Positions 1 to 64,000 of a DNA stretch of 64,000 nucleotides are shown in pieces. Numbering within the stretch: position 1 is the first letter of the stretch; each line of letters opens with the position of its first letter. The stretch is from Tetracentron sinense (lineage: Eukaryota > Streptophyta > Magnoliopsida > Trochodendrales > Trochodendraceae): NCBI GenBank assembly GCA_015143295.1, contig CM026565.1, forward strand, positions 11,778,041 through 11,842,040, given 5' to 3'. The position numbers and the translations under genes were made by a program. Below the pieces are notes generated by a model, which was not told where the DNA came from, searched no databases, and saw only the letters and a program-made list of their open reading frames with translations.

Positions 1-513
1 ATCCAATATTTGCATTGGTTGTTCTACTAGTGTGAGATCCTCCCGGATTTATACCGGATCAAGTTCATTGACATGGGATGGGTCGGGGATATATTTCTGG
101 AGCATAGAAACAAGGAATACATTGTGGACCGCCGCCATGTGAGCGGACAAGGCAACCCGGTAAGCAACCTCACCTACTCTGGTGATGATATCGAACGGAC
201 CCACATATCTCGGACTGAGCTTGCCTCTCTTCCCGAACCTTATGATGCCCTTAATTGGCAAAATCATGACAAACACAACGTCACCAACCATGAATTCAAG
301 ATCTCTCCTACGAGTGTCCGCATAGCTCTTTTGTCAATCCTGTGCGGTCTTTAGCCTTTCCCGGTTAAGCTTGACCCTATCGATTGTTTGCTCAATCAAC
401 TCGGGGCCTAATACCTTCCTTTTCCCGACTTCATCCCAGTACAGAGGAGATCTATAACTTCTCTCATACAAGGCCTCGAAAGGAGCCATTTGGATGCTCG
501 CCGGATAGCTATT
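1..513 (-). pseudogene. Element 0 (Tekay-type chromovirus): integrase C-terminus and chromodomain-like tail
   Basis: The minus strand encodes the last part of a Ty3/gypsy polyprotein: the integrase C-terminal region (residues like GKLSPRYVGPFDIITRVGEVAYRVAL at 100-290, seen in part here) and the start of the chromodomain-like tail. The 3' LTR lies outside the window, to the left. The frame is broken by stops and small shifts, so this is a decayed copy. The sequence stops at 513 in the target duplication CTATT and resumes at 7289 after the nested element A. The family assignment rests on close similarity to the better preserved copies at 34287-35715 and 46335-47966. Confidence 0.85.
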
Positions 514-2014
514 TGTAAAGTCCATGTTTTTGTATTAGCATATTCCGGTATCAAAACAAGTGAGTCTAGGTGTCTAGGTGTGTATCTTGTGTCGTTGTCG
601 TCAAGCATTCGCGAACAAGTGAAGTTGAAGACCGTTGAAGACTCGGGTTGATCATTTCCTTCATAGGACGGTAAGTGACCTAGATACCATACTACCATAG
701 GTGAGATTTGACTTAGAATTATCCTAACATGATGCCTTAGGTGGTAAGTGACCTAGACTAACCATACGGACCCTAGGTGATGAGATAAACAATGCAAAAC
801 TTGTTTTAAAATCTGAAATTTTTTAAAAAAACCAAGGTTGCTTGTTTTGAGCGTATCTCACAAACCGTAGCTTGGATTTTGCTCCTTAATATGTCAAAAC
901 GACCATGTCAAAAAGAGCTACAACTTTTGTGAAGGGTACGAGACCCAAAAACAAATTTTAAAATTTGGGTTGGCACCTCAGGGTCGACCTTGACCATTTT
1001 GGGTCAACCCTGGGTATAGCTCTTTTTGTATGAGCAATTTGGGCAGAGAGTTGGAAAAGCATGGGTCGACCCTGAGGACCATCCGGTCGACCAAAAGGCA
1101 CCATTCGATTGACTGAATCTGCCTCATGGGTTGACCCTGATATGGAATGTTTGCCTAATTCGATTTTTTGCTATTTTGATGATTTTGGCAGCTTCCTTCT
1201 TGGTTTTTAGCAGCATCTAAACATTGTTTTTGATTCCCTATAAAGGTAGAACCCTTCCACTTCGTGGAGTACAACTTTGGGAGAGTATAGAGAGAGTTTT
1301 TAACTCCTTCTAGAGTTTATAAAAGCTCTGGAATCTTAGTGTTCTCCTCCCCTTTGTTTATGCATTAAACCTAGAGTTTGCAAGCCCAAAGTTCCAGTTT
1401 TGCTTGTTTGGACTTGTGCATTGAAGGAGTCCATCTAGGTGATGATTCTTATCAAACCACTAACCCGTTTTGGATAGAAACCTTGGCCAGAGTGTTCTAA
1501 GGCCTTTGCGAAGGAGATCGATCCGAGAAGGATCGTGGTAGAGTAATTTGGTCGGTGGATTCCGAAGCCGTCATTGACGGAGATCGATCGGAAGATCGTG
1601 GACTGTTTTAGAGACACAAAGAGAAGTACAAGCGGCTGTGGTTGATCACGGGAGTTGAGAGTACATGGGGACTTTTCGAGGCGTGGAGGACTAAGAACTG
1701 AAGAATCGTGGTGTCGTGTCCGAAGGAGTCAATTTCAAGTGTTGTAAGTTCTTGTTTACTTTGTCTTAGTGGATTCTCATGGCTGGACTAGGTCTCATGG
1801 TTTTTCCCGGAAGGGTTTCCACGTAAAAATCCTTGTGTTGTGGTTTGCTTGGTTTTCCTTTTTGCGTACTTAAAGTACATCATCCCTTAACTTAATAACT
1901 TAGTTGTTAAATCATTCAAAAAGGGTAGATAGACTTATAAGAAGCCTTAACCATCCCCTCGAACTTGTAGATTCTCAACTCAAACATAGATTTGAGGTTT
2001 ACCGAGATTTTTCA
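514..2014 (+). repeat. Element A, 5' LTR
   Basis: Begins TGTAAAGTCC and ends TTTTCA. A TATAAAG box lies at about 1239, which puts U3 at roughly 514-1265. Upstream of it, 980-1135, are several GGTCGACC and related palindromes (see findings). The copy is nearly identical to the LTR at 5786-7288, with scattered substitutions, so the insertion is fairly recent compared with its host element 0. Confidence 0.92.
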
Positions 2015-2016
2015 AT

Positions 2017-2034
2017 TGGTATCAAAGCAGGTTC
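2017..2034 (+). other. Primer binding site of element A
   Basis: TGGTATCAAAGCAGGTTC lies 2 nt after the 5' LTR. It matches the complement of the initiator tRNA-Met 3' end (TGGTATCAGAGC) with one change. Confidence 0.85.
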
Positions 2035-2077
2035 ACTAACATTTTAGTGTGATCTTGTCTCATATTTTTTGGTGAAT

Positions 2078-4003
2078 ATGAATCTCCAAAGATAGGGAGG
2101 ATCCATCTCTTGTCCTCCATTATTTGATGAGAATAATTATGCCTATTGGAAAGCTCGAATGAGAGCGTTTCTAAAATCATTAGATGAGAGAGTATGGTTC
2201 TCCATTGAATAAGGTTAGACCTATCCAACAAAGACCATAAATGACCAGACCATTCCTAAACCTTCTTTTGAATGGACCAATGGGAAACTTGAAAGTTGTA
2301 GATGGAACAGTAAAGGTCTAAATGCAATCTTCGCTGCTGTCACACTCGAAGAATTTTGACGTATTTCTACATGTGACACTTCAAAGGAGGCATGGGACAT
2401 TCTTCAAATCACCCATGAAGGGACTACAACTGTCAAGATCTCCAAACTTCAATTACTGACCTCTAAGTTTGAAAAGTTGATGATGGATGATAATGAAACT
2501 TTTGATAGTTTTTATGCCAATCTGAGTGACATTGTCAATTCTAGTTTCAATCTAGGGGAAAGAATTCCAGAGTCTAAAATTATGAGAAATTTTTTGAGAT
2601 CTCTACCTGAGAGATTTCGATCGAAGGTTACTGCCATCGAGGAGAGCAAAAATGTTGATGCTCTCAAACTTGAAGAGTTGGTTGGCTCTCTCCACACCTA
2701 TGAGTTAAATCTGAATCCATCTAAGAAACCAAAATCCATTGCCTTGAAGTCTGTCAAGGAATCCATAGATGGTTTAGATAGTGACTCTAAGGATGAAGAA
2801 GAAGAGTTGGCTTTGTTTGCTAAGAAATTCAGAAAATTTTTGAAACTGAATAAGAGATTTAATTCGAAAGGACAAAAATCTTTTGAAAAGCCCAAGTCCA
2901 AGCACTTTGAAAACAATAAACATTTTAAAAGTGTGGAAAAGAAATCCCAAGGTGTTCAATGCTATGAATGCCAAGGCTACGGCCATATTGCCGCTGAGTG
3001 CTCTAATAAGAAAAGATTTAAGGGCAAGGCAAGGGATGACAGTGAATCTGAATCTGAGGAATCAGATAGTTCTTCTTGTGCGGAGACTAGGGGGTATGTG
3101 GCCTTCACTGCATCCTTATCTGGGATTGAGGAATCTTCTCCAAATGCTGTGAGTTACTAACAATGTAGTGATGGTGAGGAGGATGAAGAGAGTCAGAATG
3201 ACTCAGATTCTGAGGGAGTGCTCGGGGTAGTCTATGATGAACTATTTCAGGAATGCCTAAAGCTGGAAAAGGTTTAGTTTTCCATGTCCAAAAAGATCAA
3301 ATCTATTGAAATGGAAAAAGATGACTTAGACCAAGTGGCTTCAGGAATGAGTGCTCTTGTGTCACAGCTTGAGGAAGAGAAGGCTTCCCTCCTTGCCAAG
3401 ACTCAGCTACTTGAATCTGATTTACATGTTTCTCTTGATGAAAAGACAAGTCTTGAAATCAAGTTGGCTGAACTTGAGCAAAACCAGAGGTGTGGAGATG
3501 TGAAAGGAACTCCATCCACCTCGAACACTGAGCCTGGGGCTAAAAGGCGCCCTCCTGCTAAAGGGAAAGACCCCTCTACTCAGAAATTCATTCCTACATG
3601 TCATAAATGTGGAGTGAAGGGTCATATTAAGCCTCGATGTCCTAAACTCTGAAGAATGCCCAATCATGGTTTTGAGAACCACAACAACTTTAATGGGAAT
3701 CTTCAAAGGAGAGTTGAGGTCCTAGTGGAGAAATCTACGAGTTTGTGTGAAGATGTGATGAAGATGGCTCACAACTCTAGACAGTGGCATGGTCATGACA
3801 CTCCTCATGCTAGATATAGAGGAGGTAACAGGGAGAACCATAATGCCCGCCATAATTCTAGGACTCAATCCTGGAAAAGGAGGAATAGGAGGAAGAGGCA
3901 AAAGGTCATACCTACCTCAACTGAAACGGTTAGAGACCAAAGGGTCAATCAAACTTCTAAAACCGTTTGGGTGAGAAAGGAAGACCTGAAGGGCTTCACT
4001 TAG
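2078..4003 (+). pseudogene. gag: gag of element A (Sirevirus type), interrupted by stops
   Basis: One reading frame runs from ATG 2078 to the stop at 4003 (about 640 codons) without a frameshift, but with several in-frame stops, for example near 2210, 3158 and 3277. Order of domains: N-terminal LFDENNYAYWKARM motif (DUF4219), UBN2-type gag core (2477-2710), zinc knuckle CYECQGYGHIAAEC (about 2960-3002), acidic serine-rich stretch, predicted coiled coil (3284-3480), second knuckle CHKCGVKGHIKPRC (about 3597-3640), and a basic tail ending in VWVRKEDLKGFT. Two knuckles plus a coiled coil is the pattern of Sirevirus Gag. The protein would form the particle and bind RNA; this copy cannot make it full length without readthrough. 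Confidence 0.85.
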
Positions 4004-5770
4004 CCTGTGCCTGTCATAGCCTAGGGTGTGCTGTTAGTGTTATATCTTATCCTAGTGCTATGCTATCTGTGTATACTAGTAGTTTTTCTTTTTACTAGTG
4101 TTTATTTGCTTTGGTATGTTTTTCTGCTTTCTTTATTTTGAAAAATCTAAAAACATTGAAAAACCATAAAATCCAAAAATATTTTTGTCATGTTGCCCTT
4201 GTTTGACTTGCATGATCTGTATTCCTTGTGTGATCTTTATTTCTATACTTGTCCAAGGTTGAACATGAGTTTGTTACTGATTGAGGATATATCACCTGCA
4301 TAGTCTCTTGAGCTGAAAATTAGACCAGTTTTATCTTGAGCAGTTAGAGACTTATTCGTGTGTGTATGCTTCACAAATTTAACATGCACTCTGATTGATT
4401 CTATTAAGAGGTCTATTTTCCAATCTGTAGGTGTATGGCTTATCCCAATAGTGTGACCTTGGATGACCAATCTAGAATGACCATATTAGTTAGTCATCCC
4501 TATTTTGTGTATCCTCCATGAGCTTAATTTGTTGCAATGAAAAGGACTACCTACTGGGATAGTGTGAAAGTCACTATTAGATACAAATAGTATGAAATGG
4601 CTACCTAGGCGGACAGTAGGTACCTATCTGGGTCACTAGAGTGAAAGCCCCTGCTGCTAATAGCCAGGACTACCTACCCGGATAGTGTGAAAGCCATCAT
4701 TGCATGAAAAGATATGATCAAATAAAGATCATCAAAAGAAATCTTGTAATCTTTGGAGGTATTTGACCAAAAATAAAAGAATGATATTGAGTCAAATAAA
4801 ATGGAAAAAGGAACACTAAAATGCAAAAAATCAGCATATATGGATCTAACTAGGTTTGAATTCTATGATGTATATCTCCGGGAGTCCCCTTAGTGGTTAA
4901 TGTCATACTCTTGGAAAGGGAAAGAAACCTTGATCTAGTATCCACTACACACAATGCTTCACTTTTGAATTGTTCACTAAATGTGTCTAAGTGAATTGGC
5001 TATGCTTTAGCATTCTATGAGATTTAGTTAGATGGGTAATCCTCAATCAGACTAACTAATCATGTTTTTCATTGGAATTGTAATTTTAATTTACTACTGC
5101 TTGGAATACTTTTGATGCATGTTTGTGTGGCACGTGATATTTTTTTGTGGTCTCTTATTTGTTTGGCTTGGGCCTTTCTAGCATAAGTGTCCTGTCTTTT
5201 GGTGGTCTCCTTGATTTTAGGGGGAGAAGATCAAGTTGAGTTGATGAGGGGGAGTTGGTGATTGAGTTGTTGAGGGGGAGTTTGTGCTTGATTTGTTGAG
5301 GGGGAGTTTATGTTTTATATTTCTATTTTGTTCCCCGCTCTTTGGTCCCCTCATTATTTGTTTTTGATTGGTTGGACTGTGGTTGCCTTGATATTTCACT
5401 TTTGTTAAATTGGTATATGTTTTGGAATATTGGCTTACTGCCTTCCTTTGGCAGTTGTGCCAAAAAGGGGGAGAATGTTAGGGTAGTATTTCCCTAGTTC
5501 AGTACATTCCTTGCTTCACCTGTGATTACTTATTTTCATATTCCACACATGCTTCACTGGGTATTTTGTTTTTGAGCATGTGTAGGTGCAAGGTTGCAGC
5601 AGACTGACTTTTCTTAACAAGAGCTTCAGTGTATTTAAGATGATTTTTCACATCATGTCATGTAAAAGTGTCGGAGTCATGTAATGCCCTAATTCACCGT
5701 TTTGATGTGTTTGGGTGAGTTTGTGTCAAGTCATATACTTCAGTTTGGTTTTGGGTTTTGCCACGGAATT
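4004..5770 (+). other. Element A non-coding 3' region with repeated polypurine motifs
   Basis: No pol sequence is present. At 5218-5310 there are four purine motifs of the type GAGGGGGAG, and at 5461-5475 AAAAAGGGGGAGAATG, all upstream of the functional polypurine tract at the LTR. Multiplied polypurine motifs near the 3' LTR are, as I recall, a reported Sirevirus trait. The region 4540-4700 also holds a short repeated phrase around CTACCTA and GTGTGAAAG. Confidence 0.7.
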
Positions 5771-5785
5771 GCCAAAGGGAGAGAT
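5771..5785 (+). other. Polypurine tract of element A
   Basis: GCCAAAGGGAGAGAT lies directly before the 3' LTR; the second copy has CCAAAGGGGGAGAT at the same place (43955-43969). This is the plus-strand primer site for reverse transcription. Confidence 0.85.
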
Positions 5786-7288
5786 TGTAAAGTCCATGTT
5801 TTTGTATTGGAATATTCTGGTGTCAAAACAAGTGAGTCTAGGTGTCTAGGTGTGTATCTTGTGTCGTTGTCGTCAAGCATTCGCGAACAAGTGAAGTTGA
5901 AGACCGTTGAAGACTTGGGTTGATCATTTCCTTCATAGGATGGTAAGTGACCTAGATACCATACTACCATAGGTGGGATTTGACGTAGAATTATCCTAAC
6001 ATGATGCCTTAGGTGGTAAGTGACCTAGACTAACCATACGGACCCTAGGTGATGAGATAAACAATGCAAAACTTGTTTTAAAATCTGAAATTTTTAAAAA
6101 AAAACCAAAGTTGCTTGTTTTGAGTGTATCTCACAAACCGTAGCTAGGATTTTGCTCCATAATATGTCAAAACGACCACGTCGAAAATAGCTACAACTTT
6201 TGTGAAGGGTGTGAGACCCAAAAACAAGTTTTAAAATTCAGGTTGGCACCTCAGGGTTGACCCTGACCATTTTGGGTCGACCCTGGGTATAGCTCTTTTT
6301 GTATGAGCAATTTGGGCAGAGAGTTGGAAAAGCATGGGTCGACCCTGAGGACCATCCGGTCGACCAAAAGGAACCATCCGGTTGATCGAATGTGTCCCAT
6401 GGGTCGACCCTGATATGGAATGTTTGCCTAATTCGATTTTTTGCTATTTTGATGATTTTGGCAGCTTTCTTCTTGGTTTTTAGCAACATCTAAACATTGT
6501 TTTTGATTCCCTATAAAGGTAGAACCCTTCCACTTCGTGAAGTACAACTTTGGGAGAGTATAGAGAGAGTTTTTAACTCCTTCTAGAGTTCATAAAAGCT
6601 CTGGAATCTTAGTGTTCTCCTCCCCTTTGTTTGTGCATTAAACCTAGAGTTTGCAAGCCCAAAGTTCCAGTTTTGCTTGTTTGGACTTGTGCATTAAAGG
6701 AGTCCATCTAGGTGATGATTCTTATCAAACCATCAACCCGTTCTGGATAGAACACCTTGGCCGGAATGTTCCAGAGCCTTTGCGAAGGATATCGATCCGA
6801 GAAGGATCGTGGTAGAGTAATTTGGTTGGTGGATTCCGAAGCCGTCATTGATGGAGATCAATTGGAAGATCGTGGACTGTTTTAGAGACACAAAGAGAAG
6901 TACAAGCGGCTGCGGTTGATCACGGGACTTGAGAGTACGTGGTGAATTTTCGAGGCGTGGAGGACTAAGAACTGAAGGATCATGGTGTCGTGTCCGAAGG
7001 AGTCAAGTTCGAGTCTTGTAAGTTCTTGTTTACTTTGGCTTAGTGGATTCTCATGGTTGGACTAGGTCCCGTGGTTTTTCCCGGAAGGGTTTCCACATAA
7101 AAATCCTTGTGTTGTGGTTTGCTTGGTTTTCCTTTTTTCGCACTTAAAGTACATCATCTCTTAACTTAATAACTTAATTGTTAAATCATTCAAAAAGGGT
7201 AGATAGACTTATAGGAAGCCTAAATCATCCCCTCGAACTTGTAGATTCTCAACTCAAACATAGATTTGAGGTTTACCGAGATTTTTCA
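5786..7288 (+). repeat. Element A, 3' LTR
   Basis: Starts TGTAAAGTCC and ends TTTTCA, directly followed by the target duplication CTATT (7289-7293). It has the same palindrome cluster (about 6250-6415) and TATAAAG box as the 5' LTR. Confidence 0.92.
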
Positions 7289-8308
7289 CTATTGTTGTAG
7301 GCGAATTCAACCAAAGGCAAGTGATCCTCCCAACTGCCCTTGAAGTCTAACATACAAGCCCGGAGCATGTCCTCGATGATTTGATTCACTCGCTCGGTTT
7401 GCCCATCGGTCTATGGATGAAAGGCCGTGCTGAAGTCCAAATGGGAACCCATAGCGTTCTGGAAGCTCTTCCAGAACCTAGAAGGAAATCGAGGATCCCT
7501 GTCCGACACAATACTCATCGGCACTCTATGCAATCGAACTACTTCTTTGATGTACAACATAGCTAGTTGATTTCAGTTGAACGTAGTCTAGTAAGACAAA
7601 AATGGGCGGACTTCGTTAAATGGTGAATCACTACCTAAATGGCATCGGAGTTCCTAAATGTCTGTGGCAACCCCACAATGAAGTCCATGGAGATGTTCTC
7701 CTATTTCCACTCTGGAATAGGGATGGATTGTAACATACTTGCCAGCCTCATGTGCTTGGCCTTGACTTGCTGGCACACCGAGCACTTAGATACATACTCC
7801 GCTACTTCCCTCTTCATGTTCCACTGCCAAAAGTGCCCCTTCAGGTTCTGATATATCTTTGTACCTCCAGGGTGTACAGCATACTTGGACTGGTAAGCTT
7901 TGTACAAGATTTCTCTCACTTCGCATCGATTGGGACACATACTCTTCCCTTGAAGGTGATGATCCCATCGTCCCTCACCACGAAATCCTTGTTGCCACTA
8001 TTAACTGACCTGTCCTGGTAAGCAAGTAGCTCGGCATCCATTCCCTGTAACTCTTGGATCATGCCTAGGATGTAAGCCCTAATGGTGACATTAGCCATCA
8101 CTGGCCCAATGGTAGGGAGACTAAAACTGATGTCAAGGCTAGACGCATCATCCAACAACTTCAACTCTTGCACCATCATGTGAGCCAAGAGTCCATGAGG
8201 CTTCCTACTAAGTGCATTGGCCACCACATTCACCTTGCCCGGATGGTATTGAATAGAGCATTCATAATCCTTCAAGAACTCCATTAATCGCCATTGCCTC
8301 AAGTTCAA
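7289..8308 (-). pseudogene. Element 0: integrase
   Basis: Minus-strand integrase continued from position 513. The zinc-binding H2C2 region lies at about 7740-7900 (HPGGTKIYQNLKGHFW ... CSVCQQVKAKH), and the RNase H-integrase linker at 7916-8308. Compared with element D, the frame is broken at least twice between 7701 and 8479 and carries many stops. The integrase core with its D,D,E residues (7300-7700) is heavily mutated, so the enzyme is dead. Confidence 0.85.
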
Positions 8309-9600
8309 CTCCTTCTAGGAAAATAGATACTTAAGGCTTTTGTGATATGTGAACACATCGAATTGTTCCCCGTAGAGATAGTGTCACCATATCTTCAATG
8401 TAAACACAACGGTGGCAAGCTCTAAGTTGTGTAGGGTGGTTCTTTTTATGATCCTTTATAGGCAATAATTTTCTTGTTTTACGTCAAGACACGCCCTAAC
8501 CCGACGTGTGAGGCATCACTATAAACCACAAAGCCACCACTCCCGGATAGCACCGTAAGGACCAGAGTCATAGTGAGCCTCTTCTTCAACTCCATGAAGC
8601 TATTCTCGCACTTGTCGTTCCAGGTAAATTTGGCATCCTTCCGAGTAAGGTATGTGAGCGGTGCCACTAGACTGGAGAATCCCTCCACAAACCTTCGATA
8701 GTAGCCTGCTAATCCGAGGAAACTATGTATCTCGGTGACACTTTTGGGTCTTTTCCAATTCATCACTGCTTCTATTTTGGCTGGATCCACTGAAATGCCT
8801 TCTGCGGACACTACGTGGCTAAAGAACGCCACTTTTTCCAACCAAAACTCGCATTTACTTAGGTTGGTGTACAACCTATGCGCTCAAAGCATCTCAAGAG
8901 TACGACAAAGGTCTCGATCATGATCCTCCCGTGTCGGGGAGTACACCAAAATGTCAACGAAAAACACCATGACACATTGGTCGAGACACGGCCTAAACAC
9001 CCGGTTCATTAAGTCCATGAACGCTGCCGGTGCATTCGTTAGACCAAAAGGCATAACAAGAAACTCGTAGTGACCGAACAAAGTCCTAAAAGCTGTCTTT
9101 GGAATATCATCGGCCTTGATCTTCAATTGATGATACCCTGATTTGAGATCAATTTTCGAGAAAAATCTCGCTCCCCTCAGTTGATCAAACAAGTCGTCTA
9201 TCCATGACAAAGGATAACGATTCTTGATAGTGACCTTCTTCAACTATCTGTAGTTGATGCACATCCTTATTGACCCGTCCTTCTTCTTCACAAAAAGTGC
9301 CGGAGCTCCCCACGATGACACACTTAGTCGAATGAAACCAAGTTGTTGCAATTCCTCAATTTACTCTTTTAGTTCCTTGAGCTCTATTGGGGCCATCCTG
9401 TAAGGCACTCTAGAAATCGGGGTTGTACCTGAAGCAAGCACTATCGTGAACTTGATCTCCCAATCCAGAGGTAATCTAGGCAATTCTTCTGGAAACACAT
9501 CCAAAAACTCACTCACAACCGGAATAGTTGAGGAGTTTGACGCCCCTGGGTTTGCAAAGCTCAGAGCTGCGAGGTGAGCAATATCTCTTTCCCTCAATCC
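8309..9600 (-). pseudogene. Element 0: reverse transcriptase and RNase H
   Basis: Minus-strand RT with the motifs [14 protein letters not shown] and [23 protein letters not shown] (8884-9243), followed by the RNase H connection (8479-8874, EAVMNWKRP ... [16 protein letters not shown]). The catalytic box that reads FVDD in the relative at 37500 reads FFVDI here, so the first catalytic aspartate is lost. Three stops interrupt the frame (9358, 8881 and 9598 regions) but the phase is kept from 9927 to 8479. Not functional. Confidence 0.88.
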
Positions 9601-9959
9601 TCAAAAGTGAAATGGCTTAACTCCTTCCGGCTCGAAGTTCACAATCTTCTCAAAATAAGCCACATGTTTACGATGAGATGATAGCCAATCCATCCGGAGA
9701 ATGACATCGAATTCCAAGTCTTCAAATTCCAGAACAATGAGGTCAACCAACAACTCATTCTTCCCCACTTGAACTATACAATCCTTGTATATTCTGTCTG
9801 TATCAATTGACTTACCTAGTGGAGTTGAAATGGTTAACTCCTGCTTTAACTGAATGGACCCGGATGGAAAACCCTTCGTAAAGCTAGGCGATACAAAAGA
9901 ATGAGTGGATCCTGTGTCGATCAACACTTGAGCTAGGCATTCATTTACTAATAAGGCGC
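9601..9959 (-). pseudogene. Element 0: aspartic protease
   Basis: The minus strand encodes a retropepsin-like domain: the active-site motif VLIDTGSTHSFVS at the right end and ...DVILRMDWLSSH... further on, as in the intact relatives (GMDWL). It starts right after the acceptor of the gag-pol intron, in frame with gag once the intron is removed. Confidence 0.85.
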
Positions 9960-10094
9960 CTGTGTGATTAACAAATTCACGTCAATAGATTTCACACAAG
10001 AACACATAAGTACAGGTATCCTATTATACATATAAGCAATCACATCACATAATAGCAACCATTTACAATTTGAAACTTTAGCATTATGGAGTAC
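9960..10094 (-). other. Element 0: gag-pol intron
   Basis: On the minus strand this 135-nt, A/T-rich stretch begins GTAC directly after TGCAAG and ends CACACAG before GCGCC. Removing it joins gag (...VVQ) to the protease leader (...G-ALLVNE-type). The same place in elements D and E2 holds introns of 136 and 143 nt with the same phase. See findings. Confidence 0.65.
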
Positions 10095-10122
10095 CTTGCA
10101 CGACATCATCAGATGCACGTGC
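10095..10122 (-). pseudogene. Element 0: gag C-terminal codons before the copia insertion
   Basis: These 28 nt encode the last gag residues (DDVVQ). The copia element begins at 10123, and gag resumes at 29573 after the target duplication CGTGC (10118-10122), now TGTGC at 29573-29577. Confidence 0.75.
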
Positions 10123-10633
10123 TGTAGGGGGATCTGGATAAGAATTTATGTGGAAACTGGATCCCTAGATCTTAACACCATAGAAAACATCAAATTTTAT
10201 CTAAGAGTTTTAGTCATATCACCTCGGTGAATGATGTTCACCTGTGAAGCTTAATCCACTTGAACCATCAGAACTCTTTGTAGAGATTTCTTCGAAAAAT
10301 ACTAGAAGCTCGATCTTTTTTCTTTGCTATCCCCCGAAGCTTTAAAATCTCCTTTTGGATTGTTGAAGCAAAAGGAAGAAGATGGAGTAATGGTGTAGAC
10401 CTTCTATCACCAACAACCTTAAGGTTCAAAACCCTAAAGTAGCAAAACCCAACTTGGATGCACCCATATAGCTCACAAAAATCCAAGTGAGACACCCTAG
10501 GTGCCCACGGTTTGGAGAGAGAGGAGAGGGAGAGTGAAAAATTCTGGAGAATTTTGAATTCTCTTGCCCATACGTTTTTGGTCTTGGGGTATTTATAGAA
10601 TGGATTTAATCCATATCCTACTCCAAGTATAAC
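10123..10633 (-). repeat. Copia 3' LTR, first part
   Basis: Matches the intact LTR at 27323-27840 position by position. It stops at the duplication ATAAC (10629-10633), where element B is inserted, and continues at 17886. Confidence 0.9.
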
Positions 10634-12357
10634 TGTAGCACCCCGGATTTTCTACAAGCACTATTTATGTGCAAGCACAGTTCATGTCAGTGAATGGTGT
10701 CGATTGCACTAGTATTGGAAGGGCCAAAGGCCTTTATTATAAGTTGGGTTTGGTTAATGAGAGTGAGGGTTTCCTCATGGCTTGAGTGTGGTGAGTTAAG
10801 TGAGGATTTTAGGTTCGTGTTTTGAATCTCAAAAGAAAGTATGAATATACTCTAAGTTTCAAAAAAAAAACAAGGATATAAAATATTCTTAAGTGTTTAG
10901 TGGGTTGTAATTGAAAAATGCGGTGAATAGTGCTAATGCGCGAGGCACAAAGAGGCCGTGGCCTTTCAAGCATATTGGTGTGAACTCAATGAACACCTAG
11001 GTGAATTACAAACCTATGGGGGAATGGGTCATGAGGTGTGAGTAGGTTTTGGACCCGAGGGAAAAGAGTGTGAAACACTCGAGATGTTCTAAGTGTTAAA
11101 AAGGGTAGGCCTTAATATCACCCTCAACTTTAAGAAGCTCAAGTATGATCACCGATGATCAGAATCGAGTGATTCTTGAATTTTTAGAAATTTATTTAAA
11201 CCCTCTTCAAGGTTCATGTTGATCACTTTCCCTGATTTTGATTCAAGGTTGAGTTAAAAGTCCAATTTCCAAAGTCGAGTGAGATTGAGGCCCGCTCAAG
11301 CGAGATCAGCTAGAATTTTTTTTTTTTTGGGTTTTTCACAACCCAAACATTATATATACCCCATTTTCGGGGGACCAAGGTTCCTAACACCTAGAGAAGG
11401 GACTTTTTGAGAGAAGAGGAAGGAAACCTAGGTTTCCAAAAAGGGATTTCATGGGAGACCAAGGAGGAGCTCGAAATCCTCACATCTCAAAGTTTCCACA
11501 AGCTTGAATCTTCTTCCTAGATTGTGGGTCTCCATCTCCAAGCCCAAGCTCGTGTTGGATCATCCTCAAATCCTTGGATTCTTCAAATCCAAGGCAAGGC
11601 AAGCAAGGAGCACCTCCTCCAAGCACGAGCAACAACTTCTACGACCATTTTCGTGGGATTCTCTCCTATTTGAAGTTCGGTACCCTATACTACCCTTCTA
11701 GTTCATCTCTTCTTTTTGTTTTCCTTCATTTTATGATTTTCCCTAAATTCTAAGCAAGATAATGAGATGGGATGAATGGATTAAGGTGGATGGGTGTGTG
11801 GATGTGTATGGGTGATTGGATGACTTGTGTATGTGTTGTGATGAATGAAATGGGAAGGGCATTGTATTCATAATGAACACACGTGTGCTATGAGCTTAAC
11901 TCATCTAGAAAAGCAAGATTTAGGTATTAATCATAATGTACACACCATATGTTTGATGAAATGCCAAGGTGAAGAAAAAGGAATTACAAGTTAAGAAAAG
12001 CATGATTTAAAGCACATGGAAACTCCTAGGGTTTTTGATAGTGTGTTACTCGCTTTCTAGAATCGTATAAGTGTAGATTTATTCGCTTTCTAGAATTGCA
12101 TGCTTGTAGATTTATTCGCTTCCTAGAATTTCATACTTGTAGATTTAATTGCCTTGATAATAAATGTTGCCTTGAATGATTTTGAGCCTATTATGTTTTA
12201 TTAAATTTTCATGAGTTAAGCGTACACGATTTCACAAGCAGGGAATGCATGACATGGTTTATCGGGTTTTTCAAGCAATAGGGGTAGGACATATCCTAAG
12301 ATATGTTTTGCTTAGGAGTAGGGCATATCCTAAGATCTGCTTTGCTACGATATCACA

Positions 12358-12703
12358 AGTCCATGCATAGGGGATACTAGTTGCGATGGCCTATGAACGG
12401 CAGCTAGGCATACCCAGTCCATGCATAGGGGATACTAGTTGCGACAGTCTATGAACGACAGCTAGGCATACCCAGTCCAGCATAGGGCATACTAGTTGCG
12501 ACGGCCTATGAAAGGCAGCTAGGCATTACCAGTCCATGCATAGGGGATACTAGTTGCGACGGTCTATGAATGGCAGCTAGGCATACCCAGTCCAGCATAG
12601 GGGATACTAGTTGTGACGGTCTATGAACGGCAGCTAGGCATACCCAGTCCATGTATAGGGGATACTAGTTGCGACGGCCTATGAAATGAAACTAGGCATA
12701 CCC
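12358..12703 (+). repeat. LTR minisatellite of element B, copy 1
   Basis: Six tandem units of about 58 bp (57 when starting AGTCCAGC). Each unit has GCTAGGCATACCC and GGGGATACTAGTTGC arms that can pair imperfectly into a hairpin. The repeat lies downstream of the TATA box, so it would be in the transcript. Confidence 0.9.
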
Positions 12704-13031
12704 AGTCCAGCATAATACAAGCAAGAACACGACATGACACGCATGATTAGACATGCATGATATGACACACACGATTAGACGCGCATAATAGACAAGCAAG
12801 ATAGACATGATGTTTTTTCACGCATGAACTACGTATTTCAAGTCAAGTACAGTACAAGATGATTTCAAGAGTTTTTCCGACTTCGATATGATTCAAGCAT
12901 GAACTATAAACTGGTTGTTTTCCCTATTAATCATATGAACTGCTTCCTGCTTATTTATATTTCTATATTGCTATGTTGCTATGACTGTTGGTTAGTATTT
13001 AGTGCACGCTGAGTATTCCATGCTCAGCCGT

Positions 13032-13157
13032 ATGTTTTTTTCGGTAGGTAATGAGGCAGCTACCTTTCCATTCGACATCTGTGCTCTTGGCCCCTGGGTA
13101 GAAGAGGAGTTCGTTGAGGAACCTGTGGTGGAACCTCCAGTAGAGGGCTACTATTAG
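13032..13157 (+). CDS. Conserved LTR mini-ORF, family B copy 1 (41 aa)
   Basis: An ATG-to-TAG frame of 42 codons in the 3' half of the LTR. The protein has the conserved core PFDIC-ALG-PWVEEEF followed by acidic proline-glutamate repeats (VEEP, VEPP) and ends GYY. The same core occurs at the same LTR position in families C, D, E and F with many third-position changes. No known domain is recognised. It has no signal peptide or membrane segment. It could be a short protein, an upstream reading frame of the retrotransposon mRNA, or a second exon. Translation is unproven. Confidence 0.5.
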   Translation: MFFSVGNEAATFPFDICALGPWVEEEFVEEPVVEPPVEGYY

Positions 13158-13397
13158 GTGGTGGTAGATTCTGAGTGAGTGAGCTGTGGGTGAGTTTGAG
13201 AGAGTATATTCATGTATTTTGGTGGGCCTGTCTGCACTTTCTTTGGTAAATTTCATTTTGTTCAAACTTGGGTCATGTATATGTATATATACTTATAAGT
13301 TTGGTTAGTCTTCCGCTGTGTTTTGTAGTTTATGTTTCCACTATTATGTCCTCTTTGTATATGCTCAGTGTATTTTGCTGGATGGTTTGCCAAGCAT

Positions 13398-13955
13398 GTT
13401 CATACATGTCACGCATTTCATACATGGCATGAACATCTCCCACATATTATAAACATCATATGCATATCCTGCATACATCATGTAGATCTTAGAAGCATCA
13501 TACATGTCACAAGATTAAGAGGACTTCACTTAAACAACTCAGATAGATGAACTAGTCATTAGTATTAGTTTCAAACTGGCTAAGGTCTTAAGTATGTAAT
13601 CAGTTAATACCTTAACTGAGTGAGGAACTTAGCGTTGCTAGGAAAACTAATTATACAATTATATTATTATAATTGTACTTAGATATATACGATGTGTTCG
13701 CATAGGTTAGGGGCTTGAGTTCAACTTATACTCAGGATAAGTTATTGTCCTCGAGTATCGACTAACAAGTTAGCCTTAGACCATAACAGGTTGTAACTCA
13801 ACCAATCTCGTATCTTGGCTTCTCCAGGAAGCTTAGAGTATATTTGTATGCTATGGTGTGTGTATCTAGATGTATGTTCTAGACTTTGATAAATACCTAT
13901 TATTATGAAAATGCAATGTCGGATTATGATGGGATTTGAGTTAGATAGCCCTCTA
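13398..13955. other. Element B interior, unassigned part
   Basis: About 560 bp of low-complexity, ACATCAT-rich and A/T-rich sequence between the truncated LTR and the gag relic. No coding frame or RNA gene is visible. The normal primer site and leader are gone. Confidence 0.5.
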
Positions 13956-14377
13956 CCCCCACTCCTGTGGCGATACTTGTACCTATCCCTACACATCATA
14001 CCATAAGAATTGAGGCACTTTGGAGGATGAGGCCCCCGGTGTTTTATGGTGGCATAGACCCAATGGTTGCAGAAGCATAGATTAGGTACCAGTCCTCTGG
14101 ACATGCGCAGGTACAGAGTCCTCCTGCTACACCACAGGCTTCTCATTCATTTGCTCCACCAGCATCGCACACGGTTACCGTGAAGGCACCCCATCTCGCA
14201 CTATCTCAGGCCACGAGATATGCACCATCCACCTACTCTTATGAGATCTGTACCTTTTGTGGGAGGAGGCTTGTGGCCAGAGAGTGTAGGAGGATCTTCG
14301 GTGGATGTTTCCACTGTGTTCGCTGGAGCTACATGATCAAAGATTGTACCCACCGTCAGATGCCACCTTATTCTTAG
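13956..14377 (+). pseudogene. Element B: gag relic with a degenerate zinc knuckle
   Basis: Around 14015-14075 the plus strand encodes the gag motif RMRPPVFYGGIDPMVAEA, directly comparable with RRLRPPTFFGTTNPMVAEA in element D, and then a stop. From 14180 a 65-codon frame holds CTFCGRR ... GGCFHCVRWSYMIKDC, a copy of the gag cysteine motif with a damaged centre (the histidine is replaced). The main gag core between them is deleted. Confidence 0.75.
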
Positions 14378-14838
14378 GGAAATAGGCCCACAGTTAGGCA
14401 GTCACCTCTGCAGGGCTCTACACAGGCATCAAGCCCCTAGCAGTCCACACAGCCACCTTGCCAGGCTAACTAGGGACAAACCTTTGCCACGTCAGGACAG
14501 AATGCTCAGACACCAAATGATGGGACATGAGGATATGAAAGAGAGAAGAAATTTTTTTGTAGAAAGGAATGTATTTTGTATTTTGTCATGGGTAGTCAGT
14601 TGGCACATGTATGTAATTATGCTACCTTATGTTATAAAAGTTTCCTAACTGTTTGGATCGATGTTTCATTTTATGAGAAAACCTAGGTGCCTTGCCGACA
14701 AGTAAGGGCCTAGCCTTAAATTGATCAATAATGGATTAGCATATCGTTCGGTAGGCAAGGTTAAGCAGGGGAAGGTATCCTCGTTTGATTTAATAGCGTC
14801 CTAATTTCGAGGACGAAATTCCTATAAGGGGGGGCGGA
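14378..14838 (+). other. Element B: 3' untranslated interior and polypurine tract
   Basis: Non-coding. It holds GCCTTGCCGACAAGTAAGG-like sequence and, at 14805-14838, the conserved gypsy segment TTTCGAGGACGAAATTCC followed by AAGGGGGGGGCGGA, the plus-strand primer tract next to the right LTR. Confidence 0.75.
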
Positions 14839-16832
14839 TGTAGCACCCCGGATTTTCTACAAGCACTGTTTATGTGCAAGCACTGCTCATGTGAGTGAAT
14901 GGTTTCGATAGCACTAGTATTGGAAGGGCCAAAGGCCTTTATTATAAGTTGGGTTTGGTTAATGAGAGTGAGGGTTTCCTCATGGCTTGAGTGTGGTGAG
15001 TTAAGTAAGGACTTTAGGTACGTGTTTTGAATCTCAAAAGAAAGTATGAATATACTCTAAGTGTAAAAAAAAAACAAGGATATAAAATACTCTTAAGTGT
15101 TTAGTGGGTTGTAATTGAAAAGTGCGGTGAATAGTGCTAATGCACGAGGCACAAAGAGGCCATGGCCTTTCAAGCATATTGGCGTGTACTCAATGATCAC
15201 CTAGGTGACTTACAAACCTATGGGGTAATGGGTAATGAGGTGAGAGTAGGTTTTGGACCCGAGGGAAAAGAGTGTGAAACACTTGAGATGTTCTAAGTGT
15301 GAAAAAGGGTAGGTCTTAACATCACCCTCAACTTTAAGAAGCTCTAGTTTGATCACCGATGATCAGAATTGAGTGATTCTTGAATTTTTAGAAAGGTATT
15401 TAAACCCTCTTCAAGATTCATGTTGATCAATTTCCATGATTTTGATTCAAGGTTGAGTCAAAAGTCCAATTTCCAAAGTGGGTACTGTTGAAAATCTGGA
15501 CTGTCAAAACCCATTTACAGACCAGTCATCTTTAGAGCCATTTTCGGTAAAGTAAAATTCAAAATTTGAAGTTGTATAAGACATGAAAGTTTTTCCCATT
15601 CCAAAGAAAAATCCAATGTAAGTTGAATTGTCAAAATTGGACAACCGAGTCAAAACTTATGGCCGATTTACCAAAGCAGGTTTTTGTAGAAGAACTCGCT
15701 CGAGCGAGATCGACGAAAAATGGGTTTTTGAGGCCAGTGAGCGACCTGCTCAAGCGAGATTGAGGCCCGCTCGAGTTTGATCACCCAGAAACATTTTTTT
15801 TTGGGTTTTCACAACCCAAACGTTATATATACCCCATTTTTGGGGGACCAAGGTTCCTAACACCTAGAGAAGGGACTATTTGAGAGAAAAGGAAGGAAAC
15901 CTAGGTTTCCAAAAAGGGATTTCGTGGGAGACCAAGGAGGAGCTCGAAATACTCACTTCTCAATGTTTCCACAAGCTTGAATCTTCTTCCTAGATTGTGG
16001 GTCTCCATCTCCAAGCCCAAGCTCGTGTTGGATCATCCTCAAATCCTTGGATTCTTCAAATCCAAGGCAAGGCAAGCAAGGAGCACCTCCTCCAAGCATG
16101 AACAACAACTTCTACGACCATTTTCATGGGATTCTCTCCTATTTGAAGTTCGGTACCCTATACTACCCTTCTAGTTCATCTCTTCTCTTTGTTTTCCTTC
16201 ATTTTATGATTTTCCCTAAATTCTAAGCAAGATAATGAGATAGGATGAATGGATTAAGGTGGATGGTCTGTGGATGTGTATGGATGATTGGATGCCTTGT
16301 GTATGTGTTGTGATGAACGAAATGGGAAGGGCATTGTATTCATAATGAACACACATGTGTGCTATGAGCTTAACTCATCAAGAAAACCAAGATTTAGGTA
16401 TTAACCATAATGTACACACCATATGTTTGATGAAATGCCAAGGTGAAGAAAAAGGAATTATAAGTTAAAGAAAAGCATGATTTAAAGCATATGGAAATTC
16501 CTAGGGTTTTTGATAGTGTGTTACTCGCTTTCTAGAATCGTATGAGTGTAGATTGATTCGCTTTCTAGAATTGCATACTTGTAGATTTATTCGCTTCCTA
16601 GAATTTCTTACTTGTAGATTTAATTGCCTTAATAATAAATGTTGCCTTGAATGATTTTGAGCCTATTATGTTTTATTAAATTTTCATGATTTAAGCGTAC
16701 ACGATTTCACGAGCACGGCATGCATGACATGGTTTATCGGGTTTTTCAAGTAATAGGGGTAAGACATGTCCTAAGATATGTTTTGCTTAGGAGTAGGGCA
16801 TATCCTAAGATATGCTTTGCTCCGATATCACA

Positions 16833-17179
16833 AGTCCATGCATAGGGGATACTAGTTGCGACGGCGTATGAACGGCAGCTAGGCATACCCAGTCCATGCA
16901 TAGGGGATACTAGTTGCGACGGTCTATGAACGGTAGCTAGGCATACCCAGTCCAGCATAGGGGATACTAGTTGCGACGGCCTATGAACGACAGCTAGGCA
17001 TACCCAGTCCATACATAAGGGATACTAGCTGCAACGGTCTATGAACAATAGCTAGGCATACCCAGTCCATGCATAGGGGATACTAGTTACGACGGTCTAT
17101 GAACGGCAGCTAGGCATACCCAGTCCATGGATAGGGGATACTAGTTGCGACGGCCTATGAACGGCAGCTAGGCATACCC
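16833..17179 (+). repeat. LTR minisatellite of element B, copy 2
   Basis: Six units of 57-58 bp, the same family as at 12358-12703. The order of variant units differs between the LTRs, so the arrays have changed since insertion. Confidence 0.9.
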
Positions 17180-17505
17180 AGTCCAGCATAAGACAAGCAA
17201 GAACACGACATGACACGCATGATTAGACACGCATGACACGACACGCACGATTAGACGCGCATAATAGAAAAGCAAGATAGACATGATGAGTTTTCATGCA
17301 TGAATTGAGTATTTCAAGTCAAGTACAGTACAAGATGATTCCAAGAGTTTTTTCGTCTTTGATATGATTCAAGCATGAACTATAAACTGGTTGTTTTCCC
17401 TATTAATCATATGAACTACTTCCTGCTTATTTATATTTCTATATTGCTATGACTGTTGGTTAGTATTTGGTGCACGCTGGGTATTCCATGCTTAGCCGTA
17501 CGTTT

Positions 17506-17613
17506 ATGTCGGTAGGTAATGAAGGAGCTACCATTCCATTCGATATCTGTGCTCTTGGCCCCTAGGTAGAAGAGGAGTTCGTTGAGGAACCTCCAGTAGA
17601 GGTCTACTATTAG
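17506..17613 (+). pseudogene. Conserved LTR mini-ORF, family B copy 2 (nonsense allele)
   Basis: ATG TCG GTA GGT start, then PFDIC-ALG-P and a TAG (17563-17565) where the other families have the core tryptophan. The frame continues after it to the normal TAG at 17613 (36 codons). It is 6 codons shorter than copy 1 because of an in-frame deletion in the proline-glutamate part. Confidence 0.5.
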
Positions 17614-17885
17614 GTGGTGGTAGATTCTGAGTGAGTGAGCTGTGGGCCTGTCCGCACTTTCTTTGGTAAATTTCATTTTGTTCAAACTTGGGTCATGTAT
17701 ATGTATATATACTTAGAGGTTTGGTTAGTCTTCTGCTGTGTTTTGTAGTTTATGTTTCCACTATTATGTCCTCTTTGTATAAGCTCAGTGTATTTTGTAG
17801 GATGGTTTGCCAAGTATGTCATGTAGGTCATGACAAGTCGTCCAAGATTCACTCTAACTCCTAGGGTGGGTTTTGGGTCGTTACA

Positions 17886-19619
17886 ATAACTTATCCTTTA
17901 AGAATTTATTAATTAATAATAACTCTTATTATTAATTTAAATAAAATCCTAGTTTAACTATAACTACTTTAATTATAGTAATCCTACTAATTAAAGAGTC
18001 CTTATTAAAAGAGGATTCCTTAATTAATAGGGTTAAGTCAACAACCAACAAAGGGAGTTATCCTAGTCAAATTAGGAAACCTAAACCACAAAGGGGGGGG
18101 GGGGGGGGGGGGGGCGTGAGCATTAAGGGGGCGTGAGGTTTGGGGAGTGCTAGACTCCTTGTAGCAATCCATCTTATCTTAATCCTACTTGCAATCCAAG
18201 CATTGGATTTTAATTCCTTAATTGATAGAGTTATTACTCAATAATTATTCATGTAACCAAATCCTAATCCAATTAGGATTTCCAAAGTGGGCGCCCCACC
18301 CTAGGGTTTAAACCAATAGGCTTGGGCCCATATTAAAGGTCCATATTAATGGGTTTATGGATATGGGTCAAACCCATTTCTCCTTTAATTAGGTTAATTA
18401 AATAATTATTAAAATATTCTCTAGATTTAAATTAACAATTAATTTAAACCATAGATTAACTTTTAATCTATTTAATTAATGATTAACTTTTAATCACTTA
18501 AATAATTGATTAACATTTAATCAATTATTGAGCTTGTATTTCTTATGTGAGCATCTTCACAGATTGCTCTGGGACATTCTTACCCTAGCTTACCCAATGT
18601 TATCCCATTGACCCTAAACAAGAATTACATCGGAATTGCAAGTGACGTGAGATATCCATGTTGCAATTGAATCCCAGTGTATGAACATTAACCATACGAA
18701 TCCTGCCACATAAAATTTAAAATTCGATTTATCCTTCCAAATACATTATCCCTAATGGGCCTTCGAGATTGACATACTATCTAACTCATAGTCCATTGCA
18801 CATCATCCGGGTTTCCAAGACTTATGATTAAGCCATAAGAATCAATTTCTCATGAAAAACATTTTGAGAAAATCCTTTTATAAGTATAATATCTTTTAAT
18901 AAAAATACATTTCAAAACTTATTTTGATTTCAAAATCACCTACGCAGGATTTGAACTTAATCAACTGTCTTACCCGGAACTTGGATAATCTCTCAAATTA
19001 ATGAGCATGAATTTCTAGTTTGAAATTCATCATAACTCGAATAGCTTTCTGACTATCCAACTGTCACTGAATTATATTCCCTAAGTTAGAAAATACGTTC
19101 GTGGAATCAAAATAGTCAGATCACTGCTCAGTCATAGATGAACACATCAGATCTAAGAATCATCGAAACTGTTCAATGTGAATGAGAGACCAACTATCTG
19201 ATAGTATGTTTATGCAAGAGGTCTCTCATTGAATGCAATCAGTCAGTGTACATTTAAGCACCCATATGCTGATGTGTAGTCTCCACTACAATAGCTTGAG
19301 ATAGAACTACATCTCAACTATTGACAATATCTTAGAATTCTAGCAGCCATATAAGTGAAGTGCCCAACTTCACCCACAATTGTGACTATATAAGGTATAA
19401 GGAACCGGAAAGTTATATTTGCCTATGATAATCCAATCACATAACTTTCCTACAATATATCCTATGGACCTTTATCGATATCTCATATCGTATAGATCAT
19501 CTCATGATCATGGTCAATTACCCATAATGAATACACAATAGATTAAGAAGAAGTCTTTATTAATCAAATTAATAAGAGTCTAACAATCTAAATGACTTTT
19601 CTGGGCATCATGACTAAAA
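17886..19619 (-). repeat. Copia 3' LTR, second part
   Basis: Continues the left LTR after element B and matches 27830-29572. It contains a run of 22 G (18093-18114) where the other LTR has 26. The final CA has become AA at 19618-19619. Confidence 0.88.
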
Positions 19620-20640
19620 ATCATCCACTTGCCCTAAAAGTCACTGTGTCAAAGATTTCAATCCCATACTATCTAAATGTGTTACAAATACTTTATCTGA
19701 TAAATTTTTAGTCATCGGGTCAGCAACTTTAAGTTGAGACCTGATCTTTTTAACAACTACATCCTGCCTTATCTCTCAATAATCTCATTAATGAGAAGGT
19801 ACTTCCTCTAAGTGAAAAGTAAGCACATAATCCCTAGTCCTTTTCAGGTACTTCATGATATGCTTCACAGTAGTCCAATTATCTCATACTTGGATTGCTT
19901 TGGAACCAACTAACAACTCCCACTGCATGACAGATATCCAGTCTAGTACATAACATGGCATACATGAGGCTCCCTACTGTCGAAGCATAAGGACACCTCT
20001 TTATCTGCTCGATCTCATCAGTTGATATAGGGGCCATATTTTTAGACAAAGTGACACCATGTCTAAAAGGAATAAGTGTTGTCTTACAATCACTCATACT
20101 ATACCTAGACAATATCTTGTCTATGTAGGAAGTTTGGCTCCATCCCAACATTCGGCATTTTCTATCTCTCAAAATCTTTAGTCTGAGAATATAGGATGCC
20201 TCTCCCAAGTCTTTCATTGAGAAATGCCGAGAAAACTATATCTTGACTGATGATAACATCCCTACATATTCCCAATGAGTAGAATGTCATCTACATATAG
20301 AATTAGGTATACTACTGCCCTCCCACTGTCCTACTTTTAAATACATGATTCTTCTAAATTCTTTTGGACTCCAAATTCTTTTATCGAAAGATTAAATCTT
20401 TGGTTCTAGCTTCTAGAAGCTTGTTTCAAACCATATATCGACTTGTTGAGCTTGCATACCATGTTCTCCTGGTTAGGAGCAATGAAGCCCTCTGGTTGCT
20501 TCATATAGATGTCTTCATCTAACATTCTATTAAGGAAAATAGTTTTGACATCCATTTGCCATATCTCATAGTCATGGTGTGCAACTATAGCTAATAGGAT
20601 TAATGAATACAATAGATCTCTAATACTATCTTTTTTGTCA
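19620..20640 (-). pseudogene. Copia RT (second half) and RNase H region, minus strand
   Basis: Reading leftward from 20612: HHDYEIWQMDVKT ... MKQPEGF ... CKLNKSIYGLKQASR, then the catalytic LYVDDILLIG box (about 20270-20300), then MKDLGEASYILRLKI ... YASTVGSLMYAM (19879-20217). These are standard Ty1/copia RT motifs. Stops and gaps break the frame, and the RNase H is cut short. It begins exactly where the plus-strand RT piece at 25567-25740 ends (both near SIRILL), which is the key evidence for the inversion. Confidence 0.85.
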
Positions 20641-20652
20641 TTTGATTAGATC

Positions 20653-21480
20653 ATGACAGGCTTACACCCATTGACTGAAATTCTTCGTGATGAAAAGTTA
20701 GTAGGAACTAACTATGTAGACTGGAAAAGTAAAATTAGAATAGTATTTGCTGTTGATAACCTTGACCTATGTCTTAAGACACCTAAACCCGAAATTCCTT
20801 CAGATGCTTCACCGGCCCAAAAGGCTGAGTTAGAGTAATGGGAGAGGTCCAATCAGATGACCAAGTGTTACATTCTGGCTTTGATGTCTAACATCTTGCA
20901 AAGCCAGCATGAACACATGGATAAGGCTTCTGACATTTTGGAAGACCTACATGAGATGTTTGGTGAGCAAAATAGATCTGCTCGACAAGTTAAATTGAAA
21001 TCCCTTGTTAACACCAAGAAGGCTGAGGGAACTTCAGTCAGGGAGCACATCATTAAGATGATGGGCCTATTGAATGAATTGGAAATTCTTGGTGGAGAGA
21101 TGGATGACATCACTCAGGTTGATACTGTTCTGCAGTCACTCCCTTCGTTCTTCAATTCATTCGTGTTAAATTATAGTATGAACAAGAATGAAATGTTACT
21201 AAGTGAGCTGATGAACTCACTTGTGTTTGTAGAAGATTTGATCAAAAAGTCAACAAATGGTGAAATTTTAACTGTCGATAAACTTGATACCTCTAGTCGA
21301 TCTAAAAAGTTTAGAAAGAAGAATAATGGTAAAGGTAAGTTTAAAGACAATAAAGGTAAGGCAAAAGTTACAAAAGGTTCATCAGGAGATGTTGGCAAGG
21401 ATAAGAAGGGCAATGGAAAGTGTTTCCACTATGGTAAAATAGATCATTGGAAGAGGAATTCTAGGACTTACCTCGCAACT
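20653..21480 (+). pseudogene. gag: Copia gag (inverted segment)
   Basis: ATG 20653 starts MTGLHPLTEIL ... NYVDWKSKIRIVF, a typical copia gag N-terminus. A TAG at 20836 breaks the frame, which then continues in phase. The UBN2 core lies at 20900-21260, followed by a lysine-rich stretch. The zinc knuckle at about 21415-21460 is damaged: CFHYGKIDHWKRNS has lost two cysteines. Confidence 0.85.
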
Positions 21481-22508
21481 CTTAAGACGGGTGGAGGCAG
21501 TATTCAAGGTATGAGATGCTTTGAAGTGCTTATTACTGTTGAGTCTAACTTTCGGGACAGTCCTCCTAACTCATGGTGCGTGGATTCTGGATCTACGGTA
21601 CACATTTGCAATTGTTTGCAGGGGTTCAAGGAAACCAAAAAGCTGACCAAACAGGAGCAGAAGCTTAAAGCTGGCTCTGGTGCAAATGTTACAGTGAAGT
21701 CAATCGGCTTGTTTACTCTTTATTTACCTAATGGAATAGCATTAATTTTAGAAGACTACTTTGATGTGCCTGCAGCACATCGTAATTTGATTTCAGTATC
21801 TAGACTCATATTTTATGGATTCTCTATCAATTTTAATTCAATTGGTGGAATTAAGAAAGATGGAATGGTCTTGATTATTGGTAATCTCATTAATGGTCTT
21901 TATTTAATATGTGCTTTGGTAAATAATGAATGTTTCCAAAGTGACAATGTCTCATCATCTAGAATGTCTGGAATGAAGAGACATTGCACTGAGTCTACTT
22001 ATCTTTGGCATAAGAGACTTGGTCACATTAATCTTGATAGGATCAAGAGGTTGGTAACAGATGCTCCCCTTGAATTCCTCAAGGTAGAACCACTCCCTAC
22101 TTGTGAGTCTTGTCTCATAGGGAAGATGACCAAGAAGCCTTACCCTAAAATGGTAGGAAGACCCGAAGAAAAGTTAAGACTAATACCTAGTGATGTATGT
22201 GGTCCATTTAACATTGTTGCACGAGGGTAAAACCGGTATTTTGTCACATTTATCGATGACTATTCCAGATATGGATATGTCTATTTGATGCAACACAAAT
22301 CTGACACCTTTGAAAAGTTCAAAGAATTCAGATTAGAAGTTGAGAATCAAACTGATAAATCCATAACGACACTTCTATCAGATCGAGGTGGTGAATACCT
22401 CACCACGAGTTTATGGATTACTTAAGGGGTAATGGGATTATCTCGCAATGGACAAGTCCTACCTCTCCTCAATAGAATTGAGTTTTTGAAAGAAGAAACC
22501 GGACCTTA
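21481..22508 (+). pseudogene. Copia protease and integrase (inverted segment)
   Basis: In the same frame as gag: the protease motif WCVDSGSTVHIC (about 21574-21610), the pre-integrase zinc region LWHKRLGHIN ... CESCLIGK (about 22005-22125), then the integrase core with FIDDYSRYGYVYL (about 22250) and LLSDRGGEYL (about 22375). The frame is open to 22230, then has a stop and at least one frameshift before the conserved E region near 22490. Confidence 0.85.
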
Positions 22509-23224
22509 TTAGATATGGTTCGCTCTATGATGAGCCAAGCTGATGTTCCTTCATATCTTTGGAGATATGCTTTACAAACTGCCATTTATATTCTGAGCCG
22601 GGTTCCATCTAAGTCTATTCTGGTTACACCCTATAAATTATGGACTGGACAAAAACCTAGTTTACAACATCTAAGGGTATGGGGTTGTCCTGCACATGTT
22701 CGCAAACTCGAACCCACTAAGTTGGAATCTAGGACAGAGAAATAGAATTTTGTAAGATATCTAAAAGAAACTAAGGGTTTCTATTTTTACTCCAATGCAG
22801 ACCAAATAATAGTTGTTAAGCTTCATGCCACTTTCTTGGAGGAAGAAATGGATCTCCTTTAGAAAGTTGAATTTCATGAGATGAAAGACAACACAGCCAG
22901 TGTCCAAACTGAACCTAATCCTTCTATTAATGATTCTCCTAATTCTACTCCATTGAGAAGGTCTGAAAGAGTTTCTAGACCACCAGATAGAATTCAGTAT
23001 TACAATAATAAGGTTTATCTAATTACCCCTGATGATGAGGATATGAATCCTAATACTTATCAAGAAGCTACATTAGATGTAGATGCATCTCAATGGAATA
23101 AAGCCATGAATGCTGATATAGATTCCATGTATGACAACGACGTTTGGACTTTAGTAGATCCACCAGATGGTATAAGGCCAATTGGATGCAAATGGATTTA
23201 CAAAAGGAAGAAGGGTGCCGATGG
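22509..23224 (+). pseudogene. Copia integrase end and RT first half (inverted segment)
   Basis: VRSMMSQADVPSYLWRYAL ... WTGQKPSLQHLRVWGC (22515-22745) is the integrase C-terminus. RRSERVSRPPDR ... QWNKAMNADIDSM ... GCKWIYKRKKGADG (22881-23224) is the start of RT. It is cut at GATGG by the solo LTR and resumes at 25567 with [15 protein letters not shown]. Confidence 0.88.
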
Positions 23225-23340
23225 TGTAGCACCCCGGATTTTTCTATACTTAATGAATACCGTTTTCGTAGCTAATTGGCCTTCCTCATAGTTTAATTAA
23301 TAAATAAGAGAGAAATCGGAAATTCCGAAATGTCAGAAAT

Positions 23341-23690
23341 GTGCATTTTCGAAAGACGAACCCAACGCAAGTTGAATCGTCGAAATCCGACGAGCGAGTC
23401 AAAAGATATGGTCAAAACAGTCCAGACCTACAGAGCATCGATCGCTCGGTCCATTCAGCGATCGATCGGTCCAAAACCGATCGATCGGTAGCTATCGCAC
23501 GGTCAAAGATTTTGTATGGGGAAATTTTCCAGAGAGTGAGTTTTTGACCGGTCGATCGGTCAATAACACCGATCGCTCGGTAGGCAACCGATCGATCGGT
23601 CATAACCACCGATCGCTCGGTCTTCGCGTTTTTGCAGAAATTTCATTAAGGGCGTTTTCATCTTTTGGGGGTTAAACCCTTTCCTATAAG
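23341..23690 (+). promoter_or_regulatory. C1 U3 control region: conserved block, palindrome cluster and TATA box
   Basis: At 23341-23425 lies the block containing CAACGCAAGTTGAATCGTC, shared with LTR families B, D, E and F. Then 23440-23625 holds about eight copies of CGATCGATCGGT or CGATCGCTCGGT, which are full or half palindromes. TATAAG follows at 23685. Position and order suggest an enhancer and promoter. Factor binding is an inference. Confidence 0.55.
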
Positions 23691-24015
23691 GCTTTGCCTG
23701 AGCCTTAGGGTCTCATTCTCATCACTTAAGAGAAATTGAGAGATAGAGAGTGAGAAGAAGGGGGTTTCTAACCTAGGATTTCCATTGAGGAATGAATCAA
23801 AGGGGTGGACCATCCTAGGTCATCCTCAAGCTTGGATTGCTTCAAGTTCAAGGCTCAAGCTCGTGTGGGAGCCACTCTCCAAGCTAGGGAAGCACTCACT
23901 CACGTTTTTGAAAGGGGTTTCTTTCCCAACTCAAGTCCCCTTCAAGCAAAAGGCTTCCTCCTTCCAAATAGAGCTTCTATTTCAAGGTTTCTTCAAGATC
24001 AAGCCTTGATCTAAG

Positions 24016-25146
24016 GTTAGTACACCCTACTAACTTACCCTAGCAAAAATCTAGGTTTTCTATATAAAAATGTGATTCTTTATATTATGTTTTCCTCCTT
24101 ATGAAATGTGTTATCCCCCATTAAATATAAACAAGATAATGGAGAAGGTGTGGATGTGTGGATGGAATGTTGGATGTGGCGATTGGATGCCGAGATGTAT
24201 GTTGTGTGATGTGTGTGATGGAAATGGTGGATGGGTATTTTACCAATAATGAACTTACCTTGATGTTTGGATGGAAAATATGCGCTAAAAAGAACACGAT
24301 GAATTATTAAGAAACATTGTATGTGTTGTGTTTGACAAAATGCCTAAGATATGAATAAATGATCTAAAGGAAGAATATGGAAATGGGTTTTATACATGCG
24401 TTCTTATAAACGATAAATTGATCAAATGTTATGCAAACTACTTATGTTACCTATGTTCATATCATGAATTGAATTGTAATGTCATATCTTGGTTATTCCC
24501 ATTATCATGATTGTCACTATGGACACGTACACGAGCACGCATGAGAGCATGAACCGAGATTCCAAGAGCATGTGTATATAATAAACACAAGTGCATTGCA
24601 TATCAAGGAGGTTGGTAGCCCAGGGACATTCGGGTACTAACCTCTGGCTCACAAGTGCATTGCATATCAAGGAGGTTGGTAGCCCAGGGACATTCGGGTA
24701 CTAATCTCTGGCTCACAAGTGCATTGCATATCAAGGAGGTTGGTAGCCCAGGGACATTCGAGTACTAACCTCTGGCTTACAAGTGCATTGCATATCAAGG
24801 AGGTTGGCAGCCCAGGGAGATTCGGGTGCTAGCCTCTGGCTCACAAGTTACGAGATGGAGGTTTACAAGATGATGATCATGCATTCATGCATGCACGCAT
24901 ACATGATTTCTACGAGGCATACCGGGACATGACATGGGTTTTCAAGCATGAGTTTTATCGGCGTTTTCGCATTCATGTACGCACGTCAGGATGCTTGTAT
25001 TGTATCATGCCTTATACTGTTTCCTTTGTGATGTTTCTATTACTGCTTGTATGATATTACTATTGTGTGTTTTATTATTGTTATGGTCTGCTAGTAGCTT
25101 GTACTTGTTGAGTATTCCATGCTCAACCGTACTTTCATGTCGGCAG
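24016..25146 (+). other. Possible intron in the LTR leader of C1
   Basis: A donor-like AAG/GTTAGTACAC at 24016 and an acceptor-like CGGCAG/GTACTG at 25146 bracket the minisatellite. Both ends are conserved in families D and E. The acceptor falls four codons into the mini-ORF. Splicing has not been shown, and reading phase across the junction is not kept between families. Confidence 0.3.
24586..24841 (+). repeat. LTR minisatellite of C1 (4 units of 64 bp)
   Basis: Four units of exactly 64 bp. In each, GAGGTTGGTAGCCC and GGGTACTAACCTCT form a hairpin with a loop around ACATTC. It is homologous to the array in element D (opposite strand). Confidence 0.92.
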
Positions 25147-25277
25147 GTACTGAGGAAGCCCTCGACCTAGAGCCTTGGGTCGAGGAAGAGTATATAGAGG
25201 AGAGAGAGCCGGCTATTCCATTACAGTCTCAGGCGGACCGAGACCTCGATGCGTGGCCATACCTCGACTACTGTTGA
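25137..25277 (+). CDS. Conserved LTR mini-ORF, family C (46 aa)
   Basis: ATG TCG GCA GGT ... TGA, 47 codons. The protein starts MSAGTEEALDLE, has the core PWVEEEYIEE and ends WPYLDYC, with a net strong negative charge. Families D and E share the start (SAG), the core and the acidic tail. No known domain. The ATG lies just upstream of a splice-acceptor-like CGGCAG, so it could instead be an exon. Confidence 0.5.
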   Translation: MSAGTEEALDLEPWVEEEYIEEREPAIPLQSQADRDLDAWPYLDYC

Positions 25278-25561
25278 GGGGAGAGTATGAGAGGGTCTTG
25301 TGTATTTTGATGTTTTGATAGGTGGGCCTGTCCACCTTAGACTTAGACATGTCTTGTATTTATGTTAACTTGGAATACTATTTTGGATCATTAGAAGAAA
25401 TGAAAATTTGTTTACGCTTCCGCATATATGATAGCTTCCGCACTCTGATTATCGTTGTTAGTACTGTATTTTATCTTGTGCATTACAGGATGGTTTGATA
25501 GGTACGTAGTGTGACACCTAAAATATCCCTAAACTCCTAGGGGGTACATCGGGGTGTTACA

Positions 25562-25740
25562 GATGGTAACGTGGAGACCTATAAAGCAAGACTTGTTGCA
25601 AAAGGTTATACTCAAATTCAAGGAGTTGATTATGAGGATACCTTTTCTCCAGTAGCTATGCTCAAATCCATTAGGATATTGCTAGATTATGGGTCTGTTT
25701 CTAATGGTATTGCCAAATTGGGAAGAATCAATTGACATCG
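25562..25740 (+). pseudogene. Copia RT fragment after the solo LTR
   Basis: Continues [17 protein letters not shown] ... [21 protein letters not shown], then departs from RT at about 25690. In copia elements the next residues would be the DYEIWQMDV stretch, which is found instead on the minus strand at 20550-20600. This marks the right inversion breakpoint. Confidence 0.85.
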
Positions 25741-27305
25741 AAAACCTAGACACTGGCTTAATGTGATCCTGCCTTTGGGCCCAACATCACATCTCCTTAA
25801 ATAGGCAGATAGAAACTATCTTCTCCAATTTCACAGATCTCATCTTGTGAATTCTTGAGCATTCGATATATTGTCTGATCTATAAAGGATGTTATACTCA
25901 CGCTTTGACGTTATTGTATAGTATTTCTTATTCATGTGCCCACCAACCATGAACCTAATAAACACCTAGCGAAAGCTCACACTTTGGCGTTATTACTCAT
26001 ACTATTTGCTCATATAGTTTTCACCATGTTCACACATAAGTGAGAGGGATTGGGCCCGGATATGGCCTGTCAGCTTACTCACACTCCTCACTATAGGATC
26101 ATATAGTGTGGTAGAAGATCATCATACTTAGGGACTTATCCCCATTCTTATATACACATGATATATCAAGGGTAATTATTTCAACAGAATAATTAAACAA
26201 AATAAAACAGATATCATCTCATGATAAAATAAACAACAGTTATCATCTCATGATAATAAAAATAATAATATACGAGATTAATCGCTATGGGTGAATAAAT
26301 TAAAATGCAAGAGAATGAGATAAGAATAAAGGCAGCTCGTAAACTCCTTTGCGATCCCTTCCTTTATCATCTTATTGAGATCATCATCGCAGCATCCTCC
26401 TTAACAGCATCTCCACCAATGCATGATAAAATAATGGCAATAGGGAAACCAGTATTCCATTCGCCCTTTTCAGGGAAACAGAAAGAATCTGCCCTTTATA
26501 GATTGCCAAAACCTACTACATATTAACTTCTAATATGAATGCATGAATGAAAAAAAATTCATCATAAAATATGACCCATAACTATAATCTCATATAAAAT
26601 AGATGCTATATGGTGATGGAGTACTTTTTCTTATTTTAAAAGGATTTAAAATTTGATAACAATTATCAAATCGCTCGATAAAATCTATATCTTATATAGA
26701 TCAAACCCCAGAAAAAATAAAACAATTATATTTTCCATAAAACAAATTTCATAAAATTATTTTTAAAATATAAGATAGAATTTTCTTAAATTCTCTACAA
26801 AATTTTATTTCTTTCTCGAATGCAAGATCCTTTCATATAGATTGGTTCTACTACTATCCAAGATTAGTTCTACTATTATCCAGGATTAAAATAAAAAATT
26901 AAGAGAATCGAAAATCCTAAATATGATCTCATCATAAATTAGGGTTTTATAATTAATTTTTTGAATAAAATGTATTTATGGGAAAAATCATTTATTAATT
27001 ATATTAAACAATTAATAAATATATATATTAAATGATCAAATCATTTAAAAGGAATTTCAAAATAAACTCTTTATTTCAAATATTAAATTATATCACATAT
27101 AATGCTAGTTTTTAAAATTATTAAATTATCATTATCAAATCTCATTCAATAATATAATAAAATAAATATTTATTTATTCCTCTCATGAATAAATAAAATA
27201 ATAAAAACTATGAGCAATATTAAATAGATCTAAATTAAATTCATCTCATGAATTAAATAATCCATTTAATTACCTTATTAAAATAAACAAAAATTACTCC
27301 CTAAC
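25741..27305. other. Copia leader, non-coding A/T-rich
   Basis: About 1.6 kb between the inverted core and the primer site. It is A/T-rich with many short direct repeats (ATCTCATGA, AATTAAAT). No coding frame with recognisable content was found. It would be the 5' leader of the minus-strand copia RNA. Confidence 0.6.
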
Positions 27306-27321
27306 CATGCTCTGATACCAC
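27306..27321 (-). other. Primer binding site of the copia element
   Basis: On the minus strand, TGGTATCAGAGCATGG lies one to two nucleotides inside the right LTR; it matches the initiator tRNA-Met 3' end. Confidence 0.9.
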
Positions 27322-27322
27322 T

Positions 27323-29572
27323 TGTAGGGGAATCCGGATAAAAATTTATGCGGAAATTGGATCTCCTAGATCTCAACACCATAGAAAACATCAAATTCTA
27401 TCTAAGAGTTTGAGTCATATCACCTCAGTGAATGGTGTTCACCGTTGAAGCTTAATCCACTCGAACTGTCAGAACTCTTTGTAGAGATTTCTCCAAAAAA
27501 TACTAGAAGCTCGATCCTTGTTCTTCGCTATCCCCACGAAGCTTTAGAATCTCCTTTGGAATTGTTGAAGCAAGAGGAAGAAGATGGAGCAATGGTATAG
27601 ACCTTTTATCACCATCACCTTAAGGTTCAAAACCCTAAAGTAGCAAAACCTGACTTGGATGCACCCTTATAGCTCACGAAAATTCTAGGGAGACTCCCTA
27701 GGTGCCCACGGCTTGGAGAGAGAGGAGAGGGAGAGTGTAAAAATTCTGGAGAATTTTGAATTCTCTTGCCCATACATTTTTGGTCTTGGGGTATTTATAG
27801 AATGGATCTAATCCATATCCTACTCCAAGTATAACTTATCCTTAAAGAAGTTATATATTAATAATAACTCTTATTATTAATTGAAATAATATCCTATTTT
27901 AACTATAACTACTTTAGTTATAGTATTCCTACTAATTAAAGAGTCCTTATTAAAAGAGGATTCCTTAATTAATAGGGATAAGTCAACAACCAACAAAGGG
28001 AGGAATCCTAGTTAAGCTAGGAAACCTAAACCACAAGGGGGGGGGGGGGGGGGGGGGGGGGGCGTGAGCATCAAGGGGGCGTGAGGTTTGGGGAGTGATA
28101 GAATCCTTGTTGCAATCCAAATCCATCTTATCTTAATCCTACTTGCAATCCAACCATTAGATTTTAATTCCTTAATTAATAGAGTTATTACTCAATAATT
28201 ATTCATGTAACCAAATCCCAATCCAATTAGGATTTCCAAAGTGGGTGCCCCACCCTAGGGTTTAAACCCATGGGCTTGGGCCCATATTAAAGGTCCATAT
28301 TAATGGGTTTATGGATATGGGTCAAACCCATTTCCCCATTAATTATGTTAATTAAATAATAATTAAAATAATCCCTAGATTTAAATTAACAATTAATTTA
28401 AACCATAGATTAAATTTTAATCTATTTAATTAATGATTAACTTTTAATCACTTAAATAATTGATTAACATTTAATCAATTATTGAGCTTATATTTCTTAT
28501 GTGAGCATCCCCACAGATTGCTCTGGGACATTCTTACCCTGGCTTACCCAATGTTATCCCATTGACCCTAAACAGGAATTACATCGGATTGCAAGTGACG
28601 TGAGATATCCATGTTGCAATTAAATCTCAGTGTATGGACATTAATTAATACGGATCCCGCCACATGAACTTTTAAATTCGATTTATCATTCCAAATACAT
28701 TATCCCTAATGGGCCTTTGAGATTGACATACTATCTAACTCATAGCCCATCACACATCATCCTGGTTTCCAAGACTTATGATTAAGCCATGAGAAACAAT
28801 TTCTCATGAAAAACATCTTGAGAAAATTCTTTTATAAGTATAATATCTTTTAATAAAAGTATAATTCAAAACTTATTTTGATTTCAAAATCACCTGCGCA
28901 GGATTTGAACTTAATCAACTGTCTTACCCAGAACTTGGATAATCTCTCAAATTAATGAGCGTGGATTTTTGGTTTGAAATTCATCATGACTCGAATAGCT
29001 TTCTGACTATCCAACTGTCACTGAATTGTATTCCCTAAGTTAGACAATACGTTCGTGGAATCAAAACAGTCAGATCACTACTCAGTCATAGATGAAAACA
29101 TCAGATCTAAGGATCATCAAAATTGTTCAATGTGAATGAGAGACCAACTATCTGATAGTATGTTTATACAAGAGGTCTCTTATTGAATGCAATCAGTCAG
29201 TGTACATTTAAGCACCCATATGCTGATGTGCAGTATCCACTACAATAGTTTGAGATAGAACTACATCTCAACTATTGAGAATATCTTAGCATTCTGGCAG
29301 CCATATAAGTGAAGTGCCCAGCTTCACCTACAGCTGTGACTATATAAGGTATAAGGAACTGGAAAGTTATATTTGCCTGTGATAATCCAATCACATACTT
29401 TCCTACAATATATCCTATGGACCTTTATCGATATCTCATATCGTATAGATCATCTCATGATCATGGTCAATTACCCATAATGAATACACAATAGATTGAG
29501 AAGAAGTCTTTATTAATCAAATTAATAAGAGTCTAACAATTTAAATGACTTTTTTGGGCATCATGTCTAACA
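27323..29572 (-). repeat. Copia 5' LTR (2250 bp)
   Basis: Intact LTR, minus orientation (TGTTAGACAT... at 29572 to ...CCCCTACA at 27323). It carries a 26-nt G run at 28037-28062, read as C in the transcript sense. Confidence 0.9.
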
Positions 29573-29860
29573 TGTGCATTCCGTTCCGACAAGGCAAAGA
29601 CCTGGCCCTGGTTTGCCTTGCGAGGTGGTGGAGTGGGCTGTGTGGGTCGTGAGGGTCTAGATGCGGAAGCCTATGAGGATCCCTACTGGGAAGTCTGTCA
29701 AACTGGGGGCCTACTCCCCTGTGGCTGGACAGGCTGCAACTGCCTATGAGGGCAATCTCGGATCATATGATTCACATCCCCACAGTGAAAACATCCGCCC
29801 CAAATTTCAATATGCTCCAATCCGGTGTCTTCAGCCACAATAGGGACATTCCTTAAATGC
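29573..29860 (-). pseudogene. Element 0: gag C-terminal half with zinc knuckle
   Basis: Minus-strand gag resumes after the copia insertion. It contains the cysteine motif CFHCGDVNHMIRDC (about 29765-29810), and matches 49830-50110 of element D. It is cut at 29860 by the insertion of LTR C' (AATGC at 29856-29860). The rest of gag, the leader and the 5' LTR of element 0 are not found in the window. Confidence 0.85.
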
Positions 29861-31325
29861 TGTAGCACCCCGGAATTTTTGTGTATGCTTTGGAACGCGT
29901 GTCAAGGCATGGAGCTTTGTAAATTCCATTTTTCATGAAAGGAGAACTTGGAAACCTTTGAAAATTTCACGATGGTATTATAAAATAACTAAATAAAATA
30001 TTTAATAACATACTATGGCCTTAGAAGGGTCCTAGTCATGATTAGGAAATGTTAAAGCGGAAGTAGAATAAGTCTAGGTAGTGGATTGGATGGAAAAATG
30101 GACTTACTGTCAAATTGCAGGCAACCGATCGCTCAGTCCATATTAGCGATCGATCGGTCCACAACCAATCGATCGGTATCTATCGACTGGTTAACTAATT
30201 TGTATGGAAAATTTTTCTAGAGAGGGTGTTTTTGACCGATCGCTCGGTCAAGAACACCAGTAGCTCGATAGGCAACTGATCGCTCGGTATTAACCACCAA
30301 TCGATCGGTTTATCGCATTTTACAGAAATTTCATTAAGGGTTTTCTTGTCTTTTGGCCAACACCCTTTGGCCTTATAAGGCTTGCTCGAGTTTTTGGGTC
30401 CCCATACACTACACTTAGAGTATTTTGAGAGTAAGGGAGAAAGAACCTAGGGTTCCAAAAGGTCTCTTCCCATTTGAGAGACAGAATCAAGGGTTTGAGG
30501 ATCGTAGAATCATCCCTTTAGCTTTGATTTCTCCAATCCAACCTCAAGCTCGTGGGAGAGTCCTTCTCAAAGCTAGGGCAGCATTTTCTCAAGGTATTCC
30601 TCAAAGGGTTTCTTTCCCACTCAAGCATCCTTCAAGCAAGGGTCCTCCCTTTCCAAGAGTGGAGCTTCAATCAAGGGTTTCCATCCAAGATCAAGCCTTG
30701 ATTCAAGTTAGTACACCCTACTAACTTCTTTAGCAATAACCTAGGTTTTTATATTGTGTATGAGGACTCTTGATCGTATGTTTTCTTTCTTTTGAAATAT
30801 ATCATCTTCATAAAACGTAAACAAGATAAAGAAAAGGGTATGGATGTGTGGATGGGATGGTGATTGAGGCGATTGGATGTCGTATGGATGTTATGTGATG
30901 TGTGAAATGGAAAATGGTGGAAAGGGCATTCTACAAATAATGAACTTACCTTGATGGTTGATGGAAAATATGCACTAAAAAGAGTAAATGAAACTACTAA
31001 GGAATGTTGCACGCCGGGTGTTTGATAAAATGCCTAAACTAGGAGTAAACGAATTAAATGAAGAAAATGGAAGTAGACCTTATGCAATTGTTCTTATGAA
31101 TGATGAATTGACCAAATGCCATGTAGATTACCCGAATTCTCACATGTTTATACTATGAATTGAAATGTGATGCACTATCCTTTATGACATACTTGTCATC
31201 ATGGTTTTCACTATTGATACGCACACAAGCACGCATGTATGCATGAACTGGGTTTTCCAAGAGTAATTATACATGGTAAATCAAACAAATAAACAAGCAC
31301 ATGACAAGGAGGTTGGTAGCTGAAG
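29861..31325 (+). mobile_element. LTR C': truncated chromovirus LTR related to C1
   Basis: Starts TGTAGCACCCCGG at 29861. It has a CGATCGATCG cluster at 30120-30315 and a TATAAG box at about 30372, but lacks the conserved U3 block seen in C1. It enters the minisatellite (AAGGAGGTTGGTAGC at 31309) and is cut there at 31325. The mini-ORF region is therefore missing. Confidence 0.8.
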
Positions 31326-32324
31326 TGTAACGACCCGGAATTTTAATATAATAAAATTATGTGTTTATGGGTCCTTAATGGAGGTTAATTATTTGTTAAA
31401 TTAATAAAAAGTGGATTTTGCTCGGGTTGAAGTGCACCAAGGAAATCTCTGTATCTTTTAGTGAAAATCACACACAGTATGCCGATCGACTGCCGGGACA
31501 CACCCCTACCCTATCGGTTCCCATCAGGTACCATTTCGAGGGACCGCGGGCCATTATGTGTGATAAAATTGAGAAAAACGGGAAATTTTCATATTTCCAG
31601 AAATTAAGTGGGACCCAATATCTGTTGGAGATCCTAATTGAAATTCGTGCGGTTGGCACTAATGCATGTCAGTCGGCCGTGGGGACTAATGCCTGTCGTC
31701 TCAGCAGTTAGTTATCTCAAACGAAGAAGCGACAATGTCTTTTGTGTCCGAAATCAGAAAATTAGTGGGTTTTGCAATTTTCTTCCTGACTAAAGTGCAG
31801 CTATCAAAACTCAGTATTTTTCTCCGAAATTTTTACAGTAGATGTCGGATTGCCCCAAGTTCGGTCACCTGAAGTTTCGTTACTGTCGGGTGTCATATAG
31901 CAGGGTTTTGGAGGGCTTATACTTGAAAAATGGGAAAATTCTGTCAAACTGGTCAAATTGGTCAAGGTAGTTGACTTAGTCAACTACCAATTTTTCCACA
32001 CCAATTGGGTCATGTGCTTTTGCACATGATCTAGCCCCATTTAAGGTATATATAAATGAGGGCCAGCCCCTCATTTGCTCATGGTTTCAGTTACAAACAG
32101 TGCTTTGCCAGATTTTTTTAGAGAGAGAAAGTGAGAGAGAAAGGAAGAGAGAGAAAGGGAAAGGGAGGTCCCCTTAGGGTTGTTTGACATCCCCGACGCG
32201 TTGGCAGCGTCTGATTTCTTCTCCGATGCCTCGATTTGTGTGTAGAGAGAGAGAAAAAGGTAGAGAGAGAAAGTGAAAGTTAGAGAGAGAGGAGCTTTAT
32301 CTTGGGGTTGATCACCCTCCTAGA
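31326..32324 (+). repeat. LTR G: truncated LTR of a different family
   Basis: Starts TGTAACGACCCGG. It has a TATATATAAAT box at about 32046 and then a GAGA-rich tract (32119-32165 and 32243-32290), as in many plant leaders. It is cut at 32324 by the next element (CTAGA at 32320-32324). No partner LTR or coding region is present. The gypsy-type start is the only clue to its class. Confidence 0.6.
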
Positions 32325-34195
32325 TGTCGCGACCCAAAATACCCCCTAGGAGTTAAGGATACTTTGACTCGTGACCGCCGTATCATACCTCCAGTATGAT
32401 ACATAAGGCACACGTGGAAACCTGTCAGAGTACCTGCATATACATAGCGGAAACGAAATACAATGCACAGCAGAAAATAAAATACTAAACATAGCGGAAG
32501 CAAAATGAATACTCCTATAGCTTGGCTCAAGTAAGAACCAACAAGTATACATGTGTGAGAAACCCAAAAGTGGAGTGGACAAACCCCACACTCACATAAC
32601 AAAATGACACAAGTTCTAAGTCGGTCGATCAACAGAAATCGAAGTCACGACTCCTATCTAGAGCACCATCGTCATGATAGTGATTCATGGAAGGCTCCGG
32701 GTCACGGTACTCTTCCTCGACCCAAGGTTCGTCGCCACACAAATCGAATGGAACCCGAGCACCTGCCGATCATAACAATATCGACTGAGCATGGAATACT
32801 CAGTGTATACAAACTAAGAACAATAAAGCGGTTAGGCATGGAGCATACAAGACATGGAGAATGAAATCCGAACAATCCTTAAAGCATGGAAACCGTGAAA
32901 ACATATGTGAGATAATATTCGAAACCAAAACTGTAACCGTGTGAGTCAATCGATAATCATAGCCTTATGAGTTCTTGTGAGTTCATGGAGTTACTTAGAG
33001 TCATTATGATCCGTAGAGACATAGAGCATAGAGCATAGAGCAATACCGTAGAGCATTTCCATAGAGCATAACCTTAGAGATCTTAGAGCATTTCATTGTG
33101 ATCCGTGGAGCTTGTGAGACGATCTTAGAACATTATCATAGAGTTTCCTTGTGAGCACGGTATGATCCTTAGAGCTTGTGAAACGATCTTAGAGAAATCA
33201 TAGAGTTACTTAGAATCATTCATTATTCGTCTTTTCGTGAAAAACCTTTATTTGTACTTTGAGAAATCCATGGAAACCATCGGTTCATGCGAGACATGCG
33301 AGCATATGCACTTAATAAGAGAAATCATCGTATTTAAACATAGAATCCCTTAGAGGTATTTCATCAAACACTTAGAGTGCATCATAATAGTAACCTTCAT
33401 CCAAGTATATAATCACACCTTTTTCATACATAAAATCAATACACATAGATAGGGCATAGATAAGAAGAATCATACTTAGTAACTAGTAGGATTGCAAGAT
33501 TGTAGTAGAGTGTATCTACCTTAGAGAAATCAATGGATTTGACTCCCAATGGCTGGAACAAGCAAGAACAGTGAGTTCTTGGTTGGAAATCACCAAGGGA
33601 AGTGGAAGAACCTTGATCTTCCACAAGCTTGATCAACAAGTAGTTCCTCTCCTTCTTCTCTCTCTCAAAATCTCCTAAGATAGGGCACAGAGGGTTTCTG
33701 AAACCCTAAGGCACGAACTCAGCCTATTTATAGGCAAGGGGTTGTGTTTAAAGTCTTAAACACCCTTAATGAAGAAAAATTACGTATGACCGATCGATCG
33801 GTGGTATGGACCGAGCGATCGGTGGCTTACCGGTCGATCGGTGTTATGACCGAGAGATCGGTCAAAAACACACTCTCTGGAATTTTTCCCCATACAAAAA
33901 AGTTAACCGTGCGACAGCCATCGAGCGATCGGTAGTGGACCGATCGATCGCAGGTAATGACCGAGCGATCGGTGCTCTGTTATGTCTGGACTGTTTTGAC
34001 CATATCTTTTTACTCGCTCGTCGGATTTCGACGATTCAACTTGCGTTGGATCCGTCTTTCGAAAACGAACATTTCTGACGTTTCGGAATTTCCGATTTCT
34101 CCCTTATTTATTAATTAGACTACGAAAACTATGAAAACGGCCAATTAGCTATGAAGGTGCTATTCATTAAGGATGAAAAAGTCCGGGGTGCTACA
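32325..34195 (-). repeat. Chimeric chromovirus E1: 3' LTR (1871 bp)
   Basis: Reads TGTAGCACCCCGG at 34195 down to CGCGACA at 32325 on the minus strand. Conserved U3 block at 34005-34080, CGATCGATCG cluster at 33785-33975, CCTATAAATAG box at 33724-33733, repeats of CTTAGAGC/CATAGAGC around 32990-33200, and a mini-ORF. Confidence 0.88.
32629..32769 (-). pseudogene. Conserved LTR mini-ORF, family E (start shifted)
   Basis: The 47-codon minus-strand frame begins TCG GCA GGT and encodes SAGARVPFDLC-GDE-PWVEEEYRDPEP ... FDFC, then TGA. One extra A between ATG and TCG puts the ATG out of frame. The coding core remains fully conserved, with the same length as family C. Confidence 0.45.
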
Positions 34196-34212
34196 TTCTC
34201 CCCCCCTTACAA
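34196..34212 (-). other. Polypurine tract of E1
   Basis: Minus-strand TGTAAGGGGGGGAGAA directly before the 3' LTR; the same tract occurs in element D. Confidence 0.85.
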
Positions 34213-34286
34213 AAATTTCGTCCCCGAAATTTGGACGATACATACATGCGTAAAACTATAGCAAAATACAAGGGAATGCCATGGCC

Positions 34287-35715
34287 TTAAACAAATAAAT
34301 GGGGGTACTTTTCTCGTACTTCGGCTTCTCGCTCCCATGTAGCCTCTTCCTTGGAATGATGCTGCCACTTCACTAGGACTAAAGGGATAGTCTTGGTTCG
34401 CAACACTTGATCTCGACGATCCAGAATCTGAACTGGTTGCTCAACCAACGTAAGATCCTCTCGAATCTCAACAGGATCAAGAGCGATGACGTGAGACGGA
34501 TCCGAAATGTATTTTCTAAGCATAGAGACGTGAAATACATTATGGACCGCTGCCATGTGAGGCGGTAGTGCTACCCTGTAAGCAACCTCACCAACCCTTG
34601 TGACGATCTCAAATGGTCCCACGTACCTAGGACTGAGCTTTCCCTTCTTCCCGAATCGCATGATTCCCCGACTCGGCGAAATCTTCACAAAGACCCGATC
34701 CCCAACTCGGAACTCTAAATCTCTGCGGCGTATATCCGCATAGCTCTTCTGCCTATCCTGAGCACTTTTCAATCGCTCCCGGATAATTTTGACCCTTTCT
34801 GCGGTCCGCTCTATCAACTCAGGACCAAGAATTTTCCTCTCACCAACTTCATCCCAGTATAGCGGTGATCGACAACTCCGACCATACAGAGCTTCAAAAG
34901 GTGCCATCTGGATGCTCGCCTGATAGCTATTGTTGTAGGCAAACTCGACCAACGGCAACTGTTCCTCCCAACTACCCTGAAAATCCAGCATACAAGCTCG
35001 GAGCATATCCTCCACTACTTGATTCACCCTCTCCGTTTGTCCATCGGTCTGAGGATGGAAGGCGGTACTGAATTCTAAACGAGAACCCATAGCATCCTGG
35101 AAAGTTTTCCAAAACCTGGAAGTAAACCGAGGATCTCGATCAGACACGATAGAAACTGGCACACCGTGCAGTCGAACCACCTCCTTAACATATAGGGCTA
35201 CCAACTGATTTGCATTGAAAGTAGTTCGGTACGGAATAAAATGTGCAGACTTAGTCAACCTGTCCACAATCACCCAAATAGCATCGGAGCCCTTCGCCGT
35301 TCGCGGAAAACCCACAATGAAATCCATCGAGATGTTCTCCCATTTCCACTCCGGAATAGGAAGGGACTGCAAAAGACCTGCCGGCCTTTGATGTTCGGCT
35401 TTTACCTGCTGGCAAATCAAACATCTGGCGACGTACTCAGCGACTTCCCTCTTCATGTTTCGCCACCAGTAGTGCTTCTTGAGATTCTGGTACATCTTAG
35501 TACCTCCCGGATGTACCGTGTACTTTGATCGGTGAGCTTCATTCAAAATTTCATCCCTCAAAACTGTGTCGGCGGGGACACACAACCTGCCTTTAAATGT
35601 GATAGCACCATCATCATTTAAAGCGAACTCCTGATTGCCGTTACTCACCGACTTGTCTCGGTAAGCAAGCAACTCAACATCGGAATTCTGTAACTCCTTG
35701 ATCTGGCTCAGGAAT
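34287..35715 (-). CDS. E1 integrase with chromodomain-like tail (461-codon open frame)
   Basis: This is the longest undamaged coding stretch in the window; the open frame covers 34287-35672, and homology extends to about 35715. Order: zinc-binding [11 protein letters not shown] ... [11 protein letters not shown]; catalytic D in MDFIVGFP; second D in [14 protein letters not shown] in [17 protein letters not shown]-terminal SH3-like part (GKLSPRYVGPFEIVTRVG); and a chromodomain-like end (VEQPVQILDRR ... LVKWQHHSKEEATWE). The tail is the Tekay/Del type, thought to guide insertion into chromatin. Upstream RT and RNase H of this element are missing because another element is joined at 35715. It may still fold, but lacks a start of its own. 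Confidence 0.9.
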
Positions 35716-36358
35716 TCTGACGATCTTAGGCAGTTTTCAACCGATCCCGGATGATCTTAACTATATTTTGCGGTTTGCTTGATCAACTCCGGACCAAGTA
35801 CTTTGGATGCTCGCCTGATAACTATTGTTATAGGCAAATTCAACCAAAGGCACGTGCTCTTCCCAACTGCCCTTGAAATCCAACATACAAGCTCGAAGCA
35901 TGTCTTCGATGACTTGGTTCACCCTCTCGGTTTGTCCATCCATTTGTGGATGAAATGCGGTGCTGAAGTCAAGTCGGGAACCCATGGCATCCTGAAAACT
36001 CTTCCAGAACCTGGACGTGAATCTCGGATCCCGATCTGACACAATACTAACTGACACCCCATGTAGCCTAACCACTTCCTTGATGTACAGAGCGGCCAAC
36101 TGGCTAGAATTGAAGGTGGTTCGATAAGGCAAGAAATGCACGGACTTTGTCAAGCGATCCACTACTACCTATATCGCATCTGAGCCCCTTGCCGTCTTTT
36201 GTAAGCCAACTATGAAATCCATGGATATGTTCTCCCATTTCCACTCGGGAATAGGAAGAGACTGCAATAGACCGGCGGGTCGCATGTGTTCTGCTTTCAC
36301 CTGTTGGCACACCAAGCACCGTGCCACATATTCCGCAACATCCCTCTTCATATTCTGT
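35716..36358 (-). pseudogene. E2 integrase, C-terminally truncated
   Basis: A second integrase copy. It keeps the catalytic D in [13 protein letters not shown] and the E in TERVNQVIEDML. Near 35810 about 110 nt are deleted, and the sequence ends without chromodomain tail or 3' LTR. In-frame stops lie at 36169-36171 and 36358-36360, each replacing a tryptophan codon of the relatives. Confidence 0.85.
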
Positions 36359-37902
36359 CACCAAAAGTGACTCTTAAGGTTCTGGTACATCTTTGTACCC
36401 CCAGGATGCACTGTGTACTTCAAACGATGTGCTTCATCCATGATCTCTCGTCGAAGATCTGCATTGGCCGGAACACACAGCCTTCCTTTAAACGTAATAG
36501 CACCTCGACTAGTGAGAGAAAAGTCTTTACTACCCTTGGCAATTTCCTTGTCCCGATAAGCCAATAATTCAGCATCCGTGGCTTGGTATTCTTGGATCAA
36601 ATCTATAATATATGGCCGAACCGTGACATTTGCCAAAACAGGACCGCGAATTGTATCATTCACACTAATGTCCAGATTTGCCAAATCCTCCAATAATCTC
36701 CATTCTTGCACCAACATGTGTGCTAGTAACCCCAGAGCTCTTCTACTCAAGGCGTCTGCTACTACGTTCGCTTTTCCCGGGTGGTATTGGATGGTGCAGT
36801 CATAGTCTTTCAAAAATTCCATCCAACGTCGTTGCCTTAGATTCAGCTCCTTTTGGGAAAAGAGATACTTGAGACTCTTGTGATCCATATACAAATAGAA
36901 CTCCACCCCATAAACATAATGGCACCAAATCTTGAGTGCAAACACGACCGCGGCAAGTTCCAAGTCATGCGTGGGGTAATTCTTTTCATGCTCCTTCAAT
37001 TGCCTTAATGCATAGGCAATGAACTTCTTGTGTCGCATGAGCATGCAACCAAGTCCCACGTGCGAGGCATCATTTTACACCTCATACCCGCCATGTCCAG
37101 ATGGCACTGTAAGGATGGGGGCCGTGGTAAGCCTCTTTTTCAGTTCCATGAAACTGATCTCACACTTATCACTCCATACAAATTTCGCATTCTTCCTTGT
37201 CAAATAAGTGAGCGGTGTCGCAAGGCTGGAGAAACCCTCTACGAATCTCCTGTAGTAGCCTGCCAACCCAAGGAAACTACGTATCTCTGTGACACTTTTG
37301 GGCTTCGCCCAACTCATGACTGCCTCTATCTTCTTCGGATCCACTGATATGCCTTTCGCGGATACAATGTGGCCTAAGAATGCCACCTCTTCCAACCAAA
37401 ACTCACACTTGTTAAGTTTGGCGTATAGCTTGTGCTCTCTCAGCATTCCCAAAGCAAGACGAAGGTCTTGCATGTGATCTTCCAGTGTCTGGGAGTACAC
37501 CAAGATATCGTCGACAAACACGATCATGTATCGATCTAGATATGGCTGGAACACCTGATTCATCAAATCCATAAAGGCTGCCAGGGCGTTCATGAGACCA
37601 AAAGGCATCACCAAGAACTCATAGTGTCCGTATCGAGTCCTGAAAGCAGTTTTGGGCACATCCTCGGCCTTCATCTTCAATTGGTGATAACCCAAGCGAA
37701 GATCGATCTTTGAGAAAAATCTCGCTCCTTTCAACTGATTGAACAAGTCATCAATTCTAGGTAATGGATACCTATTCTTTATAGTGACTTTGTTCAATTG
37801 CCGGTAATCGACACACATTCGCATCGAGCCATCCTTCTTCTTAACAAATAACACCGGGGCACCCCACGGTGAGACACTTGGTTGAATGAAACCAAGGCCT
37901 TA
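36359..37902 (-). pseudogene. E2 reverse transcriptase and RNase H
   Basis: RT motifs [50 protein letters not shown] and the catalytic [11 protein letters not shown] (about 37500) are all readable. RNase H follows ([42 protein letters not shown]). One phase is kept through the whole pol. Stops at 37900-37902 and 37075-37077 disable it. Confidence 0.9.
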
Positions 37903-38507
37903 CAATTCCTCCAACTGAGTCTTCAACTCTTTGAGTTCAATCAGGGCCATTCTATACGGAGCCCGAAAGATGGGAGCTATGCCTGGAGCAAGCTCGATCA
38001 CAAACTCAATCTCCCTGTCTGGAGGCAACCCTGACAACTCCTCTGAAAATACATCCAGGAATTCACTCACGACCGGGATAGTCGAAGAGTCCTTTGCCTC
38101 GGGGTTTGCTAAGCTTAGTGCCGCAAAGTGAGCAATATCTTTATTCCTCATCCCCCGGAAATGAAATGGCTTCCCTTTTACTGGCTTGAAGAGTACCATC
38201 TTCTCAAAGCAAGCCACATGCCCATGATGTGCTGCTAACCAATCCATCCCCAAGATAATGTCAAAGTCCTGGAATCCGAGGACGATGAGGTCGATTGCCA
38301 ACTCATGGCTTCCCACTTGAACCACACTGTTTCTACACACTTTATCCGCCAATACTATCTTGCTGAGAGGAGTCGAAATGGCCAACTCCGGTTTCAACTG
38401 GCTAGGGTCCACAGAAAAGCCTTCTGAAAAAATCGGCGATACGAATGAATGAGTAGACCTTGTGTCGATTAATACTCGAGCCAAACATTCATTGACTAGT
38501 AAGGTTC
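37903..38507 (-). pseudogene. E2 aspartic protease
   Basis: Follows the intron acceptor. GTLLVNECLARVLIDT, then RSTHSFVS: the glycine after the catalytic D-T is replaced by arginine, which would disable the enzyme. IILGMDWLAAHHGHVACFEK follows, then the linker to RT ([12 protein letters not shown]). Confidence 0.87.
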
Positions 38508-38650
38508 CTTAAATTTTAGCTAGCTAAGTCAATCCATGCATCAACAACGTATACATATAGGTATTTATATATAATATGCCATATACGTACACAAAGAATA
38601 ATACATAACAATTCAATTTATGGGTAATTAAATAAATTACAACTGCGTAC
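38508..38650 (-). other. E2 gag-pol intron (143 nt)
   Basis: Minus strand: exon ...GTGCAAG, intron GTACGC...TTAAG, exon GAACC. Joining gives VVQ-G-TLLVNE in one frame, whereas unspliced reading ends three codons later. Very A/T-rich inside. Confidence 0.68.
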
Positions 38651-39923
38651 CTTGCACTACATTGTCAGATGCAAGTGCATCACCCTCTATCAAGGCAAAA
38701 ACTCGCCCCTGATTCGCCTGGCAAGGTGGAGGTGTAGGCCGTGCAGGCTGGAAGGACGCCTGGTATGATCCTGCTGGACGACCTGGGAGCCTAATCCTCT
38801 GTGACTGGCCTGGCAGATGCCTCGTCGGACAATCCCTGATCATGTGACCCTGGCGACCACAATGGAAACATCCACTCGATGCCTTTCGACAATCTCCTAC
38901 CGGGTGCCTTCTGCCACAAGACGTGCAAATCTTATATGTGTAAGTCGGAGGGATCGGAGGTGGAGCATGCCTCGCTACCTGAGGTGCAATGGGCCGTGGG
39001 GCAGGAAGAGCCTGAGGTCGTGGCGCCTGAGGCGCATACTGCCGTGGAGCTAGAGGCGCATAAGCTGTCCTCAGCGGTGGTGCTGGCCACGCATACTGTG
39101 GTGGTGTTGGCCATGCGTACTGATAAGGGCCGGTACGAGCCCACCTCTCTGGAGGTGCTGAACTACTGGCTTGGCCTCTCCCCAATTCCCTCTTCTTGGA
39201 CACGGTCTCTGAATTGGCCTCAACCAACAAGGCTTTATCCACTACTTCGGCGTAAGTGGCGTGCCTGAAGACCGAGACTCTCTCCATAATAATATCTTTG
39301 AGCCCTTGCTCAAACCTTCTTACCTTCATCACCTCGGTAGCGATCATATGAGTCGCAAAGCATGACAGCTCTGAGAACTTGGCCTCATATTGCGCCACCG
39401 ACATCGAACCTTGTTCCAGGTTGATGAATTCTCTCTCTTTCTTTTCCCGAGCTCCAACTGGGAAATACTTCTTGTAGAAGGTGTCCTCGAACTCCTCCCA
39501 AGTCTAGGGTTGACCTTGCATAGTCAACTCTTGAGTCCTCAAGGCGGACAACCACCAATGGTGTGCCTCACCCTCGAGCATGAAAATTGCCCATGCTACT
39601 CTATCCTCCTCTGAAGGCGAGAGGACCTCAAAGATCTTCTCCAACTGGAGGATCCAAGCCTCCGCGGCAAGAGGGTCCACACTCCCATGGAATGGTGGAG
39701 GCCTCAATCTCCTGAATGCCTCAACCCCAGCTGTACGATGTACTGGAGCAGCAAGCGGTGGAGTAGGTGTTGCAGACGATGGAGTAGCCTGCCTAGCCGC
39801 CAGTAAGGCTAAAGTCTCTGCAATAGAGCCGAGAACCTGAGAGAGGTCCGGCTACTCACCCTCATCTCGAGAAGAAGATGAAGCCCTAGTGTGTGGTCCG
39901 CGACCCCGTGTGCCCCTCCTCAT
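38651..39923 (-). pseudogene. gag: E2 gag
   Basis: ATG at 39923 (MRRGTRGRGPHTRASSSSRD), then the gag core (RRLRPPPFHGSVDPLAAEAWI at about 39650-39710; EFINLEQGSMSVAQYEAKFSEL). A glutamine/proline/alanine-rich linker and the zinc knuckle CFHCGRQGHMIRDC (38830-38870), preceded by CTSCGRRHPVGDC, follow. Two in-frame stops at 39852-39854 and 39504-39506 are the only breaks. Continues into pol through the intron. Confidence 0.88.
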
Positions 39924-40249
39924 GGCTACTGTCCTGAGATCAATAACACCACATGAGTCTAACTTGGAACCAAAATTCATCATACTTTCATTTCACACTA
40001 ATTCAAGTAGTACTATTGATATAGTATTAGTATATATTGCATCATACCCATCGGTGTAGACATAAGAGACTTAGTGTTCTAGCGTTTCTAGACAAGCACT
40101 TGGTTGGGACAACCATTTTGGACTAAGACTAAAATTTAGTCTCACACTTGGAATCATGACTCTCTTCCAACTTCCTTCCTAACTTGCTTCCTAACATATG
40201 TTCTCTTCAAGCCGTGGTACCAGATTCTAAGTGACCCTAGAGACCTAAA
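39924..40249 (-). other. E2 leader, non-coding
   Basis: About 330 bp between the primer site and gag. No coding content seen; T-rich on the minus strand. Confidence 0.6.
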
Positions 40250-40268
40250 GCCTAGGCTCTGATACCAC
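40250..40268 (-). other. Primer binding site of E2
   Basis: Minus-strand TGGTATCAGAGCCTAGGC next to the LTR at 40273; initiator tRNA-Met type. Confidence 0.88.
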
Positions 40269-40272
40269 TTCT

Positions 40273-41770
40273 TGTCGCGACCCGAAACCCACCCTAGGAG
40301 TTAGAGTGAATCTTGGACGACTAATCATGACTACATGACTTGCATGATAAACCATCCTGCAAAAACCCACAAGGCATATACAATAGAGGACATGATTAGC
40401 GGAAACATCACTAACATGGTACAGCAGAAGACTAACAACCTCTATGTATATATAAATATATGATTTAAGTTTAATACAAAAAGGAATCGCCAAAAGAAAG
40501 TGCGGACATGCCCGCCAAAATACATGGATATCTCTCTCTCAACTCACCCACAACTATGCACTCAGAATCTCCTACCACCTAATAGTAACCCTTGGCCAGA
40601 GGTTCCTCCAAAGGTTCTTCGACGTACTCCTCCACCCAAGGGCTCGGAGCACAGACATCAAATGGAGTGGTATCTCCCTCAGTACCTGCCAACATAAGAA
40701 GTACGGCTGAGCATGGAATTCTCAACGGGTACCAAGTACTAACCAACAATCATAGCAACACCATAGTAGTATAGGAAGCAGTTCACTTATATGAAGCAGG
40801 AACAATTAACATCATGACAAGGAAATAAAGCAATTTATAATCATGCTTACATTTCATAAAAATCGATAAAACCCTTGAAAACATCGTGCACTTGACTTAA
40901 CTGAAATTACCCTTTTCGTGATTTAAAACTTGTCTATCGTGTCATGCATGTCATGCCATGCGTGCCATGCTTGTATCATGCTTGCTTGCTCGAAAAATAA
41001 ACTACTTGTGAGGGAAGGGAGACCCTTCTTCCTAAATGCCCATGTCATGTCATGCTTGCTTGGAAAGTAAACTACTTGTGAGGGAAGGGAGACCCTTCTT
41101 CCTAAATGCCCATGATAGTCTTGTTCTTGCCAAAAGCGAAGTGAAACATATCATAGGATATGTCCCACCTCTAAGTCTCGTTCTTAAAAATACCGATAAA
41201 ACATGTCATGCATGCCGTACTCGTGGGACCATGTACAATTTAGTATGACAATTGTATAGAGAACATTTCAATTGATCAATAATTAAATCAAACCAATAAG
41301 CATTTAATCTATCAAGAAGTTCACACATACATTTTCTAAAATAAAGCATCATCTTCTTCAATGAGGCATTTCATCAAACACTTGGCTTGCATGCGATCGA
41401 TCGCACACTTATTTGCGATCGATCGCAGGTCCTTGCGATCGATCGCACCTGGATGCGATCTATCGCATATGAACCCGAACCTTTCTGGTCTGATTTCCCC
41501 CTGCATGGGATCGATCGTACACTCTTGCGATCGATCACAGATCCCTACGATCTATTGCACCTGGGGATCCATCTATCGCATATGACCCCGAGAGTTTGGG
41601 ACCCATTTCGCCTGCATGCGATCGATCGCACCCTTCAGATTTTGTTGTTTTTCTCCTATTTTTCCACACTTTGGTAATTTGGCCATAACTTTCAACTCGT
41701 TTGTTCGATTTTGACGATTTAACTTGCGTTGGATTCGTCTTTCGAAGGGGAACATTCTTGACATTTCAAA
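40273..41770 (-). repeat. E2 5' LTR (family F), truncated at its right end
   Basis: Starts (left side) TGTCGCGACCCGAAACCC, the family-B type of LTR end, and contains the mini-ORF (40579-40695), a twice-repeated hairpin unit (40985-41115, GGGAAGGGAGACCCTTCTTCC), GCGATCGATCGC palindromes (41390-41640) and the conserved U3 block (41680-41770). The expected U3 end GGGGTGCTACA is not found; the right border is uncertain. Confidence 0.78.
40579..40695 (-). CDS. Conserved LTR mini-ORF, family F (38 aa)
   Basis: Intact ATG-to-TAG frame of 39 codons: MLAGTEGDTTPFDVC-APS-PWVEEYVEEP, ending KGYY. It shares the C-terminus GYY with family B, and the start MxAGTE with family C. Third-position differences prevail over amino-acid changes in the core. 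Confidence 0.5.
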   Translation of the reverse strand: MLAGTEGDTTPFDVCAPSPWVEEYVEEPLEEPLAKGYY

Positions 41771-41989
41771 ATTTCTAATTTCTACTTTATTTATTGACTA
41801 AATTACCCCTGAAGTCGACTGATCCGTAAATGGGTTTCAGTAACTTGGGTTTTCGATATATTCGACTTAGGAATACTACTTTTTAACACTTAGAGTTGTT
41901 CAAAATTTCTCATTTCATAGAAATGGAAGATTACAAAGGCTTCATGCCTTGGCACAGATCCCAATACATGGAAAAAAGTTATGGGGCTC
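41771..41989. other. Unassigned stretch between the E2 LTR and the element A copy
   Basis: About 220 bp without recognisable coding or repeat content. It might be the eroded end of LTR F or part of the variable gag region of the Sirevirus-like copy. Confidence 0.4.
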
Positions 41990-43969
41990 TACAGGAGGTA
42001 ACTGGGAGAACCATAATGCCCGCCATAATTCTAGGTCTCAATCTTGGAAAAGGAGGAATTGGAGGAAGAGGCAAAATGTCATACCTACCTCAACCGAAAC
42101 GGTTAGAGACCAAAGGGTCAATCAAACTTCTAAAACCGTTTGGGTGAGAAAGGAAGACCTGAAGGGCTTCACTTAGCCCGTGCCTGTCATAGCCTAGGGT
42201 GTGCTATTAGTGATATATCTTGTCCTAGTGCTATGCTATCTGTGTATACTTGTAATCTCTCTTTTTACTAGTGTTTATTTGCTTTGGTATGTTTTTCTGT
42301 TTTCTTTATTTTGAAAAATCCAAAAACATTAAAAAACCATAAAATCCAAAAAGATTTGTTTTCATGTTGCCATTGTTTGACTTGCATGATCTGCATTCCT
42401 TGTGTGATCTTTATTTCTATACTCGTCCAGGGTTGAACATGTGTTGCTGATTGAGGATACATCACCTTCATAGTCTCTTGGTTAGGCTGAAAATTACATC
42501 AGTTTTATCTTGAACAGTTAGAGACTTATTCATGTGTGTATGCTTTACAAATTTCACATGCACTCTGACTGATTCTGTTGAGGTCTATTTTCCAATCTGT
42601 AGGTGTTTGACTTATCCCTTAAGTGTGACCTTGGATGACCAATCTAGAATGACCATATTTTTTAGTCATCCCCATTTTGTGTAACCTCCATGAGCTTAAA
42701 TTGTTACGATAAAAAGGGCTACTTACTAGCTAGTGTGAAAGTCACTATTGAATGCAAACAGTATGAAATGGCTACCTAAGTGGACAGTAGGTATCTATCT
42801 CGGTCACTAGAGTGAAAGCCCCTGCTGCTAATAGGCGGGACTACCTACCTAGATAGTGTGAAAGCCATCATTGCTTGAAAAGATATGATCAGATAAAGAT
42901 CATCAAAAGAAATCTTACATAGTTTGGAGGTATTTGACCAAAAATAAAAGCAAAATAATGAGTCAGATAAAATGGATAAAGGAGCACTAAAATGTAAAAA
43001 ATCATCATATCTGGATCTAACTAGGTTTGAATTCTATGATGTATATCTCTGGGAGTCCCCTTAGTGGTTAATGTCATATCCTTGGAAAGGGAAAGAAACC
43101 TTGATCTAGTATCTTGTCAGACCACCACTACACACAATGCTTCACTTTTGAACTGTTCACTAAATGTGTCTAAGTGAACTGGCTATGCTTTAGCATTCCG
43201 TGAGATTTAGTTATAAGTGTATCCTCAGTCGGACTAACTAATCATGTTCTTCATTGGATTTGTAATTTTAAATTACTACTATTTGGAATGCTTTCGATGC
43301 ATGTTTGTGCGGCACATGATAATTTTTTTTTGTGTTTTTCCTTTTTATTTGTCCTAGGACCTTTCTAACATAAGTGCCCTGTTTTGGTGGTATCCTTGAT
43401 CTTAGGGGGAGAAGATCAAGTTGAGTTGTTGAGGGGGAGTTTGTGATTAACTTGTTAAAGGGTAGTCTATGCTTTATATTTCTATCTTGTTCCCCGCTCT
43501 TTATGTCCCTTCATTGTTTGCATTTAATTGGTTGTACCGTGGTTGCCTTAATATTTCACATTTGCTAAATTTGTATATTTTTCTTTGTGATATTGACATC
43601 ATGATTACCTTTGGCAATTGTGCCAAAAAGGGGGAGAATGTGGGGTATTATTTCCCAAGTTCAGTACATTCCTTGCTTCACCTGTGGTTACTTATTTTCA
43701 TATTCCACACATGCTTCACTGGGTGTTTTGTTTATGAGCATGTGTAGGTGCAGGGCTGTAGCAGATAGACTTTACTTGACAAGAGCTTAAGTGTCTTAAT
43801 TAATTTAAGATGATTTTTCAATTGATGTCATGTAAGAGTGTTGGAGAGTATTGGAGAGTGTTGGAGTCATGTAATGTCCTAATTCACCGTTTTCATGTGT
43901 TTTGGGTGAGTTTGTGTCAAGTCATTTACTTCAGTTTGGTTTTGCCACGGAATTGCCAAAGGGGGAGAT
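41990..43969 (+). mobile_element. Second copy of element A: gag tail and 3' non-coding region
   Basis: Matches 3830-5785 closely. The gag tail (41990-42176) reads RNRKR-type basic residues and VWVRKEDLKGFT, then stop. Purine motifs at 43406-43440, 43625-43640 and the tract CCAAAGGGGGAGAT at 43955 are conserved. The 5' LTR and most of gag are missing (5'-truncated by the neighbouring chimeric element or by deletion). Confidence 0.85.
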
Positions 43970-44142
43970 TGTAAAGTTCATGTTTTTGTATTGGCATATT
44001 CCGGTGTCAAAACAAGTGAGTCTAGGTGTCTAGGTGTGGGTCTTGTGTCATTGCCGTCAATCATCCACAACAAGTGAAGTTGAAGACCGTTGAAGACTCG
44101 GTTTGATCATTTCCTTCATAGGACGGTAAGTGACCTAGATAC
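43970..44142 (+). repeat. Second element A, 3' LTR, first part
   Basis: TGTAAAGTTCATG..., as 5786-5960. Interrupted at GATAC (44138-44142) by element D, continuing at 53937. Confidence 0.88.
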
Positions 44143-44430
44143 TGTCACGCCCCAAAACACCCCCTAGGAGTTAAGGGATACTTTAGGTGTCATACTTCGT
44201 ACCTGCCAAACCCTCCTGTAATTAACAAGAGAATACAGTACAAAAAAAAATGATAATCAGAGCACAGAAGCTAAATATAAATGCGGAAGCGTAACTAAAT
44301 TTTTCCTTTCTTTATAATGATCCAAAATATAGTATTCCAAGTTAACATAAATACAAAACAGGCCTAAGTCTAAGGTGGACAGGCCCACCTATCAAAATAT
44401 CAAAATACATAAGACCCAACACTATCTCGA

Positions 44431-44586
44431 TCAATAGTCACCCCCGTGGGGCCAATGGTCTAAGTCTCTCGCTTCTGCCTGAGGCTCGACTGCTAGATCC
44501 TCATACGGTTCCTCCTCGCCATAGTCCTCCTCTATCTAAGGACCCGGATCACATATGTCAAGAGGAGCTCGTGTACTTGCCGACAT
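44431..44586 (-). pseudogene. Conserved LTR mini-ORF, family D copy 1 (nonsense allele)
   Basis: ATG TCG GCA start, APLDIC-DPG-P, then TAG at the core tryptophan, as in family B copy 2. The rest of the frame (IEEDYGEEEPYEDLAVEP ... WPHGGDY) is open to the TGA, 52 codons in all. Confidence 0.48.
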
Positions 44587-44800
44587 GAAAGTACGGCTGA
44601 GCGTGGAATACTCAGCGAGTACAAACTCCTAACCAACAATGGTAATAACGAACAACATCATATACAAGTAATAGAAGGAGTACAATTCATAATCAATTTC
44701 TAACGACATCATACATAAACGTTTTATTAAGTATAATTGTTATGAAACCAAAACACGTCTATGAATCATAAGAAACCTCTTTGAGTTATCCTTTCAATAT

Positions 44801-45460
44801 TTCTTATGAGCCAGAGGTTAGCACCCGCATATCCCTGGGCTACCAACCTCCTTAACAGTACAATATATTTCTTATGAGCCAGGGGCTAGCACCCGTGTAA
44901 TCCCTGGGCTACCAACCCCCTTGACAGTACAATATATTTCTTATGAGCCAGGGGCTAGCACCAGTATAATCCCTGGGCTACCAACCCCCTTGACATTACA
45001 ATATTTTTTTTATGAGCCAGGGGTTAGCACCCGTATAATCCCTGGGCTACCAACCCCCTTGACAGTACAATACCTTTCTTATGAGCCAGAGGTCAGCACC
45101 CGCAAAATCCTGGGCTACTAACCTCCTTGACAATACCATTTCTTTTCTTATGAGCCAGAGGTTAGCACCCTTAACCGGGGCTACCAACCTCCTTGACAGT
45201 ACAATACATTTCTTATGAGCCAGAGGTCAGCACCCGCAAAATCCTGGGCTACTAACCTCCTTGACAATACCATTTCTTTTCTTATGAGCCAGAGGTTAGC
45301 ACCCTTAACCGGGGCTACCAACCTCCTTGAGTACAATACCTTTCTTATGAGCCAGAGGTCAGCACCCGCAAAATCCTGGGCTACTAACCTCCTTGACAAT
45401 ACCATTTCTTTTCTTATGAGCCAGAGGTTAGCACCCTTAACCGGGGCTACCAACCTCCTT
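44801..45460 (-). repeat. LTR minisatellite of element D, 3' LTR copy
   Basis: Ten units of about 62-70 bp around CTTATGAGCCAGAGG ... CTACCAACCTCCTTGAC. Hairpin arms are the same as in C1. Two sub-types alternate at the right end, indicating expansion of a two-unit block. Confidence 0.9.
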
Positions 45461-46243
45461 GACAATATCCTCCATCTACATATGTGCTCGTGCATAGCAA
45501 TCGTGAAATCATGATGAATTATAGCATTTTAACAATTCCCAACTCACATGAGAATTTAAGAAGCGAAATAAACACATGTATACAACTTGCCAAATGGGGA
45601 ACATTTATGTGACTCATGCTTTCAAATCTTAGTTTATTCATGCATTCTATCAAACATGTGGTATTCAACCTTTTTACCTTTAGTTATTTCATATTTTCTC
45701 ATTCGAACATTTCATCAAACACTTGGGGTGTGTTCATTATGCGTAATATGCCCTTCCACCATTTTTCCATCATTCAATACATCACAACATGGCATCCAAT
45801 CGCCTCCACTCCTCATCCATTCATACATTCCACCCTTTGTTTGTATTATCTTGTTTATGTTTTAGGGATTTGGCATATACCAACACAAGGGAGCGATTGG
45901 TACTCTGACCGAGGGACCGGTCAAAAACTCACTCTCTGGAAAATTTCCCCATACAAATTTTTCGACCAGTCGATAGCCTCCGATCGATCGGTTTTGGACC
46001 GATCGATCGCTCCGTGGACCGAGCGATCGGTGCTCTACTGGTCCCGACTGTTTTGACCATATCTTTTGACTCGTTCGTCCGATTTTGACGATTCAACTTG
46101 CGTTGGATTCGTCCTTCGAAAACGGAAATTTCTGACGTTTCAGAATTTCCGATTTCTCCCTTATTTATTAATTATACTGTGAGAAAGGCCAATTGGTAAC
46201 GAAAATGCTATTCATTAAAGTTGGAAAAGTCCGGGGTGCTACA

Positions 46244-46260
46244 TTCTCCCCCCCTTACAA
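46244..46260 (-). other. Polypurine tract of element D
   Basis: Minus-strand TGTAAGGGGGGGAGAA just before the 3' LTR, followed upstream by the conserved GAAATTT segment. Confidence 0.88.
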
Positions 46261-46334
46261 AAATTTCGTCCCCGAAATTTGGACGATACATACATGTGTA
46301 AAACTATAACAAAATACAAGGGAATGTCAAGGCC

Positions 46335-46643
46335 TCAAACAAATAAATGAGGGTACTTTTCTCGCACTTCGGCTTCTCGTTCCCAAGTAGCTTCCTCCCT
46401 TGAATGGTGTTGCCATCTTACTAAGACCAAGGGAACGGTCTTGTTGCGCAAGACTTGATCTCGCCTATCCAAGATCTGCACCGGTTGTTCAACTAGGGTG
46501 AGGTCCTCTCGGATCTCTATCGGATCAAGCTCGATGACATGAGAAGGATCCGGGATATACTTCCGGTGCATAGAGACATGGAATACATTATGGACCACCG
46601 CCATGTGAGCGGGCAAAGCAACACGGTAAGCCACCTCGCCAAC
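46335..46643 (-). CDS. Element D: chromodomain-like tail of Pol
   Basis: In frame with integrase, after a TGA at 46644-46646. HVSMHRKYIPDPSH ... VEQPVQILDRRDQVLRNK ... LVRWQHHSREEATWE, 99 codons to the natural stop. It is the chromodomain-type end of Tekay/Del elements and would bind chromatin at the target. Confidence 0.85.
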   Translation of the reverse strand, partial: VGEVAYRVALPAHMAVVHNVFHVSMHRKYIPDPSHVIELDPIEIREDLTLVEQPVQILDRRDQVLRNKTVPLVLVRWQHHSREEATWEREAEVREKYPHLFV

Positions 46644-47984
46644 TCAAGTAATGATCTCGAACGGACCCACATATCTCGGGCTAAGCTTGCCTCTCTTCCC
46701 GAATCGCATAACACCCTTGGTCGGTGAAATCTTGACAAAAAAAAAGTCACCGACTCGGAATTCAAGATCCCTCCTTCGGTTGTCGGCATAGCTTTTCTGT
46801 CTGTCCTGTGCGGTCTTCAACCTCTCCCGTATAAGCTTGACCCTATCCGCTGTTCGTTCAATCAACTTGGGGCCCAAAATCTTTCTTTCTCCAACTTCAT
46901 CCCAATACAAGGGAGATCTACAACTTCTTCCGTATAAGGCTTCAAAAGGTGCCATTTGTATGCTTGCTTGATAACTGTTATTGTAGGCGAATTCCACCAA
47001 AGGTAGGTGATCCTCCCAACTTCCTTTAAAATCCAACATACAAGCTCGGAGCATGTCTTCTATCACTTGATTCATCCTCTCTGTTTGCCCGTCGGTCTGT
47101 GGATGGAAGGCCGTGCTAAAGTCTAGTCGGGAACCCATGGCATCCTGAAAACTTTTCCAAAACCTGGATGTGAATCTTGGATCCCGGTCTGAGACAATGC
47201 TCACTGGTACTCCATGCAATCGGACTATCTCTTTGATGTACAAGGTAGCTAACTGATTTGAGTTGAATGTAGTCCGGTACGGTAAGAAATGGGTGGACTT
47301 CGTGAGTCTGTCAACAACAACCCATATCGCATCAGTCTTTCTAACTGTCTTTGGCAACCCCACAATGAAGTCCATAGAGATATGTTCCCATTTCCACTCG
47401 GGAATAGGGAGAGACTGCAACAGACCCGCCGGTCTCCTGTGCTCGGCCTTGACTTGTTGGCACACCAAGCATCGGGACACGTACTCCGCTATTTCTCGCT
47501 TCATGTTTCGCCACCAAAAGTGCTTCTTCAAGTCCCTATACATCTTGGTACCCCCGGGGTGAACGGTGTACTTGGACCGGTGAGCCTCGTACAAGATTTC
47601 TCGTTTAAGCTTCTCATCGGCTGGGACACATACTCTTTCCTTGAAAGTGATAATTCCATCATCCCTCACCGTAAAATCCTTGCTGCCACTTTTAACTGAC
47701 TGGTCTCGGCAAGACAGTAGTTCGGCATCCATTCCCTGCAACTCCCTCGTCATGCTCAGGATATATGGCCTAACTATGATATTAGCCATTACTGGCCCAA
47801 AGGTAGGGAGACTAAAACTGATGTCGAGGTTGGATGCATCTTCTAACAACCTCCATTCCCTCATCATCATGTGCGCCAAAAGTCCAGTGGGCTTCCGGCT
47901 AAGAGCATCGGCTACAACGTTCGCCTTACCCGGATGATATTGAATGGAACATTCGTAGTCTTTCAAAAACTCTACCCATCTCCT
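46644..47984 (-). pseudogene. Element D: integrase
   Basis: 440 open codons. RNase H end and linker, zinc-binding [11 protein letters not shown] ... [11 protein letters not shown], catalytic D in MDFIVGLP, D in [14 protein letters not shown] in TDGQTERMNQVIEDML, then GKLSPRYVGPFEIIT. All catalytic residues are intact. The TGA at 46644 replaces an arginine codon of the relatives and separates the tail. Confidence 0.92.
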
Positions 47985-49307
47985 CTACCTTAAATTCAAT
48001 TCCTTTTGGGAGAACAGGTACCCCAAGCTTTTATGATCCGTGAATACGTCGAACTGTTCCCCATAGAGATAATGTCGCCAAATCTTCAAGGCAAACACAA
48101 CTGCGGCGAGCTCTAAATCGTGAGTGGGATAATTCTTCTCATGATCTTTCAATTGCCTGGAGGCATAAGCAATGACTTTGCCATGCTGCATAAGTACACA
48201 TCCCAACCCCACATGCGAGGCATCACTGTAAACCACAAAACCACCACTCCCGGATGGCACAGTAAGGACGGGGGCCGTGGTGAGGCGTTTCTTCAACTCC
48301 TGAAAGCTCACTTCGCATTTATCGCTCCAACTAAACTTGGCATTCTTCCTCGTCAAGTAAGTGAGAGGTGCAGCCAAACTGGAGAATCCCTCCACAAATC
48401 TCTGATAGTAGCCTACCAGCCCGAGAAAACTACGTATCTCCGTGACGCTATTGGGTCTCTCCCATCTCATAACTGCCTCTATCTTTGCCGGGTCAACAGA
48501 AATGCCCTCGGCCGACACTACGTGGCCTAGGAACGCCACCTTCTCCAACCAAAATTCGCACTTGCTTAACTTAGCGTATAGCCTATGCTCTCTCAACATC
48601 TCCAGAGCAAGACGAAGGTCTTCGTGCGTGATCTTCCCGGTCTGGGAATACACCAAAATGTCATCTATGAACACAATCACACATCGATCCAAGTAAGATC
48701 GGAACACCCGGTTCATCAAATCCATGAACGCCGCCGGTGCATTCGTCATCCCAAAAGGCATGACAAGGAACTCGTAGTGCCCATACCGAGTCCTGAAAGC
48801 CGACTTCAGAACATCTTCCGCCTTGATCTTTAACTGATGATACCCCGATCTAAGATCAATCTTGGAGAAAAATCTCGCTCCCTTCAGTTGGTCGAACAAG
48901 TCGTCTATCCGAGGCAAAGGATAACGATTCTTAATAGAAACCTTGTTCAACTGCCGGTAATCTATGCACATTCTCATTGACCCGTCTTTCTTTTTCACAA
49001 AGAGGACCGGAGCTCCCCATGGTGACACACTTGGTCGGATGAAACCAAGTTGTTGTAGCTCCTCAATTTGCTTCTTCAATTCTTCAAGCTCTAATGGGGC
49101 CATTCTATACGGCGCCCTTGAAATCGGAGTGGTGCCTGGAGTAAGCTCTATAGCGAACTCAATCTCCCGATCTGGAGGCAATCCGGGAAGTTCCTCTGGA
49201 AATATATCCAAGAACTCACTCACGACCGGGATGACCGAGGAGTTTTGTGCTTCTGGGTTTACTAAGCTCAAAGCTGCGAGGCGAGCAATGTCTCTTTCCC
49301 TCAACCC
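47985..49307 (-). pseudogene. Element D: reverse transcriptase and RNase H
   Basis: 439 open codons: [45 protein letters not shown], catalytic [11 protein letters not shown] (isoleucine instead of the usual valine), and RNase H with [12 protein letters not shown] and [18 protein letters not shown] at 47985-47987 replaces the glutamine of the LRQRRW motif seen in E2. Confidence 0.92.
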
Positions 49308-49666
49308 TCAAAAGTGAAATGGCTTAACTCCCATCGGCTCGAAGTTCACCATCTTCTCGAAACATGCCACATGTCCGTGGTGAGCCGATAGCCAATCCAT
49401 ACCGAGTATAACATCGAAATCTAAGTCTTGGAAGTCCAGGATGATGAGGTCGGCTAACAACTCATTCTGTCCCACTTGGACTACACAGCCCCTGTATATA
49501 CGGTCCGTGTCCACCGACTTGCCGAGCAGTGTGGAGATGGTCAATTCATGCTTCAACTGACTGGACTTGGTTGAAAATCCTTTCGCAAAGCTAAGCGATA
49601 CAAAGGAATGAGTGGATCCTGTGTCGATCAACACTCGAGCTAGGCATTCATTCACTAATAACGCGC
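49308..49666 (-). pseudogene. Element D: aspartic protease
   Basis: Starts at the intron acceptor: ALLVNECLARVLIDTGSTHSFVS, with intact D-T-G, then VILGMDWLSAHHGHVACFEK. Ends at TGA 49308-49310, which replaces the arginine of FHFRG in E2. Confidence 0.9.
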
Positions 49667-49802
49667 CTGTGTGATTAATTAAATTCACGTTAATAGATTT
49701 CACACAATAACACATACGTATAGGTAGTATGTCATACATATAAGCAATCACATCACATAATAGAAGCCAATTACAACTCAAAACTTTAGCATGATAGCGT
49801 AC
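49667..49802 (-). other. Element D: gag-pol intron (136 nt)
   Basis: Minus strand GTACGCT...CACACAG between CAAG and GCGCG. Splicing gives VVQ-G-ALLVNE. Unspliced gag ends within a few codons (VVQGTLSC). Phase and position are identical in elements 0 and E2. Confidence 0.7.
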
Positions 49803-51007
49803 CTTGCACGACATCGTCAGATGCACGTGCATCCCGTTCCGATAAGGCAAAGACCTGCCCCTGGTCTGCCCTGCAAGGCGGTGGAGTGGATAACGTGGGT
49901 CGTGAAGGCCTAGACGCAGAAGCCTGTGAGGATCCCGACTGGGAATCCTGTCGAACTGGGGGCCTACTCCCCTGGGGTTGGATAGGCTGCAGCTGCCTGC
50001 GTGGGCAATCCCTGACCATGTGATTCACATCTCCACAGTGAAAGCACCCACCCGAAATCCTCCGACATTCACCAATCTGGTGACTCCGACTACAATAGGA
50101 GCACTCCTCAAATGCTGATGAGGATGAAGGTGGAACATATCGGGTGGCCTGTGAAAGTGTGGGACGAGGTACCGGTGTAGTGGTAGGCCGAGATACCTGT
50201 GATGTCAAGGGAGGCCTCTGTGACCGTATCAGCTTGGATGCCTGATATGGGGCTGCCCTAGCCCTCTTCTCTGCCGACCCCGAACTACTCGATTGGCCTC
50301 GAGCCACATCCCTTCTCTTGAAGAATTCTTCCGAATTCTTCTCGGCAAGCTTCACCTTGCTCACAACCTCTCCCCAGGTAGCCACCTGGAACATCGAGAC
50401 CCTGTCTCTAATGGAGGGTTTCAATCCCCGCTCAAATTTCCTGACTCGCATATGCTCCGATGCAATTAGGTGAGGTGCGAATCTCGACAACTCCACGAAG
50501 GTAGCCTCATAATCGACCACACTCAACTCTCCTTGTTCAAGAGTCATGAATTCAATCTCCTTCTGTTCTTTGACAGCCGCCGGAAAATACTATTTATAGA
50601 AGACATCCAAAAATTCCGACCATGTCCACAGCTCCCCCGCCCTGGTGGACTCCCTCTGTCTCTGTGCGGCTCTTCACCAATGCTCGGCCGCACCTTCCAT
50701 CACGAAGGTGGCCCAGTCCACTTTTTGTTCATCCGTGCAGTGGAGCGCTCTAAAAATCTTTTCCAATTGCATCACCCATGCCTCGGCGACCATGGGGTTA
50801 GTAGTACCGAAGAAGGTAGGAGGACGCAATCTCCTAAATGCCTCCAATCCTGAAGCATGGTGTGCCGGAGGTGGCGGAGGCGTAGAAGGAGTAACAGCAA
50901 CTGGCCTTGCTGCTAACATAGCCAAAGTCTCAGCTATAGATGCAAAAGCTTGGGCAAAATCGGGTTGCTCGTCACCGGAAGGGGCATCACTTTCACTTCC
51001 CCTCGTA
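49803..51007 (-). pseudogene. gag: Element D: gag
   Basis: Frame from the palindrome centre: RGSESDAPSGDEQPDFAQAF, then RRLRPPTFFGTTNPMVAEAW, the core (LEQGELSVVDYEATFVELS), a serine/proline linker and the knuckle CFHCGDVNHMVRDC (about 49990-50045) preceded by CSYCSRSHQIGEC. Stops at 50674-50676 and 50590-50592. The initiation codon expected upstream is lost because the sequence turns into an inverted copy at 51008. Confidence 0.88.
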
Positions 51008-51291
51008 TTGTATCCGCGACCCCGAGCCTACGAGGGGAAGTGAAAGTGATGCCCCTTCCGGTGACGAGCAACCCGATTTTGCCCAAGCTTTTGCATCAAT
51101 AGCTGAGACTTTGGCTATGTTAGCAGCAAGGCCAGTTGCTGTTACTCCTTCTACGCCTCCGCCACCTCCGGCACACCATGCTTCAGGATTGGAGGCATTT
51201 AGGAGATTGCGTCCTCCTACCTTCTTCGGTACTACTAACCCCATGGTCGCCGAGGCATGGGTGATGCAATTGGAAAAGATTTTTAGAGCGC
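50745..51291. repeat. Large palindrome in element D gag (two 263-bp arms)
   Basis: Left arm 50745-51007 and right arm 51029-51291 are near-perfect reverse complements, with a 21-nt spacer (51008-51028). The right arm is an inverted duplicate of the gag N-terminal region, so the same peptide reads on both strands. Confidence 0.93.
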
Positions 51292-51384
51292 CCCATGCAC
51301 TTGGAATACAACTCTTTCCTACACCTAATGCCTTGTTCAATTATGGTATCTAGTACTAAGCGACCCTAGGGACTCTAATGCCTA
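51292..51384 (-). other. Element D leader remnant
   Basis: Short non-coding leader between the palindrome and the primer site. It is much shorter than in E2 (about 330 bp), so the inverted duplication replaced part of it. Confidence 0.6.
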
Positions 51385-51400
51385 GAGCTCTGATACCACC
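51385..51400 (-). other. Primer binding site of element D
   Basis: Minus-strand TGGTATCAGAGCTCTAG two to three nt inside the 5' LTR; initiator tRNA-Met type. Confidence 0.9.
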
Positions 51401-51690
51401 TCTGTCACGCCCCAAAACACCCCCTAGGAGTTAAGGGATACTTTAGGTGTGATACTTCGTACCTGCCAAACCCTCCTGTAATTAACAAGAGAATACAGTA
51501 CAAAAAAAAAATGATAATTAGAGCGCAGAAGCTAAATATAAATGCGGAAGCGTAACTAAATTTTTCCTTTCTTTATAATGATCCAAAATATAGTATTCCA
51601 AGTTAACATAAATACAAAACACGCCTAAGTCTAAGGTGGAATGGCCCACCTATCAAAATACATAAGACCCAACACTATCTCGATCAATAG

Positions 51691-51840
51691 TCACCCCCGT
51701 GGGGCCAATGGTCTAAGTCTCTCGCCTCCGCCTGAGGCTCGAACTGCTAGATCCTCATACGGTTCCTCCTCGCCGTAGTCCTCCTCTATCCAAGGACCCG
51801 GATCACATATGTCAAGAGGAGCTCGTGTACCTGCCGACAT
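51691..51840 (-). CDS. Conserved LTR mini-ORF, family D copy 2
   Basis: ATG TCG GCA GGT; APLDIC-DPG-PWIEEDYGEEEPYEDLAV, with the core tryptophan intact. One inserted nucleotide (relative to copy 1) shifts the last part, so it ends after 49 residues with a different C-terminus. Confidence 0.5.
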   Translation of the reverse strand: MSAGTRAPLDICDPGPWIEEDYGEEEPYEDLAVRASGGGERLRPLAPRG

Positions 51841-52053
51841 GAAAGTACGGCTGAGCGTGGAATACTCAGCGAGTACAAACTCCTAACCAACAATGGTAAT
51901 GACGAACAACATCATATACAAGTAATAGAAGGAGTACAATTCATAATCAATTTCTAACGACATCATACATAAACGTTTTATCAAGTATAATTGTTATGAA
52001 ACCAAAACACGTCTATGAATCATACGAAACCTCTTTGAGTTATCCTTTCAATA

Positions 52054-52715
52054 TTTCTTATGAGCCAGAGGTTAGCACCCGCATATCCCTGGGCTACCAA
52101 CCTCCTTGACAGTACAATATATTTCTTATGAGCCAGGGGCTAGCACCCGTGTAATCCCTGGGCTACCAACCCCCTTGACAGTACAATATATTTCTTATGA
52201 GCCAGGGGCTAGCACCCGTATAATCCCTGGGCTACCAACCCCCTTGACAGTACAATATATTTCTTATGAGCCAGGGGTTAGCACCCGTATAATCCCTGGG
52301 CTACTAACCCCCTTGACAGTACAATACCTTTCTTATGAGCCAGAGGTCAGCACCCGCAAAATCCTGGGCTACTAACCTCCTTGACAATACCATTTCTTTT
52401 CTTATGAGCCAGAGGTTAGCACCCTTAACTGGGGCTACCAACCTCCTTGACAGTACAATACCTTTCTTATGAGCCAGAGGTCAGCACCCGCAAAATCCTG
52501 GGCTACTAACCTCCTTGACAATACCATTTCTTTTCTTATGAGCCAGAGGTTAGCACCCTTAACCGGGGCTACCAACCTCCTTGAGTATACCTTTCTTATG
52601 AGCCAGAGGTCAGCACCCGCAAAATCCTGGGCTACTAACCTCCTTGACAATACCATTTCTTTTCTTATGAGCTAGAGGTTAGCACCCTTAACCGGGGCTA
52701 CCAACCTCCTTGACA
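52054..52715 (-). repeat. LTR minisatellite of element D, 5' LTR copy
   Basis: Ten units, same family as 44801-45460, with the same block order and only small differences, as expected of LTRs copied at the same insertion. Confidence 0.9.
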
Positions 52716-53936
52716 ATATCCTCCATCTACATATGTGCTCGTGCATAGCAATCGTAAAATCATGATGACATATAGCATTTTAACAATTCCCAACTCACAT
52801 GAGAATTTAAGAAGCGAAATAAACACATGTATACAACTTGCCAAATGGGGAACATTTATGTAACTCATGCTTTCAAATCTTAGTTTATTCATGCATTCTA
52901 TCAAACATGTGGTATTCAACCTTTTTACCTTTAGTTATTTCATATTTTCTCATTCGAACATTTCATCAAACACTTGGGGTGTGTTCATTATGCGTAATAT
53001 GCCCTTCCACCATTTTTCCATCATTCAATACATCACAACATGGCATCCAATCGCCTCCACTCCTCATCCATTCATACATTCCACCCTTTGTTTGTATTAT
53101 CTTGTTTATGTTTTAGGGATTTAGCATATACCAACACAAGGGAGCAATGGGGAAGATCCAACACATATTTACTTAGGAAAATCTTAGGTTATTACCAAAG
53201 TAACTAGGAAGAGTGTACTAACCTTGAAAAGAGAAAGAAAAATCCTTGAGGATGATGTAGAAACGCTGCCCTAGCTTGAAAGAGGTACTCCACACGAGCT
53301 TGAAGTGTGATTTGGAGAATTCAAGCCTTTAGAACGGTTCTAGGGTTCTAAAACCCTTGATTCTCTCACGTGGAAAACCCTAGATGTAAATCCCCCTTCT
53401 CTTCTCTTCTTCTCTCTCAAAACCTTCTAAGTGAGGTGAATGAAACCCTAAAGGCTCGGGCAAGCCCTTATGGGAAAGGGTTTAACCCCCAAAAGACGAA
53501 AACGCCCTTAATGAAATTTCTGCAAAAACGCGAAGACCGAGCAATCGGTGGTTATGACCGATCGATTGGTTGCCTACCGAGCGATCGGTACTCTGACCGA
53601 GCGACCGGTCAAAAACTCACTCTCTGGAAAATTTCCCCATACAAATTTTTCGACCAGTCGATAGCCTCCAATCGATCGGTTTTGGACCGATCGATCGCTC
53701 CGTGGACCGAGCGATCGGTGCTCTGCTGGTCCCGACTGTTTTGACCATATCTTTTGACTCGTTCGTCCGATTTTGACGATTCAACTTGTGTTGGATTCGT
53801 CCTTCGAAAATGGACATTTTTGACGGTTTGGAATTTCCGATTTCTCCCTTATTTGTTAATTATACTATGAGAAAGGCCAATTGGTAACGAAAATGCTATT
53901 CATTAAAGTTGGAAAAGTTCGGGGTGCTACAGATAC

Positions 53937-54681
53937 CATGCTACCATTGGTGGTAATTGACTTAGAATAATCCTAACATGTTACCTTAGGTGGTAAGTGT
54001 CCTAGACTAACCATACGGATCCTAGGCGATGAGATAAGTAGTGCAAAACAACTTTAAAATTCTGAAATTTTTCAAAAAACCAAGGTTGCTTGTTTTGGGC
54101 ATATCTCCCAAACCATAACTTAGATTTTGCTCCATAATATGTGAAAACAACCGCATCGAAAAGAGCTACAATTTTTGTGAAGGGTACAAGACCCAAAAAT
54201 GAAGTTCTAATTTTGTGGTTGCACCTCAGGGTCAACCCTGACCATTGAGGGTCGACCCTGGGTATAGAATATTTTGTATGGGAAAAATGACCAGAGAGTT
54301 GGATTTTTGGCGGGCGACCCTAGAGGATGGTTCGGTCGACTTAAATGTACACTTGGGTCGACCCAACTATCCCCCAGGGTCGACCCTGATATGGAGTTTT
54401 GTTAAAATTCCTTCCTTAGTAACTTTTTGACTATTTTAAGTTTTTAAACCAACTTTTAGCAACTTCTAAACATTGAATTGTGTTCCCTATTTATATAAAA
54501 CCCGTCTAGTTCGTGGGAAACAACTTTGGGGAAGTATTGAGAAGGTTTTTAACTCCTTCTAGAGTCCATAAACACTCTGGAATCTTATCGTTCTCCTTTT
54601 CTTGGTTAGTGTATTAAACCTAGAGTTTCCAAGCCCAAAGTTTCAATTTTGTTTGTTTGGACTTGTCCTTTGAAGGAGTCT
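53937..54681 (+). repeat. Second element A, 3' LTR, second part (truncated)
   Basis: Continues from 44142: palindromes GGGTCGACCC at about 54245-54385, TATATAAAA box at about 54490, then match to the A LTR until GGAGTC at about 54681. About 580 bp of the LTR end are missing. Confidence 0.82.
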
Positions 54682-55100
54682 GATATTCGCTTAAAAGTGT
54701 TTGTTTTTCACGATTATCCTTTGAGAATTATTGAACTCTCCTATGTAAAACTTTTATCCTTACAAACTTTTCTACGTAATAGTTTTATCAATTGCATAGA
54801 ACACACTTTTCTAGTTAAAATGGTGTATTTGCATAGTTTAAACACATTTATGAAAGTCTAGATACTGAGCCATTTCGATGAACTCTCATTACGTGTTTTA
54901 ACTGTCTCAGGAACCCTAACTGGACGATTTTCAAGGACTGGAGGCTGTAGTTCAGCATCAAAGCCCATTACCAAAGACTAAAGAGCCAACAGGCTATACC
55001 AAGTAGATGCAGGCCAAGTGTGGGCTAAGCCAAAAGATCACAATTACAGAATGAGGCCCAGGGAGCTGAAGAATTGATTACCAAGAAAGAGGACTTGAGT
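54682..55100. other. Unassigned stretch before the CACTA element
   Basis: About 420 bp. I see no coding frame, repeat or RNA signature I can name. Confidence 0.4.
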
Positions 55101-55420
55101 CACTACGTCAAAATTCGGTAAAAACCACGGTCAAAAACCGAGGTTTTCGACCATAAACCACGGTTCCTGACCGTGGTTTTTTCCGTCATGATTTTTCTAG
55201 TGGTTTTAGTAAACAACGGATAAGGATAGTGGTAAAAGATAGGACAAAACAACGGTCGATAGCCGTGGTTTATGTATAAATAAACCACGGTTGGTATCCG
55301 TTGTTTATTTATCATAAACAACAGTCCTAAACTGTTGTTTTAACTAATTATGGAAGTAAAAATTTTAAACAAAAACAACGGTCTTTGTCCGTGGTTTTTC
55401 TAAATAATTTAGAAAAAAAA
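55101..55420. repeat. CACTA terminal and sub-terminal repeats
   Basis: Many copies, in both orientations, of an ACCACGGTC / GACCGTGGTT unit (for example 55123, 55155, 55171, 55250, 55262, 55283, 55377, 55391). In En/Spm elements such motifs bind the accessory transposase protein. Confidence 0.8.
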
Positions 55421-55689
55421 TATTTATTTTTTCAGCCAAACAGCACCTGGACCTGTAATACTTTTCAATAAATTTAACATCCACCCACCACAGTAGATAA
55501 GAAACACTAAATCATCACTTCAAATACATTATAAACACACACTACACTTCAAAAACTTAATAATTACTTCAAACATCTAACCATCATAATAAACTTCAAG
55601 TTCAAACTTATTAGTTATCTACATCTGAAAATGTTGAGAAATAAATTACCAAGTAATGAATTAAAAAAGTAAATTACATATGAGAAAAA

Positions 55690-55945
55690 TCAAAGAAGTC
55701 GTGTAAAAGGTTTGGGCCAAGTAATGATATCTCCAGCTATAATATCTCCAAGTGTCCCTTCTCCTTCATACAAATCTGAATAGATATCATAAACTTCATC
55801 TACGATAACGCTATAGGAATCGGCAGATGGTGTTGCATCTCTATTGATGCGTCCGAGTGCAACAGTCTTCCTCTTGAAATTCACCAATAAACAACGTGTG
55901 GATCTTAGGTCAACAGGAGACTCGGGGAGAACTGAAGGTTGCCTT
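55690..55945 (-). pseudogene. CACTA protein, C-terminal exon
   Basis: The minus strand encodes VRQPSVLPESPVDLRSTRCLLVNFKRKTVALGRI-type sequence and ends GDIIAGDIITWPKPFTRLL with stop at about 55690. The ending ...WPK-x-(L/F) is typical of the second protein of plant En/Spm elements. Preceded by an AG acceptor (near 55950). Confidence 0.6.
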
Positions 55946-57836
55946 ACCTACAAACATTAAAAATATATTATGTAACACTTTACAAAATGTTAATAATTTA
56001 AATACAATTCAGTCTAAATTAATGTTTATTGCATATAACTAGCGCGTGCAATGCACGTGAATATACAATCCTAATGATTATAAAATATTAGAGAATAGAG
56101 AAAAATGACAAATTAATTGGTATATGAACTCGCGAGGAAAAAAAGAATTGAAATCTATTCTAGTACATAATGACATACGAAACATAAACATCAATGGCAC
56201 CAATAGGTAAAAATAAGATAATAAATTTGAAGATTATGAACATATTTTTATGTAATATGGAAGAGAGAGAAGAACATTAGCACAGTTAATTGTCCATCAA
56301 TGCAAATCCTTGTGAACAGTTCAATGAAATCTCTGAAAATATACATTTGCAAGTTAATCATCATAATATGTGCAGGTATATTTAGTTAGATAAATACTAG
56401 CAAAGATCCCGTGTGATGCACAGGTGTGAGATAAATAAAGAAAAGAAAATAATAGATTGCACAAAAATTATTAGGAAACTTGAACTTAAATTTTTTTTTT
56501 TTTTGAAATGAAACATTTTTAATAAATTATTTAAGTTATATGTCTATAATATATGTATACATACACAAGAAATTTGGATACCCAATAAGTATGATGATAT
56601 ATTTGTACGTAGTCTCATCAAATAGTAATGAAAATCTAGAACGTTGTCACAATACAATCACTGTATGATGGAAGGAGAAGAAACCTTGGTCTTATGTGGT
56701 TAACCCCCTAGGGGTAACCAATCTAACCAGGGTTTTGAGGGAAAAAAAAATTAATTTTATTAAGCTTAAACATGGCTAAAAAGTGTTAAAAGGGACAGGG
56801 ACACTGCGATCAGCTTAGAAGAGGACCCTGCGGTCCTCTTCCTAAGACTCTTTTGGATACTAGCCAGCATAAATGGACTGCGGGTTGATATTCTAAATGG
56901 AACATAACATTTGTTTGGAACATAACATTTGTTTGGAACATAACATTTGTTTTCAGGCCTGTCAAAAAAAAAAATCAATATCAAAGATTCTCACGTAGAG
57001 GCTCAAGAACCTCAATTGTATATTATCTAGCCTTCTGTATTTCACTAAGTTAGATCAATTATTTTCCTATTGGTGGGTTTTTTCTAATAGCATGTACCTC
57101 TCTGCCGCATCTTAACACTAAATTTAATTTATGGTGTATGGACTTTATGGGCTGCAAACACATAGGAAGATGTGTTTATTTTCCTATTGGTGGGTGAATC
57201 ATAACCACGGTTAAGGGATTTCAAAAGGGACACATGACCACCTCAAGAGGTGATAACCGGATTTAGTAAATCCGGTTATCATCGTATAGAGGATTTGACT
57301 CCAAAAAACAAAAGGATGGGTTCACTTTAGTGGTAATTTTCTGACCCAGCCCGTCAATGCTCACTAGTTTTCACAGTTAAAATTTAGGTTTTAGACCCGT
57401 CTGTTAGGTTAGCTTTCCCAAACCATTCACCATTCATGATTGGGTTGGGTTTGGATGGGGCTCCCTAGTCCTGAAACTGACATGTCAAAATACCTAATCA
57501 ATTTATCAAATAAAGTATATAATAAATATATTTATTAAACATTAATTTTGTAATTAAAAATATAATTTTTTTATTTAATATTATTCCCTAATTCAACACA
57601 TTAGGTATCTTCCTAACTATTGAAGCACTAGTAGCTAACTAACTCAGTAACTCTAGTTCCCTATATTTCTATCACACAATTTCATTTTATTCTCGTTTTT
57701 CTTGTATATCGTGTTTTTGGACAAGAAAAAAAAAACTCTCAAATGTTAAAAGATTTTGTATCAGCATTAAACCTCACCCTAGACTCGGTTTATCAAATAT
57801 ACCTAACATGTTTTTCATCGTGGAACATATATCTAG
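55946..57836. other. CACTA interior, long non-coding A/T-rich region
   Basis: Nearly 1.9 kb, presumably introns or inserted debris. Notable parts: GCGTGCAATGCACG (about 56042), CCGTGTGATGCACAGG (about 56410), a triple 17-bp repeat GAACATAACATTTGTTT (56899-56952), and a 31-bp palindrome at 57251-57281. No coding content. Confidence 0.5.
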
Positions 57837-57959
57837 TCACAAATCAACACGTGCACAAAAGGCTATTATTATAAAGCCCATAAATATAAATATAAATATA
57901 AATATAAATAAATAATGCACATTAAGATAACAAATCAAACTTAAGTAGATAATTTGTAC

Positions 57960-58190
57960 CTGAGAAGTATTACAAAACTCCGAGGAATCCGGCATATGTC
58001 CCCCTTGAGTAGAAGATTGGCTTGATAATGCAGCCAATTTTTGATCTATGTCATCAAGTCTCAATTCAAGACTTTTACGTGCTCTCTTCTCCAGTTGAGC
58101 TATCTCCTTGTAAGGAGCTGAAGCATGAAGAGTAGTCTTAGAGACACCACTACCCATTCCCCTTACACGGCCCTTTCCATCACGACCACA
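57960..58190 (-). pseudogene. CACTA protein, middle exon
   Basis: The minus strand encodes VCGRDGKGRVRGMGSGVSKTTL ... AQLEKRARKSLELRLDDIDQKLAAL. The RVRGMGxGV motif and the following coiled coil are a hallmark of plant En/Spm transposase proteins (Transposase_24 type). It is preceded by the acceptor TACTCAG (58191-58197). Confidence 0.7.
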
Positions 58191-58274
58191 AACCTGAGTA
58201 CATAAGAAATTACTTTAAATGAGAATTTTAATGAGAACGAACACAATACAAGTAGAGTTCAAGGTATCACATAC

Positions 58275-58330
58275 CAGTGCAACAGGGTCATGGTCCAAAT
58301 CTGCCTGTCCCAATGACGGATCCATGCTAA
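58275..58330 (-). pseudogene. CACTA protein, upstream exon
   Basis: MDPSLGQADLDHDPVAL, then a donor GTATGTGATACC. The intron between here and 58190 (about 80 nt, GT...AG) joins ...ALVCGRD in frame. Confidence 0.6.
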
Positions 58331-58599
58331 TAATTTTTCTAATTTAATCCTACAAAATAAAATAATTATTAAAGACATAATAGAAAAACTTTTATTACTT
58401 GCTTATTGACATAAATGAATAACATTGAGATTTTGTTCTCACTATTTGTTGGCTCGAAGTGGAAGAAGGACAAGTACCATCTAAGTGGTGTGTGGTTGTG
58501 GCAAGTATAATCGTCAGGTTTAGGTACTCTACGGATATCATTTTTCTGTAAAAGAATAGATTAAGAATAAGTAGACGTTACTTATTAATGAGTAAATAA

Positions 58600-58830
58600 A
58601 TAGGAATTGTAGATTAGATATACCAACTCTTTCCGACAGTCCAGTGCTCCTCGTCTACCAGGCGTATGGGGTCGTCAGATTTATAGAGATTTCCAGTTTC
58701 GCGGCGAGACTGGTCATCCATATTAGATAGGTCAACCAAAACCCCACCAGATTCTCTCCTCACACGATCTGTCCGGTCTATTTCTCTTTCGCTCGAGTCC
58801 GTGGAAAATTTAATCTAATGCAACGAGTTC
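58600..58830 (-). pseudogene. CACTA protein, 5' exon (tentative)
   Basis: An open minus-strand stretch RVRRESGGVLVDLSNMDDQS ... NLYKSDDPIRLVDEEHWTVGK. It lies in the right place for the start of the En/Spm protein, but I do not recognise the motif with certainty. Confidence 0.4.
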
Positions 58831-58929
58831 ATGTTTACAATGCTTTCCACAGAGATGGCTTTCACTAACAGTGAGCTTTGTAAGGCTTATATGATGAACC
58901 AGCTAGGTTCCTATGTCAATTTGGATATG

Positions 58930-59580
58930 CTGGGACAAATGCCATTTATATTCTGAGCGGTACTTTCGCCCCATCTAGTCTATTCTGGTTACACCCTATA
59001 AATTATGGACTGGACAAAACCTAGTTTACAACTCTAAGGGTATGGGTTGTCCTGCACATGTTCGCAAACTCGAACCCACTAAGTTGGAATCTAGGACAGA
59101 GAAATAGAATTTTGTAAGATATCCAAAAGAAAATAAGGGTTTCTATTTTTACTCCAATGCAGAACAAAAATTAGTTGTTAAGCTTCATGCCACTTTCTTG
59201 GAGGGAAGAAAGGATCTCCTTTAGAAGTTGAATTTCATGAGATGAAAGACAACACAGCCAGTGTCCAACTGAACCTAATCATTCTATTAATGGATTCTCC
59301 TATTCTACTCCATTGAGAAGTTTCGAAAGAGTTTCTAGACCACCAGATAGATTCAGTATTACAATAATAAGGTTTATCTAATTACCCTGATGATGAGGCT
59401 ATGAATCCTAATACTTATCAAGAAGCTACATTAGATGTAGATGCATCTCAATGGAATAAGCCATGAATGCTGATATAGATTCCAAGTATGACAACGACGT
59501 TGGACTTTAGTAGATCCACCAGATGGTATAAGGCCAATTGGATGCAAATGGATTTACAAAAGGAAGAAGGGTGCCGATGG
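58930..59580 (+). pseudogene. Copia integrase end and RT, second copy
   Basis: As 22575-23224, but with roughly two dozen single-base indels that destroy every frame. CKWIYKRKKGADG is still readable at 59540-59580. Confidence 0.85.
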
Positions 59581-61910
59581 TGTAGCACCCCGGATTTTCT
59601 ATACTTAATGAATACCGTTTTCGTAGCTAATGGGCCTTCCTCATAGTTTAATTAATAAATAAGAGAGAAATCGGAAATTCCGAATGTCAGAAATGTGCAT
59701 TTCGAAAGACGAACCCAACGCAAGTTGAATCGTCGAAATCCGACGAGCGAGTCAAAGATATGGTCAAAACAGTCCAGACCTACAGAGCATCGATCGCTCG
59801 GTCCATTCACGATCGATCGGTCCAAAACCGATCGATCGGTAGCTATCGCACGGTCAAAGATTTGTATGGGAAATTTTCCAGAGAGTGAGTTTTTGACCGG
59901 TCGATCGGTCAATAACACCGATCGCTCGGTAGGCAACCGATCGATCGGTCCATAACAACCGATCGCTCGGTCTTCGCGTTTTTGCAGAAATTTCATTAAG
60001 GGCGTTTTCATCTTTGGGGGTTAAACCCTTTCCTATAAGGCTTTGCCTGAGCCTTAGGGTCTCATTCTCATCACTTAAGAGAAATTGAGAGATAGAGAGT
60101 GAGAAGAAGGGGGTTTCTAACCTAGGATTTCCATTGAGGAATGAATCAAAGGGGTGGACCATCCTAGGTCATCCTCAAGCTTGGATTGCTTCAAGTTCAA
60201 GGCTCAAGCTCGTGTGGGAGCCACTCTCCAAGCTAGGGAAGCACTCACTCACGTTTTTGAAAGGGGTTTCTTTCCCAACTCAAGTCCCCTTCAAGCAAAA
60301 GGCTTCCTCCTTCCAAATAGAGCTTCTATTTCAAGGTTTCTTCAAGATCAAGCCTTGATCTAAGGTTAGTACACCCTACTAACTTACCCTAGCAAAAATC
60401 TAGGTTTTCTATATAAAAATGTGATTCTTTATATTATGTTTTCCTCCTTATGAAATGTGTTATCCCCCATTAAATATAAACAAGATAATGGAGAAGGTGT
60501 GGATGTGTGGATGGAATGTTGGATGTGGCGATTGGATGCCGAGATGTATGTTGTGTGATGTGTGTGATGGAAATGGTGGATGGGTATTTTACCAATAATG
60601 AACTTACCTTGATGTTTGGATGGAAAATATGCGCTAAAAAGAACACGATGAATTATTAAGAAACATTGTATGTGTTGTGTTGACAAAATGCCTAAGATAT
60701 GAATAAATGATCTAAAGGAAGAATATGGAAATGGGTTTTATACATGCGTTCTTATAAACGATAAATTGATCAAAATGTTATGCAAACTACTTATGTTACC
60801 TATGTTCATATCATGAATTGAATTGTCATGTCATATCTTGGTTATTCCCATTATCATGATTGTCACTATGGACACGTACACGAGCACGCATGAGAGCATG
60901 AACCGAGATTCCAAGAGCATGTGTATATAATAAACACAAGTGCATTGCATATCAAGGAGGTTGGTAGCCCAGGGACATTCGGGTACTAACCTCTGGCTCA
61001 CAAGTGCATTGCATATCAAGGAGGTTGGTAGCCCAGGGACATTCGGGTACTAATCTCTGGCTCACAAGTGCATTGCATATCAAGGAGGTTGGTAGCCCAG
61101 GGACATTCGAGTACTAACCTCTGGCTTACAAGTGCATTGCATATCAAGGAGGTTGGCAGCCCAGGGAGATTCGGGTGCTAGCCTCTGGCTCACAAGTTAC
61201 GAGATGGAGGTTTACAAGATGATGATCATGCATTCATGCATGCACGCATACATGATTTCTACGAGGCATACCGGGACATGACATGGGTTTTCAAGCATGA
61301 TTTTTGTCGGCGTTTTCGCATTCATGTACGCACGTCAGGATGCTTGTATTGTATCATGCCTTATACTGTTTCCTTTGTGATGTTTCTATTACTGCTTGTA
61401 TGATATTACTATTGTGTGTTTTATTATTGTTATGGTCTGCTAGTAGCTTGTACTCGCTGAGTATTCCATGCTCAACCGTACTTTCATGTCGGCAGGTACT
61501 GAGGAAGCCCTCGACCTAGAGCCTTGGGTCGAGGAAGAGTATATAGAGGAGAGAGAGCCGGCTATTCCATTACAGTCTCAGGCGGACCGAGACCTCGATG
61601 CGTGGCCATACCTCGACTACTGTTGAGGGGAGAGTATGAGAGGGTCTTGTGTATTTTGATGTTTTGATAGGTGGGCCTGTCCACCTTAGACTTAGACATG
61701 TCTTGTATTTATGTTAACTTGGAATACTATTTTGGATCATTAGAAGAAATGAAAATTTGTTTACGCTTCCGCATATATGATAGCTTCCGCACTCTGATTA
61801 TCGTTGTTAGTACTGTATTTTATCTTGTGCATTACAGGATGGTTTGATAGGTACGTAGTGTGACACCTAAAATATCCCTAAACTCCTAGGGGGTACATCG
61901 GGGTGTTACA
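59581..61910 (+). mobile_element. Solo LTR C2 (copy of C1)
   Basis: 2330 bp, the same element in the same site as 23225-25561, with GATGG on both sides (59576-59580 and 61911-61915). Palindrome cluster 59790-59975, minisatellite 60935-61190 (4 units). Confidence 0.9.
61486..61626 (+). CDS. Conserved LTR mini-ORF, family C, second copy
   Basis: Identical 47-codon frame to 25137-25277. As part of the duplication it is not independent evidence for conservation. Confidence 0.5.
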   Translation: MSAGTEEALDLEPWVEEEYIEEREPAIPLQSQADRDLDAWPYLDYC

Positions 61911-61915
61911 GATGG

Positions 61916-63670
61916 TAACGTGGAGACCTATAAAGCAAGACTTGTTGCAAAAGGTTATACTCAAATTCAAGGAGTTGATTATGAGGATACCTTTTCTCCA
62001 GTAGCTATGCTCAAATCCATTAGGATATTGCTAGATTATGGGTCTGTTTCTAATGGTATTGCCAAATTGGGAAGAATCAATTGACATCGAAAACCTAGAC
62101 ACTGGCTTAATGTGATCCTGCCTTTGGGCCCAACATCACATCTCCTTAAATAGGCAGATAGAAACTATCTTCTCCAATTTCACAGATCTCATCTTGTGAA
62201 TTCTTGAGCATTCGATATATTGTCTGATCTATAAAGGATGTTATACTCACGCTTTGACGTTATTGTATAGTATTTCTTATTCATGTGCCCACCAACCATG
62301 AACCGAATAAACACCTAGCGAAAGCTCACACTTTGGCGTTATTACTCATACTATTTGCTCATATAGTTTTCACCATGTTCACACATAAGTGAGAGGGATT
62401 GGGCCCGGATATGGCCTGTCAGCTTACTCACACTCCTCACTATAGGATCATATAGTGTGGTAGAAGATCATAATACTTAGGGACTTATCCCCAGTCTTAT
62501 ATACACATGATATATCAAGGGTAATTATTTCAACAGAATAATTAAACAAAATAAAACAGATATCATCTCATGATAAAATAAACAACAGTTATCATCTCAT
62601 GATAATAAAAATAATAATATACGAGATTAATCGCTATGGGTGAATAAATTAAAATGCAAGAGAATGAGATAAGAATAAAGGCTGCTCGTAAACTCCTTTG
62701 CGATCCCTTCCTTTATCATCTTATTGAGATCATCATCACAGCATCCTCCTTAACAGCATCTCCACCAATGCATGATAAAATAATGGCAATAGGGAAACCA
62801 GTATTCCATTCGCCCTTTTCAGGGAAACAGAAAGAATCTGCCCTTTATAGATTGCCAAAACCTACTACATATTAACTTCTAATATGAATGCATGAATGAA
62901 AAAAAATTCATCATAAAATATGACCCATAACTATAATCTCATATAAAATAGATGCTATATGGTGATGGAGTACTTTTTCTTATTTAAAAGGATTTAAAAT
63001 TTGATAACAATTATCAAATCGCTCGATAAAATCTATATCTTATATAGATCAAACCCCAGAAAAAATAAAACAATTATATTTTCCATAAAACAAATTTCAT
63101 AAAATTATTTTTAAAATATAAGATAGAATTTTCTTAAATTCTCTACAAAATTTTATTTCTTTCTCGAATGCAAGATCCTTTCATATAGATTGGTTCTACT
63201 ACTATCCAAGATTAGTTCTACTATTATCCAGGATTAAAATTAAAAATTAAGAGAATCGAAAATCCTAAATATGATCTCATCATAAATTAGGGTTTTATAA
63301 TTAATTTTTTGAATAAAATGTATTTATGGGAAAAATCATTTATTAATTATATTAAACAATTAATAAATATATATATTAAATGATCAAATCATTTAAAAGG
63401 AATTTCAAAATAAACTCTTTATTTCAAATATTAAATTATATCACATATAATGCTAGTTTTTAAAATTATTAAATTATCATTATCAAATCTCATTCAATAA
63501 TATAATAAAATAAATATTTATTTATTCCTCTCATGAATAAATAAAATAATAAAAACTATGAGCAATATTAAATAGATCTAAATTAAATTCATCTCATGAA
63601 TTAAATAATCCATTTAATTACCTTATTAAAATAAACAAAAATTACTCCCTAACCATGCTCTGATACCACT
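61916..63670. other. Copia RT fragment, leader and primer site, second copy
   Basis: Copy of 25567-27322: RT fragment to about 62040, A/T-rich leader, and the minus-strand primer site TGGTATCAGAGCATGG at 63654-63669. Confidence 0.85.
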
Positions 63671-64000
63671 TGTAAGGGAATCCGGATAAAAATTTATGCG
63701 GAAATTGGATCTCCTAGATCTCAACACCATAGAAAACATCAAATTCTATCTAAGAGTTTGAGTCATATCACCTCAGTGAATGGTGTTCACCGTTGAAGCT
63801 TAATCCACTCGAACTGTCAGAACTCTTTGTAGAGATTTCTCCAAAAAATACTAGAAGCTCGATCCTTGTTCTTCGCTATCCCCACGAAGCTTTAGAATCT
63901 CCTTTGGAATTGTTGAAGCAAGAGGAAGAAGATGGAGTAATGGTATAAACCTTTTATCACCATCACCTTAAGGTTCAAAACCCTAAAGTAGCAAAACCTG
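63671..64000 (-). repeat. Copia LTR, second copy (cut by window end)
   Basis: Matches 27323-27652. One change in the terminal G run (TGTAAGGG instead of TGTAGGGG). Confidence 0.88.

Follow-up and report, generated by a model that had tools for sequence, protein, structure and literature searches.

The long terminal repeats (LTRs) of a group of chromoviruses in the genome of Tetracentron sinense contain a small reading frame that is real and under protein-level constraint. Directly in front of this frame, at a YAG|GT motif preceded by a branch-point-like block, the type of constraint switches, marking a putative 3′ splice site. The frame probably is an alternative 3′-terminal coding exon: one donor at the end of gag would be joined either to protease, yielding Gag-Pol, or to the 3′ LTR, yielding a tailed Gag without pol. 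The sequence evidence comprises the protein constraint on the frame, the acceptor-type nucleotide constraint before it, its phase match with gag, the gag donor itself, and genomic copies from which the intron following that donor has been removed.

The window, i.e., the whole 64-kb stretch of DNA analysed here, is a nest of retroelements, and the small frame was present at all eight LTR places (8/8) named in a preliminary description of this DNA. The eight places are not independent, because they include a duplicate and two LTR pairs, and they collapse to the five LTR families that had been claimed. The copies at 25137 and 61486 (B1 and B2) represent a single solo LTR with the target site duplication GATGG, located within a 5.1-kb duplication whose two copies are 98.5% identical, while 13032/17506 (A1/A2) and 44586/51840 (E1/E2) are LTR pairs. 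Counted from the putative splice site, the exon is intact in frame in the solo LTR B1 (25147..25277, plus strand) and recurs in its segmental duplicate B2 (61496..61626, plus strand), in A1 (13048..13157, plus strand) and in family D (40579..40685, minus strand). In family C (32629..32762, minus strand), an in-frame TGA stands right before the acceptor motif, and there is no ATG. Three copies are altered: in A2 (17516..17565, plus strand), the PW tryptophan is replaced by an in-frame TAG that cuts the exon short, the 3′ LTR copy E1 (44536..44576, minus strand) has decayed, with a TAG at the same codon and an acceptor AG that reads AA, and the tail of the 5′ LTR copy E2 (51691..51830, minus strand) is frameshifted. 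The chromovirus assignment within Ty3/gypsy is based on a C-terminal integrase chromodomain in element CD (PF00385 at window positions 34287–35672, E = 4.2e-6, above the cutoff); no chromodomain was found in the one ORF of element E that was examined. The elements putatively belong to the Tekay clade, the name used in the preliminary description. An element with gag-pol at 34196–40272 (window 32325–41989, minus strand) is flanked by a family C 3′ LTR and a family D 5′ LTR, which are very different from each other, indicating either a recombinant element or chance neighbourhood. Another peculiarity of the window is a stretch of 566 bases at 50735–51300 (minus strand), overlapping the leader and the gag start of element E, which shares 96.7% identity with its reverse complement.

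Constraint on the encoded protein was first suggested by the core of the frame. A hand-made alignment of 18 core codons, picked because they looked conserved, gave a pS of 0.85 and a pN of 0.22 for the five families of the window; differences at the first, second and third codon positions numbered 38, 33 and 95, respectively (column-shuffle p 1e-4), in line with the third-position bias described earlier for the core. Degenerate codon patterns for PFD-I-C-x3-PW[VI]E and PFD-V-C-x3-PW[VI]E matched the 1.16-Gb genome 4,794 and 7,391 times, and chance is excluded, since these 12,185 forward matches compare with 0 and 0 for the reversed core patterns used as controls. Forty-eight copies were read, namely 38 small loci chosen by differing codon spelling, six larger loci, and four window copies. 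The small loci (L039–L058 and L065–L082) were hand-picked for varied spellings among the first matches per pattern, and all are located on contig C1. Codons downstream of the search pattern, which are not conditioned by the search, could be aligned for 45 of the 48 copies; two tails of fewer than 12 codons and one copy at a locus edge were left out. In this alignment, pN was below pS in 926 of 951 pairs. One genomic copy is represented twice, as L057 and L061, in these pairwise values as well as in the column-conservation, phase and ATG counts given below. When each of 21 clusters (85% identity) was represented by one row, pN was below pS in 201 of 204 pairs, with a mean pS of 0.81 and a mean pN of 0.37. 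Heterozygosity in the tail was.34,.33 and.55 at the three codon positions, and the third-position excess was matched in none of 20,000 shuffles. Comparison of family C with nine clade mates resulted in pS values of.70–1.11 and pN values of.12–.19.

Past the stop codon, the pattern disappears: within the following 150 nt, heterozygosity was.38–.45 in every register (42 copies), without codon periodicity. Selection on a protein, as proposed from the window alone, thus holds well beyond five families, all tests having been performed within a single species. A dN/dS near 1, set beforehand as the outcome that would speak against such selection, does not describe these data, pN being well below pS, and neither does equal conservation of the flanks, considering the lack of periodicity downstream and the nucleotide-type constraint upstream. 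The tail of the predicted peptide is acidic (27% D+E versus 3% K+R) and has a median length of 37 amino acids, ranging from 18 to 58 (42 copies). Many copies resemble one another at the end of the tail, which reads ...DLD.W...(D/G)Y(Y/C)-stop or ...PPVEGYY-stop; others have variant endings or shorter tails. Querying a protein database with the alignment of the five families returned one candidate and no scored match, and a Pfam search with the B1 peptide revealed no family.

Constraint upstream of the frame is of a different kind. A block of the form GARTRTTYCATRCTCAGYCGTAC...TCGGCAGGT occurs at 13,464 places genome-wide (6,783 + 6,681; reversed control, 0) and places a CTCA about 21 nt ahead of the invariant A of YAG|GT. 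In copy B1, this conserved block extends over 25110..25148 (plus strand); judged by sequence pattern, it contains a branch-point-like CTCA, with its A at 25125, and a 3′ splice acceptor AG at 25145–25146. Since the length of the block shifts by one or two bases among families, it is not coding. Codon-type constraint begins after the AG. Five of the 48 copies have no intact YAG; in each of the other 43 (43/43), the distance from the AG to the core is in the same phase. Column conservation (49 rows) amounts to.90,.98,.90 and.98 for CTCA and to 1.0,.90,.96 and.96 for AG|GT, and is weaker in the adjoining ATG, with A at.73, T at.86 and G at.82. In the GCA codon of the motif, variation is confined to the first and second bases (.90 and.84), the third being A in 49 of 49 rows, which is the reverse of the pattern in the tail; in the TCG codon, the third base varies in 7 of 44 rows and the second in six. 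The motif was also considered as a donor, but scored only 0.3–2.7 with the approximate matrix used here for all donor scores. Near the 3′ end of the LTR, e.g., at 25484–25503 (plus strand) and equivalent positions, a further AG-like site is conserved, namely TTACAG|GATGGTTTG or TTTGCAG|GATGG, which in families B and E is followed by a donor-like AG|GTACG.

According to the preliminary description, the frame usually begins with ATG-TCG-GCA-GGT. Within the window, the ATG is missing at 13032, where TTT takes its place, and at 32769, where TGA precedes TCG-GCA-GGT. Genome-wide, an ATG stands directly before the serine codon of the motif in 32 of 45 scored copies, and in LTR C the frame is located downstream of a TATA box (33725–33732, minus strand), both of which would suit a stand-alone small peptide or an upstream ORF translated from this ATG in the 5′ leader. 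We nevertheless regard such a product as quite improbable: conservation in the columns of the ATG falls below that of the adjacent ones, the codon would be spliced away if the motif is an acceptor, and no in-frame ATG lies between the preceding stop and the core in 9 of 48 copies. Start codons in a context with T at −3, as here, are generally considered poor. Moreover, all 30 family C loci (30/30) carry TGA at the ATG position, albeit these loci were found by protein search and hence are biased towards intact frames, and yet family C compared with its clade mates shows constraint, which may in part predate the loss of the ATG in C. Family C is also very homogeneous; 150 scored matches, from 25,197 candidates, were 98–100% identical, and many of them occur in pairs about 7 kb apart. 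As conserved families lack a usable ATG and a conserved in-frame start codon is not found, the frame probably does not encode a stand-alone peptide, and among the options raised at the outset, a peptide, an upstream ORF or an exon, the last fits best.

The counterpart of the LTR acceptor is presumably situated at the end of gag, where a conserved phase-1 donor, GTNGTGCAAG|GTACGC, reads ...ASDDVVQ-G|GT... (CAAG|GTAC). Scanning of the gag pieces of families C and V, element E and L061 and of the pol pieces of C, V and E identified this VVQG site as the only donor-like site that is placed identically in all of these. CAA and GGT are present at the donor in nine of nine copies, and a donor pattern allowing synonyms had 7,073 matches in the genome, as compared to two for the control; among the 100 matches listed, GGT occurred in 97 and CAA in 94, while the first GTN codon used all four codons. 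Other candidates were discarded: a site at 39323 in the gag of element CD, despite a score of 7.1, has no equivalent in other gag pieces, and SAEG|ISVD and QQ|VKAEH occur in C and V, but not in E.

Shortly after the donor the gag frame closes, and the protease frame resumes 136–148 nt on, following a CAG|G acceptor, likewise in phase 1. Joining the two in silico gives ...DDVVQG-[STA]-LLVNE...DTGSTHS in seven of nine copies; in L064 and element CD, no protease acceptor motif was detected within 260 nt of the donor. The length of the interval varies modulo 3, whereas its phase is constant, and its T content (.39–.43) exceeds that of the flanks (.25–.32). In element E, the predicted intron comprises 136 nt, GTACGC...CACACAG (49667..49802, minus strand), the last gag exon base being 49803 and the first protease exon base 49666. 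In element CD it would span 38508..38650 (minus strand, acceptor end counted by hand), with the donor CAAG|GTACGC intact and the acceptor decayed to AAG.

Copies that lack this intron precisely are also present in the genome. The exact fused gag|protease junction was found at 77 places (control, 0), in spellings of several families. Among 12 fused loci that were examined, eight (L086 and L089–L095; families C, V, L061 and L062) represent exact intron losses, matching an intron-bearing copy at 95–99% identity on the gag side and 96–99.6% on the protease side, with the two sides abutting. These eight losses are best read as recent and as derived from reverse-transcribed spliced RNAs. In L086, the LTR and the leader are present and unspliced. 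The remaining loci, L087, L088, L096 and L097, show at most 90% and down to 65% identity on both sides to the intron-bearing copies with which they were compared, and are too diverged to tell whether the intron was lost or was never present. As judged from the 77 fused junctions and the exact losses, the gag donor is demonstrably in use.

Gag donor and LTR acceptor agree in phase (phase 1), which would allow gag to be spliced to the LTR exon; agreement in phase by itself would arise by chance in one case out of three. We propose that the element RNA begins in the 5′ LTR, that gag is translated, and that its frame ends at the phase-1 donor ...VVQ-G|GT. Splicing from this donor to the acceptor about 140 nt downstream would fuse gag to protease-pol. 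Splicing from the same donor to the acceptor in the 3′ LTR (CTCA...YAG|GT) would instead remove all of pol and append G|GT and a short acidic tail, ...PFD[ILV]C...PW[VI]EE[ED]Y..., with a median of 37 amino acids before the stop, resulting in a Gag-only mRNA whose final codons reside inside the LTR. Such a gag|LTR joining would account at once for the lack of an ATG, the constant phase, the block resembling an acceptor, the selection on the frame and its stop codon. The use of the LTR acceptor by the gag donor is inferred, as is the extension of the RNA to a poly(A) site beyond the LTR exon; the tail might act in particle assembly or in controlling the Gag:Pol ratio. We lean slightly towards the further proposition that the LTR itself is a Gag exon, silent in its 5′ copy and used in its 3′ copy, such that a single donor decides between Gag-Pol and a Gag with a selected tail forming a separate domain.

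Fossils of a gag|LTR junction were not found in the genome, neither with a V/B-type pattern (0 matches) nor with a C-clade pattern (0 matches). Few would be expected, because such an RNA is devoid of the polypurine tract and of most of the 3′ U3, and their absence gives the model no support. Acceptor and frame alone specify no donor, and the exon in the 3′ LTR might therefore be served by a different one, located in pol or in an upstream host gene. This appears highly improbable, since the VVQG site is the only one with the same position in all families scanned, including the pol pieces, and is the one for which use is evident from the fused junctions and exact losses, and host genes offer no explanation for selection across thousands of element copies.

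The 5′ LTR contains splice-site-like sequences of its own. The LTRs possess an AUG-poor exon 1 and a site resembling a donor, and some have a recognisable TATA box. This site is AAG|GTT in LTR B1 (24013..24018, plus strand), where it has the best donor score of the LTR, and AAG|GTA in LTR C (33517..33522, minus strand), where it ranks second; in E2 it is again top-scoring. At the other end of the leader, element D has a 3′ splice acceptor-like block (AAGTTAGACTCATG...CTCAG; 39934..39965, minus strand) that ends 10 nt before the gag ATG, and similar blocks precede gag by 9–11 nt in families C, V and E and in L061–L063. Outside the window, the loci with such a block comprise L014 and L059–L063. 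Probably, gag is also reached by leader splicing. Splicing from exon 1 to the pre-gag acceptor would drop the primer-binding site together with upstream ATGs, and translated and replicating RNAs would thereby be separated.

An LTR acceptor positioned between the exon-1 donor and gag might accordingly be served by this exon-1 donor of the 5′ LTR only, making the frame a leader exon that owes its coding appearance to some different role of this frame. The good donor scores in B1, E2 and C fit this explanation, as does the fact that B1 and E2 align over the 5′ and 3′ parts of the LTR, with a repeat-bearing stretch in between. Exon 1, however, was rejected as a coding start: in eight LTRs, the 300 nt next to its donor contain 0–1 ATG, none of them in frame, and in six of the eight the frame needed for phase 1 meets a stop no more than 36 codons from the junction, right at it in B1 and C. 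Exon 1 of L060 and L061 is open for approximately 60 and 99 codons, without an ATG in the last 300 nt. A genome search with a V/B pattern for exon1|LTR-exon fossils gave 0 matches, though such an RNA retains the primer-binding site, a result that speaks slightly against splicing to the LTR acceptor within the 5′ leader. Overall, we consider a leader exon unlikely and prefer a terminal exon joined to gag. Family-specific tandem repeats with units of 58–69 bp (24586–24848, 44797–45464, 52051–52715, 12358–12714 and 16833–17190) are located upstream of the LTR acceptor, and in B and E they fall between the exon-1 donor and the acceptor, i.e., in a putative leader intron. The 5′ parts of the LTRs of several families harbor short tandem repeats rich in CGATCGATCGGT, e.g., at 33784–33862, 23547–23622 and 59896–59972.

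Gag-only RNAs made by splicing are already known. In BARE1, a Ty1/copia element of barley, splicing at the end of gag removes 104 nt and leads to a stop three amino acids past Gag (PMC3735527). The elements described here resemble BARE1 in having a donor, functional by the above evidence, at the gag end, and a Gag-only RNA, if made, would be a further parallel, but they are chromoviruses in which the fused gag-pol is the spliced form, and the inferred splice would remove pol and add an LTR-coded tail. The copia element of Drosophila produces a Gag-only RNA by splicing out about 2.9 kb of pol (PMC3735527), and EVADE of Arabidopsis produces one, termed shGAG, also by splicing (PMC12786077); in contrast to the arrangement proposed here, the available parts of these sources mention no selected LTR-encoded terminal Gag exon for either. 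A review from 2025 states that plant LTR elements generally have no introns, Ogre and EVADE being exceptions (PMC12786077). In Ogre, a plant Ty3/gypsy element of the Tat lineage, an intron spliced from a subset of the RNA separates GAG-PROT from RT (PMC6317226). As in Ogre, an intron divides coding parts of the polyprotein in the present elements; intron-bearing and exactly intronless copies of the same families suggest its removal from part of the RNAs. Unlike Ogre, these are chromodomain elements, and the intron is positioned between gag and protease rather than between protease and RT.

Additional coding capacity has been described for one Tekay group of sunflower and grasses, in the form of a 5′aORF that comprises about 400 amino acids in sunflower; this ORF, however, is situated at the 5′ end of the element and is not described as an LTR exon in the available text (PMC11728184). 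Spliced short-Gag isoforms were reported from sunflower, with no Tekay among the expressed elements (PMC7730604). A survey of extra ORFs with a threshold of at least 250 codons would for that reason have missed the LTR frame (PMC6317226). A selected Gag exon within an LTR is not described in the available portions of these sources (PMC3735527, PMC12786077, PMC6317226, PMC7730604, PMC11728184), and no plant element with a Gag exon encoded in its LTR appeared among the titles and abstract beginnings listed from the open-licence literature searched.

It is customary to regard LTRs as non-coding. The superantigen of mouse mammary tumor virus (MMTV) and Nef of HIV are encoded by sequences that extend into the 3′ LTR and are reached via splicing; both are accessory proteins, not tails of Gag. 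To our knowledge, it is largely open by what means plant gypsy elements obtain a large excess of Gag over Pol from a single transcript. The elements described here constitute an abundant chromovirus lineage with a gag-protease intron, documented by exact genomic losses, and with a second candidate acceptor in the LTR that precedes a selected exon. If the proposed use of this acceptor is true, thousands of copies would bear an alternative terminal exon of Gag at both of their ends.
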